A program made the translations under genes and the position numbers. A DNA stretch of 64,000 nucleotides from Sabellastarte sp. h YS-2021 (lineage: Eukaryota > Annelida > Polychaeta > Sabellida > Sabellidae): contig OZ024930.1 of assembly GCA_964017235.1 (NCBI GenBank), forward strand, positions 152,458,221-152,522,220, written 5' to 3'. Positions 1 to 64,000 of this stretch are shown in pieces. Below the pieces are notes generated by a model. It had not been told where the DNA came from. It searched no databases and saw only the letters and a list, made by a program, of their open reading frames with translations. Every line of letters begins with the position of its first letter. Within the stretch, counting starts at the first letter, position 1.

Positions 1-895
1 TGATTTAGGAGATACAAGCAATTTTAAGTTTTCCATTTTTGTCAAAAATTCGAAAGTTGAAAATGGCCGCCATTTTTGGAAAAAGGAAAAATTTTTGAAA
101 ATTGAGCAGAGTATCTTGCATATATACCCTATGGTCCAAAAATTTCGTCAAAATCGCTCTATCTCGCACGGTTTAGGAGATACAAGTAATTTTAAGTTTT
201 ACCATTTTTGTCAAAAATTCGAAAATTCAGTCACTTTTGGAAAGAGGAACAATTTGTGAGAATTGAGCAGAGGATCTTGCATACATACCCTGTGGGCCAA
301 AAATTTTGCCGAAATCCATCGGGTTTTTGTGGTAATAAATATTTTATGTGTGTCAGTTGCACCAGTAATCATGCTACTTAATAAAAATATCAACTAGAGG
401 ATCGCTCGCAAAAAAAAAAGATAATGTTTTTGCATAGCAAAAACAAAGCGTCCCGAAAAGGATATAAAGGTGAGTGCTAAAGTATTAAGAAAATGCTTCG
501 TTTCTAGCCTTATACTGTTGTGGCAACCAAAGTCAGCGCAGTCTGCTCTATCTAGCACGGTTTTCAAGATATAAGCATTTTTGTTTTTTGCAAAAAATAA
601 AAAAATTAAAAATGTCCGCTATATTTGGCGAGACCAAATTATTTTGAAAATTGGCATGGCTACTCTGCAGAGATACCCAGCAGGTCCAAAATTTTGTTGA
701 GTTTGCTCCATATAGCACGGTTTTCGAGACATAAGCATTTTTGTGTTTTGCAAAAACTTTGAAAATTCAAAATGGCCATCATTTTTGGGGAGACAAAAAT
801 TTTTGTCAAGACCACTGCCGCGGTGTGTATCTCCCGCCGAGCATTAAAGCAGAAGAAATAGCTTTTCCGAGATATTCACAATTTTTCATTTTCGT
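1..895. repeat. 169-bp satellite, left block (interrupted)
   Basis: Diverged copies of a roughly 169-bp unit. The phrase GGAGATACAAG recurs at about 8 and 177 (spacing 169). Each unit has AAAATGGCCGCCATTTTT or a decayed form, a GCTCTATCTAGCACGG-like segment, and a segment near CTCTGCAGAGATACCC. Bases about 330-530 are not repeat-like and interrupt the array; the units at about 541 and 703 are shorter. The same family forms a better-preserved array at 7456-8400. I see no gene; short open frames here are by-products of the repeat. Confidence 0.8.
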
Positions 896-2798
896 GTGTG
901 AAAGCTCTTCCAAAAGTAAGTGAATGAGTTATTTGAGAAAAATTGGCTATCTGCAATACTATTAAGAGATAATTCACATTTACTCATTTTGAGTAGGTGA
1001 ATAAATAGCTATGGGTCTGAAACTTCACCATGTGAAAGCTCTCCCAAAAGTAGGTGAATGAGTTATTTGAGAAAAATTGGCTATCTGCAATACTTTTAGA
1101 GATAATTCACATTTACTCATTTTGAGTAGGTGAGTAATTAGCTATGGGTCTGAAACTTCACCAAGTGAAAGCTCTCCCAAAAGTAGGTGAATCAGTTATT
1201 TGAGAAAAATTGGCTATCTGCAATACTTTTAGAGATAATTCGCATTTACTCATTTTGAGTAGGTGAGTAATTAGCTATGGGTCTGAAACTTCACCATGTG
1301 AAAGCTCTCCCAAAAGTAGGTGAATGATTAATTTGAGAAAAATTGGCTATCTGCAATACTTTTAGAGATAATTCGCATTTACTCATTTTGAGTAGGTGAG
1401 TAATTAGCTATGGGTCTGAAACTTCAAGTGAAAGCTCTCCCAAAAGTAGGTGAATGAGTTATTTGAGAAAAATTGGCTATCTGCAATACTTTTAGAGATA
1501 ATTCGCATTTACTCATTTTGAGTAGGTGAGTAATTAGCTATGGGTCTGAAACTTCACCAAGTGAAAGCTCTCCCAAAAGTAGGTGAATGATTAATTTGAG
1601 AAAAATTGGCTATCTGCAATACTTTTAGAGATAATTCACATTTACTCATTTTGAGTAGGTGAGTAATTAGCTATGGGTCTGAAACTTCACAGAGTGAAAG
1701 CTCTCCCAAAAGTAGGTGAATGAGTTATTTGAGAAAAAATTGGCTATCTGCAATACTTTTAGAGATAATTCGCATTTACTCATTTTGAGTAGGTGAGTAA
1801 TTAGCTATGGGTCTGAAACTTCACCAAGTGAAAGCTCTCCCAAAAGTAGGTGAATGAGTGATTTGAGAAAAATTGGCTATCTGCAATACTTTTGGAGATA
1901 ATTCGCATTTACTCATTTTGAGTGGGTGAGTAATTACCTATGGGTCTGAAACTTCAAGTGAAAGCTCTCCCAAAAGTAGGTGAATGAGTTATTTGAGAAA
2001 AATTGGCTATCTGCAATACTTTTAGAGATAATTCACATTTACTCATTTTCAGTAGGTGAGTAATTAGCTATGGGTCTGAAACTTCACCAAGTGAAAGCTC
2101 TGCCAAAAGTAGGTGAATGAGTTATTTGAGAAAAATTGGCTATCTGCAATACTTTTAGAGATAATTCGCATTTACTCATTTTGAGTAGGTGAGTAATTAG
2201 CTATGGGTCTGAAACTTCACCATGTGAAAGCTCTCCCAAAAGTAGGTGAATGAGTTATTTGAGAAAAATTGGCTATCTGCAATACTTTTAGAGATAATTC
2301 GCATTTACTCATTTTGAGTAGGTGAGTAATTAGCTATGGGTCTGAAACTTCACCAAGTGAAAGCTCTCCCAAAAGTAGGTGAATGATTAATTTGAGAAAA
2401 ATTGGCTACCTGCAATACTTTTAAGAGATAATTCGCATTTACTCATTTTGAGTAGGTGAGTAATTAGCTATGGGTCTGAAACTTCACCAAGTGAAAGCTC
2501 TCCCAAAAGTAGGTGAATGAGTTATTTGAGAAAAATTGGCTATCTACAATACTTTTAGAGATAATTCGCATTTACTCATTTTGAGTAGGTGAGTAATTAG
2601 CTATGGGTCTGAAACTTCACCAAGTGAAAGCTCTCCCAAAAGTAGGTGAATGATTTATTTGAGAAAAATTGGCTATCTGCAATACTTTTAGAGATAATTC
2701 GCATTTACTCATTTTGAGTAGATGAGTAATTAGCTATGGGTCTGAAACTTCACCATGTGAAAGCTCTCCCACAAGTAGATGAATGAGTTATTTGATAA
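896..2798. repeat. 133-bp tandem satellite array, about 14 copies
   Basis: The start GTGAAAGCTC recurs at 897, 1032, 1165, 1298, 1428, 1561 and so on to about 2757. The spacing is almost always 133 bp, with one 130-bp unit that lost CCA. Units differ by only a few bases, so the array is homogenised and young. Common segments are AAAAGTAGGTGAATGAG, CTATCTGCAATACTTTT and AGCTATGGGTCTGAAACTT. No coding capacity is seen. The array stops inside a unit at about 2798 and resumes at 6817. Confidence 0.95.
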
Positions 2799-3090
2799 CA
2801 AGAGGAGAGTGCCCGTGAACGGGCACTGTGTCAGCTGACTGAATGTTTTTGATTTGTGATGGTGATAATGAGAGGAAAGCATAAATCTCAGGGAAAGGGC
2901 TGTACAGAAATACAGTAAATGGTAACTGAACAGCATGTTCGAAAGATATTCCGAAGCTGACAGAAGAAAAGGACAAAAAAGTTGTGCCCTGCAAATGGTA
3001 TAATGAAATAAAATAACAAGGTAATTGTTTAAGTGTAAAAAGTAGGTTAAAAATATTTAAAGAAATACTATAAATGCAATATCCTCGTTC

Positions 3091-3893
3091 GACCATGAAG
3101 AAGGGATCCAAAGGTCAAATCTGACCATACCAAAAGATTCCCAGCCAATGAATTTAGGATGGTTTACCATCCCAAACCTCTCGGACCAATAATAAGTGAG
3201 TCATAGGCACTTTTTAAGTTTGGCTATCCTTGTTTGACCTTGACGGAGGGGTCTAAGGTCAAATCGGACCACACAAAAAAATTCCCAGCCCATGATTTCC
3301 TGTAGCTTGTTTACCATCCCAAACCTGTAGGACCAATAATAAGCGAGTTATAAGCAATTGTAAGTTTGGCTATCCTCAATTGGCCTTGAAGGGGGGGTCC
3401 CAGGTCAAATCTGACCACACCAAAAGAATCCCAGCACATGATTTCCTATATGTTGGTTTACCATCCTAAACCTCCAAGACCAATAATACGCGAGTTATAA
3501 GTACTTTAAGTTTGGCTATCTTCGTTTGACCTGGAAGGAGGGGTCTAAGGTGAAATCCAACCACACCAAAAGATTCCCAGCCCATGATTTTCTATAGGTT
3601 GGTTTCCATTCCAAACCTCTAGGACCAATAATAAGCGAGTTATAAGCACTTTTAAGTTTGGCTATCCTCATTTGACCTTGAAGGAGGGGTCCAAGGTGAA
3701 ATCCGACCACACCAAAAAATTCCCAGCTCATGATTTTCTATAGGTTGGTTTTCATTCCAAACCTCTAGGACCAATAATAAGCGAGTTATAAGCACTTTTA
3801 TGTTTGGCTATCCTCATTTGACCTTGAAGGAGGGTTCCAAGGTCAAATCGGACCATATTAACAGATTCCCAGCCCATGATTTCCTACAGGTTG
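3091..3893. repeat. 146-bp tandem repeat, about 5 copies
   Basis: GGACCAATAATAA recurs at about 3183, 3330, 3478, 3623 and 3768, giving a unit of 146-148 bp. Each unit holds TTTGACCTTGAAGGAGGGG, AATCTGACCACACCAAAA, a CCCAGCCCATGATTTCC-like segment, and TAAGCGAGTTATAAGC. A related but diverged unit occurs near 39.24-40.9 kb. Non-coding. Confidence 0.85.
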
Positions 3894-6400
3894 GATACAA
3901 TGATTTACTCAACAGTGAGAACCTGAAAGAAGCTATTGCTCAGCTATGCCATGACATAGAGGTCTGCAATTTCACTATGTTATAGCTGACCAAAACGTCT
4001 GTGAATAACATATTTAACAAAATACTCTAAATGTAATAGTTTTCAAGTTACAACTGATTTACTCAAGAGTGAGAACCTCAAAGTAACTATTACTCAGCTA
4101 TGCAATGAGCTACATGTCTGAATTTTTGATCTGTTATAGCTGACCTAAAAGTAGGTGAACAACAGATTTAAGCAAAATACTGTAAATGCAATAGTTTTCA
4201 AGTTACAACTGATTTACTCAATAGTGAGAACCTGAAAATAGCTATTGCTCCGCTATGCCATGAGCTATAGGTCTGTAATTTCACTATGTTATAGCTAACC
4301 CAAAAGTAGGTGAACAATATATTTTAACAAAATACTCCAAATGCAATATTTTTCAAGTTATAGCCGATTTACTCAACAGTCAGTGCCTGAGAATAGCTAT
4401 TGCTCAGTTGTGCCATGAGCTACAGGTCTGTAATTTCACTATGTTATAGCTGACCCAAAAGTAGCTGAATAACATATTTGCACAAATTTCTGTAAAGGCA
4501 ACAGTTTTCCAATTACAACTGATTTACTCAACAGTGAGAACTTCAAAGTAGCTATTACTCAGCTATGCAATGAGCCACAGGTCTGGAACTTCACTATGTT
4601 ATAGCTGACCCCAAAACAGGTGAATAACATATTGCAACAAAATACTGTAAATGCAATAGTTTCCAAGTTATAAGTGATTTACTCAACAGTGATAACCTAA
4701 AAGTAGCTATTACTCAGCTATGCCATGAGCTTCAGGTCTGAAATTTTACTATGTTGTAGCTGACCCAAAAGTAGCTGAATAACATATTTATACTAAATTC
4801 TCTAAATGCAATAGTTTTCAAATTATAAGTGATTTACTCAACATTGAGAACTTCAAAGTAGCTATTACTCAGCTATGCAATGAGTCACAGGTCTGGAACT
4901 TCACTATGTTATAGCTGACCCCAAAATAGGTGAATAACATATTGAAACAAAATACTCTAAATGCAATAATTTCCAAGTTATAAGCGATTTACTCAACAAT
5001 GATAACCTCAAAGTAGCTATTACTCAGCTATGCCATGAGCTACAGGTCTGAAATTTTACTATGTTATAGCTGACCCAAAAGTAGGTGAACAACATATTTA
5101 AGCAAAATACTGTACATACAATAGTTTTCAAGTTACAACTGATTTACTCAATAGTGATGACCTAAAAGTAGCTATTACTCAGCTATGCCATGAGCTACAG
5201 GTCTGAAATTTTACTATGTTATAGCTGACCCAAAAGTAGCTGAATAACATATTTATACTAACTTCTCTAAATGCAACAGTTTTGCAATTACAACTGATTT
5301 ACTCAATAGTGAGAACCTCAAAGTAGTTATTATTCAGCTATGCAATGAGCTACAGGTCTGAAATTTCACTGTGTTATAACTGAGCCAAAAGTAGGTGAAC
5401 AACATATTTAAGCAAAATACTGTAAATGCAATAGTTTTGAAGTTACAACTGATTTACTCAATAGTGATGACCTAAAAGTAGCTATTACTCAGCTATGCCA
5501 TGAGCTATAGGTCTGAAATTTTACTATGTTATAGCTGACCCAAAAGTAGCTGAATAACATATTTATATGAAATTCTCTAAATGCAATAGTTTTCCAATTA
5601 CAACTGATTTACTCAATAGTGAGAACTTTAAAGTAGCTATTACTCAGCTATGCCATGACCTACAGATCTGAAATTTCACTATGTTATAGCTGGCCCAAAA
5701 GTAGCTGAATAACATATTTACACGAAATTCTCTAAATGCAATAGGTTTTAAGTTACAAGTGATTTACTCAATAGTGAGAACTTCAAAGTAGCTATTACTC
5801 AGCTATGCAATGAGCCACAGATCTGAAACTTCACTATGATATAGCTGATCCCAAAATAGGTGAATAACATATTGAAACAAAATACTGTAAATGGAATAGT
5901 TTCCAAGTTATAAGCGATTTACTCAACAGTGATAACCTAAAAGTAGCTATTACTCAGCTATGCCATGAGCTACAGGTCTGAAATTTTACTATGTTATAGC
6001 TGACCCAAAAGTAGCTGAATAACATATTTATACGAAATTCTCTAAATGCAATAGTTTTGAAGTTATAAGCGATTTACTCAACAGTGATAACCTAAAAGTA
6101 GCTATTACTCAGCTATGCCATGAGCTACAGGTCTGAAATTTTACTATGTTATAGCTGACCCAAAAGTAGCTGAATAACATATTTATACGAATTTCTCTAA
6201 ATGCAATAGTTTTTAAGTTACAAGTGATTTTACTCATGATGGAAGTTACTGAAAAGCCCAAAAGTAGCTATTACTCACTTAGCTATTGAGACAGGCACCC
6301 AACTTACTCACCATATTGTAGCTATGAAAAAAGTAGCTGAATAACATATTTTAACAAAATGCTCTAAATGCAACACTTTTCAAGTTATAAATGATTTTGT
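3894..6400. repeat. 155-bp tandem satellite, about 15-16 copies
   Basis: TATAGCTGAC recurs at 3981, 4135, 4290, 4445 and on to 5995 and 6150, with 154-155 bp spacing. Segments AAAAGTAGGTGAATAACA, AATGCAATAGTTTTCAAG, TGATTTACTCAA and CAGGTCTGAAATTT line up in order with segments of the 133-bp unit, so the two families probably share an ancestor. Two unit variants alternate in part of the array (about 5082-5700), giving a 310-bp dimer. Non-coding. Confidence 0.9.
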
Positions 6401-6816
6401 GCATGATTTCATGAATTTTAATGCATTAAAAATTATTAAAAAAATTTATTAAAAAAAAAGTAAGACAGATCCAGGTCTCATACTCACACAAGAGAATCTA
6501 CCTGTGGCCTAGTACATATATGCAAGATATGAGAGAAATCCCTGCAATAGTCACTGAGAAAATTGTGATTAAGTGTTGAAATTTTCACACTTTTGGTGGG
6601 GGTACCCCCCTTGTAATGTCTCTAGCAAACAGACGAACAGACAGATTTGCATGCCTTGAACAATTTTTCATCCTCGATAGATAAGGTATCTTTTAAAAAA
6701 TACAGCACGTCTCTAGGCCTTGTAGTTTTGGAGGAGAAGTTGTTCACGCGGACGCGGACGCCCACGCCGCAGAGTGACGACATAATGTCAGCTGACTGAC
6801 AAGTCAGGTATCAGTC
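6401..6816. other. Non-repetitive tail of the 4-kb segment
   Basis: After the last 155-bp unit comes AT-rich unique sequence, then GGGGGTACCCCCC (about 6597), an AACAGACGAACAGACAGAT stretch, and a GC-rich run of CGGACGC repeats at about 6757-6773, ending in the 13-bp repeat GTCAGCTGACTGA. I recognise no gene. Confidence 0.5.
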
Positions 6817-7455
6817 AAATTGGGTATCCGCAATACTTTTACAGATAATTAGCATTTACTCATTTTGAGTAGGTAAATAATTAGCTATGGGTCTGAAACT
6901 TCACCATGTGAAAGCTCTCCCAAAAGTAGGTGAATGAGTTATTTGAGAAAAATTGGCTATCTGCAATACTTTTAGAGATAATTCGCATTTACTCATTTTG
7001 AGTAGGTGAGTAATTAGCTATGGGTCTGAAACTTCACCATGTGAAAGCTCTTCCAAAAGTAGGTGAATGAGTTATTTGAGAAAAATTGGCTATCTGCAAT
7101 ACTTTTAAGAGATAATTCGCATTTACTCATTTTGAGTAGGTGAGTAATCATCTACGGGTCTGAAACTTCACCATGTGAAAGCTCTCCCAAAAGTACATGA
7201 ATGAGTTATTTGATAAAAATTGGGTATCCGCAATAGTTTTTGAGATAATTAGCATTTACTCATTTTGATTAGGGGAGTAATTAGCTACGGGTCTGAAACT
7301 TCACCAAGTGAAAGCTCTTCCAAAAGTAGGTGAATGAGTTATTTGAGAAAAATTGGCCATCTGCAATACTTTTAGAGGTAATTCGCATTTACTCTTTTTG
7401 AGTAGGTGAGCAATTAGCTATGGGTCTGAAACTTCACCAAGTGAAAGCTCTTTGG
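6817..7455. repeat. 133-bp satellite, right part, about 5 copies
   Basis: Resumes the unit broken at about 2798. GTGAAAGCTC recurs at about 6907, 7040, 7174, 7307 and 7440. Variants such as AAATTGGGTATCCGCAATA are more common here than in the left part. The array ends inside a unit at about 7452, where it joins 169-bp units. Non-coding. Confidence 0.9.
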
Positions 7456-8400
7456 GATAGCTGCTCTGCAGAGATACCCTGAAGATAAAAAATTTCGTCA
7501 AAATCGCTCTATGTAGCACGGTTTTCGAAATATTAGCATTTTTGTGTTTTGCAATTTTTGCGCAAAAATTCGAAAATTCAAAATGGCCGCCATTTTTGGC
7601 AAGATAAAATTTTTTTGAAAATTGGCATGGGTACTCTGAGAGATACCCTGTGGGTCAAAAATTTCGTCGAAATCGCTCTATCTAGCACGGTTTTCGAGAT
7701 ATAAGCATTTTTGTGTTTTGCAATTTTGCGAAAAATTCGAAAATTCAAAATGGCCGCCATTTTTTGCAAGAAATTTTTTGTTTGAAAATTGGCATGGCTA
7801 CTCTGCAGAGATACCCTACGGGTCAAAAATTTCGACGAAATCGCTCTATCTCGCACAGTTAAGGAGATAGAAGCAAATTTGTGTTTTCAATTTTTGCGAA
7901 AAATTCGAAAATTCAAAATGGCCGCCATTTTTGGCGAGACAAAAACCTTTTCAAAGTTGGGATAACTACTCTGCAGAGATACCCTGTGGGTCAAAAATTT
8001 CGTCGAAATCGCTCTATCTAGCACGGTTTTCGAGATATAAGCATTTTTGTGTTTTGCAATTTTTGCGAAAATTTCGAAAATTCAAAATGGCCGCCATTTT
8101 TGGCGAGACAAAAATTTTTTGAAAATTGGGAAAAGTACTCTGCAGAGATATCCTGCGGCTCAAAAATTTTGTCGAAATTGCTCTATCTAGCACGGTTTTT
8201 GAAATATAAGCATTTTTGTGTTTTGCAATTTTTGCGAAAATTTCAAAAATTCAAAATGGCCGCCATTTTGGGCGAGACAAAAATTTTTTGAAAATTGGGA
8301 AAACTACTCCGCAGAGATACCCGGCGGGTCAAAAATTTCGTCAAAATCGCTCTATCTAGCACGGTTTTCGAGATATAAGCATTTTTGTGTTTTCCTTATT
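7456..8400. repeat. 169-bp satellite array, about 6 copies
   Basis: The CGCTCT segment recurs at 7505, 7674, 7842, 8010, 8179 and 8348, with spacing 168-169. Every unit carries a near-palindrome AAAATGGCCGCCATTTTT, the hexamer pair CTCTGCAGAG, and GCACGGTTTTCGAGATATAA. Open frames of 60-90 codons on both strands are repeat by-products. Same family as the block at 1-895. Confidence 0.92.
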
Positions 8401-8790
8401 TGGAAAATTCGTAATGATTAATTAATCATTAATTACTCGGCCATTTCTTGACCAATCAATGCCAAAATCTAATGATTTCCAGATTTTAATAGAATGAATG
8501 TATTTGCCAAGTTTCAGGTGAATTGATAAAATTCCTTTCAAGTTATCATCCGGACAAGCTTCCCCATCGAAAAAAGACATTTTTGGTCATGTGACCTCTC
8601 TGATTGGTTGAAATGTCACTGCAGCATATTCAAAAAAATTCCCCAAGGCTACTGCCTAAACCTGCCAAATTTGAAAAGAATCCGCCTAACAGTTACAGAG
8701 TTATAAGGAAAACAAAATGCGGAGCCGGCGGAGCCTGAAGCTCTCCCATACACAAACAAGCGTCCCCTGCGGGACGCTTAATAAAGTATG
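8401..8790. other. Unique segment ending in a GC-rich hairpin
   Basis: Directly follows the 169-bp array. It contains no open frame of note and ends with the stem-loop AGCGTCCC-CTG-CGGGACGCT at about 8760-8780, followed by TAATAAAG. A partial match AAAGCGTCCCG sits near 450 in the interruption of the left 169-bp block. This may be one terminus of a satellite-carrying mobile element, but that is only a suggestion. Confidence 0.4.
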
Positions 8791-9713
8791 TGACAAAACA
8801 GGTTTATATTGAGTTCTCCACAACTACAAAATACTTCAGACATTATTTATCCTGAATTATGAAGAAAATATCCACTAAAATACTAAAAAATATTTGTTGT
8901 ATTCACTTAATTTTGAATGTCAAAGTTACTGACCCAGTTTTCATGCTATCTGTTGGTTATTTCAGAAACTTTAAAATTAAATAATTTTTGCACAATACTA
9001 TACAAAACAAGACATACCTGTTGAACTTTACGCAATAGACTTTCCAATGATGTTTTAATTGTAAAAATTGGTTATGTATCGACAGAATTACAAGCAATTA
9101 AAGATTAACAAAATTTCACATTGCATGGACAAAAATGTATTGGCAAACAAAAACTATTGCATGAACCCAAAATAAGGACTAAAAGACTTTGACAAGTGAT
9201 ATCCAAGTACCTGAGTCAACTACAGAAATGATAAATATATCATTTTAAAGAAAAATAACAGTACATTTTGTTTATTTTTAATTGAAGAAATTTTATTTTA
9301 TATTGCCAGAGATATTGTTAAATATGTTGCAAACACACAAAATCTAGTGCTAGCACAAAAACTGGATCATCGACCATACTTGTAATTTCTGACAAGTTTA
9401 TAGATCGATTTTACTTTAATTTGCACTTAAATATGAATTATAACTACATTAAAACATTATTTATAAAAAAATATAACATTCGGGTAGTGTAAGTGCTAAA
9501 TCCTCGGTGAAATAAAGAAGTATAATAACTAAACCACCTGCTACAAAAGCGTTCAAGGACTAGCAATATCCATATTTGAAAAAGTGGAATAGTTGCCTTG
9601 GAGAGCAAGGTATAATTGTTTGCAGGAAGATCACAGATAAGAAGTTTTAATACTGCCATAAAACACAAGTGACAAACTTCACTCTGGTGACGAAATTCAC
9701 TGGCTGAGCAGTA
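8791..9713. other. AT-rich stretch without recognisable features
   Basis: No open frame resembling a known family, no tandem repeat and no inverted repeat that I can support. Probably intron or spacer. Confidence 0.5.
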
Positions 9714-9942
9714 TACTGCTACCCTGCATAAGTTGGCCGCAGTCATAAGTTGGCCGCGGCTCATCTACAGGCTCCAGAAAGACAAATAGGTTATTGTACA
9801 CCAATGAAAACTGTTGCATATAATAAGTTTAACAATAATACATGGTTTCAGAGTGTAGTAGGCCACTAATGTTAAAGCCCTGTGAAGCTGTGGTGAGGGT
9901 GGCCAACTTATGACTGCGGCCAACTTATGCAGGGAAGCAGTA
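9714..9942. mobile_element. MITE with 42-bp terminal inverted repeats
   Basis: Bases 9714-9755 and 9901-9942 are inverted repeats with a single mismatch. Each arm contains CCCTGCATAAGTTGGCCG and a second ATAAGTTGGCC, so the arm itself has an internal direct repeat. The 145-bp centre has no coding capacity. No convincing target-site duplication is visible just outside the arms, so the family is unassigned. Confidence 0.75.
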
Positions 9943-11077
9943 GGTCACTTAGGACGCATTACTGGACAGAAGAATATACTCCAGTAGTTAATTGTAGTGC
10001 ATATCATTTGACAATTTGGTTGTAGAAGAATATAATAAAATGGATTTAATATAATTTCAATTCCAAATATTAATCACGGTATGCATGCAAATCGCGACCA
10101 AAACGGCTCGCACTCAACAACTAGCACACACAACTCGCACCCAGAATTGAAATATTTGCTCTTCAAATGGCACTTATTTAGGGCATGGCTGCAGTACCGT
10201 AAAACTTTGTCTTGCGTGAGGTTTCAGTAACAATTGATTTCATTGGTTAATTAAATTAATCACGTTTGCAGACGAAAAGTAGACTGGGTGCCTCGATCTT
10301 CTGTTTGTAAAATATGGCTAGAAACCCAGCGTGGCCTCATATTTCCTTAACAATTGATTTCAATGGTTAATTAAATTAATCATGTTTGCAGACAAAAAGT
10401 AGACTGGTTGCCTGGATCTTGTTTGTAAAATATGGCTAGAAACTCAGCGTTACCTCATATTTCCTTCACTCTGTGAGATGTTTATAAAATATTGCTGGGA
10501 AACCTAATGTGAAACTGTATATATTTTCATTAAATATTCATCATTTGCTTGTTTTTTGGGTGCAAGTTGTGTGTGCGAGTTGTTTTGGTCAGGGTTGGGG
10601 TCAAGTACATTGAAATGTACTTAAGTACAACTACAAGTACTTTGTTAATTTTGAAGTACAAGTACAAATACAAGTCCTTTTTTCATCAAAGTACTTAAGT
10701 ACAAGTACAAGTACTTTCCAAAGTACTTAAGTACTAGTACAAGTACTTTTATCCGTGAATGACAAAGTAAATTATAAAACACACCATCAAATTCATTATG
10801 TTTTAAATAAATTAACCTCTCCCAACAGATATTTCACAAAACAACAGATACAACAAATAAAAAAATTACACAGCTGTTAGGCTTTTAAGTCACTGTAAGT
10901 TAGAAATTAATTAAGTGTTGTGATGTTGGAAAATTTTACAGAACATGATATTTACTAACTGACAAATAAGTAAATACATGTAACCAGTTAGCCTGATACA
11001 ATAATATTATACATTTTTAATAAGTTTTATGTTAACTTGGTTAATTTTATTGTAATTGGAATTTTTATAAATAAAAA

Positions 11078-11230
11078 TACTTACATAATCCCAACAAATG
11101 CTTACGTGACCTACCGTTCGGTCAAGGACACAGACAATGTGTCTCGCCATTTTTTTCTACTGAAAGTACACACGTAAACCCCAGCGGGCACCTGCTGGAG
11201 GTTATATATTCTCTGTAAGTTGCCATTCTT
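11078..11230. repeat. DIRS inverted terminal repeat (3' end of element)
   Basis: About 153 bp that reads as the reverse complement of 16296-16448, including ACCGTTCGGTCAAGGACA, GTGTCTCGCCAT and GGCACCTGCTGGAGG. I see essentially no mismatches by eye. Confidence 0.9.
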
Positions 11231-11286
11231 AAATTTTTTACCCTATCCCTCAGAAGATGGTAGAGGGGAGGAGGGTGGGACTCTCC

Positions 11287-11391
11287 TTGTTGGGATTATG
11301 TAAGTATTTTTATTTATAAAAATTCCAATTACAATAAAATTAACCAATTTTATTGCATAAAAACGTACTTACATAATCCCAACAAATGCTT
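11287..11391. repeat. DIRS internal complementary region
   Basis: Two halves abut here. Bases 11287-11347 are the reverse complement of the element's left terminus (11037-11097); bases 11347-11391 are the reverse complement of its right terminus (16423-16467). In DIRS1-type elements such a region is proposed to template completion and joining of the ends into a circle. The halves meet at about 11347, which defines both element termini to within a base or two. Confidence 0.9.
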
Positions 11392-11880
11392 GAATGCAGC
11401 CCTGAGGTCCATGGTGGGTAGACTTCTGAGGACTGTCAAGTGCTATAGGAGAGTTCTTGAGTTAATACAGATACAAAAAAATGCATAGAAACAATATGTT
11501 ATACTACAAACAACTGTAATATATTACATATAGTTAAATTATTATTATTATTATGATATTATTACAAGTACTGATAAAGTGATGAAGTAGTTGTAATACA
11601 GTAACTGAAAGGTACTCACCCACTTATCAAAGCAGCATGTTGTACCATACATAAACATGATATCTATGAATCCCATCACCCTGTCTGTACAGATGTGCAG
11701 GGGTCAAAGGTCAGTTGCGCCCAGTTGAATATAACTCCAACAGTCAGAGTGCAGCTGTCCCTCAAGCCATCTGTATGAATTATGCTGTCATATCCAAATC
11801 ATGTCCAAAATCATAGTCTTAATCCAGTCCAGTCCAACTCCACACATCCTAAAAATAAAAGTTGAACCTATTATTAAGTC

Positions 11881-12980
11881 TCAATTGTTCACTACATGCT
11901 GTGCAGATACAATGGGACCTAACTTAAAAATGTCATCAATTTTCCAGCAAATATCTTTCAAATAAAAATTTGTGAAGGTATTGTGGAATCTCCAATAACA
12001 TGAGCTCAAGACCTGCTCTAGGGAGATACCTCCCTTGAATGCAAGTGATGCAGCCATAGCTCTAACATCATGAGCTCTGACCTGAGTGACCTGTTGATCA
12101 GTCATATCTGAAGACTGATAGCAAGTGTGAATGGTGTGTTTGATCCACTGGGAAATGGTTATTCTTGTGATATCCTTGGAATAACCTTCCCTAAGTGATA
12201 CAAAGAGAAGGGCCTTGCCCTTTCTCATGGATTTGGTCTTGTCTAAGTAGACTTTGAGGACCCTAACTGGACAAAGTGACTTGTCCTCCACCAGTGAACT
12301 GTCCAACATGGTAGTAAGAGCTGGTATCACTACTGGTTTAATGGAGTCAGGGCCATCCGAAGCCAATTGGTTTTGACCAGGAATGCTGGAGAAGGAGAGA
12401 ACAGTGACCTCTGACCAATTTCTCCTTGAAGAAAACAGAAGAGTGAGTCCAAGCATGTATCTCACTTCTTCTTTTCCCTGATGCTAAAGCTAACAGGAAC
12501 ACTGTCTTGTAAGTTAGCCACTTCAAAGGAGCCTCAGATAAAGGCTCAAAAGGAGGTTTTGTCAACCCTAAGAGGACCAAGGAGAGGTCCCATGTAGATA
12601 TGGACCTATTTGGTTTAGGTCTATCCCTGGTGAAGCTGGCAATAAGTCTATTCAGTTCTAGACTTTTTGAGATGAGTTCACCCTGTGAACCCAAAGCATC
12701 AGCTATTGCTGTTCTGTAACCAGTAAGTGTAGCTGGTTTGAGGTTTTTGACTGTGAACAGGTAGTTTAAGAATTCTGCTACCTGGGGAACAGTTGTTGAG
12801 GTGATGTCCACCTTATTCGGTGAGCACCATTGCCCATAAATGGTCCACCTTGATTGATAGACTTTTCTTGAGGATTCCCTCTGAGGTGCCTTAATTCTTT
12901 CTGCCACCTCAGATGAGAATCTTCCAGAATTGGATTCCTGGAATCCAGAAGCCACACATGTAGAATTCAGGTACTCCACG
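11881..12980 (-). pseudogene. DIRS tyrosine recombinase, frameshifted
   Basis: This would encode the integrase that inserts the circular DIRS cDNA. The N-terminal part (12980 down to about 12440) has a SAM-like core-binding region and the first catalytic arginine in ALASGKRRSEIHAW. The C-terminal part (12465-11881, another frame) has the HxxR motif as AHDVRAMAASLAF, then CYWRFHNTFTNFYLKD, whose tyrosine is the predicted nucleophile. The two parts are separated by one frameshift near 12440. All catalytic residues (R, H, R, W, Y) remain. The C-terminal frame ends at a stop at 11881, just before the internal complementary region, the usual position for this gene. Confidence 0.85.
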
Positions 12981-13380
12981 TTGTTGTGGAACCTGTTGGA
13001 ATTCTGCTGTTTCAGTAGTGTCTTCCAATGAGGGAGCTGTAGGGGTACCCTGGTCGAGAGATCCACCAGATCCCAAAACCATGGCATCCCTGGCCACCCT
13101 GGGGCCAGTACTATCATCCTGCATGGGTATGTTATTATTTTTGAATTACTTGTGGCAGGATGGCTACTGGACGGAAGACATAGCCGTCTAGGCCTTCCCA
13201 ACAGATATTCAATGCATCTAATTTCCAAGCCTTTCTGTCTGGGACAGGAAATACATAAATTGGAAGTTTGTAATTTAGATGAGTTGAAAACAGGTCTACC
13301 ATTGGTGTGTGCCAAAGTCTGCAAATTTGGTTGAATATCTGTTGGTGAAGGGACCACTCTGTTTGTAGGACCTTGTCCCT
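12981..13380 (-). pseudogene. Linker between DIRS RNase H and recombinase
   Basis: Continues on the minus strand after the RNase H frame. It contains VLAPGWPGMPWFWDLV near 13080, a segment characteristic of the post-RNase H part of DIRS pol proteins. The reading frame changes between it and RNase H, so the polyprotein is broken. No methyltransferase motif was recognised. Confidence 0.6.
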
Positions 13381-14100
13381 TCATGATAGGGAGTCTGCTA
13401 TCACATTTAGGGATCCAGGTACATGTCTTGCTCTTGTCTGGATCCTTCTGGAATTTGTGAATGCCAGAATTCTCCAGATAAGAGCACACATTTCTATGGA
13501 ATGTGTGCCTCCTTCTTTGTTCAGATAAGATACTACTGTACTGTTGTCTGAACAGATGAGCACTCTTTGACCTTGCAAGTGCTCCTGAAACCCCTTTAGG
13601 GCTAGTAAAACAGCTTTTAGCTCCAAAACATTGATGTGAAGCTGAGCTTCCTTGTTTGACCAGAGGCCACTGAGAACTATTTCGTTCAAGTGAGCTGCCC
13701 AGCCTTTTTGGGAGGCATCTGTGAATACCATTGTGTTGTGAATATGAGGATGTATAGGAGCACCTGCCATAAGATTCTGAAGATTCTCCCACATTTTGAG
13801 ATGATTCAGAAAATTCCCTGTTACTGGGATCCTTTTGTCCAGTGACTGGGGAAATTTCCAGTGTGACCTTAGGTACCACTGAAAAGGCCTCATGTGTAAC
13901 CTTCCCAGAGGTACTGTTTTTTCTAAGGAAGCTAATGTCCCTATGAGTGACATGAGCTTTCTTGGAGTCAAGACTAATGACCTTCTGATGGAAACAGTCT
14001 GAATTTTTAACCGATCGAGTTTCTTTTGGGTTGGAAATACCAGAACCCTCGGAAGATCGAAGTGATAGCCCAGAAAATCTAGTTTTTGTGTGGGAACCAA
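13381..14100 (-). pseudogene. DIRS RNase H domain with RT tail
   Basis: A 239-residue open frame. It begins in the thumb or connection of reverse transcriptase (TQKLDFLGYHFDL) and continues into an RNase H domain. The expected acidic positions are visible: Asp in VFTDASQKGWAAH, Glu in NVLELKAVLLAL, Asp in LICSDNSTVVSYLNKEGG, and the ending HVPGSLNVIADSLS. It would degrade RNA in the RNA-DNA hybrid. It runs into a stop at 13381 and is out of frame with the RT upstream and the recombinase downstream. The start given is just the first Met; a pol polyprotein would not start here. Confidence 0.85.
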
Positions 14101-14530
14101 TTCCGACGTTTGAAAATTGATGAGCCAGCCTAGTTCTTGGGACCAATTTCACTAAATTTTCCGAATCTTTGAGACATTGTTCCTCTGTTGGTGACCGAAG
14201 AAGCCAGTCGTCCAGATATTGATGTATTCTGAGGTTCCTGGCTTGAGCTATGAGTTTTACCTCTTTTACAATGCGAGTAAACTCTAGGGGAGCTGTTGCG
14301 ACACCAAAAAGGAGTGCCCGAAATTGGAAAACCCCTTTTTCTGTTTGAAATCTCAGATATTTTTGAGATTGTGGATGAATAGGAACATGAAAATAAGCTC
14401 TGTATGTCTATTGAGGTGAACCACTCCCCCATGTCGAATCGACTTCCTGATAGATTCGGCTGTTTCCATTTTGAAAGTTGTACATGCAAATGACTGTTTA
14501 AAAAACTCATATACCAGGAATAGTTTGGTA
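14101..14530 (-). pseudogene. DIRS reverse transcriptase core, several frameshifts
   Basis: Reading down the minus strand, RT motifs appear in successive frames: FKMETAESIRKSI (about 14480), GEWFTSIDIQ (about 14420), AYFHVPIHPQSQKYLRFQ (about 14390), PLEFTRIVKEV, and the active-site YLDDWLLRS near 14210. At least three frame changes are needed to follow it, including one near 14395 and one near 14147 inside GGTCCCAAG. The YLDD box and DIRS-type order confirm the family. No functional enzyme can be made from this copy. Confidence 0.85.
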
Positions 14531-15121
14531 TAATATGCTCGAGTTGTGAATTTTGTGACATAACTATCGCCTTGATAGCATGACCTGAACTACTTCGTGG
14601 AGGGCGCCATGTTTGTTTTTGTTGTGAAATTCGCTCGAATTGAGCGGAATTTTCGACAATTTTTGAAGAATATTGAACTCTAGGCGATAGCCATGTTTTA
14701 GTAAACCAACTAATCTGGGCTGAGGTTGGTATTTTGACTATACCTGGTAGAAATCCTGCAATGCTGGCCATTCATTTCAACTTTCTTCACTGCCACTTCG
14801 CGATGCGCACGCAGAAGGTATTTGGCTGTGTTCGTTTGTAACGAAAAGACTTGATACCTTCGTGAGCAGTTTTTGAGTGAGATGACCTCCCGGAATCATA
14901 ATTCCTGGCATTATCTCTATATAAGTTGGTGTAAGATCTGATTATGGATAGTCTTTTAACATTTTGTCCTCAACTTGAGACAAAATGTGTAAATGAAAAC
15001 TTGCTAATCAACGTGGCATATGTGCAGATAGGCAGATCCTTAGGTCTCAGGTTCGAACTATAAACTTTCAACAAGCTGTACCTGGCTAGGAACATGTTGC
15101 CAGCAAGGGCCATGTTTTACT

Positions 15122-16103
15122 TTAAGCCAGTGTACAAAGCAATCTCCAGAGATGAAGTAACAGAAGTATGGAGTTGTAAGTACTTGTCAAATGAGATCTG
15201 CAGACTACTGCACAGTTTTCAGATCTCCTAAAACTCCTAATCTCATTGGCTAGTTCCTGAATCCTGATATTCAACTCCTCACTGGACCTCTTAAACCACC
15301 TAACATGGCCTAAAAACTGCACATTCTCTCTACAGACTGACTCCTGTATAATGTGCTGTTTGATGAGACAGAGATAGAAGAGGAGACTTCAAGGAGTCTG
15401 TTGAGGAGAAGTTGTGTAAGATCATTCTGGCCTCTCAAAGGCAAGAAAATGACCATGAGAACAAGGATTCTGAGCTAGATTTGTCCTACAATGTAGTTCC
15501 TGAAGCCTGCTAAATTTGTGAACCCATGTGCTAAACAGGAGATAAAGCTGAATTCTGCTTCCTAACAACCTGTTTAGAAGGTTCTTATGAAAAGAAGGAA
15601 CCACAGGATACTCAACTTGTGGAACTTCTAGATGCAGCAACCCTGTAATGGCATTCCATATCTCCACATGGGAGGGGTGCAATTGTAACTGATATGAGTC
15701 TGCCTCACCCTGAGGAGACCTAAACCGATGGTGTTTCCTGGAAGGTAAGTTTGAATCATGTAAAAGTTCACCTTCTGATAAATCAGGTCTTGTCTGAGAG
15801 ACAGGGGCACACATACCCTGCTCCTGTGAAAAGATGAATGTCTGAGAAAAGAGGGAGCCCTACAGTGTTTCCTGGAAGGAAAGTTTGAATCATCCAAAAA
15901 GTTCACCTTCTGATGACTCAGGTCTTGTCTGAGAGACAGGGGCACACATACCCTGCTCCTGTGAAAAGATGAATCTCTGAGAAAAAGGGAGACCTACAGT
16001 GTTTCCTGGAAGGAAAGTTTGAATCATCGAAAAAGTTCACCTTCTGATGACTCAGGTCTTGTCTGAGAGACAGGGGCACACATACCCTGCTCCCTGGCTT
16101 CAA
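15122..16103 (-). pseudogene. Putative DIRS ORF1 (gag-like) region with 134-bp triplication
   Basis: This lies where DIRS elements carry a poorly conserved first ORF. Several minus-strand frames of 60-130 codons overlap here, sharing repeated residues such as CVPLSLRQDL and DSNFPSRKHC. They come from a 134-bp direct repeat: GTGTTTCCTGG occurs at 15731, 15865 and 15999. I recognise no domain, and DIRS ORF1 products are not conserved enough to identify by eye. The tandem copies are nearly identical and so recent. Confidence 0.5.
15731..16093. repeat. 134-bp tandem repeat inside DIRS, about 2.7 copies
   Basis: GTGTTTCCTGGAAGG starts at 15731, 15865 and 15999; GAGACAGGGGCACACATACC follows in each copy. 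134 is not a multiple of 3, so each copy shifts the reading frame relative to the next. Confidence 0.9.
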
Positions 16104-16295
16104 CTCCTCAAACTGGGAAGTCAGAAAAATTTCTTACCAGAAAAACATTAATCCTTTTCTTGCTCATCGTTTCTGCCTTTAATGCAAACTTGGTGAAGAT
16201 TCCAAGGTAGCATAACAGAAGAATAAACTGCGCCTATTGTAAATATACTTTGAAGCGCCAAAAAGAACGCGTGTGCACTTGACGGCGGTCAAAAA

Positions 16296-16448
16296 AAGAA
16301 TGGCAACTTACAGAGAATATATAACCTCCAGCAGGTGCCCGCTGGGGTTTACGTGTGTACTTTCAGTAGAAAAAAATGGCGAGACACATTGTCTGTGTCC
16401 TTGACCGAACGGTAGGTCACGTAAGCATTTGTTGGGATTATGTAAGTA
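16296..16448. repeat. DIRS inverted terminal repeat (5' end of element)
   Basis: Reverse complement of 11078-11230. Being at the upstream end on the minus strand, this copy would hold the element's promoter; no clear TATA box was identified. Confidence 0.9.
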
Positions 16449-16622
16449 CGTTTTTATGCAATAAAATAGTTCTTGTAAATTGAAGTATGAGAGTGAAACC
16501 CGAAAGCTTGCTTTGTATTACATTCTCCTTTATGAAATATATGTCTTTCTTTGGAATACAGTGTTATCACCCAAAATTGCTATTCAACAAAAGTGACAAG
16601 TAAACAATGAACTAATCCTCAC

Positions 16623-16754
16623 CTTCAAATGTTTGACAAAATTTGAAGTGACTTTTGTGCTGTCTGCTATAACCTGAGTACAATGTTTACACTTTGATCT
16701 GACACTCCCTTCAGTATTAGCTGGAATCTCAAAATGCTTTAAAACAGCAGCCAT
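16623..16754 (-). pseudogene. BED-type zinc finger exon of hAT transposase
   Basis: An open 44-codon exon from ATG at 16754 to AAG followed by GTGAGG, a good splice donor at 16622. The product includes KCKHC, then SNFVKHLK. C-x2-C followed by an N-x-V-x-H-L-K helix is the BED zinc-finger pattern found at the N-terminus of hAT transposases, where it binds the terminal DNA. The second histidine would come from the next exon. The DIRS element lies 156 bp downstream, and no later transposase exon is present in the remaining hAT sequence, so the exon is orphaned. Confidence 0.75.
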
Positions 16755-17696
16755 TATGGTAACACAATGTGAATACCATAAAAGTTAGTGGCTTGTTAAT
16801 CCCCCTGTCACAGTATTTATTGTGGTCAGACAAGATAATGGCCGGTGAAAGAAAAAACTCATTCCTGAGCAATTACATCACAGAGACTAATCTGGTCCTT
16901 GTGATTAACTTGGACCTATTGAAAGATCTTAAATGCCCAGGTGCAATTTACCAAGAGCATTCATACTGGGTAGATATTATTGACTGAGATCAGGCAAGTT
17001 CAAAGTGGACAGTTGTAAGAGGATTAAAGAGGTCAAGTAATATGCAATCTTGGAACAATTGTCCCTCTTTTTAAGACATGATTGGCTCATTGAATTGAAA
17101 CTTTAATAATTTGAATCATTATTATTATCAATTACAGTAAACTTTTTAAAAGAAAGAGTGTTCTCAAATTGAATCAGAAATATCAGTGAAACTTTAATGA
17201 AAATTTAATCTACATGAATGTTTGTCAATAAAGATGTGGAAAAAGCTTTAATTCAATTATAGTGACTATATAATCATATTATAAAGTGTTATAATCACAC
17301 AAACTTTTGAAAAATTACTGAAAATTTGCTTAAAACTAAAAGGACTTAAAAAGGACTTAAATGTACTTGTAAGTACATCAAATTGAAAATGTACTTAAGT
17401 ACAATTCAAGTACATGTACTTGAAATTTGAAAATGTACTTAAGTACATTTTAGTACTTTAAAAAATGTACTTAAGTACAAATGTACTTAAGTAGAAAGTA
17501 CATTGACCCCATCCCTGGTTTTGGTCGCGACTTGCCGGTAACTCTTAATCACAACATGGGAGTTCACCAGTAAAAACAACTAAGGGGAATGTATACTGTA
17601 TTATCGCTCACGATGAAGCGCTTAACTGAACGTCAGAAAACCAATTTGGAAAAGTAAAAAAAAATAGTAGGGTTAATGGCATAATTTGAACTATAC

Positions 17697-17762
17697 CCCG
17701 TATTGTTTCTGCAATTCTGCCATTCTCTTGGCCTTTAAAGCCTCTAATTCTTCGTCTGCCAT
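17697..17762 (-). CDS. PDCD5: PDCD5 first coding exon
   Basis: ATG at 17762 opens a 22-codon exon beginning MADEELEALKAKRMAELQ and ending QKQYG, followed directly by GGTATAG, where a splice donor GTATAG is possible (weak consensus). This closely matches the conserved N-terminus of programmed cell death protein 5, a small (about 125 residues) nuclear and cytoplasmic helical protein linked to apoptosis and TIP60 regulation. The context CGCAGCAATGGC is a reasonable start. No further PDCD5 exon is recognisable to the left within the window, so intron 1 would contain the three-level TE nest, whose edge is only about 145 bp away. A processed or broken copy is possible but the exon looks intact. Confidence 0.8.
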
Positions 17763-18528
17763 TGCTGCGACTGTACACAAATAAATATTAGCCGATGAAT
17801 ACAGTAGATTTTATCGTTTTAAACAGCCGTATAATTGTATAATTGCGCCTGTTTTACAGACCATAGAAATCGTGCAAAAGAAGCTAGAACGGACATTCCT
17901 TGTATCTTGTGCGAAACGAGAATTTCGGCCACCATATTGGAATACTTAATTGTTTTTGATATACTAGGATAGCAAGATCTTGAATTTTGAAAATTCATAA
18001 AAATGTTATTTTTGTCTCGATTTCGACAAATAATATACCATTTTAAAGCTTACAACACGTGTATTCTGTCTATATATCTCATTTTAATGAAGAAAGTCTC
18101 GAATTTCTCCTCATATATTACTTTATAATTTAAGTTTTTCTTTAAGCCAATTTATCCAAAGTCATCAAAATCAAGCATATTATTTTCATATAATATCTTA
18201 GGTACACTAAACCACAGTATTGTGACATTTTAAGTAATTTTTTTTTTCAAGAAAATCAGTAATAGAACAGGAAAACTTCCTGTAAAAATGTCACAAATGA
18301 ACATAATGATATTATATAAATGCTCAAAATAATAATATTGTTAATCTTCATGAGCAATATATTTTGTATGACTATTAAAGCAATTATACCAAACTTATTT
18401 GGACAGACTACTGAACTGAAAACTATAGTAGTCAAGGCAACTAAATGCAAGAGCATAATAAACAAGTATTGTAGCTTCATACATGGAATAATTTTTGATA
18501 TCACTGATCTGAGCAAACCAGTCACCAG
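17763..18528. other. Upstream flank of PDCD5 exon, AT-rich
   Basis: Probably holds the PDCD5 promoter and 5' UTR on the minus strand, but no clear TATA or initiator was identified. Near 18320-18360 a segment reading AATATTGTTAATCTTCATGAG matches one arm of the snap-back element at 25.0 kb. Confidence 0.4.
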
Positions 18529-18537
18529 AAATCCTCT

Positions 18538-18771
18538 GGGGTTATGGTGGCACAGTGGTATAACATTTGCCTCCAACCTCCAAGATCAGTGTTCAAATCC
18601 CAGCCTGACCTCATATGGGAAAGCTGGTGTATGTAACAGTTTTCTCTTCCCTTACTGCCTGTCATAAAATAACCGAAAAAGTACTAGTGAGACACAAAAC
18701 ACTAAATAAATAAATAGGTAAATAAATAAATAGGCAGGTAAATCGGTAAATAAATAAATAAATAAAAATAA
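18538..18771 (+). mobile_element. tRNA-derived SINE with (AAAT)n tail
   Basis: The head resembles a tRNA: TGGCACAGTGGTATAAC is a box A-like segment and GTTCAAATCCC a box B. It shares GGGAAAGCTGGT with the other SINEs in the window. The tail is a long TAAA-type microsatellite. AAATCCTCT flanks both sides (18529-18537 and 18772-18780) as a 9-bp target duplication, confirming retrotransposition. Confidence 0.85.
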
Positions 18772-18959
18772 AAATCCTCTTAGCAAGGGTACCAAATTAA
18801 TTCAGTTTTTGAAATGCATCACCAATATTCTTATGTACAAGGTGAATATGTTGTGCCATCAGCATAGAAGTTGATTTTTTGTGCCTCTTGATGACTCTTC
18901 CAAGTAGTGTACAGGGAGAACACAACCACAACCTAGGCCACAAGTGATCACAACCTGTC

Positions 18960-19070
18960 AAAATGACCTAGCGATTCAAAGGTCAAAATAGTGTCATTCT
19001 TGCCCAGGTTCAAATCCCAACATGCCTCATTAAATCAGCCCAATTGTATATAGTTTTTTTTTTCAAAATC
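18960..19070 (+). repeat. Possible decayed tRNA-like fragment
   Basis: CAGGTTCAAATCCCAACATGCCTCA resembles a box B region as in the nearby SINE, but no convincing box A, tail or duplication is visible. Weak call. Confidence 0.25.
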
Positions 19071-19189
19071 ATGTAGAGTAGTTTGGAATGACCAAATAAG
19101 GGGTTAAAGATCAAATTACTTTTATCAACAGAGAGGGTTCACGACCCAAATATGGCAGGGGGAATGAAACCAGTTGTATGTGGAAAATG

Positions 19190-19228
<39 letters not shown>
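19190..19228. repeat. (TG)n microsatellite
   Basis: An uninterrupted TG run of about 15 units near 19196-19226, ending TGTGCG. Confidence 0.95.
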
Positions 19229-19229
<1 letters not shown>

Positions 19230-19451
19230 TTTCTATGGCCTCGAAAGAATCCAAGCACAGTTTATTTCCCTTACTCTCTGATGTTGGTAAACTATTTTGG
19301 TTGGTGAAACACACATGCTGTTAAAAGTAAGGTCTCACTTTATGATAAAAATCACAGTGAAATATGGATTCCTAGATTACTGTAAAATTACACAAATTTT
19401 CAACAGGGATATTCAGATCATTTGATATACTTGATTAAAAATGACTAGAAT

Positions 19452-19456
<5 letters not shown>

Positions 19457-19482
<26 letters not shown>
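19457..19482. repeat. Poly-T tract
   Basis: 26 or so consecutive T residues. No retroposed gene or SINE adjoining it was recognised. Confidence 0.9.
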
Positions 19483-22078
19483 GATGGTATTTTATTGTAA
19501 TGTTAACTAAGTGATCCAACATCATGACATGATCATTTTTCAATTCAGGTACCAAATTTTCATTTTATCCACATACACGTACGTAACATGTTAAACTTTT
19601 GAGTTTAAACATAAAAATATCCATCCCCTTTTCAATCAAGATTTCATTTTAACAAGATTCGTGTTTAATATTATGTGATCACAGAGATCTTTTCTATTCT
19701 CATGACACACTAATTATTTCAGGTCATATTCTTTGTGAATTTTTTTATGATATAAGTGATCGCAGCATACACCTAATAGTTAAATTTTTGTGCCATAACT
19801 ACATCAAAGTCAAATAGTGGAAATGACTTAGTTAACTCTTGTTCTGTAATATGGATTATACACTGACAACACGGATTATAACCTGCAACCAGCTTTGGGG
19901 AATGTGTTGATCAAAAATTACATAGCAGTTCCTTAGTGATATCACTGTCTACACTGCAGTATTTCATTCATTTTTTTTCTCATTTACAGTTTCAATAAAA
20001 TAAATTGTAAAATAATACATGTACAATTATCTTTAATTTTGTATTAACATAAATTAATAAAAACACACTGTATTTTAGAATACCTTTGTCAAAAGCAAGA
20101 TAATATGAAGCCAGATTTATCATGAAGATATTTTGTTTTTCATCATTATTTTTGTTTGTGTTATTATTCTTGTTATTCTTCTCAAATTCTATATTATAGT
20201 CTATATGATTATTTACATCTCTGTCAAATGAAAAAAATCTCTGTTTAAAATCAGACTCCAGGATCTCATAAGCAGTATACATATGTATGTAGATTTACAT
20301 GGGGTTACATGTGTTTTCTCACCTCTGAAACAAACCTAGCTTACATTTGATGCTTAGTATTTGACTGGTGTTTGGCATGAATATTTTATGACATTACATG
20401 TTTACGTTATTATTAATGGTTATTATGTTTTGCTGATCAGATGTGTTATACTGAATTTTGAAACTTCAGTTATATCAACATCACACTTGTCCGAAAAGAC
20501 ATCCCAATATTTTGTGTTTGGAAATGGTTATTTTAGTCCATCCCCATATCATATCATTATATATGTACTCTAGTAGGTCCGTGATCTGGGTGCTGTGCAT
20601 CTGTAACCCCCAATTTTTTAAAATGTTATGAGCTTTGTATTTAGTTTCAAATCCGAGAGGTAGTTTTTCACGTCTTTTAAAATTACAGCAAACACAAATA
20701 TTCATTCAGTCCCAGTAGTCTAACTTGAAAGGATATACCAGATATATAAGAGAATTTTTGTTATGTGATTGCCAAGCTTTTGTACATCTTCAAAATATTT
20801 CCCTAAGTGTCTCCGTATGTTTTTCTTTGTTTCCTTTTTTAATATATGGAATATATATGGACGGTGTTACAAAAACAGGTTTTAATATACTCATGGAGGT
20901 ACTAAATGGTTTCTATATATGTTGGTTTCAACTCCAATCTGATTGCAAATGCATTAGTCGGTGGGGGATCTGAACCCATTAGATCCTATATATCCATAAC
21001 AGCTATTCAAATTGTGATTAATTTGGTTATATTGCTATTACGTCACATTTTATTGATATTGGGGTGGATTTGGATAGGTCAGCATGAAGTGTTAGAGTCC
21101 CAGTACATTTGGGATCAGTGAAAATTTGTCTACATAATAAGGAAATGATGGCCAGGATGCTTTTTTTAATTTTGGGGGCGGCTTTCCAGCAGGCATTGAA
21201 TATAGAAATCATTTGACTTTTAGGAAAGCATTTTGGTTTACTCTGAAAAAATGCTCATGTCACACAATTCGTGTCTTGTTTCAAGTTTATGGAATTGTCC
21301 TCTAAGGGTATGATTGCAGGTCATAACTTGCTTCTTAAGCATTTTCTTCTAAGTAGAGTGAAACAGTTATTTACCTGTTACACAGACTAATACAAAATGT
21401 TATTGCACTTCTTTGAAATGTGTTAATACAGTAAATAATGTCTGGTATGGGCGCTGTAGGGGAGGAAACAATTACGCAGGTGGTTGACCCAGATACCAGA
21501 AATTAAGGGCACTGGAACCTAAGTTCAAATGTTTACAATAAATATTTCCTCTCCGAATTGAATAATTGGATTTGCAGAAGTACTTAAAGCTGTTTGATTC
21601 GGATAAATAGGTGAAAGAGCCATACCAATAAAAAAACTTGTTTGATTACAGATGTCGTACAATGGCCCATATTTTATTTTTAAAAGGTGAAAAGGTATAT
21701 CAAATCTGTGTCAAATGAAATTTGGAGGTAAAAATGCTATGGGTTGCTTTTCATGCGACCAATGAATGAAGTATCTCTGTTATCTAATAAACCAGTAAAG
21801 TGTTAAAATTCAGTTTTTCCAAGAATAAAGTAAAGTACGTTCATGTTTTGTATGATTTATAGATGTGTATGAATGAGTTATACAGGGTCTGCTGGTGAAG
21901 TCTCCATTTAAGATAACATCAGTTGTAATTTCTAGAAAATACAACTAGTTAAACATTAGAATTGAGTTTGCAGAATATAGTTTGCAAGAGAGTTCGTAAT
22001 TAAGGTACATCGAACAAAATTGTTGTAATTTATTTATTTTCAAACTTTTTAGGCATTAATTGGAGAAGACTTAGTAAT
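19483..22078. other. No recognisable features
   Basis: AT-rich sequence with open frames up to 96 codons on either strand. None has a recognisable domain, codon pattern or splice-flanked structure, and I regard them as chance. No tandem or inverted repeat of note. Confidence 0.5.
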
Positions 22079-22290
22079 GTAGGGAGTAACAACCGCACCT
22101 CTCACTTCCATGGTCAGTAGCTCCAACCCTCAACCAGACACCAAGTGGGAAAGTTAATAGTTACTCAACGATGCCCAGCAGTTTACAGGATAGAACCTTG
22201 CTAAATAGTATGTAATGGTTTTCTCTTAAAATTATCTTGCATGACAACCTATGCAATATGTTGAAAACGATGTTAAATTTAAATAAATCC
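22079..22290 (+). mobile_element. Old, degenerate SINE copy
   Basis: Follows the order of the intact SINE at 22721: a head with CTCACTTCC and GTGGGAAAGTTAATAGTTACT, then CAGCAGTTTACAGGATAGAACC, then GTTGAAAACGATGTTAAAT before an AAATAAAT tail. Many substitutions separate it from the 22721 copy, so it is an older insertion. Confidence 0.7.
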
Positions 22291-22720
22291 AATCAATTTG
22301 AAGCACCAGTTATATTTGTAAACCATGGAACCAATCATAAATAAAGGTAGAAATATTAAATAAAGCCCAATAAAGGTTTGAAGACTTTTCTTGAAACAGG
22401 TTAAACATGCAGGTAGCTGCAGATTTCAAGATACACTCTTTACAGTGACACATAAAGATCAAATACTCTATGCTGTGATGTTAAGATACAGCTAGTTTAC
22501 ACTGAGTTATAGTCCATTCACTTGGATGTTCAAACAAGTTTTACAGCTTAAGAGATATCACAATCAATAACATAAATATATCTTGAGGAAACCAGTGAAA
22601 CCAAAAGTCTGCGTATTTTTGGTTACTGCTAAACCCTCTGAGAATTGAAAAAAAAAACAATATATTTGCTGATTAATAAAGTCCGGTAATGTTTAGGATA
22701 TTATTCTAAAAAGCCTTCAA

Positions 22721-22948
22721 AGGGGCCACGGTGGCAGAGTGGTAACACTCTCGCCTCCCACCTCTGCGGCCGGGGTTCAATCCCCGTCATGGCCGTAAGT
22801 GGGAAAGCTGGTAGTTGCTTGCCGTTGGTCGGCAGTTTACAGTACAGAACCCTAGCGAACTATATGTACTGGTTTCCTCTGCCCTTCAAACTACCCGTTG
22901 TGATATGACCTGTACAGTGTTGAAAGCGACGTAAAACCCCAAATAAAC
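22721..22948 (+). mobile_element. Complete tRNA-Gly-like SINE with 13-bp target duplication
   Basis: Flanked by AAAAAGCCTTCAA at 22708-22720 and 22949-22961. The head has box A (TGGCAGAGTGGTAACAC), an anticodon-arm segment CTCGCCTCCCACC that recalls tRNA-Gly, and box B (GGGGTTCAATCCCC). The body continues GTGGGAAAGCTGGTAG, CAGTTTACAGTACAGAACC and CTGGTTTCCTCTGCCC and ends GTAAAACCCCAAATAAAC. It would be transcribed by RNA polymerase III and mobilised by a LINE in trans. The intact box A and B and perfect duplication make it one of the youngest insertions here. Confidence 0.9.
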
Positions 22949-22961
22949 AAAAAGCCTTCAA

Positions 22962-24999
22962 TGTCTGTAGTGGCTGGACAACTCACTAGTGAAGGGGGCG
23001 GGGCAGTAATGTATATATCGTCCTCTGGTGAATGACAACCCCTGTAAAATTATTTGTTCCAGATGTGACTGCGACGATATATTGTAAAATTCAATGTGCA
23101 GGCAAAAATACATAGAGTAACTCTCTAACGGATGAGTGGTGCAAGGCTATTGAACTAATGACATTCATCAAAATATATAGACATTCTGTTATAATGTGTG
23201 TGTGAAGTGTTAAATAAATTACTCAATCACTAAATAGCTGTAAAATAACACATTCAATCTTCAACATGCTTCAAGCAGATAGAAGAGGATTGTTTCAGAA
23301 TATTGGCCTTTTCATGGCCATTCTGCACCTGTTCTCCACTCATGCTCAGTGGTATATTTTTGTTGTTCAAACCTTGGCCCTACTTTAGCAGTTCAAAGGC
23401 AGGCCTTCGGAATTGAATCTAGGAACTAGTACGCTGAACATATTAAATTGTTGATAGCATGTGTTGTAACTTAAGTCGATATATGACCCTTACTGCAACA
23501 TACATTTGTCTTTTGCTAATTGTTAAACTGGGTTAAGACTGATAACTATTCCATTAGAAATGAATTTGGACTAAACAAATTAGCAATTGAGAAATTACAT
23601 TCATTAAGTTGTATACGTAAAAGTGTTTTTTAAATTAATTTTCAGTTATTGTCATGAAGTATCTTTTTATCATATAATTTTCTTTAAAACTGTGTCAGGG
23701 CAAACACAAAGAAGCTTCATGTGAACACAATGTCCTGTCAAATAATGATGGCAGCCAGCTCTGTCCCGAGGCCTGCAACAGTTAATTCAGCAGATAAATA
23801 TACCGTAGCCATACAGTGAACAATACAAGTTTGTACAACTATGTCAATTGCTCAAAGCATTATTTGCTTCTAATGAGTTGATAACGTCAGCGCCATTGTA
23901 TTGTTATTTGTAAGGAAATAATTGCAGAAAGGAAGAATGTCTTTTTAAAATGTGTGTATTCGTCAAATACAGTTTGGTTTTTCAAAGGTCAGTTGTTAAA
24001 CAGTTCGGCATAAAGGAAACATATGGGAACAAAGCTATTTTTGTCGAACCTTTTCAATCTATATCTGAAATATAAAAGGGCAAAAAAGTAAAAGAAAACA
24101 CGTTGCATATCAAGACAATCACAAAAGTTAATCAAATTATCCGTGCTATTTTTATAACAGTATAAGCGTAAATTGTTGGGCCTGTCACCAGTGTGACAAA
24201 TAACGTAAACATTGTGAAATCATAGTTTTTGTATCGGTGATTCTAATTGGACAAAACTTGCCTCAGATGGGAACCCAGACAGACGCTTCTTGGAAGTACG
24301 TTGGTTCAGTGAACAGAATCTAGACCATATAGTTTGTTTCACCTTCGTCTGATAATCCGGTTTTAATTACCTTTGGGTTAATAAGTTGGTTATATAATCA
24401 GTTGGCTAGTTTACAGATTGGACGGAATGAGTCGTGTCACACCATATCGGGGAAAAAATCACTGGCTTCCCGTTTGGCATTGTACCCGTTTAAAACATAA
24501 TCTTCTTATTTTAAGGCCACCAGTTTGTCCAAAATTCACTATTTGTCATCTTCCCCAGATCTAGCCCATTAGTGGCTTTTTATCAACTCTGCACTAAATA
24601 TGTTTCTAACTATATTGTATTCTATTATCCACTGCACGCCGTATTTAACCCGTATTGGGGGATATACGGAACGGGATATATTTTACGGCGACTCCGTACC
24701 ATGGATAATTAATGTTAATTACCTCCGGTTTTTCGCTAATATCTAGGAAACTATGTAACCTGCAAATATGTATAATATATCATTAGAAAGGTTTTTAAAT
24801 AGCGCTTCTGTTGGTGTTTGTTACATGGAAATCTATACAAAAATGATGGAGTAATCGCAAGTTAAAAATTACAGTTTATATATTCAGCTGAATGGCTGTG
24901 TATATGACGGTTTTTTTTGCTTGTTTCTGTAAATATGGATTTATTTTACCCATAAACCACAAAAATGGTGGATAATAGAAGTAAACATCCCTCAATAAA
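22962..24999. other. No recognisable features
   Basis: Mixed AT-rich sequence, no coding frame above about 60 codons and no repeat structure I can support. Confidence 0.5.
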
Positions 25000-25106
25000 C
25001 ATATATAGAAAATATATCACTCATGAAGATAAACAATATAATACTCGTGCTACGCACTCTGATAATATTGTTATCTTCATTCGTGATATATTTTTTCTGT
25101 ATATGT
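25000..25106. repeat. Snap-back inverted repeat, about 40-bp arms
   Basis: The left arm includes AAATATATCACTCATGAAG and AACAATATAAT; the right arm read in reverse gives AAATATATCACGAATGAAG and AACAATATTAT. The loop is short and holds GTGCTACGCAC, itself nearly palindromic. The transcript would fold into a long hairpin. Probably a small foldback element. Confidence 0.7.
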
Positions 25107-25163
25107 CATTTGGGAAGTTTTTCCTATTATACTGACTGTTTGAAAGAGATGCAACCACTAAAA

Positions 25164-25250
25164 CATGTCATTAATATCCCAAAGCACCCCCACACATGTC
25201 ATTAATATACCAAAGCACCCCCACATATGTCATTAATATACAAAAGACAC
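25164..25250. repeat. 33-bp tandem repeat, about 2.7 copies
   Basis: ATGTCATTAATATCCCAAAG, then CACCCCCACA, repeated with small changes directly after the snap-back element. Confidence 0.8.
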
Positions 25251-25404
25251 TAGCTTTATCCTTGCTGCTAAACATTTCAAGAGGAAGTGTGGGAGAGCAT
25301 GGTGGCTTGAAAACTCAGCCAGGAATCGAAGCAGATACAGTGCAGTTGTAAATCTTTTCAATTTCCTCCTTGAACAAGCCAGGAGTTGTCATTTTTCAAG
25401 AATC

Positions 25405-25583
25405 GTGGCTCAAAATGAAGGGAAACCAAAGTCATTGTGGAATAGTTTCCAAAGGATCCTGCATAAGTCTTTGGATGCAATATTAGCGAACCATACAAGT
25501 CTTGTTAACCTGGCAAATATGTTGGAGATTTTTGCAGTAAAAAAATTCTCAAAATTAGATCTATCTTCCAATCATCATCCATT
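25405..25583 (+). pseudogene. LINE fragment A (upstream of RT)
   Basis: Encodes part of a LINE polyprotein between endonuclease and reverse transcriptase. SLWNSFQRILHKSLDAIL and ANHTSLVNLANM are typical of the linker ahead of RT in CR1/L2-type LINEs. It is truncated at 25583, where the repeat at 25584-25959 begins. The same linker recurs at about 28420-28500. Confidence 0.65.
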
Positions 25584-25959
25584 ACCTCAAGTCCAAAGAA
25601 ATACACCAAAGAAATACACCCAATTGGGATAAAATATTATTTTATTCTAATCATAAACTACAATTTATGTACATTTGAAAAACTATTTTACATTAGTACT
25701 AATAAGGCCACCTTAAGGTCACCCAAGATTTTACATTATATAAGGTGACCCTAACCTAAGACTGCGATTAAACTAAGGTGGCCTTAAATTCAGTAAATTT
25801 TGTTATACACATATTTAATTAAATTGGTTAATTCGTTATGTTACATAAAGAGCATGAGTTTAAGTTTACTAGGACATTTTGACTATACATTTCAACTTAA
25901 AGGTTGCTAAAGGTTAAGGCAACCTTAACTTGTGAATTTGATTTACCTCATTTAAATAA
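25584..25959. repeat. Dispersed duplicate R, copy 1
   Basis: From about ATTACCTCAAGTCCAAAG to GATTTACCTCATTTAAAT. Repeated almost base for base at 26777-27137, apart from a short extra AAATACACC stretch and at least one substitution. It contains the complementary pair AAGGCCACCTTAAGG and AAGGTGGCCTT. Class unknown. Confidence 0.85.
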
Positions 25960-26776
25960 AGTGTGTTTTTATTTACAGCTGAACAAGATGGAACCCGTGT
26001 TAAGACAAGTAAATAACTAACATGAAATAAAACAACAGAGATGTAAAGGATAAAAGAATGTCCTTTTCACTTGGGGGGAGTGAAAGGTGTAAAGTGTAAA
26101 GGTGAACAAAAATATTTTTAAAATAACAAGGGCAATAATGTGGGTTCCCAATGATTTTTTGCCAACATCGGGAGATGCATTGATGCTTCTACTAGCGTTT
26201 ACTGTGCTGTTAGGTACTTTGCTGTCGACAAAACAGTGTTATCACTGTAGATTACTGTTATATTCTATACATATATAGATAAACTACAGCAAAAGTCACA
26301 TTCATGATTTATATTTTAGTCTTTGAGAGCCAATTACTGTCTTTATTTCTATTTCTAGAAAATTTAACACACTTCTTAAGCCAACACCAGTGGTCGCTCT
26401 CGTGGCTTTGACCCAGGGACCACTGCTGCTCCTGGAAAGTATCCTGGTAAACAGTTCATTTGTCCATACGTGGCCATAGGCGGTTGGTCTCTTGGTTGTT
26501 TTCATCTGAAACTACAGCTTACAGTTAGCCTTTGTTTATGGTTATCAGGGTGGGTTTAGAGGGTTTGTGAGTTAAACAGAGTAAAATGGCGACTGCCTTG
26601 TTCAAAAACTTATTTAATAATGAGGTTTTATAACTTTTGGCGGTTAAAGTTTCTGACCAAAGGTCAGAGGTCAACCAGTGGGATAATTAGGGCTACTAAC
26701 AAGAATATTCAATTAGCAAGAATGTGGGACTGAAGTAATGAATAGGGTAACGCCTAAGGTCGCCACCCCACTACAT
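25960..26776. other. Spacer between the two R copies
   Basis: No convincing coding frame. A short minus-strand frame at 26302-26505 has no recognisable domain. Confidence 0.45.
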
Positions 26777-27137
26777 TACCTCAAGTCCAAAGAAATACAT
26801 CCAATTGGGATAAAATATTATTTTATTCTAATCATAAACTACAATTTATGTACATTTGAAAAACTATTTTACATTAGTACTAATAAGGCCACCTTAAGGT
26901 CACCCAAGATTTTACATTATATAAGGTGACCCTAACCTAAGACTGCGATTAAACTAAGGTGGCCTTAAATTCAGTAAATTTTGTTATACACATACTTAAT
27001 TAAATTGGTTAATTCGTTATGTTACATAAAGAGCATGAGTTTAAGTTTACTAGGACATTTTGACTATACATTTCAACTTAAAGGTTGCTAAAGGTTAAGG
27101 CAACCTTAACTTGTGAATTTGATTTACCTCATTTAAA
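26777..27137. repeat. Dispersed duplicate R, copy 2
   Basis: Near-identical to 25584-25959. Here it precedes LINE copy B instead of following LINE fragment A, so a rearrangement joined R to different LINE breakpoints. Confidence 0.85.
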
Positions 27138-27236
27138 TTTCTGGAAGGTCAGTGCAACCCCATTGGAAGCCTGAGAGTCTTGAGTTATATATTTCCAGAC
27201 ACACTACGACGTCCAGGTGCCATGGCTCTGGATTTT

Positions 27237-28420
27237 TTGGAGATTTTTGCAGTAAAAAAATTCTCAAAATTAGATCTATCTTCCAATCATCTCCTATCCC
27301 AGTCATCAGATCCAGTCCTATTAAAAATACCCTGTCTTCATTTGCGCCTGTTTCTGAGGATGATATGCTAAAACTTCTTTTGTCCTCTAAAACTAAAACA
27401 CGTGACCTTGATCATATTCCAACCTTATTGGTTAAGGAATGTGGCGATGTATTCAAAACTACTATTACAAATATCATAAATTACTCACTCAAGCAGGGCA
27501 GCTTTCCGATTTCCTTTAAAACTGTTTATGTTACTCTTCTCTTCAAAAACCAAGTATGGACAAAAACATTTTGAAAAATTATAGACCTGTGTCAAACCTC
27601 AGTTTTATATTTAAAAAATGACAAAGTTGTGGATAAATAGTTAAATAACTTCAATAGCCAGGGGGAGATCTCCATTTTCCATCAGTTAGCATACAGGAGT
27701 TTTCACTCAACTGAGACAGCACTCCTCAAGATCCAAAATGATATATCTACATCTGTGGATTCAGGGAAGGCAGTTGCTCAGTTGTTGTTTTGTTGTTTTA
27801 TGTCGCATTCAACAGCCAGGGTCATATTGCAACGGGTAGTTTACAGGTGGAGGAAACCAGTGCATACTGCACTGTAAACCACTGGGCATCGGCAAGTAAC
27901 TACCAACTTTCCAACATGAAGCGCCCGGCCCGAGATTCGAGCCAGCGGCCTCAGAGGTTGGAGGCGAGAACTGGCAGTTGCTCAGATATTGTTAGATCTG
28001 TCCACAGCTTTTGACACAATTTCACACCATCTAACATGATTGTCTAAAAGACTGGTTTGGAGTTGATAGATTCTTACCATAACAATCGCAAGCAGAAAAT
28101 TAAATTAGATAACAAGTTTTCTGAGGCTTTTCAACTTCCTCCCTTTTTACTCTTTATACCACTCCTCTTAGTCAAGTCATTTCAAGTTTTAAGGTCACAC
28201 ACCATCTCTGTGCCGATGATACCCGAATATACTTGGCAATAGACTCTAGGAATTTTGACTCCAGTATGGCAGAGTTGACTGAGAGCCTTGTTTCTGTTCA
28301 GGAGTGGATGAACAGTGTGAAATTGAAACTTAATCCTGACAAGACTGAATTCATTATTATCTGCGATAAACACGCCAGAAAGTCACTTATACAAAACTTT
28401 CCTAAGGATCCTGCATAAGT
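27237..28420 (+). pseudogene. CR1/L2-like LINE reverse transcriptase, copy B, interrupted by a SINE
   Basis: RT motifs in order: LSSFAPVSEDDMLKLLLSS, DHIPTLLVKECGD, FPISFKTVYVTLLFK, a NYRPVSNLS box near 27590, LLDLSAAFDTI-like sequence near 28000 (decayed), and the catalytic region HHLCADDTRIYLAIDS near 28230 (YADD is CADD here). It ends SVKLKLNPDKTEFIII, typical of CR1/L2-like RT thumbs. Frameshifts and stops near 27570-27660 and 28020-28150, plus a SINE at 27782-27972, break the frame. It ends at about 28400, where sequence returns to the linker of copy C. Confidence 0.8.
27782..27972 (-). mobile_element. 5'-truncated SINE inside LINE copy B
   Basis: Reverse complement of the 22721 family: GGAAAGTTGGTAGTTACTTG, CAGTGGTTTACAGTGCAG, CTGGTTTCCTCC and a GACATAAAACAACAAAAC tail in that order on the minus strand. 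The head starts at CTCGCCTCCAACCTC, so box A is missing. Perfect 13-bp duplication GGCAGTTGCTCAG at 27769-27781 and 27973-27985. Confidence 0.9.
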
Positions 28421-29345
28421 CTTTGGATGCAATATTAGCAAACCATACAAGTCTTTTCGACCTGGCAAATTTGTTTGGAGATTTTTACAGTAAAAAAAAA
28501 ATTCTCAAAATTAGATCTATCTTCCAATCATCATCTCCTATCCCAGTCATCAGATCCAGTCCTATTAAAAATACCCTGTCTTCATTTGCGCCTGTTTCTG
28601 AGGATGATATGCTAAAACTTCTTTTGTCCTCTAAAACTAAAACACGTGACCTTGATCATATTCCAACCTCATTGGTTAAGGAATGTGGTGATGTATTCAA
28701 AACTACTATTACAAATATCATAAATTACTCACTAAAGCAGGGCAGCTTTCCGATTTCCTTTAAAACTGTTTATGTTACTCTTCTCTTCAAAAAACCAAGT
28801 ATGGACAAAAACATTTTGAAAAATTATAGACCTGTGTCAAACCTCAGTTTTATATTTAAAAAATGACAAAGTTGTGGATAAATAGCTAAATAACTTCAAT
28901 AGCCAGAAGGAGATCTCCATTGTCCATCATTTAGCATACAGGAGTTTTCACTCAACTGAGACAGCACTCCTAAAGATCCAAAATGATATATCTACATCTG
29001 TGGATTCAGGGAAGGTAGTTGCTCAGATATTGTTAGATCTGTCCACAGCTTTTGACACAACTCACACCATCTTACATGATTGTCTAAAAGACTGGTTTGG
29101 AGTTGATAAATTCTTACCATAACAATCGCAAGCAGAAAATTAAATTAGAGGACAAGTTTTCCGTGGCTTTCCAACTTCTTCCCTTTTTCACTCTTTATAC
29201 TACTCCTCTTAGTCAAGTCATTTCGAGTTTTAAGGTCACACACCATCTCTGTGCCGATGAAATGCAAATATACTTGGCAGTAGACTAGATTGAAGAATTT
29301 TAACTCCAGTATGGCAGAGTTGACTGCCAAACAATCATTTATCAC
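28395..29345 (+). pseudogene. CR1/L2-like LINE reverse transcriptase, copy C
   Basis: A second partial copy in tandem with B. It starts with the linker also seen in fragment A (ATNHTSLFDLAN-like, FGDFYSKK) and repeats the same RT blocks through FPISFKTVYVTLLFKKPS and NYRPVSNLSFIFKK, where it stops at 28864. The remainder to about 29290 is frameshifted. The catalytic box region reads HHLCADEMQIYLAVD, so the second Asp is lost. It lacks the SINE of copy B at the matching site near 29018. Confidence 0.8.
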
Positions 29346-30215
29346 CTGAAAAATTTTGATATTTACTGGAGAGTAAGACTATCCATTTCCACATTACAAG
29401 GCAAACTACATGGTCTCATAGACAGGATAAATGTCTATTTAAAGCCTCGATGTTTTTGCACATCTAAAAACATTAATATGTTAGTCACATAGTTTGACAG
29501 CCATAGGGCTTAAAAGTGGCAAAAGTCCATAAATTGGGCCTCTGTCTTCATTATAGCTACCTCAATGTGACCTTAAAATTAAAGATAAAGACCTCACATT
29601 TTTCACAGTAAAAGATTACATATAGAAGTTATATCTAATACAATTTAAGTCTTATGAGACTTATCATTACAGGGCAAAATGTGTGAAAAATTTCGAAAAA
29701 GGGTCACTTGGGTGGATGTTTAGGGTCCTCATGCACAGGTTAAATGTCCATTTAAAGCCTTGTGTTTTGACACCTGTACAACAAATTTATTAAAATATTC
29801 CCAGATGAGATTTCAGCTCTTATCAGTGGTATAATGTGACAACTATAGGTCTTAAAATTGGCAAAAGTCCATTAATCTGGTCTCTGTGGACATTTTAGAG
29901 ACTTCAAGGTATCCAGTTAAAACGAACATATGGAAAATTTCCCAGATGAGATTTCAGCTCTATCAGTCACATATTTTGACATGTTTAGGACTTAAAATTG
30001 GAAAAGTCTATAAATTGAGTCTCTGTAGGCAGTTAGAGACATTAAGGTGTCTTAAAATTAATGCTACTGACAAATTTTCTACAGACAGAGATTGCATATA
30101 GAAGTTACATTTAACACAGTTAAGAAATGTCAGACATATCAGTTTCCAAGTCAAAGGGCAAAATATGTGAAAAATGTTGAAAAAATGTCGAAGTAGGGTC
30201 ATCATAGGCCTCAAA
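29346..30215. repeat. Diverged imperfect tandem repeat
   Basis: Segments recur in order: TTAAAGCCT (about 29440, 29755), AAATTGGCAAAAGTCCATTA-like (29515, 29855, 29995), CAGATGAGATTTCAGCTC (29802, 29942), and GGGCAAAATGTGTGAAAAA (29672, 30157). Spacing is irregular because of internal deletions. No coding capacity is seen. It lies between LINE fragments and may be an untranslated part of that family, but this is unproven. Confidence 0.55.
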
Positions 30216-31139
30216 CACGATTATAACCTCAACATGAAGTCTTGACCTGACTAGCATATGTAAGGAGAATATAGTAATGTATTTCCACATAAAATTTGAT
30301 CCTCTTAATTTCTGATCTTAAGGTGGCCATAAGTTCTTTGTTATTGGAAATTTAAGGTCACCTTAAAATAGGATTCCTCTCCTGACCCTAATACATGTGT
30401 GTAGCAGGTTTTCAACGAATTCCGTGAATGCATTTTTGAGTTATTGTGCACACAAGTCAAAAGGTACAGCGGAAGCAGAGGCGCGATGGACGTGAAACAA
30501 GTATATCCACAACTTCATCTGGGGATATAAAAATCTGGACTTTCCCAGTTACTTATTATTATATACACTGTTTTTGAATAATAAGTTTGTGACACGTTGA
30601 TGTCAGACAAAACAAAATAATATACTAATTATCATTTCACATTTGACCTTTGGTCAAATGTCGACCATCTTATTGCTCCAAGATTTTCGAGCTAATTTAC
30701 AATGCATTGAATTGATACAATTTCTAGTTACTGTGTACCTTGGCTGAGGAATGCCCTCTTTGAGTGCTCTTGTTGCAACTTGTTGTCAAACGCTGGATAT
30801 ATGTTCAATCTTTATTTTCTTGCTTAGGAGTGGCATCCTGCTTGATTTTAGGTGTTTACACTTTTAGGGCCATTGTGTTTTATATTTCTCTATCTACTCT
30901 GGATATTCCTTTGTTGTAAGAGGTATCAAAATTTGGAAACAATTTGCCATGCACTATATAAAAACCCCTTCTACGGCTAGAGTGTGTCATTTTAAGTGCT
31001 GAAGTGTTCAAAAAAATCTTTGTTTTATTTCATGCTGGCATCTCTTTATTAACCATTTTCAAGTTGTGTTGAGCATATCCCCTCATTTTATGATTATCTT
31101 TCACCAACTTGTAACAGGCCAGTTAGTAACTTAACACGC
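30216..31139. other. No recognisable features
   Basis: AT-rich, no domain-bearing frame. The TTAAGGTGGCC and GGTCACCTTAAAA phrases near 30320-30365 recall the R repeat. Confidence 0.4.
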
Positions 31140-31740
31140 GAAACTCAACGATAGAAAAACAGAACTACTACTTCTGGGTTCCTCTTACTTCGTTAAGAAA
31201 AACCTACAAATCACTATTTCAGTTGGCAATATTTTCCTTGAAAGTGTGTCTGTTGTTTGCAATCTTTCTTTGATGAACAAATCTCAATAAAATATTTGTT
31301 TTACAAAAATGTGCTGCCATTCAAGGTCAACTAAGAAAGCTGGCTCTAGTCATGCCACACCTGGACTTTTGTTGGAGCCTCATTTTTGGAACAAAGAAAC
31401 CAATCATTGATCACCTACAGCATCTCCAAAATTCTGCTGTCAGGTTTATTCTGGACATCCCTTAGCATGACAGCACCAAACCACATTTAAAACAGCCTCA
31501 TTGGCTTCCTGTGCAAGAAGGAATTCATTTTAGAATTCTTATTTTTGTAAACTCACAGACAATCAAAAATATCTCTCAGAATTACTCCAGATCTAGAAAT
31601 AGTAGATCCAGCAAGGAACACAGACACTTTGGTGTCTCCATGGCTGCTGACTTTTCCTTGTCTCGCATATATGAAACTGGACTACCGGATTTTGGCTCAA
31701 TGTCAATTGTTTATTACATATTTATTCTTTTAAGGCGACC
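31140..31740 (+). pseudogene. LINE 3' fragment (RT thumb and C-terminal region)
   Basis: Starts with KTELLLLGSSYFVKKNLQ-like sequence, continues ISVGNIFLESVSVVCNLSL, then LRKLALVMPHLDF, HLQNSAVRFI and a HWLPVQEGIHFRIL stretch. This order (thumb, then QNSAARLV and LHWLPV boxes) is the C-terminal part of CR1/L2-type LINE ORF2. Several stops and frameshifts occur. It could be the 3' end of the same LINE family as copies B and C, but the junction is not visible. Confidence 0.7.
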
Positions 31741-34482
31741 ATTTTAAATTTTTCTCATAAGTAAAATGTACTCAGGGGTGACGAAGTGGCATAACATGGA
31801 ATATTGTTCAGTAACACCTATATATCAATAATCAGCAATAAAATATTGTATGTTCCCAAAAATACACCAAAGTTACAAAGACCTAATCGGCCACCAGACT
31901 ATTGGGCTATTCAGATGTTAACTTTTTAAAATGTCCGCCTTAATAATATAATATTTTTCATATCTTTTGTTTCTTACAATCCATAAGTTTTGGCCTCAAC
32001 ATTTTTTGTCAATGAATTGGATAAAACAATCATTCAGCATATCAAAGTAAATATTGTGTGTCATTCACCAAAGAATTTAAATCTAATACGGCTGCTTTTT
32101 ACTTCTTTTCGGGGAAAAAATCCACAATTCTCACTTAGAAGAAGAACTCGATATTAAGTTAGGTGTCTAAACCAAGACTTTCTTTATCAAAAAAGTATGC
32201 AAAGTAATTAATGATTTTTTTTAATCAAAGAGCCACGATAAATCAATATGCAAAACCAGAAGGTAACACTGTCAAACTATAGCTTTTCATTTCATTCTTC
32301 ACTTTATGGAAGATTATAATTTCAAAGGGTTCTCAGAATGGTGGTTACTTTAACCTGTAGCAGTTCTCAGTAAACAGAAAAGAAAGAACCAGAAAAAAAT
32401 GCTTTAAAATTTAGTAAAGTAGCAGATTACTAAAAGCAAAGGAAAAAAGTATAGGTATTTCCATTTAAAATGGACAGACATAATTTGGGATATTAGTAAG
32501 AAGACAAACTTGTGTCAAACTTGTTAGGTGCACCTAAATAGAGTTTTTTTACAGTGAGCAGTTGGCTTTGTGTATTGAGTGGGTAGGCGCATTCAGAAGT
32601 GAGACCAAACGACTCAGAAATCTTACGTGGAAGATAAAATTTATCCACGCCAAGTAATCTCCACTACTGGTGGGTGCATCTGGAATTTCAAGATGGTGGT
32701 GTAAACAAACTGGGGTGCAGCACCAGTAAATATCTGGTTATATAATCAAGTGAATGCATTTTTGTATCGTCAAAAATTAAATCCATAATTATTTTATTAT
32801 AATTATTACACAATAATTATTCTATAATCTGAAACAGAGTGTTCCCTTTAATCTGAGTAGATATTCCAAGCTGTTTGCCTTCTCATGTCGGAACATTCGA
32901 TCTGCGCATGTGCAAGATTTATCCTTGTCGCAGTCGACATACGAAGCTAAACTTATTCATTGTACACCACTAGGAAGTAAAGAACGAGTTTTGTGACATC
33001 TCATGTTGCTGGTTATGTAGGTGGTGTCTGTTTTCTAGTGCCATTTTATAACAAATTAGTGTGTTCTTGCTAAACTGTCATGACCACATGTGTTGGCTAA
33101 TGAAGTAACACTTAATTATTTTGTTGATAATTGAACATATAACTGTCTAAATTGAGTTATTATTTTTTTTCATTGTAATAGTTGAGTTAATGAACTGTTG
33201 CAGTTTCAAAGTGAAGCAATCATGTCTCATTCATGCAATGTGTCAACCCCTTAGTTATTGATTGGAATCCAGGATTGGAATCCTAAAGAGAAAAGTCCTA
33301 ATTATGAAAAGCCCTACACTTTTTGATACCCATGTAGAAAAGCACTACACCATTTTACCAGATCATGGGGAAAAGCACTGCTCATCGTATGTAGTTTTCT
33401 AATGAAAAAGAAGATAGCTTATAAGGGTTGAACATTACCTCAAGGAGTATTATAATGACTATTCAAATTGCCCCATACTGTTGTATTCAACCACAACAAT
33501 ACATTCAATGCCCATTTGTGCTTTTTGACATATAAGGTAGGAGTTTAACTAATTTATCATAATGAAATAAATTTTGAAAGTAAACTAAGTTCGTTACAGG
33601 AAGAAAATCATGATGAAATACTTTTTTGCTTTTGAAAATACATATCAGCTGAGCGAGCAAGATCAGCACTTTTGAATAGCACTTTTAGCTGGGATAACCA
33701 AATCACTGTGCATTACAGAGTACACCAATGACATGCTGTGCATGTCATAAAAACACACATATGGCTTCAGTCAATTGGAGTTTAGGGGAATATTTCCCTG
33801 GGAAGACAGCCCGTCAATCATTTCCTAGTCATGGTAATGGGGACTGCAAAGCTGAACTATCTCTGCAAAGTTTACAAGGCTCTCTCTCTCTTTAATAAGC
33901 TTATATCTCCTTTATGAATTTGCTTTATGAATACTGAATATCTGTGTGCATGTTTGATAAAGATATCGTGCAAATTTGAGCCTTAAGCAAGGCTAATGCC
34001 TGTTAAATTATTTCATTGATAATTAATAAATAGGTCAGTGTACTATCCTGGGTAGAAATGGTGACACTGTAAAACCTCTCATTTCATTTATGCTGTGTAG
34101 GTTTCACAAAAAAAAGTGGCAAACTAGAAAAGGGTTTTTGAAAACAAAAACAATGTTCAATTAAGCTTAAAAATCAAAAGTTTAGAAGTTTAAAGGAATG
34201 GCAAACATGAAGTAGTACGTTCGTAAAAAATTCCTCATACAGAAATAATCATTACAGAAGCACATTGGTAACGTTGTTGTTAAATATCAAACGTTGTGGT
34301 ACAGATATTGCAAAATGATGTGTTTTTGATGTAATTTTTTTCCCAGGGTATATATCATGAGGACAGCAACACCCCTCAGTGTCCTTTCTAAACAAGGGAA
34401 AATATGCATAGAAAGTTTTCACTTGGCATGATGTACTACGACATATAGACATACATCGTAGGGTATTACATCAGCTATTTCC
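31741..34482. other. No recognisable features
   Basis: AT-rich single-copy sequence. A moderately GC-rich stretch at about 32880-33000 could be promoter-like, but I cannot tie it to a gene. Confidence 0.45.
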
Positions 34483-34834
34483 TAATGCCCAGGTCACATT
34501 GTGGCGAGGCCACTACGAATTAACTGGCGAATAGGAAGATTTCCTGCGAATTAGAAATCATGGTAGTTGGCCACAGAAAGGGCGGGAAAGTGTGGTCACG
34601 TGGTTAAAATTGGAAAAATCCACAAATTACTTCAATCCGGCTACCATAGGCTACCATCATCTTCATGTTGTGGAAGATCTTGGTACAATGTTCTCATCAC
34701 CCAGTCAAGAACATCTTGTTTCTGTGAAGAACGTCGACGAACATCAAACGAACTTCGTAGAAGTATGTATGAATTAATGTGAAGTGTTGCGATTTCCGTG
34801 AGATGTTCTTGCACCGAGCCACGACTCATCTCCT

Positions 34835-35223
34835 GATGAGGAGAGGATCTATAACTACAGACTGTCTCGTGCCAGAAGGGTGGTGGAAAATGCGTTTGGC
34901 ATCATGGCCAACAGATTTGGTTGTCTCCTCACCACCATGAGTCAGAATCCAGAGACTTTTACCTCTATTGTATTGGCCTGTTGCACGTTGCACAACATCA
35001 TGAGACTGAGGTATCCAGGTATCCACCAGGGACTGGGTGATGAGGAGGATGACAACCACAGAGTTATCCCAGGACAGTGGAGGCAAGGTGCTTGTTTGCA
35101 GGACATTGAGGATGTGGCTGGTGGCAACAGGGATACACAGTTTGCCAAGAGACAGAGACTGTATTTGAAGCATTATTATAATGCTCCAGTAGGGGCCATG
35201 GCGTGGCAAAGAGACATGATTTG
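34835..35223 (+). pseudogene. Harbinger 1 transposase, C-terminal fragment
   Basis: An open frame of about 130 residues, PDEERIYNYRLSRARRVV followed by ENAFGIMANRFG and VLACCTLHNIMR, ending in a stop after MAWQRDMI. RVVENAFGI carries the third acidic residue (Glu) of the DDE catalytic triad of PIF/Harbinger (DDE_4) transposases, and LHNI is typical of the end of the catalytic fold. The two catalytic Asp motifs are absent; sequence between the left terminus and 34835 is short and frame-broken. Two AATAAA signals follow within 160 bp. Confidence 0.85.
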
Positions 35224-35345
35224 AGACTTTCACATATGCCAAGGACATTTCTCAATAGTGACTGTATTGTGTTAATTATTTTTATGATTCAGTGCTGCAT
35301 CATTATCTGTGTTATATTTTGTATTTGGTCTTATATACTTGCTGA

Positions 35346-35378
35346 AATAAAGTTGCAATGTTCTTGTATTGCAATAAA
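35346..35378 (+). terminator. Two poly(A) signals after Harbinger 1 transposase
   Basis: AATAAA at 35346-35351 and again at 35373-35378, about 125-155 bp after the transposase stop codon. Confidence 0.5.
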
Positions 35379-35953
35379 GTTGTTGTCATATTGCATTTCA
35401 TATATGTATTATCTTGATACTAGGGTCAAAGAGGTCAAGTCTGAAACAAAGTCAGGTCAAACATGTAACAGGTCACACAAACCAGTTAACAACTTAGCCA
35501 CCACAGGGGCAAGAAGGTCACAAAGGTCAAAAATCAATCGAGGCCATAACTGAAGGAAAGTTAAGAAATCTAACCAGCTCCAAGGTGGAAACTCTGATTG
35601 CTTTGGAATCAGAGCATAATGAAATCCAGAAATGGAAGATAAACAAATTTTAACATTGGCCACCTGTTAAAATTTGTTTATATTACATTTCTGCATTTCA
35701 TCCGAAACTGTGAAACTTCCATAGTGAACCACTCACATTGGGTCCTAACAGGTCTTGGTAACCACTGGGCCACTTTTTGGGATCCTTCATGTTAAGATGT
35801 GACACTTACCAAGTATTATGCCAATGTTTTTGAAACATGAGAAAAACAAGCAATCACATAAACAATTTATTCTTCCAACAAGGTCAAAAAGGACAAATCA
35901 CAATAACATAGTAAGTGTACTTTTGAATAAAGAAATGCAGACACATTAGCTGA

Positions 35954-36147
35954 CAGCTAAGGTTAACATACAGCTGACAAGAACAGCTGCCAAAGTGAAA
36001 CTTGTTATGTATACCATTACTAACAGCTAAGGTTAACATACTACCCACAAGAACAGCTGTCAAAGTGAAACTTGTTACATATACCATTAATAACAGCTAA
36101 GGTTAACATACTACCCACAAGAACAGCTGTCAAAGTGAAACCTGGTT
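35954..36147. repeat. 70-bp tandem repeat inside Harbinger 1, about 2.8 copies
   Basis: CAGCTAAGGTTAACATAC starts at 35954, 36024 and 36094; each copy continues AGAACAGCTG and CAAAGTGAAACTTG. Confidence 0.9.
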
Positions 36148-36309
36148 TATAATAGTAATAATCATAGTAATACTTGAGCCAAACATAGCAAAACTACACA
36201 AATAAATTACTTTACACCTGTGTGATAATTACTTTTTACATCTCACCTAAATTACATCTTAAGTGTCTATAGACTTCATTTACTTATTGGGACAAAGTTA
36301 TTACTAAAC

Positions 36310-38427
36310 CTAAGAACCTTGAGAATCATCCTGATTAAGTAATGTCATAGGTGTCATGGGTGTTGAAGGCACACTAGGAATACCTGCAAATGACGCATTT
36401 AAATCGGACAAATTTAGGTCTGACCGTCCTATTGTCCTTCCCTCGGTGTCTGTGATAACAAACTTGGTGAATGAAGTGCTAGATGATGAACCCACTGACT
36501 GCCCAGAGGTACTGGCCCCCGATGGTGTCTGGAAAATAACAGTGGTCTGGCTCTGGGTGTCTGACCCTTGAGGCAAAGGGGTAGAGGAGGCTAGAGCTGC
36601 GGGCCCAGGTGCGGGTGGCGGAGGCATTTGTGTGATGGTGTACTGTTGCTGCTGCTGTGGCTGCTGGAACATAAGTTGCTGCTGCAGCTGCTGTTGCTGA
36701 ACCTTCATCTGCTGCTGCATACTGTCCAGCTGCTTCTGCCTGTCGTCCAGCTGCTTCTGCCTGTCATCCAGCTGCTTCTGCCTATCAAGCTCCTGCCTCT
36801 GGATGTCCCTCTGTGAAAGTAGCTTGGACTCCTTGATGGTCTGGTTGAGGAGGTCCATACTGCGCATCTGGTATGTGGGCCAGAGATCCTTGTGGATCTT
36901 CAACATGGCACTTGACATCCAGCCAGCCCAAGCAGTCCTGTCATTGGTCTGTGCCTCCATAGATGTCAAGAGTCTGTCCAGCCTGTCAGAGATCTGGGCA
37001 CTGTCGCTCTGCTCGCACATCTTGTCCAGGAGCTCTGACTCAGTGCTGGCACTTCTCCTTGTGGTTCTCCTGCCACTAGTCCCAGAGAGGCTGATACCTG
37101 GAGGAGGAGTGCTGCACACTCTGGGTTCACCCAGTGATCCTGACTCCACAGGCTCATCTGCAGGATCCAAGTCGGTGGATAGGTGTGAAGGCATGGTGGC
37201 AGTTGCAGAAGTAGCAGAGGCCAATGAGGTGATGATAGAGGCAGTGGTGGTAGCAGATGCACAGGTAGCAGAGGCTGAGGTGGCTGCGGCAGAGGCAAAG
37301 GCAGTTGTGGTGGAAGCTGGTTTCAACTGAAAGTACAGTAAAACAAAGACACATGGTAAGCATATAGTATATATGTTCAAGAAACAGTTCAGGTAGGTAC
37401 TGTGAAGTAAGAAGTATAAACTTCTATGTCACTACCAAAAACTTTACAGATTTTTGCAAAACATTAGTGTTACAGCTACAAACTTGTATCTATAGGTAGT
37501 CACTGTTTACAAGTCAAGAATACACAATGCAGCAAAAACATCAGGATATCCAGGTGAGTCAGACTGTGAGAATGTACTTACATTGCAGGACTGCCTGGAG
37601 GGGACTCTGGAGATGTGGTCATCCAGGAAGCTGAAAGACCTCAGGATCCAGGTGTCCCTGTCTGTGTGTTCTTTTACCCTGCCACCAGACTTCTTTGAGG
37701 TAAGCTTGCCATACCTTGTCCTCATCCCTTTGAACCAGATCTTCAGGTTGATAGCTGAAAAAGGAAGAGGAGACACAGACACATTAGGTAGGTTATCGTA
37801 ACAATGGGTTACATTAAGTTTTAAACTGCTTCACATCTGTGGTGTCATCTGCAAATGGGTGAAGCCTAATACATCACATGATGACAGAGTACAATTCAAA
37901 ATAACATAAATTAACAGAATAAGTAAACATTCAACATAAGGCCATTTACACATTACTGTACACGTAGTACCTCCATCACAATTTAAATTATTACCTGAAA
38001 CTATGAAAAGGTTAAATCATAATGGTTAGTCTAACTTACCTTCCAGGCCCATGGCCCTGGCCTGGGTGGCCCAAGCAGCCTCCTTCATGTCCGTGTCCCT
38101 GTACTCCTTCTTGGCCTTGTTATACATTTCTGGATGGTTCTTGAGCCACTCAGCCATCTCATCCTCTTGGCCATCTGTCATCCTGACCAGCCCCTTCTAC
38201 TTGAACCTCCCCTGGGACTGGCTGTCTTGGGTTGCCTCTTCCAAGTCATCTGTGTCGTCCGGCTGGGTGGCCTGAGTGGCTGTATCCCCTGGGTCTGATG
38301 CTGAAGCTTGAGTGTCAGGCAGTTCATCTGGCTGTTCTGGCTGTTCAGGCTGTCAAGGCTCTTCCGATGCTTCAATAGGAGGCAGAGTGACCCTCTTCCT
38401 CTTTCCAAGTCCAGGTCTCTTCACCAT
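36310..38427 (-). pseudogene. Harbinger 1 Myb/SANT-like protein gene, three exons, two stop codons
   Basis: Exon 1 runs 38427-38040 (start MVKRPGLGKRKRV), exon 2 37754-37582, exon 3 37326-36310. Donors GTAAGT and acceptors ending TTTCAG are present and phases agree. Exons 1-2 encode the Myb/SANT-like (MADF-like) domain: EMAEWLKNHPEMYNKAKKEY, then INLKIWFKGMRTRYGKLTSK and WILRSFSFLDDHI. In known Harbingers this partner binds the transposon ends and carries the transposase to the nucleus. Exon 3 is Ala/Thr/Ser-rich, then a Gln-rich coiled coil containing three DRQKQLD-type heptads. Exon 1 has in-frame stops TGA (38355-38353) and TAG (38199-38197), so the full protein is not made. A shorter product starting at the Met after the TAG could still contain the domain. 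Confidence 0.85.
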
Positions 38428-38528
38428 ATTTCTTGTATGAAATATATCCAAAAATTTATCCAAAGTTCGTCGATGTGTACGCATTGAAGAAAAATTCACA
38501 AGTGATGACAATTGTTCGCGGGGCCCTG

Positions 38529-38670
38529 CTTTTATAGTCTCCAGCTGGTTTGCCACGACCTACGAAGGTCGTAGCTGATTGGTAGCCAGTTCTTCGCATG
38601 CGCAGTCAGTTCGCCAATCACCGACGAACTACTGCGACATTCGCTTCTCATTGGCTGAGAGGAACGACGA
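38529..38670 (-). promoter_or_regulatory. Probable promoter of the Harbinger 1 Myb-like gene
   Basis: On the minus strand TATAAAA lies at 38536-38530, about 100 bp upstream of the chosen ATG (38427). CCAAT/ATTGG boxes lie further upstream near 38577, 38614 and 38650. Spacing and order are those of an RNA polymerase II promoter (inference). Confidence 0.55.
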
Positions 38671-38842
38671 ATATCTCCGGGGCCTCGTAGCATATTCTTC
38701 ATGAGCGACGATGCATGGCTTCCCTGCTGCGAATATCGTTGTTTGTTCTTCGTCTTTCAGCCGACAATCTTCAAAGGAAAGTTGGCGAATGAAGAAGCCT
38801 GCTACGAAGTGGTGAATTGGGGTACGAGGGTGCTATGAAGTC

Positions 38843-40530
38843 GACAAACCCACCACCATCTGTGAAGAATTGTGAAGAAATGCATGGCGATATTGCGTGG
38901 CGATAGTTTTGAACAGTTTGAAACTGTCGTAGCCAGATGATGATCCATGGAGAATGTTGGAGAACAGTGAAGATGGACCAAAAATATGCTACCAACAAGG
39001 ACGAATTGCAGGATTGCGCATATTCGCCACTAAACATCGCCACAGTGTGACCTGGGCATAACATGTATGGTTATTCTATAGAAAATACATGTGTGTATGT
39101 GTGAAAAAGATATGTTAAAATTTGGGCCTAAACCAAGGCCACGGAAAACATTGATAAAATGTACCATTTGCACACAATGAAATGATGAGATAAACATTGC
39201 ATAAAAGCAGTAATAAATGAGATATAACCAAAAATACAAAACCTGCTATTTTATTACCCCGGTTTGACCGACAAGGGAGGACCAATAGTAAATATGACTA
39301 ATCTTCTAGATTCCCTGCACATGATTTCCTATCACCTTCCAATACATTCACAAGCTGTGAAAACAATAATAAAGGATACGAAAGTAAAAAATGACACCAC
39401 CAAAATGACAAACCCACCACCTTCTGTGAAGAATTGCGAAGAAATGCATGGCGATATTGCGTGGCGATAGTTTTGAACAGTTTGAAACTGTCGTAGCCAG
39501 ATGATGATCCATGGAGAATGTTGGAGAACAGTGAAGATGGACCAAGAATATGCTACCAACAAGGACGAATTGCAGGATTGCGCATATTCGCCACTAAACA
39601 TCGCCACAGTGTGACCTGGGCATAACATGTATGGTTATTCTATAGAAAATACATGTGTGTATGTGTGAAAAAGATATGTTAAAATTTGGGCCTAAACCAA
39701 GGCCACGGAAAACATTGATAAAATGTACCATTTGCACACAATGAAATGATGAGATAAACATTGCATAAAAGCAGTAATAAATGAGATATAACCAAAAATA
39801 CAAAACCTGCTATTTTATTACCCCGGTTTGACCGACAAGGGAGGACCAATAGTAAATATGACTAATCTTCTAGATTCCCTGCACATGATTTCCTATCACC
39901 TTCCAATACATTCACAAGCTGTGAAAACAATAATAAAGGATACGAAAGTAAAAAATGACACCACCAAAATGACAAACCCACCACCTTCTGTGAAGAATTG
40001 CGAAGAAATGCATGGCGATATTGCGTGGCGATAGGTTTGAACAGTTTGAAACTGTCGTAGCCAGATGATGATCCATGGAGAATGTTGGAGAACAGTGAAG
40101 ATGGACCAAGAATATGCTACCAACAAGGACGAATTGCAGGATTGCGCATATTCGCCACTAAACATCGCCACAGTGTGACCTGGGCATAACATGTATGGTT
40201 ATTCTATAGAAAATACATGTGTGTATGTGTGAAAAAGATATGTTAAAATTTGGGCCTAAACCAAGGCCACGGAAAACATTGATAAAATGTACCATTTGCA
40301 CACAATGAAATGATGAGATAAACATTGCATAAAAGCAGTAATAAATGAGATATAACCAAAAATACAAAACCTGCTATTTTATTACCCCGGTTTGACCGAC
40401 AAGGGAGCACCAATAGTAAATATGACTAATCTTCTAGATTCCCTGCACATGATTTCCTATCACCTTCCAATACATTCACAAGCTGTGAAAACAATAATAA
40501 AGGATACGAAAGTAAAAAATGACACCAGTT
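38843..40530. repeat. 564-bp tandem triplication including the Harbinger right end
   Basis: Three head-to-tail copies begin near 38843, 39407 and 39971 with GACAAACCCACCACC. Each contains the last about 216 bp of Harbinger 1 (including the terminal TGCCCAGGTCACAC motif in reverse), the TAA, and about 345 bp of flanking DNA including one satellite unit. Copies are almost identical (for example one G/T change at about 40037), so the amplification is recent. The third copy fades at about 40530 into related satellite sequence. Confidence 0.92.
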
Positions 40531-40900
40531 TCAGTCCAAAAGGGGGACCAGAGTGTAAATCTGACCGGCTACATAGACTCCAAAAATCTGTGATTTTTAT
40601 GTCCACAGTTTTACCCAGAAGGAGGGGGCTGTGGTTAAATCTGAGCAGCTTTCTAGAGTCCCTGTATATGGTTTCCTGTTACTGGCCAATACGTTCAACA
40701 CCTCAAAAAGCAGCAATAAAGGAGATAAAAGTAAAAAACGCAAATTCTGTGATTTTATTATCCCAGTTTGGCCCATAAGGGGAGGCCAGGGGGGTAAATC
40801 TAACCAGCTATATAGACTCCCTGCATAATTCCCTAATACCTCTCAATAGATTCAAAACCTCTACAAGCAACAATAAACGAGATATAAGGTAAAAGGCTCT
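39240..40900. repeat. About 140-bp satellite units, related to the 146-bp family
   Basis: One unit sits in each 564-bp copy (about 39258, 39822, 40386), followed by further units at about 40520-40900. Recurrent phrases: GGTTTGACCGACAAGGGAGG, AAATCTGACC, TCCCTGCACATGATTTCC, CAATAATAAAGGATA. These align in order with the 146-bp array at 3.1-3.9 kb. Non-coding. Confidence 0.75.
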
Positions 40901-43900
40901 TTTTTCGTTTTTAGGCTCTCTACATATGGTTTCCTGTTACCTCTCATATAGCGTGGACTTTCAGGCTTTCTAAACCATAATAACGTGAAATAGCCACTGT
41001 ATCGAATGTCTTTCTTGTCTGAGAGACACTCCCTCCCCAGGTAGCTAGGCTAAGTAAATATATGAGAGCATTGCGAGAAATAATTATAATGCAATCAAAC
41101 AGTTATGTCTATATTATACATATGAACGCCTGTGGCAAGGCTACTGTAAATGCAACATATAAGAATATAATAGTTGGGTTCTCATGAAATTAAGTTTTTT
41201 TATTACTACCTGGTATAAAAACAAGCATAAATTACTCAGTGATTGTCCAATCGCTTCCAAATTCTAATCAGCTTGAGAGTTTATAGTATTGACATATAGT
41301 AAGTAGTTTTGGATGAGCGGCGCTGACGAGTGGGTGTACCTGAAAAACCTTTTTCCTTATGTTACCTTAAGGGTCAGAATCCACCCACTAATATCGGAAA
41401 TATTCAAGGGAGATTATAATGTAGTGCCCTCTGTGATGAGGAAACCCAACATGAAAACTAATAAATGCCCTTTTCAATGGACACTTAATTGCTATATTAT
41501 GAGACATTCTTTTAGGAAATGCCATTTTTCAATAGAAATAATCTGTGATGACATAAAGAAAAAATTTCTTTATTTTTGTACTCCCTTTCTGGGTTTCTTA
41601 AAAGTGAGAACAAGGGTTTCCTGCTGAAATTTAGATTTTTAATTTATTTTATTACTGAAAATGAAAGCACAGTGTTGTTTTTGCTTTGTATTTTTCTCTC
41701 TTAATTGTTACTAACCGAATTCAAATTCTTCCTAGTGTAAACAATTTAGAAGAAAGAAAGAAACAGTTGAATACAATTTGTACTGAAAAAAATTATTATC
41801 TAATAGGGGTTTTTAGATGGACTGGAAAATATTATATTACCTAATAGGCATATTCAGATGAGCTAAAAATTTATGTGATTGGAAGTGATTCTCTGTGTAT
41901 GAATTACATGTTGGTGTGGTGACAACAAAGTGATCCCTAAAGTGTTCACCCCATCCGAATAAGTCCATAATGTTACAGAAACAGTTGAGACATTAAAACA
42001 GATTGCAATAAAATGAATTAACCTCATTCAAAATGTTTGTAACATATTTCAATGTTTTTATGACAGCTGCAATAAATAAGGGATGGGTTTTCATATGATC
42101 AGATCATTTCATAAAGGTCATTGCTATCCTATATTCATGTAAAAACATAGCTCTACAGCTTTGAAAAAGTAGTGCCTTGTAACTCTGCACGAGTGGCCAA
42201 CTGTCATTAATCAGAGACACTACCTGAATAGTTAGACACAGGTTCAATATTTGCTACTTAACCTAGTTAAAAGACCGTGTATTTGCTCCCTGTTAACGGA
42301 CATGTCAATACCTAGATATAGCCATGAAGTGTCCCCAAAGTGGTGAGAAATAACACAAGAGTACTACTGGTTGCTAAGCATACAGAAACAAGAATAGATA
42401 TGAAAAAACAGGGAGTAAAGATACCTAAGAAAAAAAACCTTGCAGGTCATTGCACTTGAAGGTTAGATGAGGAAATAGGTTAGATAGTGGCAGAAATATA
42501 ATATGAGGGAAATGGTGTAAAAAGAGCAGAGGTATTTCCACTGCTGAAGATATCAGACCCAGAGCATACTGTTAAAGAAGAACTGACAATACAGGATCCA
42601 GTATAGTTATAAATATTACTATTATTATTTCTCTTGAAGCAGATACCTATTTGAATGACTTATCAGTCGTGAAAACGTCAATAAAATAGACACGAGGGAA
42701 TTAAGACAGGACTTTATTGGATATAATGCTCAGTGGTAGGTGAAAATATATCTTGTAAGTTATTTCAAAAGACTCAGTTGTAACTCAATTTTTATTTGTT
42801 TATAGCAAGAAGACTGATTTCTTTATCAAAGAAATTCAACAATGCTTTTTAATAGAAATTTATTAACCTAGTGTTCCAACTAGAAGTCATGCAGTTTTTC
42901 CTCTGGCAAATGGAATAGATAAGTATATGGGATTGCATGTGTTTAGAACGGATAATACCATTTACGTAAGCAGCTAATAAATAATATAATGACTGTAAGC
43001 CATGGAAATATCTTTCCTTGATAGTGTTTAACTTTACATATCCATATCCAGTTGTACTAAATTTTCAAAACTTTCTGGAATAACTAAGTCACTCAATGGT
43101 ATCTTTGACATTCATTGTAAGTGTTGTGTTCACCTGAAAGATTTTCAAACTGTTTCAAGTTGCTGCATGTAAGAAGTTTATAATTAATTTACATTAAGAT
43201 GTTCTTTTTTTCTATTTTGGATTTATAATATATAATCATATAAGTTATTTATGATAGTGATTTTAAAACCAAAAGTATATTGACTCAATATTGACTTGAA
43301 TATTGACTTAATTGTACCTGATTATGAACTCATTTTAGAGATAAGCAGATTTTATTTACCGTTTTATGGTTAAAATATGGTAGTAGGATTCAAGAAATGT
43401 TGTTAAGTTTGTATTTCTCAAACAGTTGGTTGGTGGCCCTTTAGGTATCACACCATTTCACTATTCAGTTTGTGTTTTAGCTTACTTGTAATTGGAGACA
43501 ACCTGGAGACAGCTTTATTTGGCCCTTGCATAATTTAACGCCACTATCCTTTGATTAAATTATGCATTGATATTAGCACAGCTATAAATATAGTTCACAT
43601 AAGAAAGCAGAGCATTTTTACAAAGTTTTTGATGGGATTATAACAGAACCATCTTTGTTCACTGTAACCTGTAGCAATGATTTTCACCCTGACACATTCA
43701 TTATTACCTGAGACTTGCCACAATATTTCTTTTTTTCACTATTCAATATTAGCTTGTTCGAAGATTCATTGTTAGAAGATATCATGTGTGCATTTGCTGT
43801 AAAATATACATGTTTCATCTTAGCATTTTTATTATAAAAGTCAAAATCTGAAAACATATTAAACAATGAAAAAGCAGTACCGACAGACAAAAGCCAGCAA

Positions 43901-44267
43901 TTTGGTGCACATCACCATTGTGTACAGCAACTTATAACACCATTCAATAATGTCCATTACGACTTGAATTTGAAATAACAATCTAGAAATTAATGCACAG
44001 TCAGCTGGAAATAGTATAAATCTAAATTGCCACTATACATCAGCGCACGACCAGTCAGTGTACAACTTACAATGTTGTATTTTTGGGTCAGCGATACTGA
44101 TTGGCTGGAGGGTACTTTGGACAGCAATCCTTCAATTGTTTTGATGAGTCAACACTTTTCAAAATGTTGTCTCTCTTTAATGACTTAATATCTTACATCA
44201 AATTATACTTTCAAATTATGGGTGAGGGTTTTGGTAATCTAAGCAACTATCTATATCTTGTCTTTAG
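40901..44267. other. No recognised gene; upstream of the nuclear receptor exon
   Basis: AT-rich. Any upstream exon of the receptor could be here, but I could not identify one. The frame starting at 41313 (MSGADEWVYLKNLFP) is more GC-rich than its surroundings at its start but has no donor in the phase needed by the 44268 exon. Confidence 0.45.
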
Positions 44268-44608
44268 AGAATCCGCCGCAAGCTTCCCCTACCAGTGAAG
44301 GAGGGATGGAAAATCGGAACTTTGACGGTTTCTCTGATACTATGACAACAGCCTTACCTCCATGTAAGGCCGCATTAAACACACAAATTCCAGGGGGTTT
44401 GAACCCAAGTCAGAAACCTAACTGTCAAGTTCAGCCACCACTCAACATCCCAACCTTTCGACGTCCTTTGGTTGACAACTTTCACCGCACCATAAGGAGA
44501 CACGGTACCAAGATGAGAAGCAAAGTCAAGAAGGCGGCCAAGTGTGTTGTCTGCGGTGAAAGGGCTAGCGGCATGTACTTTGGTGCCTTGGTGTGCCTTC
44601 CATGTAAG
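44268..44608 (+). CDS. Two-DBD nuclear receptor: exon with N-terminal region and DBD1 first zinc finger
   Basis: Starts after acceptor TCTTTAG and ends CLPCK before donor GTGAGC. It encodes an unstructured N-terminal (A/B) region rich in Pro, Ser and Asn, a basic stretch near FHRTIRRHGTKMRSKVKK, and a complete first zinc finger CVVCGERASGMYFGALVCLPC (C-x2-C-x13-C-x2-C). The P-box, which reads the DNA half-site, is CLPCK+S, unlike the usual CEGCKG or CEACKG. The exon begins in mid-codon (two bases of it), so at least one upstream coding exon exists unless Met at 44307 is the start. The protein would be a ligand-regulated or orphan nuclear transcription factor. Confidence 0.88.
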
Positions 44609-45658
44609 GTGAGCATGAAATTCTGAATTTCATTCAAAGTCACAGATATACTGTTCACTTGCAGAAAATCCTCTTTGTGCTCATGAACATTTTTGCTGAT
44701 TTAATTCAATCCAACAAATGGATTGAACATTTGAATCATTTGAACAAATGATAGGAACAAATAAAAAGCCATTTTTTATTTTGAAAAAATTTCCAACTTT
44801 TCTGTGATAGGAAGGTTTGTCTGGTGACCTTGACCGCTTTACTCTGCAATAAAGATATCACCTCGCAATAATAAAGGAAAAATTAAATATAAAGTATTCC
44901 TAGTTGACTTATTTGGTGCACGCTTTAACATTATATCACCCCTTTGCTATATAATGATATTGCATAACAATTTAATAACAATGTGTTAAATAAAAATGTG
45001 CATCAGTTTAAGTGGTGTATATCTCTTATTATCACTCAAAAATACGTATTTGCTTTTATAGATTATTGTCACCACAAATTATTTTTATGTTTAATTAGCA
45101 ATGTTTGATATTATAAGTCCCAGGATATATGGTAAAAATATTTTAATAGAATGAAATAGACAGAATAAATAGTTAAAATCACAATCAAGGTCGTTTGACC
45201 TGTTTCTACGCTATCCTGCATGCGCAGAAATGGTTGTATTATCAGCGGAAATATCTTATATTTTTCACAATATTCAACATATTGTTGTAACTAATTCATA
45301 TAATTCTTAAAACAGTTATTTAAAACCATAGAATTTAAGAATAATTTGTATCCGTTGTTTAGTTTTAATTTTGAAAAACCTTTTTCACTGGGAACACATT
45401 TCCAATTTTTTTTCATTTCATTTTCACATTTCACATGGAAAATGCATTGATTCGTCCGTTCAAGACTGGTACATACTAGTAAACATCCTGTAAAAATTGT
45501 GGTTTAAAATGCAAAGAAATGCTCCAATTTATGACGAGCAAAAGAATGCAGCATTAATAGATGACTGTCATCATAGGCGATACCAGTCCCTATAGTCGAC
45601 TGGTGTCCCGTCAAAAGGAAGGTATTATGTATGTAGGCCACACCAGATAAAACGACCA
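44609..45658. other. Receptor intron, no features
   Basis: AT-rich intronic sequence following the donor GTGAGC at 44609. Confidence 0.5.
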
Positions 45659-46244
45659 GGGCCCGCATTCACGAAAGGTCTTAGACTAAGCCAGGTCTTA
45701 GGCTTAAATCCAGTCTTAAAGTTTAGACTTTTGTCTCAGCTGAGTTTTGTCTTAAAACCGTATTCACAAAGGGTGACTTAGCTAAGTCCAAGATTATCAA
45801 ATAACCACAGTGGTTCTCTGTGTCATGTGACCTTTCTTTTATATTCAAACTATGCTATTGGTGACATATATCCTTCATTTAATGCATTTTATCTAAGGCA
45901 AAGTGCTGTTTTGAAATGGAAAGCCTTGTTACCACATATAAACTTTCAAAGACTGCTTCAGTGAGATGTTCTGTATAATAATACTTTATTTACAGCCATT
46001 TCAAATCTTGAAGTGGAGGAAAGTTTATGGTGGCCATATTTAAGTCCTCTTTACAAAATTTAAGCCCGCTACTAACCAGTCTTAAAGTTGAGCTCTTGGC
46101 TAAGCCTAAGACCAGTCTTAAATTCTTTGTGAATACCACTAAGCCGAAGACAAAAGTCTTAGCAGGTTTTGGACAGAAACTTGAGACAAAAGTCTCAACT
46201 TTAAGCCTAAGCCCTGGCTCAGACCTTTTGTGAATATGAGCCCC
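45659..46244. mobile_element. MITE with long imperfect inverted ends
   Basis: The left end GGGCCCGCATTCACGAAAGG and the right end read inward GGGGCTCATATTCACAAAAGG, each followed by a GTCTTAGACTAAGCC-like run of TTAAG/CTTAG motifs. A second TATTCACAAAGGG motif lies about 105 bp inside each arm (about 45762 and 46126), so each arm holds the terminal motif twice. No coding content except chance frames. No clear target duplication. Confidence 0.7.
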
Positions 46245-49200
46245 GAACAGCAGTTTGTTGCTAAATTAGAATTGAAACACATTAATTTTACAAAGACCTA
46301 GTGTAATTTTAACTAGAATTTTGCTAGCGAGTTTTTGTAATATTATACAGCAATCTGGTGAAGTATAATGATTAAATTCTTTGAAATTGGCATAACCTGT
46401 TATTTACTGTTTTGTGTGGACAAAAATCTTGTGTTTTGTTGTAATGTATTGTGCATTTTAATGTGTTTAGAAATAAATAATAAAAAATGTCCCGAACTTC
46501 CTTATTTTGACAGTTTTTTTAATTTAATGTTTAGTTCAATGTGTTCAGGTTTATAATGAAGGCTTGCATCAGAGTGCGTGATATTGTACTTGTTCATTTT
46601 TACAGACCTATAGACAGACTTCTACTTTCTTGTCACTTGTGTGTCACTTGTGTGTCACGTAAGGACACGTACAGTGTGATGTAAGAGAGACTTTATTTGA
46701 ATAGCTATGCACTGATGCTTTGATTCCTCAAACTTATCTGCCATATAAGGTGATATTTGGGACCTTATCTAGTGTCAACTATTTATAGCAGCAAACATTC
46801 ATTTTGTGATCTACATGTAGTGTGATAAAATTATTTTTACACTACTTGGCAAGAAAAAAAGTCTAAACAAGTATGATAAAATGAGCCCTGAAATATCTCT
46901 ACTTACGTCTGTGTGCGGCTTGCTATATTTGTCAAGAAAAGTGCCCCTGTTGAAGACAGTTCAATATTAATTCATTCATATAGTTTTGTCATTAATTTGA
47001 CTATTATACTAAAAGAGACGACATCATTTGTTTTGATTGTATTTGCCACAACCATGGCTGGTTTCTATGATACATTTGAAGGGTACTTCAGACTTCGTTA
47101 AAACGTGATTACAAGTGTGCCTGCCTAAGTGTGTGGACACCCACTTCTAGTCTATTGCTGATTGTGGTGACTTCAGTCATCGTTGTGAAATAACAAAGGT
47201 CATTGACTTTGTGGTAACAGATAAAGCCCAGCATTTTAGTTTGACAGAAAATACATTATCCAAAACGAAAATTTGGTAATAAACATAATCGAAAGTTATA
47301 TTGTTAATGAGTCGACCAAGAATATGGCTTGAGTTTTATGTACACAGCAATGATTAAGACTGATATTATATTGACATATTATAGAGACTGACATTTTGTC
47401 GGGGTACAATATCGTAGACCATAATTTTTCTTACATTCAACCATCTTAAGCAGACTAAATTGGAAAAAGATTTCTTTATCAGATAATATATAAAATTTTG
47501 ATATTACATTTATGCTGACTGATAAAGATGTTGTCTTCATATAATTTTCATTTTTAAATTAGTGCGTTTGTGTATATTCTTATTTAATTTTCCTTATTTT
47601 GAATTTCTGCTCAAGCTAATTCAGTATAATTTAACAAAGATTTTTGAGTTTGACTTATATTAAAGCAGCAAAAAGCTAACACCCGTTTATTCAGATTTAC
47701 TCCCAAGTTAATGCAGCCAGATGGAGCCAATGGGATATTCGTTTTGTTTTCATACAACAATACCTGTTTTGTTATTCTTTTGTTATTCAAATTTACAATA
47801 TGATTCTAAAGTCTATATGAATTTGAGTATGTACGGTATTTGCAGAGGATCCAGCCAAATTCTACAGTTGTCACATGAATTGGGGCTTTCTTGTGTAAAC
47901 CAGAAAATATTGAAGTACCCGTTTTATAATGCACTTCCATGTTTATATGTATACTTAAACTCTAGAAAACACAGAACATCATAAATATCATCTTAACATA
48001 AAAGTGTTTCAAAATTGATATTCAAATTGATAAACTTCACAAGTTAACTTGTAAAAAATACAGAAATACAAAGCTTATATAGACCACAAAGATACATTAA
48101 ATGTGACCCTTTGAATATCTCTGAAACCTATCCGCAAACAAAAATACCCAAGCAGACATTTTCTTTTTACAACTCTTTGAAAGAAAGTAAAGATAGAGCT
48201 TTTTATTGTGACAAAAATCTCTGAGTGGAAAAAGACTTTATTCTTATCTGTTGACAAAGTATAGAAGTTTTAGGGGGAGCCCCTAGGAATATTTTGTTGA
48301 AGAAAACTCTGACTAGTTTACAAACAGTTGCTCTGGCTGGGTCAGCAAGAACATACTGCCTCTTAATCACCCGACATTGTAGATTGAAACCAAGCACCTT
48401 GCATTGATAAGATTGTGAGTGGAGCTTTATGAGTGTGTCCATAGATTTTTCTAGCTTTCTCCTCCTCAACCACCACCACAAACATTTCTCAGTAACCAGG
48501 AACCATGCACTTTGCAAACAATCTTTTATCAAAGATTAATAAAACATTTGTTGCAATGTTCCAGTTGTTTGGTTTCCACATTGGAAAGTTGATTATTTTC
48601 CTTGTGATGTGTATTATGATTGCATTAATTCTGAAAAAAAAACAGTATACAGAGCAAAGAAAAAACTGAACAAGAATAGGCAAAAGCTACACTTCTTTGC
48701 TAGGAGCAAAGTTGTGTCTGGATGATTATCACAATGTCTGTACAGTAAATTATCTAATATCTGCCCATCGTCTGAATTGTTTTTTTCTTCACTTAAAATA
48801 CCCATCTAATGACTAGACAAGAAGTACAGCACACGTTTGTAAGATAAACTACAAAGTCTTATATTCCTGGATTCAATTAAATACACATTAGACTTAGAAG
48901 AGCTTGGGGTAATAAACCCCTTTGTGTAGAAAATTTTAATTGATGCCCGAGTGTCACATTACTGAGCAGGCACTTGGCCCCAGGGTAGAAAGTGGCTATA
49001 GTATGTGGAATTCATCACTTGAGCGAGGTGGGATGCATCCTTCAAAAGTTAGACCAAATAATCTAAATTTGTGCCAATTTTTGCAACGGGGGTGATAAAA
49101 GGTATAGTGTATTGTCACACAATTATCAGACATGTGTTAAAATTTGCAAAAGGTCAAGAAAATTTAAACTTCTTACCCCAGTACTGTATTGTATCATTAT

Positions 49201-49288
49201 ACTCAACTTTCTATATGTGTATATCTCAATGTACTATGGGACTCCATGTGCTATTTGAACCATCCAGACTACACAAGTACAGCCCAAG
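46245..49288. other. Receptor intron, no features
   Basis: AT-rich sequence. Frames of up to about 109 codons on either strand show no domain. Confidence 0.45.
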
Positions 49289-49618
49289 CAGAGGTAGATA
49301 CAGGATTTTCTGAAAGGGGGGGAGGCGTGGGTTGTCGCAGGTGCAGATATTTCATACTTGGACATTTCATAGCAGGGTATATCATGCGGTCGCAGACAAA
49401 ATCCCAGAGGACAAAATGCCAGTCAAAATTGTAATGGAGAACAAAATGCTAGCCATTTTATGGGACAGGGAGGATAAAATGCTGATCTTATCACTTTATA
49501 TATCATCCTGGTCAAGCAAACCAAAAAAGCCTCTGTAAAAACCAGCAGTAGAAAATACCTTGGTATAAAGGCCCTCTTACTAAATGGTTCATAATACATT
49601 CCTAGATCTGCCTCTGCC
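49289..49618. mobile_element. Possible small MITE
   Basis: The left CAGAGGTAGATACAGG and the right end read inward GCAGAGGCAGATCTAGG are similar. The centre repeats GACAAAATGCCAG-like phrases three to four times. Weak terminal match; low-confidence call. Confidence 0.35.
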
Positions 49619-49879
49619 AAGCTCTTCAGTGACTGATTCTCCTGACTGAAAGAAAGATGCTCCATCGAGTTTCAGTATTATGAATATCCTGGTCAAATTT
49701 TATAAATTATAACATAGTTGGTCATTACACATCTTCAGTATTAAAGTACAAGTTACAGTAATGATTGGCCGATGGTTGGACCATCTCCTTTCTCATAGCT
49801 AAAATACACAAATCTAATCAGTTCTTACATAGCTGGTTTTGCTTTAAGGTATTGATTTTAACGGGGGTGTTCCACTGGG

Positions 49880-50445
49880 GCCAGCCTGTCGGTAACTATG
49901 CATTTTTGGAGAGTCAGGACCAATGTTTACAAGTTCGGTTAGGGTCGGTTGGTGGTGATATTTCTACCACTGTTGCCGACCCTTGTATCTGACCCTAATT
50001 TCATCCACCTAGCAACAGGCCTGTCGGTTAACTTAACGGCCTGTCAATTACACTTCCCTGGCTTGTCGGTTAATCAAACAGGCCTATCTGTGACAAGTAT
50101 CCGGCTTGTCCCAAATATGTACTTCCCAACTGTACTTGAAGACAAACAGACTGTGCAGGAAGGGTTACAGTACAGTCGGTAACTTTAGCCGGCCTGTCTG
50201 TAACTGTTCCCAACAGGCCTGTAAAGTTTCAAGGCCAGTCGGTAACTTTAACCGACTGGGTCCTAATGTCCGGAAAATTTGTAACTGACAGGCCTTAAAC
50301 TAAAACAGACAAGACGTAAACAACAAACGACAGGCCTGTAACACTAACAGACAAGCTGGGAACTGTAACCGACAGGCCGTCAATATTATTGCCTCTTACG
50401 GCATGTCAGTTTCCAAATCTGTGGGTTTAAAAAGGCGAGTCGGTA
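49880..50445. promoter_or_regulatory. Subterminal motif array of Harbinger 2, left
   Basis: More than ten variants of GGCCTGTCGGTAAC or its reverse complement GTAACCGACAGGCC occur in both orientations, for example at about 49884, 50026, 50168, 50190, 50237 and 50365. Clusters like this are likely binding sites for the element's Myb-like protein or transposase (inference). Confidence 0.6.
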
Positions 50446-50647
50446 GACAATCTGCATATATTTGGGCTTTGACTTGTCGAGAGACAACTGGTGTGCAGCT
50501 TTTATTTTAAGTTTTTCATTTTTTGCAAATTAGCTTAAGCCTGAGTTAGGCTGGACTGGCTGGGAGTGAAATCTGTTTTATGAGGTTTCACTTTTATTTT
50601 TAAGTTTTGTGTTTTAAACAAGCTGTACAATTGATTGATTGATCAGC

Positions 50648-52101
50648 ATGCCAATGGGCAGAAGGAGAAAGATTGAAGTACCAACTGACACTCAACCACA
50701 GTTTGAGTTAGGAGATACAGCTGAGGATATAGAGAGAAGAAGGAGGGAGAGAGAGGAGAGGGATGAGAGATAAGAGGATAGAATAAGAGGAGAGGGACAG
50801 AGAGAGGGTGGAGAGAGAGAGGAGGGAAGAGAGCCAGAAAAGGGGAGAGAACTGAACGCGAACAGACACGGACACTGATGTAGAATCAACTCAATCCAGA
50901 CAGAAGAAGGGACAGATGAAGTCCATTTTCCTGAGTGATTCAGATGGAGAAGCCACCGTGGAGTTCGTTAAACAGCATGAGGAACTTTATGACAAGACCA
51001 ACAACAGTTTCAAAGACAAACAGAAGAAAGAAAGACTTTGGGAGCAGCTAGCAGCTATCAAGACTGTGAAGAAGTGGTTTCGAGACTCAATGTACCAGAT
51101 ATGGCAAGCTCACTCAGATGAAGTCAGGATAAGCAGCCGAGAAGAGCACAGAACGACAGACCTGGCTGAAGGACAGTTTCAGTTTTCTATGAGGTCACAT
51201 CAGAAGGAAGGGAGTTTCCAAGTCTTCTGCATTCAAGTCAGCCCAGAGACTTTCTGCAGCCGCAGCCTCAGCTTCAGTTTCAGATACATCTAGAGACACA
51301 GAATCTGAGATGGAAATCAGCATTGCATCAGATGTTACTTATCAGCCTTCGAGCACCAGTCCTAAGTGATGACAGCCTACAGTCGCGACTACCACCACTG
51401 CTGCAGATCAGTCTTAGATCAGTTGCAGCAGATGAGGTCGATGATTTCCACATTTCTGGGTGCATGTCAGGACCCCACTCCAAGTCCAAGACAGTCGTTC
51501 TGCAACTATCTCCACTCTGACATTGAACGCCTGGAGGAGAGAGACTTTTTGACCTTCAGGAATGAGACAGTGAAGCTTTTCAGTGAAATACAGTACAAGG
51601 CCAAAGAATCACAAGTCAACAGGTCACCACATTTCAACTTCCAGAAGCAACACAGGCCACAACAGGACGTGAATACACACTCACCATACCAGAAACTCAA
51701 GCAGTCTTCATTCCTAGCCTACACAGATAGCCACATCACAGCCTGCTACAATGATTGCCAAAGTACAGCAACCATCAAGGCCTTTATCAGTGTCAGCACA
51801 GCCAACTTCTTATGTAGTTGTGGATGACCAACAGCCTGGGACTTCCAGACAGATGATTTTCAACCCACCTTCAGTTGCAGCTTCACAACAGGAGGAAAGT
51901 CAACACAACACTTCTGGATTATCCAGACTCTTTGGAGCTATTCCAAGTGTACTACAGTACCAGCAGATAGACACACTACAGCCATTTTCACCCTCTCAAC
52001 TTCAACCAGCACCATTACCAGTGCCATCTTCCACTCATCAAAAACAGTCAAGACCTTCCAGCCAGTCTAGCCAGCACAGTCAGCCCAAATCAGCGGATTA
52101 G
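50648..52101 (+). pseudogene. Harbinger 2 Myb/MADF-like gene, frameshifted
   Basis: The first ATG is at 50648 (MPMGRRRKIEVPTD) and runs into a stop after a basic Arg/Glu-rich stretch near 50770. The DNA-binding domain is recognisable from 50950: VEFVKQHEELYDKTNN, LWEQLAAI and VKKWF. Past 51090 the expected RYGKLTQMKSG continues in a different frame, and ERQTWLKDSFSFL follows with stops on either side. A C-terminal domain-like block FCNYLHSDIERLEERDF and NETVKLFSEIQYKAKE lies in the frame at 51366-51827, and a Ser/Gln/Pro-rich tail ends at 52101. At least two frame changes and several stops. In intact elements this protein partners the transposase on DNA. AATAAA follows at 52254. Confidence 0.75.
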
Positions 52102-52253
52102 TCTCAACAAAACCGGCCCTTCTAAGGGCCAACCGAATCTTCCAAAATCAATTATTCAGCTGTTGTTGCCCAAAAACAAAAAGAGCACACCGTCCAACAC
52201 TTAGTACATGAAAAAAGTTGTGTGAATGAATGAGTGAATGTTGAACAAATATT

Positions 52254-52259
52254 AATAAA
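52254..52259 (+). terminator. Poly(A) signal after the Harbinger 2 Myb-like gene
   Basis: AATAAA, about 150 bp after the last stop; an A-rich low-complexity stretch (52275-52500) follows between the two convergent genes. Confidence 0.45.
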
Positions 52260-52265
52260 GTTCCA

Positions 52266-52560
52266 CCACAAAACAGAGAAAAAAAATTAAAAAGAAGTAA
52301 AAAATTCTAAAAAAAAAATTTTTTTAAATTGTAAAAAAGTTTTAAAAAATTTAAAAAGAAAGTAGAAAAAAAACTTAAATAAAATTTGTCCCCTAAGAAT
52401 TCCAAAGAAAACCACCTCCACCCCTCAACCAAACAAAAACAAAAATTATAAAACAAAAGTCCACCCCCGCCCCTCCCCCCCAATAAAAAATAACAAAGAT
52501 CCAGACACCAATCCACGTCCCTCCCAGCCCAAACCAAAATTGCAGTAAAATATTTTTGGT
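52266..52560. repeat. A-rich low-complexity stretch between Harbinger 2 genes
   Basis: Long runs of A interspersed with TT/C, then C-rich runs (CCACCCCCGCCCCTCCCCCC near 52460). Frames across it are compositional artefacts. Confidence 0.8.
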
Positions 52561-52711
52561 GAAATTGAATTTGCATTAAATTGTTGGAAAATTGGGGTTA
52601 TTTTTTGGTCAACACTTTGCTAAATAAAAGTTCTTGGATTATTTGGGTAGTCCTGAAAAGACTGAGAGATGACAGCATGTTCTCCCCCTCAGTCTTCTCC
52701 CCTCAGTCTTC

Positions 52712-53960
52712 TTAAACTCTCTCCTCCTGCCCAGCCAGCGTTCCCACCTGATTGAAGTAGTCTTTCAGTAAGTCTCGTTGATGTTTGGCCTCCCTCGATG
52801 GGTTTCTGAAGTTAGGAGTGGGTGGTCTGTCAGCTCCCCCTTGATGGCTTCTCAGCATGTTATGCAATACCACATATGTTAACACAATGTCTCTCACTAC
52901 TTCTGGCCTCTGCTCCATGGTGGTCAACAGCACCCTGAATCTATTGACAAGTATACCAAATGAGTTCTCAAAAACCCTCCTGAACCTGGATATCCTGTAG
53001 TAGGCTATTGTCTCTTCCCTGGTCAGTTGTCATCTACTGTAAGGCTTGACCAGCCAAGGCATCAGGGCAAAGGCATCATCCCCAGCAGGAAGTACTGTAG
53101 ATTCATGTGGTGGTAGTCCCAAGGTTCTGTTCTCAATTCTTCTTTTCAGTTTGCTGCGGTTGAATATCTGAGCATTAGGTGATGCCCACTGGCCCCCATG
53201 TTGACCCACAGGAATTTGTAATCTGCATCGACTAAAGCCAAAAGTACCATGGAGAAGCAGCCCTTGTAGTTGAAATATTCACTGCCTGACTTCTTGGGCT
53301 TCTTTACAGCAATGTGTTTTCCATCTAGTGCACCAACTGCATGGGGGACATTCCATCTGTTTCTAAATCTTTCTTCAATTTTCTTCCAGTCTCCAGGACC
53401 AGTGGCACACATCAATTCTTGTTGAAATTCTTTCAAAATGGCTTTGCAGACCTGGGGGACAAATTTGCAGATGGTTGTTCTTCCAACCCTCCAGTGATAT
53501 TGCAGTGAAGTGTAGCTTTCCCCTGTGGATAAGTGTCTCAAAGTAACTGCCAGTTTCAATCCGACTACCAGTGGCTTCCTGAAGTTTGTGATTGACTTCC
53601 TGAGATGCGGGGTGATTCTTTCTTCAATCAAATAACAAAATGCTGTTTCCATCCTGGTAAAGTTTCTGTAGCCTGGTATATCAGTAGTGATTAGTTCCTC
53701 CAACAGTGTTCTGTAGCAACCTCTGTCCTCTGCAGTATCCAGGGCATGACCCATGGATTCCTTGGCTTCCTTCTCCTTCTGGGTGGTGGGGGTAGTGGTA
53801 ATGCTGGCTGGACAGGTGCTGGGTTCTGCTGTCTTCTGTGTCTTAAAATTATCATGTACAGTAAAATATTTAACTCAATAAAATCAAAAGGACCCTCAAG
53901 TGATCTATCAATTGCTCTTGATGTGTTCCAGTCATCTTTGAAGTGTGAAATGAATGGCAC
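52712..53960 (-). pseudogene. Harbinger 2 transposase, full length but disabled
   Basis: From ATG at 53960 (MPFISHFKDDW), with basic Pro/Arg stretch PPPPRRRRKPRNPWV, then the helix-turn-helix-like part (YRNFTRMETAFCYL, LKLAVTLRHLSTGESY, ICKFVPQVCKAIL), GALDGKHIAVKKPKKSG with the first catalytic Asp, SPNAQIFNRSKL where the second catalytic Asp is normally SDAQ, FRRVFENSFGILVNRFR with the catalytic Glu, and VVLHNMLR before the stop at 52712. The total matches a complete PIF/Harbinger transposase (about 400 residues). Defects: frameshifts near 53725 and 53183, an in-frame TGA at 53032-53030, and Asp to Asn (AAT at 53176-53174) in the triad. Confidence 0.88.
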
Positions 53961-54019
53961 ATCACAAGGGAGGGGGGTTTATATAGTGTGATATGGATCC
54001 CAATTCTGGATCCCGACTA

Positions 54020-54320
54020 TAGATACCGACCCACAAAAACAATCAGTCCTGTCGGGAAGGGTCGGGAACATGGTCCCGGCTTGTCTGTTTGTCTTTACGG
54101 CTTGTCTGTTTGTGATCCAGCTTGTCGTGTTAGGGTTTAGGGCTTGTCGTAGTAGTTCTACGACTGGCCGTGCAAAAAATGTCCCCGACCCTACGTCTTG
54201 TCAGGATGCTCATCACGTCCTGTAACTATACTGACCTGTCGGGGATTTGATAACTGACTCAGCATTTTTGTGCGCTTTTTCCCATGACCTTACGACTGAC
54301 CCTAGAGTCGTAGGGTTGGT
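54020..54320. promoter_or_regulatory. Subterminal motif array of Harbinger 2, right
   Basis: Variants GGCTTGTCTGTTTG (twice near 54075-54115), GGCTTGTCGTAG, CGTCTTGTCAGG and GACCTGTCGGGG, matching the motif of the left array more loosely. Confidence 0.5.
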
Positions 54321-54353
54321 TAAAGGGTCGGCTCCAATGGAACATCCCCATAA

Positions 54354-57300
54354 GTCTTACGCAAAATCAAAGTGAATGAAAAGTGGATGTAGAATAGAAT
54401 ATTAAAATATTGACAATTGTAAAAATATATATTACATGTGTATTTATATGTCAGTTAAATTTGATTAACCTGAGTCTAATTACTAGTTAAACCCGCATCT
54501 CGATCTGTTTGGGGTGCAGTATGTAAGTTTAGTTACGTACCACAAATTACAAACTTTACCAAAACATTTTCTGCCTTTAGTTAGTATATTATTTGTTTGC
54601 CATGTTATATTGAAACCTTCAACCCCAAGAAAACCACTCTGATTTTTTACTCTCTTAAACTTAGAATGTGCTTTTGTAAAAATAAAGAAAGTAGTTCTAT
54701 TATATTACTCATTTTAACTATACATGTATATGAATAAGTTACCATCATAATGTACGGATATTTTGACAATCTAATTGTGAGTTGGCACCTATACTACCCC
54801 TTCTTCTATGTACATTTGTGCATGTTGATCCAAGCCTGTCTTTGTAATGTGAAAAAGGTTCACTTGGAAGTCCTCAAACAACACGCCTGGCTATGCAATC
54901 AGTCAATAGATTAATCAGTTTAAGAGACATACTAAAGCAATGAAAAACCTGTGTGGATTTTCTTTTCACATTTTGAATAGCAGTAGATCCTTATACAATA
55001 AAAGCTTTCCAAATTGAAGGGCATGCTTTTTTGAAGAATTGATTTAATGACACTCACTGTATGTTTAACATCTCATAAATAAATCCCTGGAATGTTCCTA
55101 TTCTTCACTACCTTTTTGAGAAGAGGAAAAGCTGATCTCATTTTTATAGGTAATCGTTCAGGTCTTAAAAACCTTTTTCACTGTAAGGAAATTGAGGTGT
55201 TGTTTTAAGTATAGGTTGATGGCGTATATGAAAATAATAAATTGTTTATGAGATCCTGAAGAGACTGATTCAACAGTCCATTATTTTCAGATATTGGACA
55301 CTTGGAAGACTATCAACCTATTTCAATTACATCCCTTCCTTAATTAGTAACTTAATATGTTCTTTAAAGTCATTTCTTTCAATTCCATATTTCTGGTAAT
55401 TATTTGGGATGTATTAGGGCTTCCATATTTGATCATAGCCACTGAGTAAAACAACTGTCGATTAATGAAGATAATGAAATTTCTCAAGTATAATTTTTAA
55501 AAAAACTAAGAAACTCAGAAGAATATATTTTTGGAGATTTTGTAAAAGTCAAAGCAATTTGAAAAGTTGTCTGTAGTTGCCCTTTAAATTGATCTTTTCA
55601 TTAATGAGAGTAAAATATAGTTGCTTATGTTAGTAGAATACCTAGAAATCAATAATATGCTTCCACTTTATCATATATTCTAGAAAGTAGAAAGTGGGTA
55701 AGCTTCAATGGGAAACACCGTCTGAAGACTTGGTATTCTCTATGTACAGTAAATTTCGCTAAACAGAGTTTTGTATCAAATACCCACATAATATATAGTA
55801 AAATATGCATATTCTTTAATTTTACATTTGTCTGTTTCATTTAATTGCTGACCACCAATATCATAACCAAATTTTCACTTTCTTGATGGAAAAATGAAGT
55901 AACTTTTGCAAACAGACTATCTGCATCAGTCATGGTTAGGTTTGTGTAGAAGTATTGAAGTAAAACAAATGAACTTGAAATGTAAAGGGGTCATATTGAT
56001 GTCAACCCTTTGCGATCTTCAGGTTATTCTGTGGAAACAATGATTTCGTATTAAACCGATAAAACAGTTAACAGCACCAGAAACTAAGCCAGAGTTTGTA
56101 AGGTATGTGTGTCCTTTTGAATAACCATTTCCAGTGACACATTCTAATTGGGTAAACAATTTCTGGATATTTCTCCTAACATAGAGTAGATCGGTGTAAT
56201 TCAGTGGAAACACTTCAATAGCTTGCCAGCAATATGTACACCACCAGTACATGATCACCTGATAACATACTGGTGTCAGGAGATTGGTATAAGTGACAAC
56301 ATTCATTGACAGAGTGTATTCAGAATATCCCTGTACAAAAACCAAACATTAGCCTGACTAAACGAGGCGGAAGAAGCTTTAAAGGCAGATTTGTAAACAT
56401 CCGGTCCAGTACGCTAGGGTTTTAAGAATATATTCGTTTAGACGACTTCCATAATGTATAGTTTTTAACATTACCTTGACCAGTGTGGTGTAGAATTTTC
56501 TGCTTTCTACAGGGGTGGACAGTCTTATCCCCAAGACAGTATAAAGGACAACCAGTTTCACTGTCTGTCTCTTGTTGAGTCTTGTCCGTAAGACTGTCCA
56601 TCCATGAAAAATTTATGAATAAGTGTACTTATTCTCTGTAGAAGGTTTTTCTATTTACATTAGAACTGTCCTTGCTTGTGTTTTATTCTAATTACTACAT
56701 CCTTGAGTGTGTAAATTGGTGAATAGATTTAAAATTAACAACTGAGTGTTTTAAATATTCTTGCAAAATTTAACATGGGAACTGTATCAAACGTTTGTTT
56801 AAACAAAAGTAAGAGTATAAATTTCTGATAAAGTAAGTTTACTCCTATGTAATTTAATACTCGCCCCAGCCTTGATTGAAACTAGAACTGCTTGCTCCCT
56901 GGAGAAAACTTCATTTGATTATAATCAGTGGGTACCAACAGCCAGATTTCCAGATTTCTGACTGTGTTGATTCACGACTCTGGATGAAGTACATGTGTTA
57001 TTCAGTGTATGGTATGATATTGTCACATAAAACTTCTCAACTCCGGGAATATATTGAACAAACCTACTGCAGTGGGCCAAACTCTCACAGAGGTGACAGC
57101 CTGTGTTTAGATGCAACGCTTGCTAACCATTAGGTCATAAGGACCCTGTGTACTGCAGTAAGGCAAGACAATCGTGTTCTACTCATGTCTTGGTGCCATA
57201 TTCACTTAAGGTCTTGGCTAAATCATCGACTATTAAGTTGATTATATATTATATAAAAGTTAAGCTTATAAGACTTGGCTATGACCTTACATGATCAAGG

Positions 57301-58917
57301 TCCCTGGTTTTCTAAATATTTAGACCCAGATCATTGAGACTGGGGTTACAATCAAGCCCATATGTGTCCTTTTCTACTTTCACTTGTACTCTGAAGCTCA
57401 ACACACAAAGTCAGCTGACACAGAGCCCATTCACAAGCACTGATTGCTTGTCTAATGTGTGAGCACCCAAGAGATGATTAAACCTTATAACTATTTTATG
57501 CCAACATTTGTCAACAGGCATACTCAGGATTTCTTCATCTCATATGGGACTTATGGTGACTTGTTAATTGCAACATTTTTAAGTACCCTCATATGTAGAG
57601 ATTTCACACAAGTGTAAAACCTGGAGCATCTCTTCTACAGAAAAACTGGGCAGAAATATTGAGAGACTTTAACCATTTTCATTAGGCATTAGCACCAGAC
57701 CATTAAAATAACTTTATGGAACACATACACACGGAGAATAAAGCTTGGTGGAGGGCCTCCTAAATTACTGCAACAGTGGCAAAGTTGGGACTGAAAAAAA
57801 CAAGAATAAGTGATTGCAGTTTTTGACCTTTAAATTATAATCACTAATTTCTGATTGTTTCATGTTTAATCAGCTTGTTTATTCACCTGCGTCTGTTTGT
57901 TGAAAACAATTTATGGAGTTCCGGCTATTTGTCAAAATTAATGACCCTACATCTCCCCAGAAAACAAGGTATTGGCATTGCAGAATTTTGGGTTCTGACT
58001 AAGTTTGGCTCTTAGATTAGAAGACTTGGCCTACAATATTTTTCATGAGTTCTTAGTGCATAGAGTTGATTTTATGATGCATTTTATCAAACAATAAATG
58101 ACAACAGAATATTGTAAGAATGTAACCTTCAACAATGAGTGGTTCTGAAAAAAAATCCATATTTGAAAAACAAGTGAATGTGTTATCTTGATCAAAGTAT
58201 CTCCAACACAAAAGCGTACACAGGTTAAATTGCTTTATCTTGTAGTTACAAGATAGCAATAGATGCAGTTACAAGACAGGAAAAAATGTAAATTGATGTG
58301 TATATTCTTCAGTACTCTTCTGTCATTAAGTTAAAAGAATTGAAAGAATGGAATGAACTGACATTCAAGAAACATTCCAAGTATGAACTGTTTTTGACTC
58401 TCTCTCATCCTGATTGTTAGATCTATCCTCATGTATGTAGGTCAGTTGTCATGCAGTGAATGTTTCAGACTTAGTTTTGCCTTAAGTGTTGGCTTATAAA
58501 ACCTCCAAGTGGATGACATGAATTTATTTTTCTCTTTTTGCCATAATGGTCATGTATGAAAATCACATAACATTTAATCAACAGGAAAGTATAAGCTGAG
58601 CTTTGGAGTTTTGCCTGTATATTATTGTGAGTCTCAGACTTTAAATGAGTGTATCCTGACAAGTTAAATTTTTACTGAACAGAAACCTGAAATACCAGTT
58701 AACAGGATAAAGGCCCTCTGAAAAACTGATATATGTCCACTTAAAAGCTAAATTACACTAAGCAGGGTTTGGCTGTAATCACTGTTCATTATTATACATG
58801 ATTTGCATTTGATATACATGTGTCTCGGAAACTCAACTGACAAAAAATGTTAGATGTGAGACAAAACTCAACCGAATTTTAGCTAAGGTTTGGAGATATT
58901 TCATGAGTCTGGCCCCA
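54354..58917. other. Receptor intron, mostly featureless
   Basis: AT-rich. Around 57191-57315 a decayed foldback resembles the MITE ends (CATATTCACTTAAGGTCTTGG, and GGCTATGACCTTA in reverse). No host exon recognised. Confidence 0.45.
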
Positions 58918-59207
58918 GGGCCTGTATTCACAAAGAGAAAAAATAGCTTAACTGTCACAGAAAAATGGCTTCGCTAATCTTTGAATTAAATCGGTACCCA
59001 CAAAGTTAAGTTAATTTTCGGATAAAATGCAGCAGAATCAACTATATTTAAGTTAATCCTTCTGTTAGGTGGATTAAACTTAATCCAAAAACTCAGCTTA
59101 GCTTCTCTGTAAATACGAATCTAAATCCTGATCCAATTTTGGATTCACTTAAACAATTATTTTGCTGATCCCCTTTGTGAATGGTATTCGTTTGTGAATA
59201 GAGCCCC
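58918..59207. mobile_element. MITE, related to the 45659 element
   Basis: The left end GGGCCTGTATTCACAAAG and the right end read inward GGGGCTCTATTCACAAACG, each followed in the arms by AGCTTAAC or AAGTTAA/TTAACTT motifs. A second TTCACAAAGGGG lies inside the right arm at about 59170. Same terminal motif as the MITE at 45659, different interior. Confidence 0.65.
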
Positions 59208-61054
59208 TGATGTTATACCTAAGTCACATCTTTGTGTGTCGGGCACACAAGCCACAACTGAATGGCCGCATCTACCTTTGGTTGCGGTTGGTCCATTACA
59301 TATTTGGGGTGTGATGCATTCAGTGCAATTCGTATTTGGGTAAGGCACACTCGGGGCGATTTGACACAACTCTGAAATTGCTTTGCATTCAGAACCACTT
59401 TTTAAAAATGTTAGAAATAGCCGTTATTAATCCTCTCACAAACTGTATTCAAATACACACACACTGAAGGGGTAAAGTTGGGGATGGATAGTCTACAAGG
59501 TGGTATGTACTTCCACATGCATTAACCAGATCTGACGTCTTTTTTCACAGCCATAAAGACAAGATCGTCAAGCAGGAATCCAATACATATAGATAAGTTC
59601 AACAGGAAAAGTGTGACCTAGGCATTAATCAAACTAATTACCTTGTCTGCAGGAATCCAGCCAGAAGTTATTCACACCAAGACTCTGTCATAAAGGTTAA
59701 ACCATCAACAAATGGGGAAAATACTACAAAACTTCTGTTGTATAATTTTGTACAAGACAAAAATAACAGTGGGCACAAAAATAGCTGTGTCAAGTCAATA
59801 GTCTGTGAACTGTTTTATTGCTGTGATTGATTAGTACCGAGTAACATGTTCCAGTCATCAATAAGTAATAGATTTCTCCAAGCAAATGATCCCTCTCTAC
59901 ATTTTTAGGTTGAATTGAATCTTGCTTTATATGCTGTGTAGAAAATGTAACTTTAAACATGTAATTATAATAATTGATTGGAGTTCTCCTGTATTTGCTG
60001 CAACTTAGATAAATATAAAGATGACCTGTTTACCACGGAGTCCCAATGTAGACCTTAATATATTTACCTCCTCCAAGGTTGTATTATTTTTATTTCCATT
60101 TGTCTGTTCTTTTGTTTGTAAGCAGGATTACACAAACACTTCTGGTTGGATCTTCCTAAAAAAATAGAAGATGGGTCTTGGTCAAAATCAGATCCCATTG
60201 AGTTTTGAGAATGATCTGGATCACCATCTGGATACAAAACATAATCTGGATTTTCCCATTTTCTTACTATTACATGATTTTTGGAGGTATACACACTCCA
60301 TGTACTCTTGTTTGTCATTTTATGGGTTGTGCTCACACTAATGTCTCGTGATTCAGAGAAAGTCAGTCGTGAGCACCAGATCATTTTGTAATAATGAGAT
60401 GATCCAGTGAGCATGATGTGATCAGGTGCTTGCAACTTATTTTCAGCATATTGTCATCACAATTACTTTAAACACCAAAGGTTTTGTGAGACAGCATTTT
60501 CCCCTTTGAATTTTGTTTCATTTTAAAGACATTTAACAATCCCCAAAACATTGTAAGAGTGACATTTGTTGTTGTTACATTTTGTCAAAACAGAGGTAAA
60601 ATAGTTTTATTACTACCGAAATAATTGATCATATGAACTTGTTTCATAGAAACTTTTTACAAGGAATTTCAGATAACACATTGTAAACTTCTACATAAAA
60701 TAACATTCAACTGAACAAAGTTTGACTTAAACATGTTATGTAACCGTGGCAGCTGTTAAAGATTATCTCTTCTCATTCAACACTGTTTGTTGCCGGGATA
60801 TAGTATCCAATCTCCTGTGTTCTTGACTATCGTTGCTTGGATGTGGGTACTGTTCACTGGGCATTAATTTTTGTAAAAGTAATCCCACATAAATAGTTTG
60901 GTCCTGTTTCAGAGGGGTGCCAGGCACTCTACAAATCATGACTTACCGCAGTTTCATCTGTTCCACAATAAACGATACGGTACTATTGAATAGGATAGTG
61001 CAGCTCTGGTAAAATCAAAAGTCTAACTGCATTGCATGAATTCATGTGTTTCAG
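59208..61054. other. Receptor intron, no features
   Basis: A minus-strand frame at 59157-59369 is Cys-rich (CQIAPSVPYPNTNCTECITP) but overlaps the MITE end and has no domain I know. The rest is unremarkable up to the splice acceptor at 61054. Confidence 0.4.
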
Positions 61055-61199
61055 AGTTTTTTCATCCGCTGCACCAAGGATGGTAAGCCACAGCTGACTT
61101 GCTTGGGTGACAAAAACTGCAGCATAGACAGATCAAACAGGATGCGTTGTCAGTACTGTCGCTACAAGAAGTGTCTGAGCGCTGGCATGATGAGAAGAG
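61055..61199 (+). CDS. Two-DBD nuclear receptor: DBD1 second zinc finger exon
   Basis: Acceptor TGTTTCAG precedes and donor GTAGGA follows. Joined to the previous exon at AAG|AGT, it reads [16 protein letters not shown], then [16 protein letters not shown] and [13 protein letters not shown]. The second finger has canonical C-x5-C-x9-C-x2-C spacing, with D-box LGDKN. The usual FFRR after the P-box is FFIR. The exon ends in phase 1 and joins G|AG to the next exon to give MMRREKPETV, so only about a dozen residues separate DBD1 from DBD2. Intron before it: 16.4 kb. Confidence 0.92.
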
Positions 61200-61250
61200 G
61201 TAGGAATTCTCTTTGTCCTATACTTACATTAACTTGTTCATGCCCACAGT

Positions 61251-61480
61251 TCTAATGCCTGCATCACATGTGGCATTTGCTAATGCCTGGATGCTATATG
61301 GTTTTTTCTAATGCCTGCATCACATATGTGTTTTTTTTTCTAATGCCTGCATCATATGTATTTTTTCTAATGTCTGCATCACATATGGGTTTTGTCTAAT
61401 GCCAGCATCATATGGGCTTTTTTAATGCCTGCTTTGCATGTGGGTTTTTCTAATGCCTGCATCACATGCAGTGCTGGGGA
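61251..61480. repeat. Minisatellite in receptor intron 2, about 7 units
   Basis: TTCTAATGCCTGCATCACAT with a variable T-rich tail repeats about every 34-38 bp, lying 50 bp after the donor of the DBD1 exon. Confidence 0.85.
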
Positions 61481-61565
61481 AAGGATCACATGCAACTGGT
61501 ATTTAAAAGACTACAAAGTATGGAAAATGGACAATTTTTTTTAATATTCTGGGATTATTACATCT

Positions 61566-61588
61566 CAATAATAATAATAATAATAATA
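61566..61588. repeat. (AAT)n microsatellite
   Basis: About seven AAT units in the same short intron. Confidence 0.9.
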
Positions 61589-61771
61589 TCCTGTCTCAGA
61601 TTTGCAATCTGATGTGCACATACTTTCGAACAATTTCTAATATTTATGGTGACTTTTGCTTGCTGACTTCATATTTACATTTTGTGCAAAATATCAGGAA
61701 ATTATAATCATACATGGGGAAATTTAGTGGGTACAGCATTCAGATTTCACATGATATGGTGTACTTTGCAG

Positions 61772-61878
61772 AGAAGCCAGAGACGGTGGAACCAGGAGAG
61801 GGGCAGGAGCTGTGTAAAGTCTGTGCAGATATAGCCAATGGTATTCATTTTGGAGTCATGACATGTGAGGGCTGTAAG
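61772..61878 (+). CDS. Two-DBD nuclear receptor: DBD2 first zinc finger exon
   Basis: Acceptor TACTTTGCAG, donor GTGAGG. It encodes a short acidic linker EKPETVEPGEGQEL and CKVCADIANGIHFGVMTCEG followed by CK. The P-box is CEGCK+K. Finger spacing C-x2-C-x13-C-x2-C is intact. The exon break immediately after CEGCK is at the same place as in DBD1, as expected if one DBD arose by internal duplication of exon pairs. Confidence 0.95.
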
Positions 61879-62563
61879 GTGAGGAGTGTTTACACATATT
61901 ATTAGTGATCTGGTGGTAACTGCATGAACTGTTAATTTATTGATGTTTTAAAAGGTTAAAAGCAGTATTCAAAAATACCTTATGACAGCACACTTTGAGA
62001 TTAATCACCTTAATACAAACTTTAAAAAGTTAACATATGAGACAATATACAAAAATGTAAGCTACAATATCTCTAAACCCACATCTAAAGCTAATGAATA
62101 AAACACTGTCTATCCTTAGTAAACTTGACTTTGTTGGTGTCATCAACAACTGTTTGAGAATAATTATGATGATGTTGAAAAGAGACATTGATATATATAC
62201 TGATTGTGAATTATAGCTAGTGCTATTACACCTCTGTCTCTACCTGTTCAAGAGACATAAATTTTTAAAGTTATTTATATGCATCCCCTTTTATGCAACA
62301 TAAAATAGCCATGAGAACAAGCATCTTTCGAAGTAAAAATATATTTGTTGGAGATAATTATATCACTGTATAAATTATAATGTAGCTTCTTGTGAAACTA
62401 CAATGTAATATTTGGACAACTGAACTATTTGCAAATCATTTAAACGGCAGATTTTCAAACTTTCTAGAACTATAAATTGAAAATAAATCAATTTACGGTC
62501 CGATGATTGTTTATAAAAATCAAAACATATTTTTATTTACATATGTTTTATCTTTTTTTTCAG
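61879..62563. other. Receptor intron between DBD2 exons
   Basis: 685-bp GT-AG intron (GTGAGG to TTTCAG), no internal features. Confidence 0.8.
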
Positions 62564-62705
62564 AAATTTTTTCGACGGGCCTTGAAAGAGGCTGACACAT
62601 ACGACTGTAAACATCAGAAAATCTGCACACTGAACCCAAGAAACAGGAACGCCTGCCGCTACTGCAGATATCGCAAGTGCATCAATGTTGGGATGTCCAG
62701 ACAAG
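62564..62705 (+). CDS. Two-DBD nuclear receptor: DBD2 second zinc finger exon
   Basis: Acceptor CTTTTTTTTCAG, donor GTAGAG. Joined in frame it gives KFFRRALKEADTYDCKHQKI, then CTLNPRNRNACRYC and RYRKCINVGMSRQG, the C-terminal extension start. Spacing C-x5-C-x9-C-x2-C is intact and the D-box is KHQKI. It ends in phase 1. Hinge and ligand-binding domain must be encoded beyond 64000. Two-DBD receptors known from Schistosoma, Daphnia and molluscs have this DBD-DBD-LBD order. Confidence 0.95.
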
Positions 62706-64000
62706 GTAGAGTGAAACTCATGGATGTAGAACTGTGATAAGTAGAAATCCCTTTCTTAGTGAAATGAAATGTTGGATCTTTAGAGTGATGTTCCCATTGA
62801 ACATTTGAAGTCTCTTACATGAAAATTATTATGATGTCCTTCCTGCCTCGTGTCTCTTGAGATTATAACAGGTTCAGCTGCATTCTATAGAAGTTTATGT
62901 CTAATTTAACTGAGTATATAGTATCCTGGACCCAGTCTCACTAAGGCCTAGTTCCTTAGTATTGGCTCAGTGGAACACTCCTAATATCTAGATTTTAATA
63001 CCAGACTTTCTTCTATATTTAGTAAGCCTTTGTGAAACTGGGCAAAGAATATCCATATTTAGTGTTCATAGTCCCACGAAAGTCCACACCTTACATTCTT
63101 TCCATGTTCAGAATACAATAAAAAGTATAACACAATGAACATTAATGGCAATTTGACAGATATGGTTTGGGGTTTTGTGATGTCATGATGGTTGTGTCCC
63201 CAACTATGACATCATAGATAAGGCAGATATGACCTCAGACTGTATTATTGTATTGTTTGGGTGAGGATTGGTCTGGATTCACCAGAGAAGACTCACTCAT
63301 CAGGTGCTGGGATTTAGTAAAGTGGTCGAATTCAAATAAGGTGGACACTGGGGAAGGGCCTGAGAGGGAACTTAAGGGATAGTTTTGTGCCCCTAAGAGC
63401 AGTTTGCACTTGGTCTCTGGTGGTAACTTATGAATTTGAAGTTCACATGATCTGTAGTGGATCCATCCTTTGAGTATCAGCAGTGTACAGACATGAAAAT
63501 TGCAGCTTAGAATAGTTTGCACTGTTGTGGGTTGGAATTTGACTTCCACGGGATAACATGAATGACTGTGTAGTGAGACTCAGTTTCAAACTTATTTGTT
63601 TACGTTCATAGTTTTCTGTAAGTTTCAAAAGATTGCATATTTGTATTTCACTTTGTACATCTGTGCTGCGTTTAAAACAATTAAGAGAAAGATCTAGATT
63701 TTAACAATAATTATTAGATGTGCTTATTGGTGTACGGATCCTATTTATATTTTACACGAGTGTTGATAAACTATTTGAATTGCCATACTTATTAGTCTTT
63801 TCATGAATACCAATTCTTAAACTGACGTCAATCGCATAGAAAGAGATCAGACAGAGAAAAGATACTTTATCTGAAGTAGTTATATCTGCGTAAACACATA
63901 GTTATCTTGATAAAATCTAAGCAGCTGCTTCTGTTATTTATAGTAACTTCTCTTTGTTTTTGACCTTTAACATTTGTCATTGATTTGAAATATCACCAAC
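62706..64000. other. Receptor intron running out of the window
   Basis: Starts with donor GTAGAG. A 104-codon minus-strand frame at 63235-63549 has no recognisable domain. No further exon seen. Confidence 0.6.

Follow-up and report, generated by a model that had tools for sequence, protein, structure and literature searches.

The stretch of annelid DNA analysed here (the window, 64,000 nucleotides; C4:152458221-152522220 of a 1.786-Gb assembly in 647 contigs) raises the question of whether four exons, each coding for half of a nuclear-receptor DNA-binding domain (DBD), belong to one gene with two consecutive DBDs, and to which kind of receptor such a gene would belong. By its sequence, the locus almost certainly holds the 5' and central portions of a single nuclear-receptor gene in the group 2DBD-NRB. 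It looks like a working gene and a further member of an already known kind; what is new is the presence of at least seven two-DBD loci with one exon plan in one genome. The exon plan of the window gene is as follows.

44268-44608, + strand: exon e1, 341 bases; closing part of the A/B domain, with the basic stretch RRHGTKMRSKVKKAAK, then DBD1, first half (CVVCGERASGMYFGALVCLPCK); predicted entry in phase 1 and exit in phase 0
44609-61054, + strand: intron 1, 16.4 kb; AG/GT borders
61055-61199, + strand: exon e2, 145 bases; second half of DBD1 (48 residues); phase 0 to 1
61200-61771, + strand: intron 2, 572 bases; 28-base tandem repeat at 61250-61468
61772-61878, + strand: exon e3, 107 bases; linker EKPETVEPGEGQEL and first half of DBD2 (CKVCADIANGIHFGVMTCEGCK); phase 1 to 0
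61879-62563, + strand: intron 3, 685 bases
62564-62705, + strand: exon e4, 142 bases; second half of DBD2 (KFFRRALKEADTYDCKHQKICTLNPRNRNACRYCRYRKCINVGMSRQ); phase 0 to 1

These borders are predicted from the sequence, with AG before and GT after every exon, and e1 contains a possible start Met (GGG ATG GAA). Spliced in silico, e1-e4 yield 244 residues with zero stops, phases 1-0-1-0-1 and three junctions in frame, and the joined peptide contains two stretches that Pfam recognises as zf-C4 (E 1.7e-49). The four exons with matching phases and two complete C4 DBDs that the first-pass annotation had placed at these positions are thus borne out by the AG/GT borders, the in-frame join and the Pfam matches. 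A six-frame scan of the 64 kb for C-x2-C-x13-C-x2-C and C-x5-C-x9-C-x2-C returned the strict C4 spacings at these four + strand half-domains only, in the right order, and all 16 zinc-binding Cys are intact. The half-domains of e2, e3 and e4 were also found in a genome-wide zf-C4 search (C4:152519272, 152520030 and 152520784); that of e1 (CLPCK) lies outside the 83 matches of this search and was recovered with its own peptide as query. The best matches among solved nuclear-receptor DBDs are COUP-TF1 for DBD1 (E 2.3e-19) and ultraspiracle for DBD2 (E 7.5e-22). The P-boxes read CLPCKS in DBD1 and CEGCKK in DBD2, and the two domains have 28 identical positions in a 67-column alignment, so that neither is a recent copy of the other.

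The P-box pair and the linker match the published definition of NRB, and hence the kind is already known and the window gene belongs to it. According to the survey that describes the group, molluscs, annelids, brachiopods and phoronids have 2DBD-NRB receptors marked by the P-box pair LPCKS-EGCKK, the DBDs of most 2DBD members lie 17-22 residues apart, and DBD2 of NRB is followed by five residues and then by the G-box KXGR(P/H) (Wu and LoVerde, 2023; PMC10497141). The window gene has two complete C4 DBDs in one frame when spliced in silico, the pair LPCKS-EGCKK, and a pre-grip of five residues, SRQAI, between the closing GM of DBD2 and RMGRP. From the closing GM of DBD1 to the first Cys of DBD2 we count 17 residues, within the published spacing and a little above the dozen or so residues first given. 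Membership of 2DBD-NRA was considered and rejected, as the P-P module of that group is EACKK-EGCKG and that of the window is LPCKS-EGCKK. A full-text literature search for CLPCKS led to PMC4070562 and PMC10497141, and the motif is reported, in the accessible text, for Cg2DBD-delta of the oyster Crassostrea gigas (PMC4070562).

This oyster receptor, 2DBD-NRB1/Cg2DBD-delta, therefore has the same first P-box as the window gene (PMC4070562, PMC10497141), and the further likeness in the P-box pair and the 17-22 residue spacing is taken from the available group description, not from an alignment. The two differ in that the G-box of the window gene, RMGRP, has R for K in the first place of the stated KXGR(P/H), and in that no ligand-binding domain (LBD) was found for the window gene. 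The first G-box residue varies among the other NRB-type copies of this genome: it is K at C2:87.8M, Q at C6:108.5M and C2:63.4M, and R at C14:73.3M. Tandem DBDs are common to the window gene and to 2DBD-NRA (schistosome 2DBD alpha, beta and gamma), and the NRA-type loci of this genome share its exon borders, but the NRA P-boxes CEACKK-CEGCKG differ from the window pair, and the window gene is identical to the NRA-type copy at C4:105.05M at 34 of 70 positions of DBD1 and 34 of 69 of DBD2. Receptors of this genome with one DBD only (NR1-like P-box) share with the window DBD2 its CEGCK-type P-box. The first-pass annotation had already recognised a two-DBD receptor and assigned it to a group described in schistosomes and later in molluscs and Daphnia. 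The identity stands, and the range was too narrow: the survey lists rotifers, brachiopods, phoronids, nemerteans, annelids, molluscs, flatworms, nematodes, echinoderms and amphioxus in its available text, from which the word Daphnia is absent (PMC10497141). The accessible part of a 2007 paper already gave schistosome, Lottia and Daphnia two-DBD sequences.

At least seven two-DBD loci are present in this genome, the window included, five of NRB type and two of NRA type. Seven is a lower bound because only part of the 83 zf-C4 matches were read, and the count is drawn from a search that scored only its best candidates. The six loci outside the window are the following.

C2:63.38M: NRB-type copy; first P-box LPCKS, second EGCKK
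C2:87.79M: NRB-type copy; first P-box LPCKS, second EGCKK
C14:73.3M: NRB-type copy; first P-box IPCKA, second EGCKK
C6:108.5M: NRB-type copy; first P-box VPCKT, second EGCKK
C4:105.05M: NRA-type copy; DBD1 EACKK, DBD2 EGCKG
C2:188.53M: NRA-type copy; DBD2 EGCKG; no DBD1 first-half exon found in the 3 kb upstream

Against these five NRB-type loci, Table 1 of the survey gives a single NRB gene for each bivalve species and no more than two for any gastropod species, and the highest number in its available tables is three, in Lamellibrachia (PMC10497141). The present genome would thus hold more NRB genes than this part of the survey gives for any species. The most two-DBD genes listed there are seven, in the nematode Aphelenchus avenae (group NRC), followed by six in two bdelloid rotifers (PMC10497141). 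A literature search found no prior report of a comparable set of five NRB and two NRA loci in one genome. By eye, a lone second-half exon at C18:29511247-29511501 (L057), reading K/LFYTRCLKLGLKYECHDAGHC, also resembles the first DBDs of two-DBD receptors; in the tree of second halves it is placed elsewhere, on a long branch.

That tree comprises 37 second halves, all from this genome and including 21 of 28 other receptor exons, over the small number of 47 columns. The seven DBD1 second halves fall on one side of a branch (96/98), with the window DBD1 beside that of C2:63.38M (98/93). The five NRB-type DBD2 group together (94/81, not starred) and the two NRA-type DBD2 lie elsewhere; the tree does not show DBD2 as monophyletic (3 changes), and a topology with all DBD2 in one clade is not rejected (p-AU 0.489). 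When both DBDs are joined, NRA-type and NRB-type are split at 100/100, the mutual order of the five NRB-type copies is not separated, and the window gene has the shortest end branch of these five (0.24). Comparison of the window gene with the other four NRB-type copies yields pS of 0.76-0.92 and pN of 0.21-0.31. The low pN relative to pS indicates that the domains are under purifying selection, and pS near saturation that the NRB-type copies are old.

The gene runs on past the window. Exon 5 begins at extended coordinate 67043 (C4:152525263), 4.3 kb beyond e4; the junction reads GMSRQ/AIRMGRPKKVKAEN, and exon 5 supplies the G-box AIRMGRPKK. Its frame, a hinge rich in Ser, Pro and acidic residues, runs on for about 285 codons before it meets a stop at 67897. 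A donor at 67068 would leave exon 5 just 26 bases, and past that position no GT donor scores as high as any donor of e1-e4 (matrix-based score), so that exon 5 could be a last exon. The first-pass annotation had proposed to look for an LBD beyond base 64000, and over 90 kb downstream none came to light. Pfam, applied frame by frame to nine 10-kb pieces of the + strand, recognised none (E<=0.1 for one piece and E<=1 for the others; exons cut by piece borders could escape such scans), nor did a profile built from five LBD pieces of the same genome or a mutual comparison of open frames between five other regions and the downstream 90 kb. A genome search with PF00104 placed none of its 19 matches near any of the seven two-DBD loci, and at E<=10 none of 52 matches lay near them (55 best candidates scored). 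By eye, the hinge exons of C14:73.3M, C2:87.8M and C6:108.5M end in stretches possibly resembling the start of an LBD, a weak likeness; a Pfam scan of the 10 kb downstream of the C6:108.5M copy named no LBD. Since all seven loci come out of the genome search without an LBD nearby, we favour an LBD of the window gene that is too diverged or too far 3' to be recognised, rather than absent.

Repeats and mobile elements surround the gene and occupy part of intron 1.

898-2795: satellite array, unit 133 bases
3896-6236: satellite array, unit 155 bases
6817-7452: satellite array, unit 133 bases
7452-8393: satellite array, unit 169 bases
11881-14771, - strand: retroelement frames with reverse transcriptase PF00078 and RNase H PF17917 (Pfam)
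34802-35221, + strand: piece of a DDE_Tnp_4 (PIF/Harbinger-type) transposase (Pfam)
50856-51290, + strand: MADF-domain fragment inside intron 1 (Pfam)
52712-53874, - strand: DDE_Tnp_4 (PIF/Harbinger-type) transposase inside intron 1, split over frames (Pfam)

The retroelement at 11881-14771 is presumably DIRS-like; Pfam matches nothing in its supposed recombinase frame at 11881-12483. Frames that by eye are related occur near the NRA-type copy at C2:188.53M (in L077), and frames like the array at 7452-8393 are found near the C14 and C2:188 copies. Downstream of the window, at C4:152602221-152612220 (L073), Pfam reports ATP-synt_C; since the same 23 profile positions match in all three frames, this suggests a repeat rather than a gene.

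Several other readings of the locus have to be weighed against a single NRB gene. Two single-DBD genes lying side by side, or DBD exons that follow one another by chance, could have been misread as one; in favour are the 16.4 kb between e1 and e2 and the predicted nature of the exon joins. This is highly improbable: e2 runs into e3 in frame and stop-free, six more loci have the same order and phases and a short linker, and published NRB proteins, in the available descriptions, carry both P-boxes in one protein. A decaying copy of a two-DBD receptor, which the transposon fragments and satellites around the locus might bring to mind, is barely credible given that the zinc-binding Cys, the predicted splice borders and the frame are all intact, that pN is far below pS, and that the end branch of the window gene is the shortest among the NRB-type copies.

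A two-DBD receptor that ends in its hinge exon, having lost the LBD, would be a variant of the single NRB gene and not exclusive of it. The long open frame of exon 5, without a strong donor after 67068, and the failure to recognise an LBD within 90 kb are in its favour. The same search, however, finds none near the six other two-DBD loci and therefore says little, three copies have hinge exons whose ends look like the start of an LBD (weakly, by eye, and with none named by Pfam at C6:108.5M), and the available text of the survey describes an LBD signature in 2DBD-NRs (PMC10497141). We consider such a loss unlikely, and retain a single NRB gene with a divergent or distant LBD.

One of the copies bears a further observation. 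At C2:63390234-63391770, about 3 kb downstream of the NRB-type DBD2 of C2:63.38M, lies a third, degenerate DBD exon pair (within L033, C2:63389900-63392300; halves at 63390234 and 63391637) with intact predicted borders and phase 1-0-1. Its P-box is CEDCKV, and by eye its second half lacks conserved Arg residues. Its pN against the NRB-type DBD2s (0.32-0.39) is higher than that of the neighbouring DBD2 (0.18-0.24), it falls on the DBD1 side of the second-half tree on a branch of 4.68, and the G-box exon of the C2:63.38M gene, at about 63389382, precedes it. A three-DBD protein is disfavoured by the preceding G-box exon, the lost Arg residues and the raised pN, and on the same grounds the pair looks more like a relic. 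It is doubtful, to the point of being improbable, that the NRB copies represent a radiation in which the first P-box diversified (LPCKS, VPCKT, IPCKA) under a constant second CEGCKK and in which this pair serves as an alternative or added cassette of a three-DBD receptor.

How the doubling arose may be read from the exon borders, which are identical in 27 half-domain exons of the seven loci (28 expected, the DBD1 first half of C2:188.53M being missing). All 13 first halves end after CK in phase 0, and the 14 second halves all start there and have a possible phase-1 donor exactly three residues past GM. DBD2 is entered in phase 1 at 7/7 loci, by hand count from the nearest AG upstream of the first Cys. 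A GC donor, AAG/GCAAGT, follows the DBD1 first half CQVCGDIAAGFHCGAYVCEACK of C4:105.05M (L034, C4:105054801-105058800, at about 1744, - strand). For comparison, 28 second-half exons of other receptors were hand-picked from the 83 zf-C4 matches, 2 of which were unreadable. Among the remaining 26, 11 start exactly after CK, two more (L039 and L052) start one base later, and 24 share the phase-1 exit; the split after CK is thus a general receptor feature. The observation that an intron splits both DBDs directly after the P-box CK was correct as to position but fails as a special mark, and it was rejected as evidence of internal duplication on these 11 of 26 and on the 28/67 agreement of DBD1 with DBD2.

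With a near-universal phase-1 exit, a DBD pair that is entered in phase 1, as e3-e4 is and as is likewise predicted for e1, can insert in frame. This suggests in-frame addition of a cassette via the phase-1 exit as the way in which the doubling arose: the two-exon DBD cassette of an ordinary receptor would have been added in tandem in an early bilaterian. This phase-based argument was not met in the available portions of the 2023 survey, the 2007 paper, a flatworm survey or an Echinococcus paper. In those portions, the words intron, exon and splice are absent from the 2023 survey (PMC10497141), the 2007 paper states that exon and intron were indistinguishable outside S. mansoni, the flatworm survey gives DBD intron positions for HR96, RXR and Coup-TF and only sequence length for 2DBD, and the Echinococcus paper counts ten exons and draws no such comparison of borders.

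The predicted product would comprise, in order, a variable A/B domain, DBD1 with its rare CLPCKS, the 17-residue linker, DBD2 with CEGCKK, RMGRP five residues on, a hinge rich in Ser, Pro and acidic residues and, further 3', probably a divergent LBD. In a CEGCK P-box, Glu and Lys recognise AGGTCA-like half-sites; further contacts, in the minor groove 5' of the half-site, come from the G-box. DBD2 has both features. By analogy with the receptor family, DBD2 and the G-box would bind an A/T-flanked AGGTCA-like half-site in the ordinary manner. DBD1, held next to DBD2 by the linker, would read a different or looser half-site adjoining that of DBD2, as may be expected because its P-box has Leu for Glu, followed by Pro. 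The protein would probably act as a homodimer through its C-terminal domain, in which case four DBDs would face the DNA. A schistosome NRA member is described as forming homodimers and not RXR heterodimers, and its band shifts with AGGTCA repeats showed no binding (PMC1810520); the 2023 survey also cites a homodimer case from Echinococcus (PMC10497141).

The present analysis adds chromosome-scale gene structure to a receptor group known largely from database-mined proteins. As the exon plan of seven loci follows the ordinary borders of receptor DBDs, it offers a concrete and testable route by which a receptor could gain a second DBD in frame. Finally, with five NRB-type copies that vary in the first P-box and keep the second constant, the role of the odd first DBD becomes open to comparison within a single genome.
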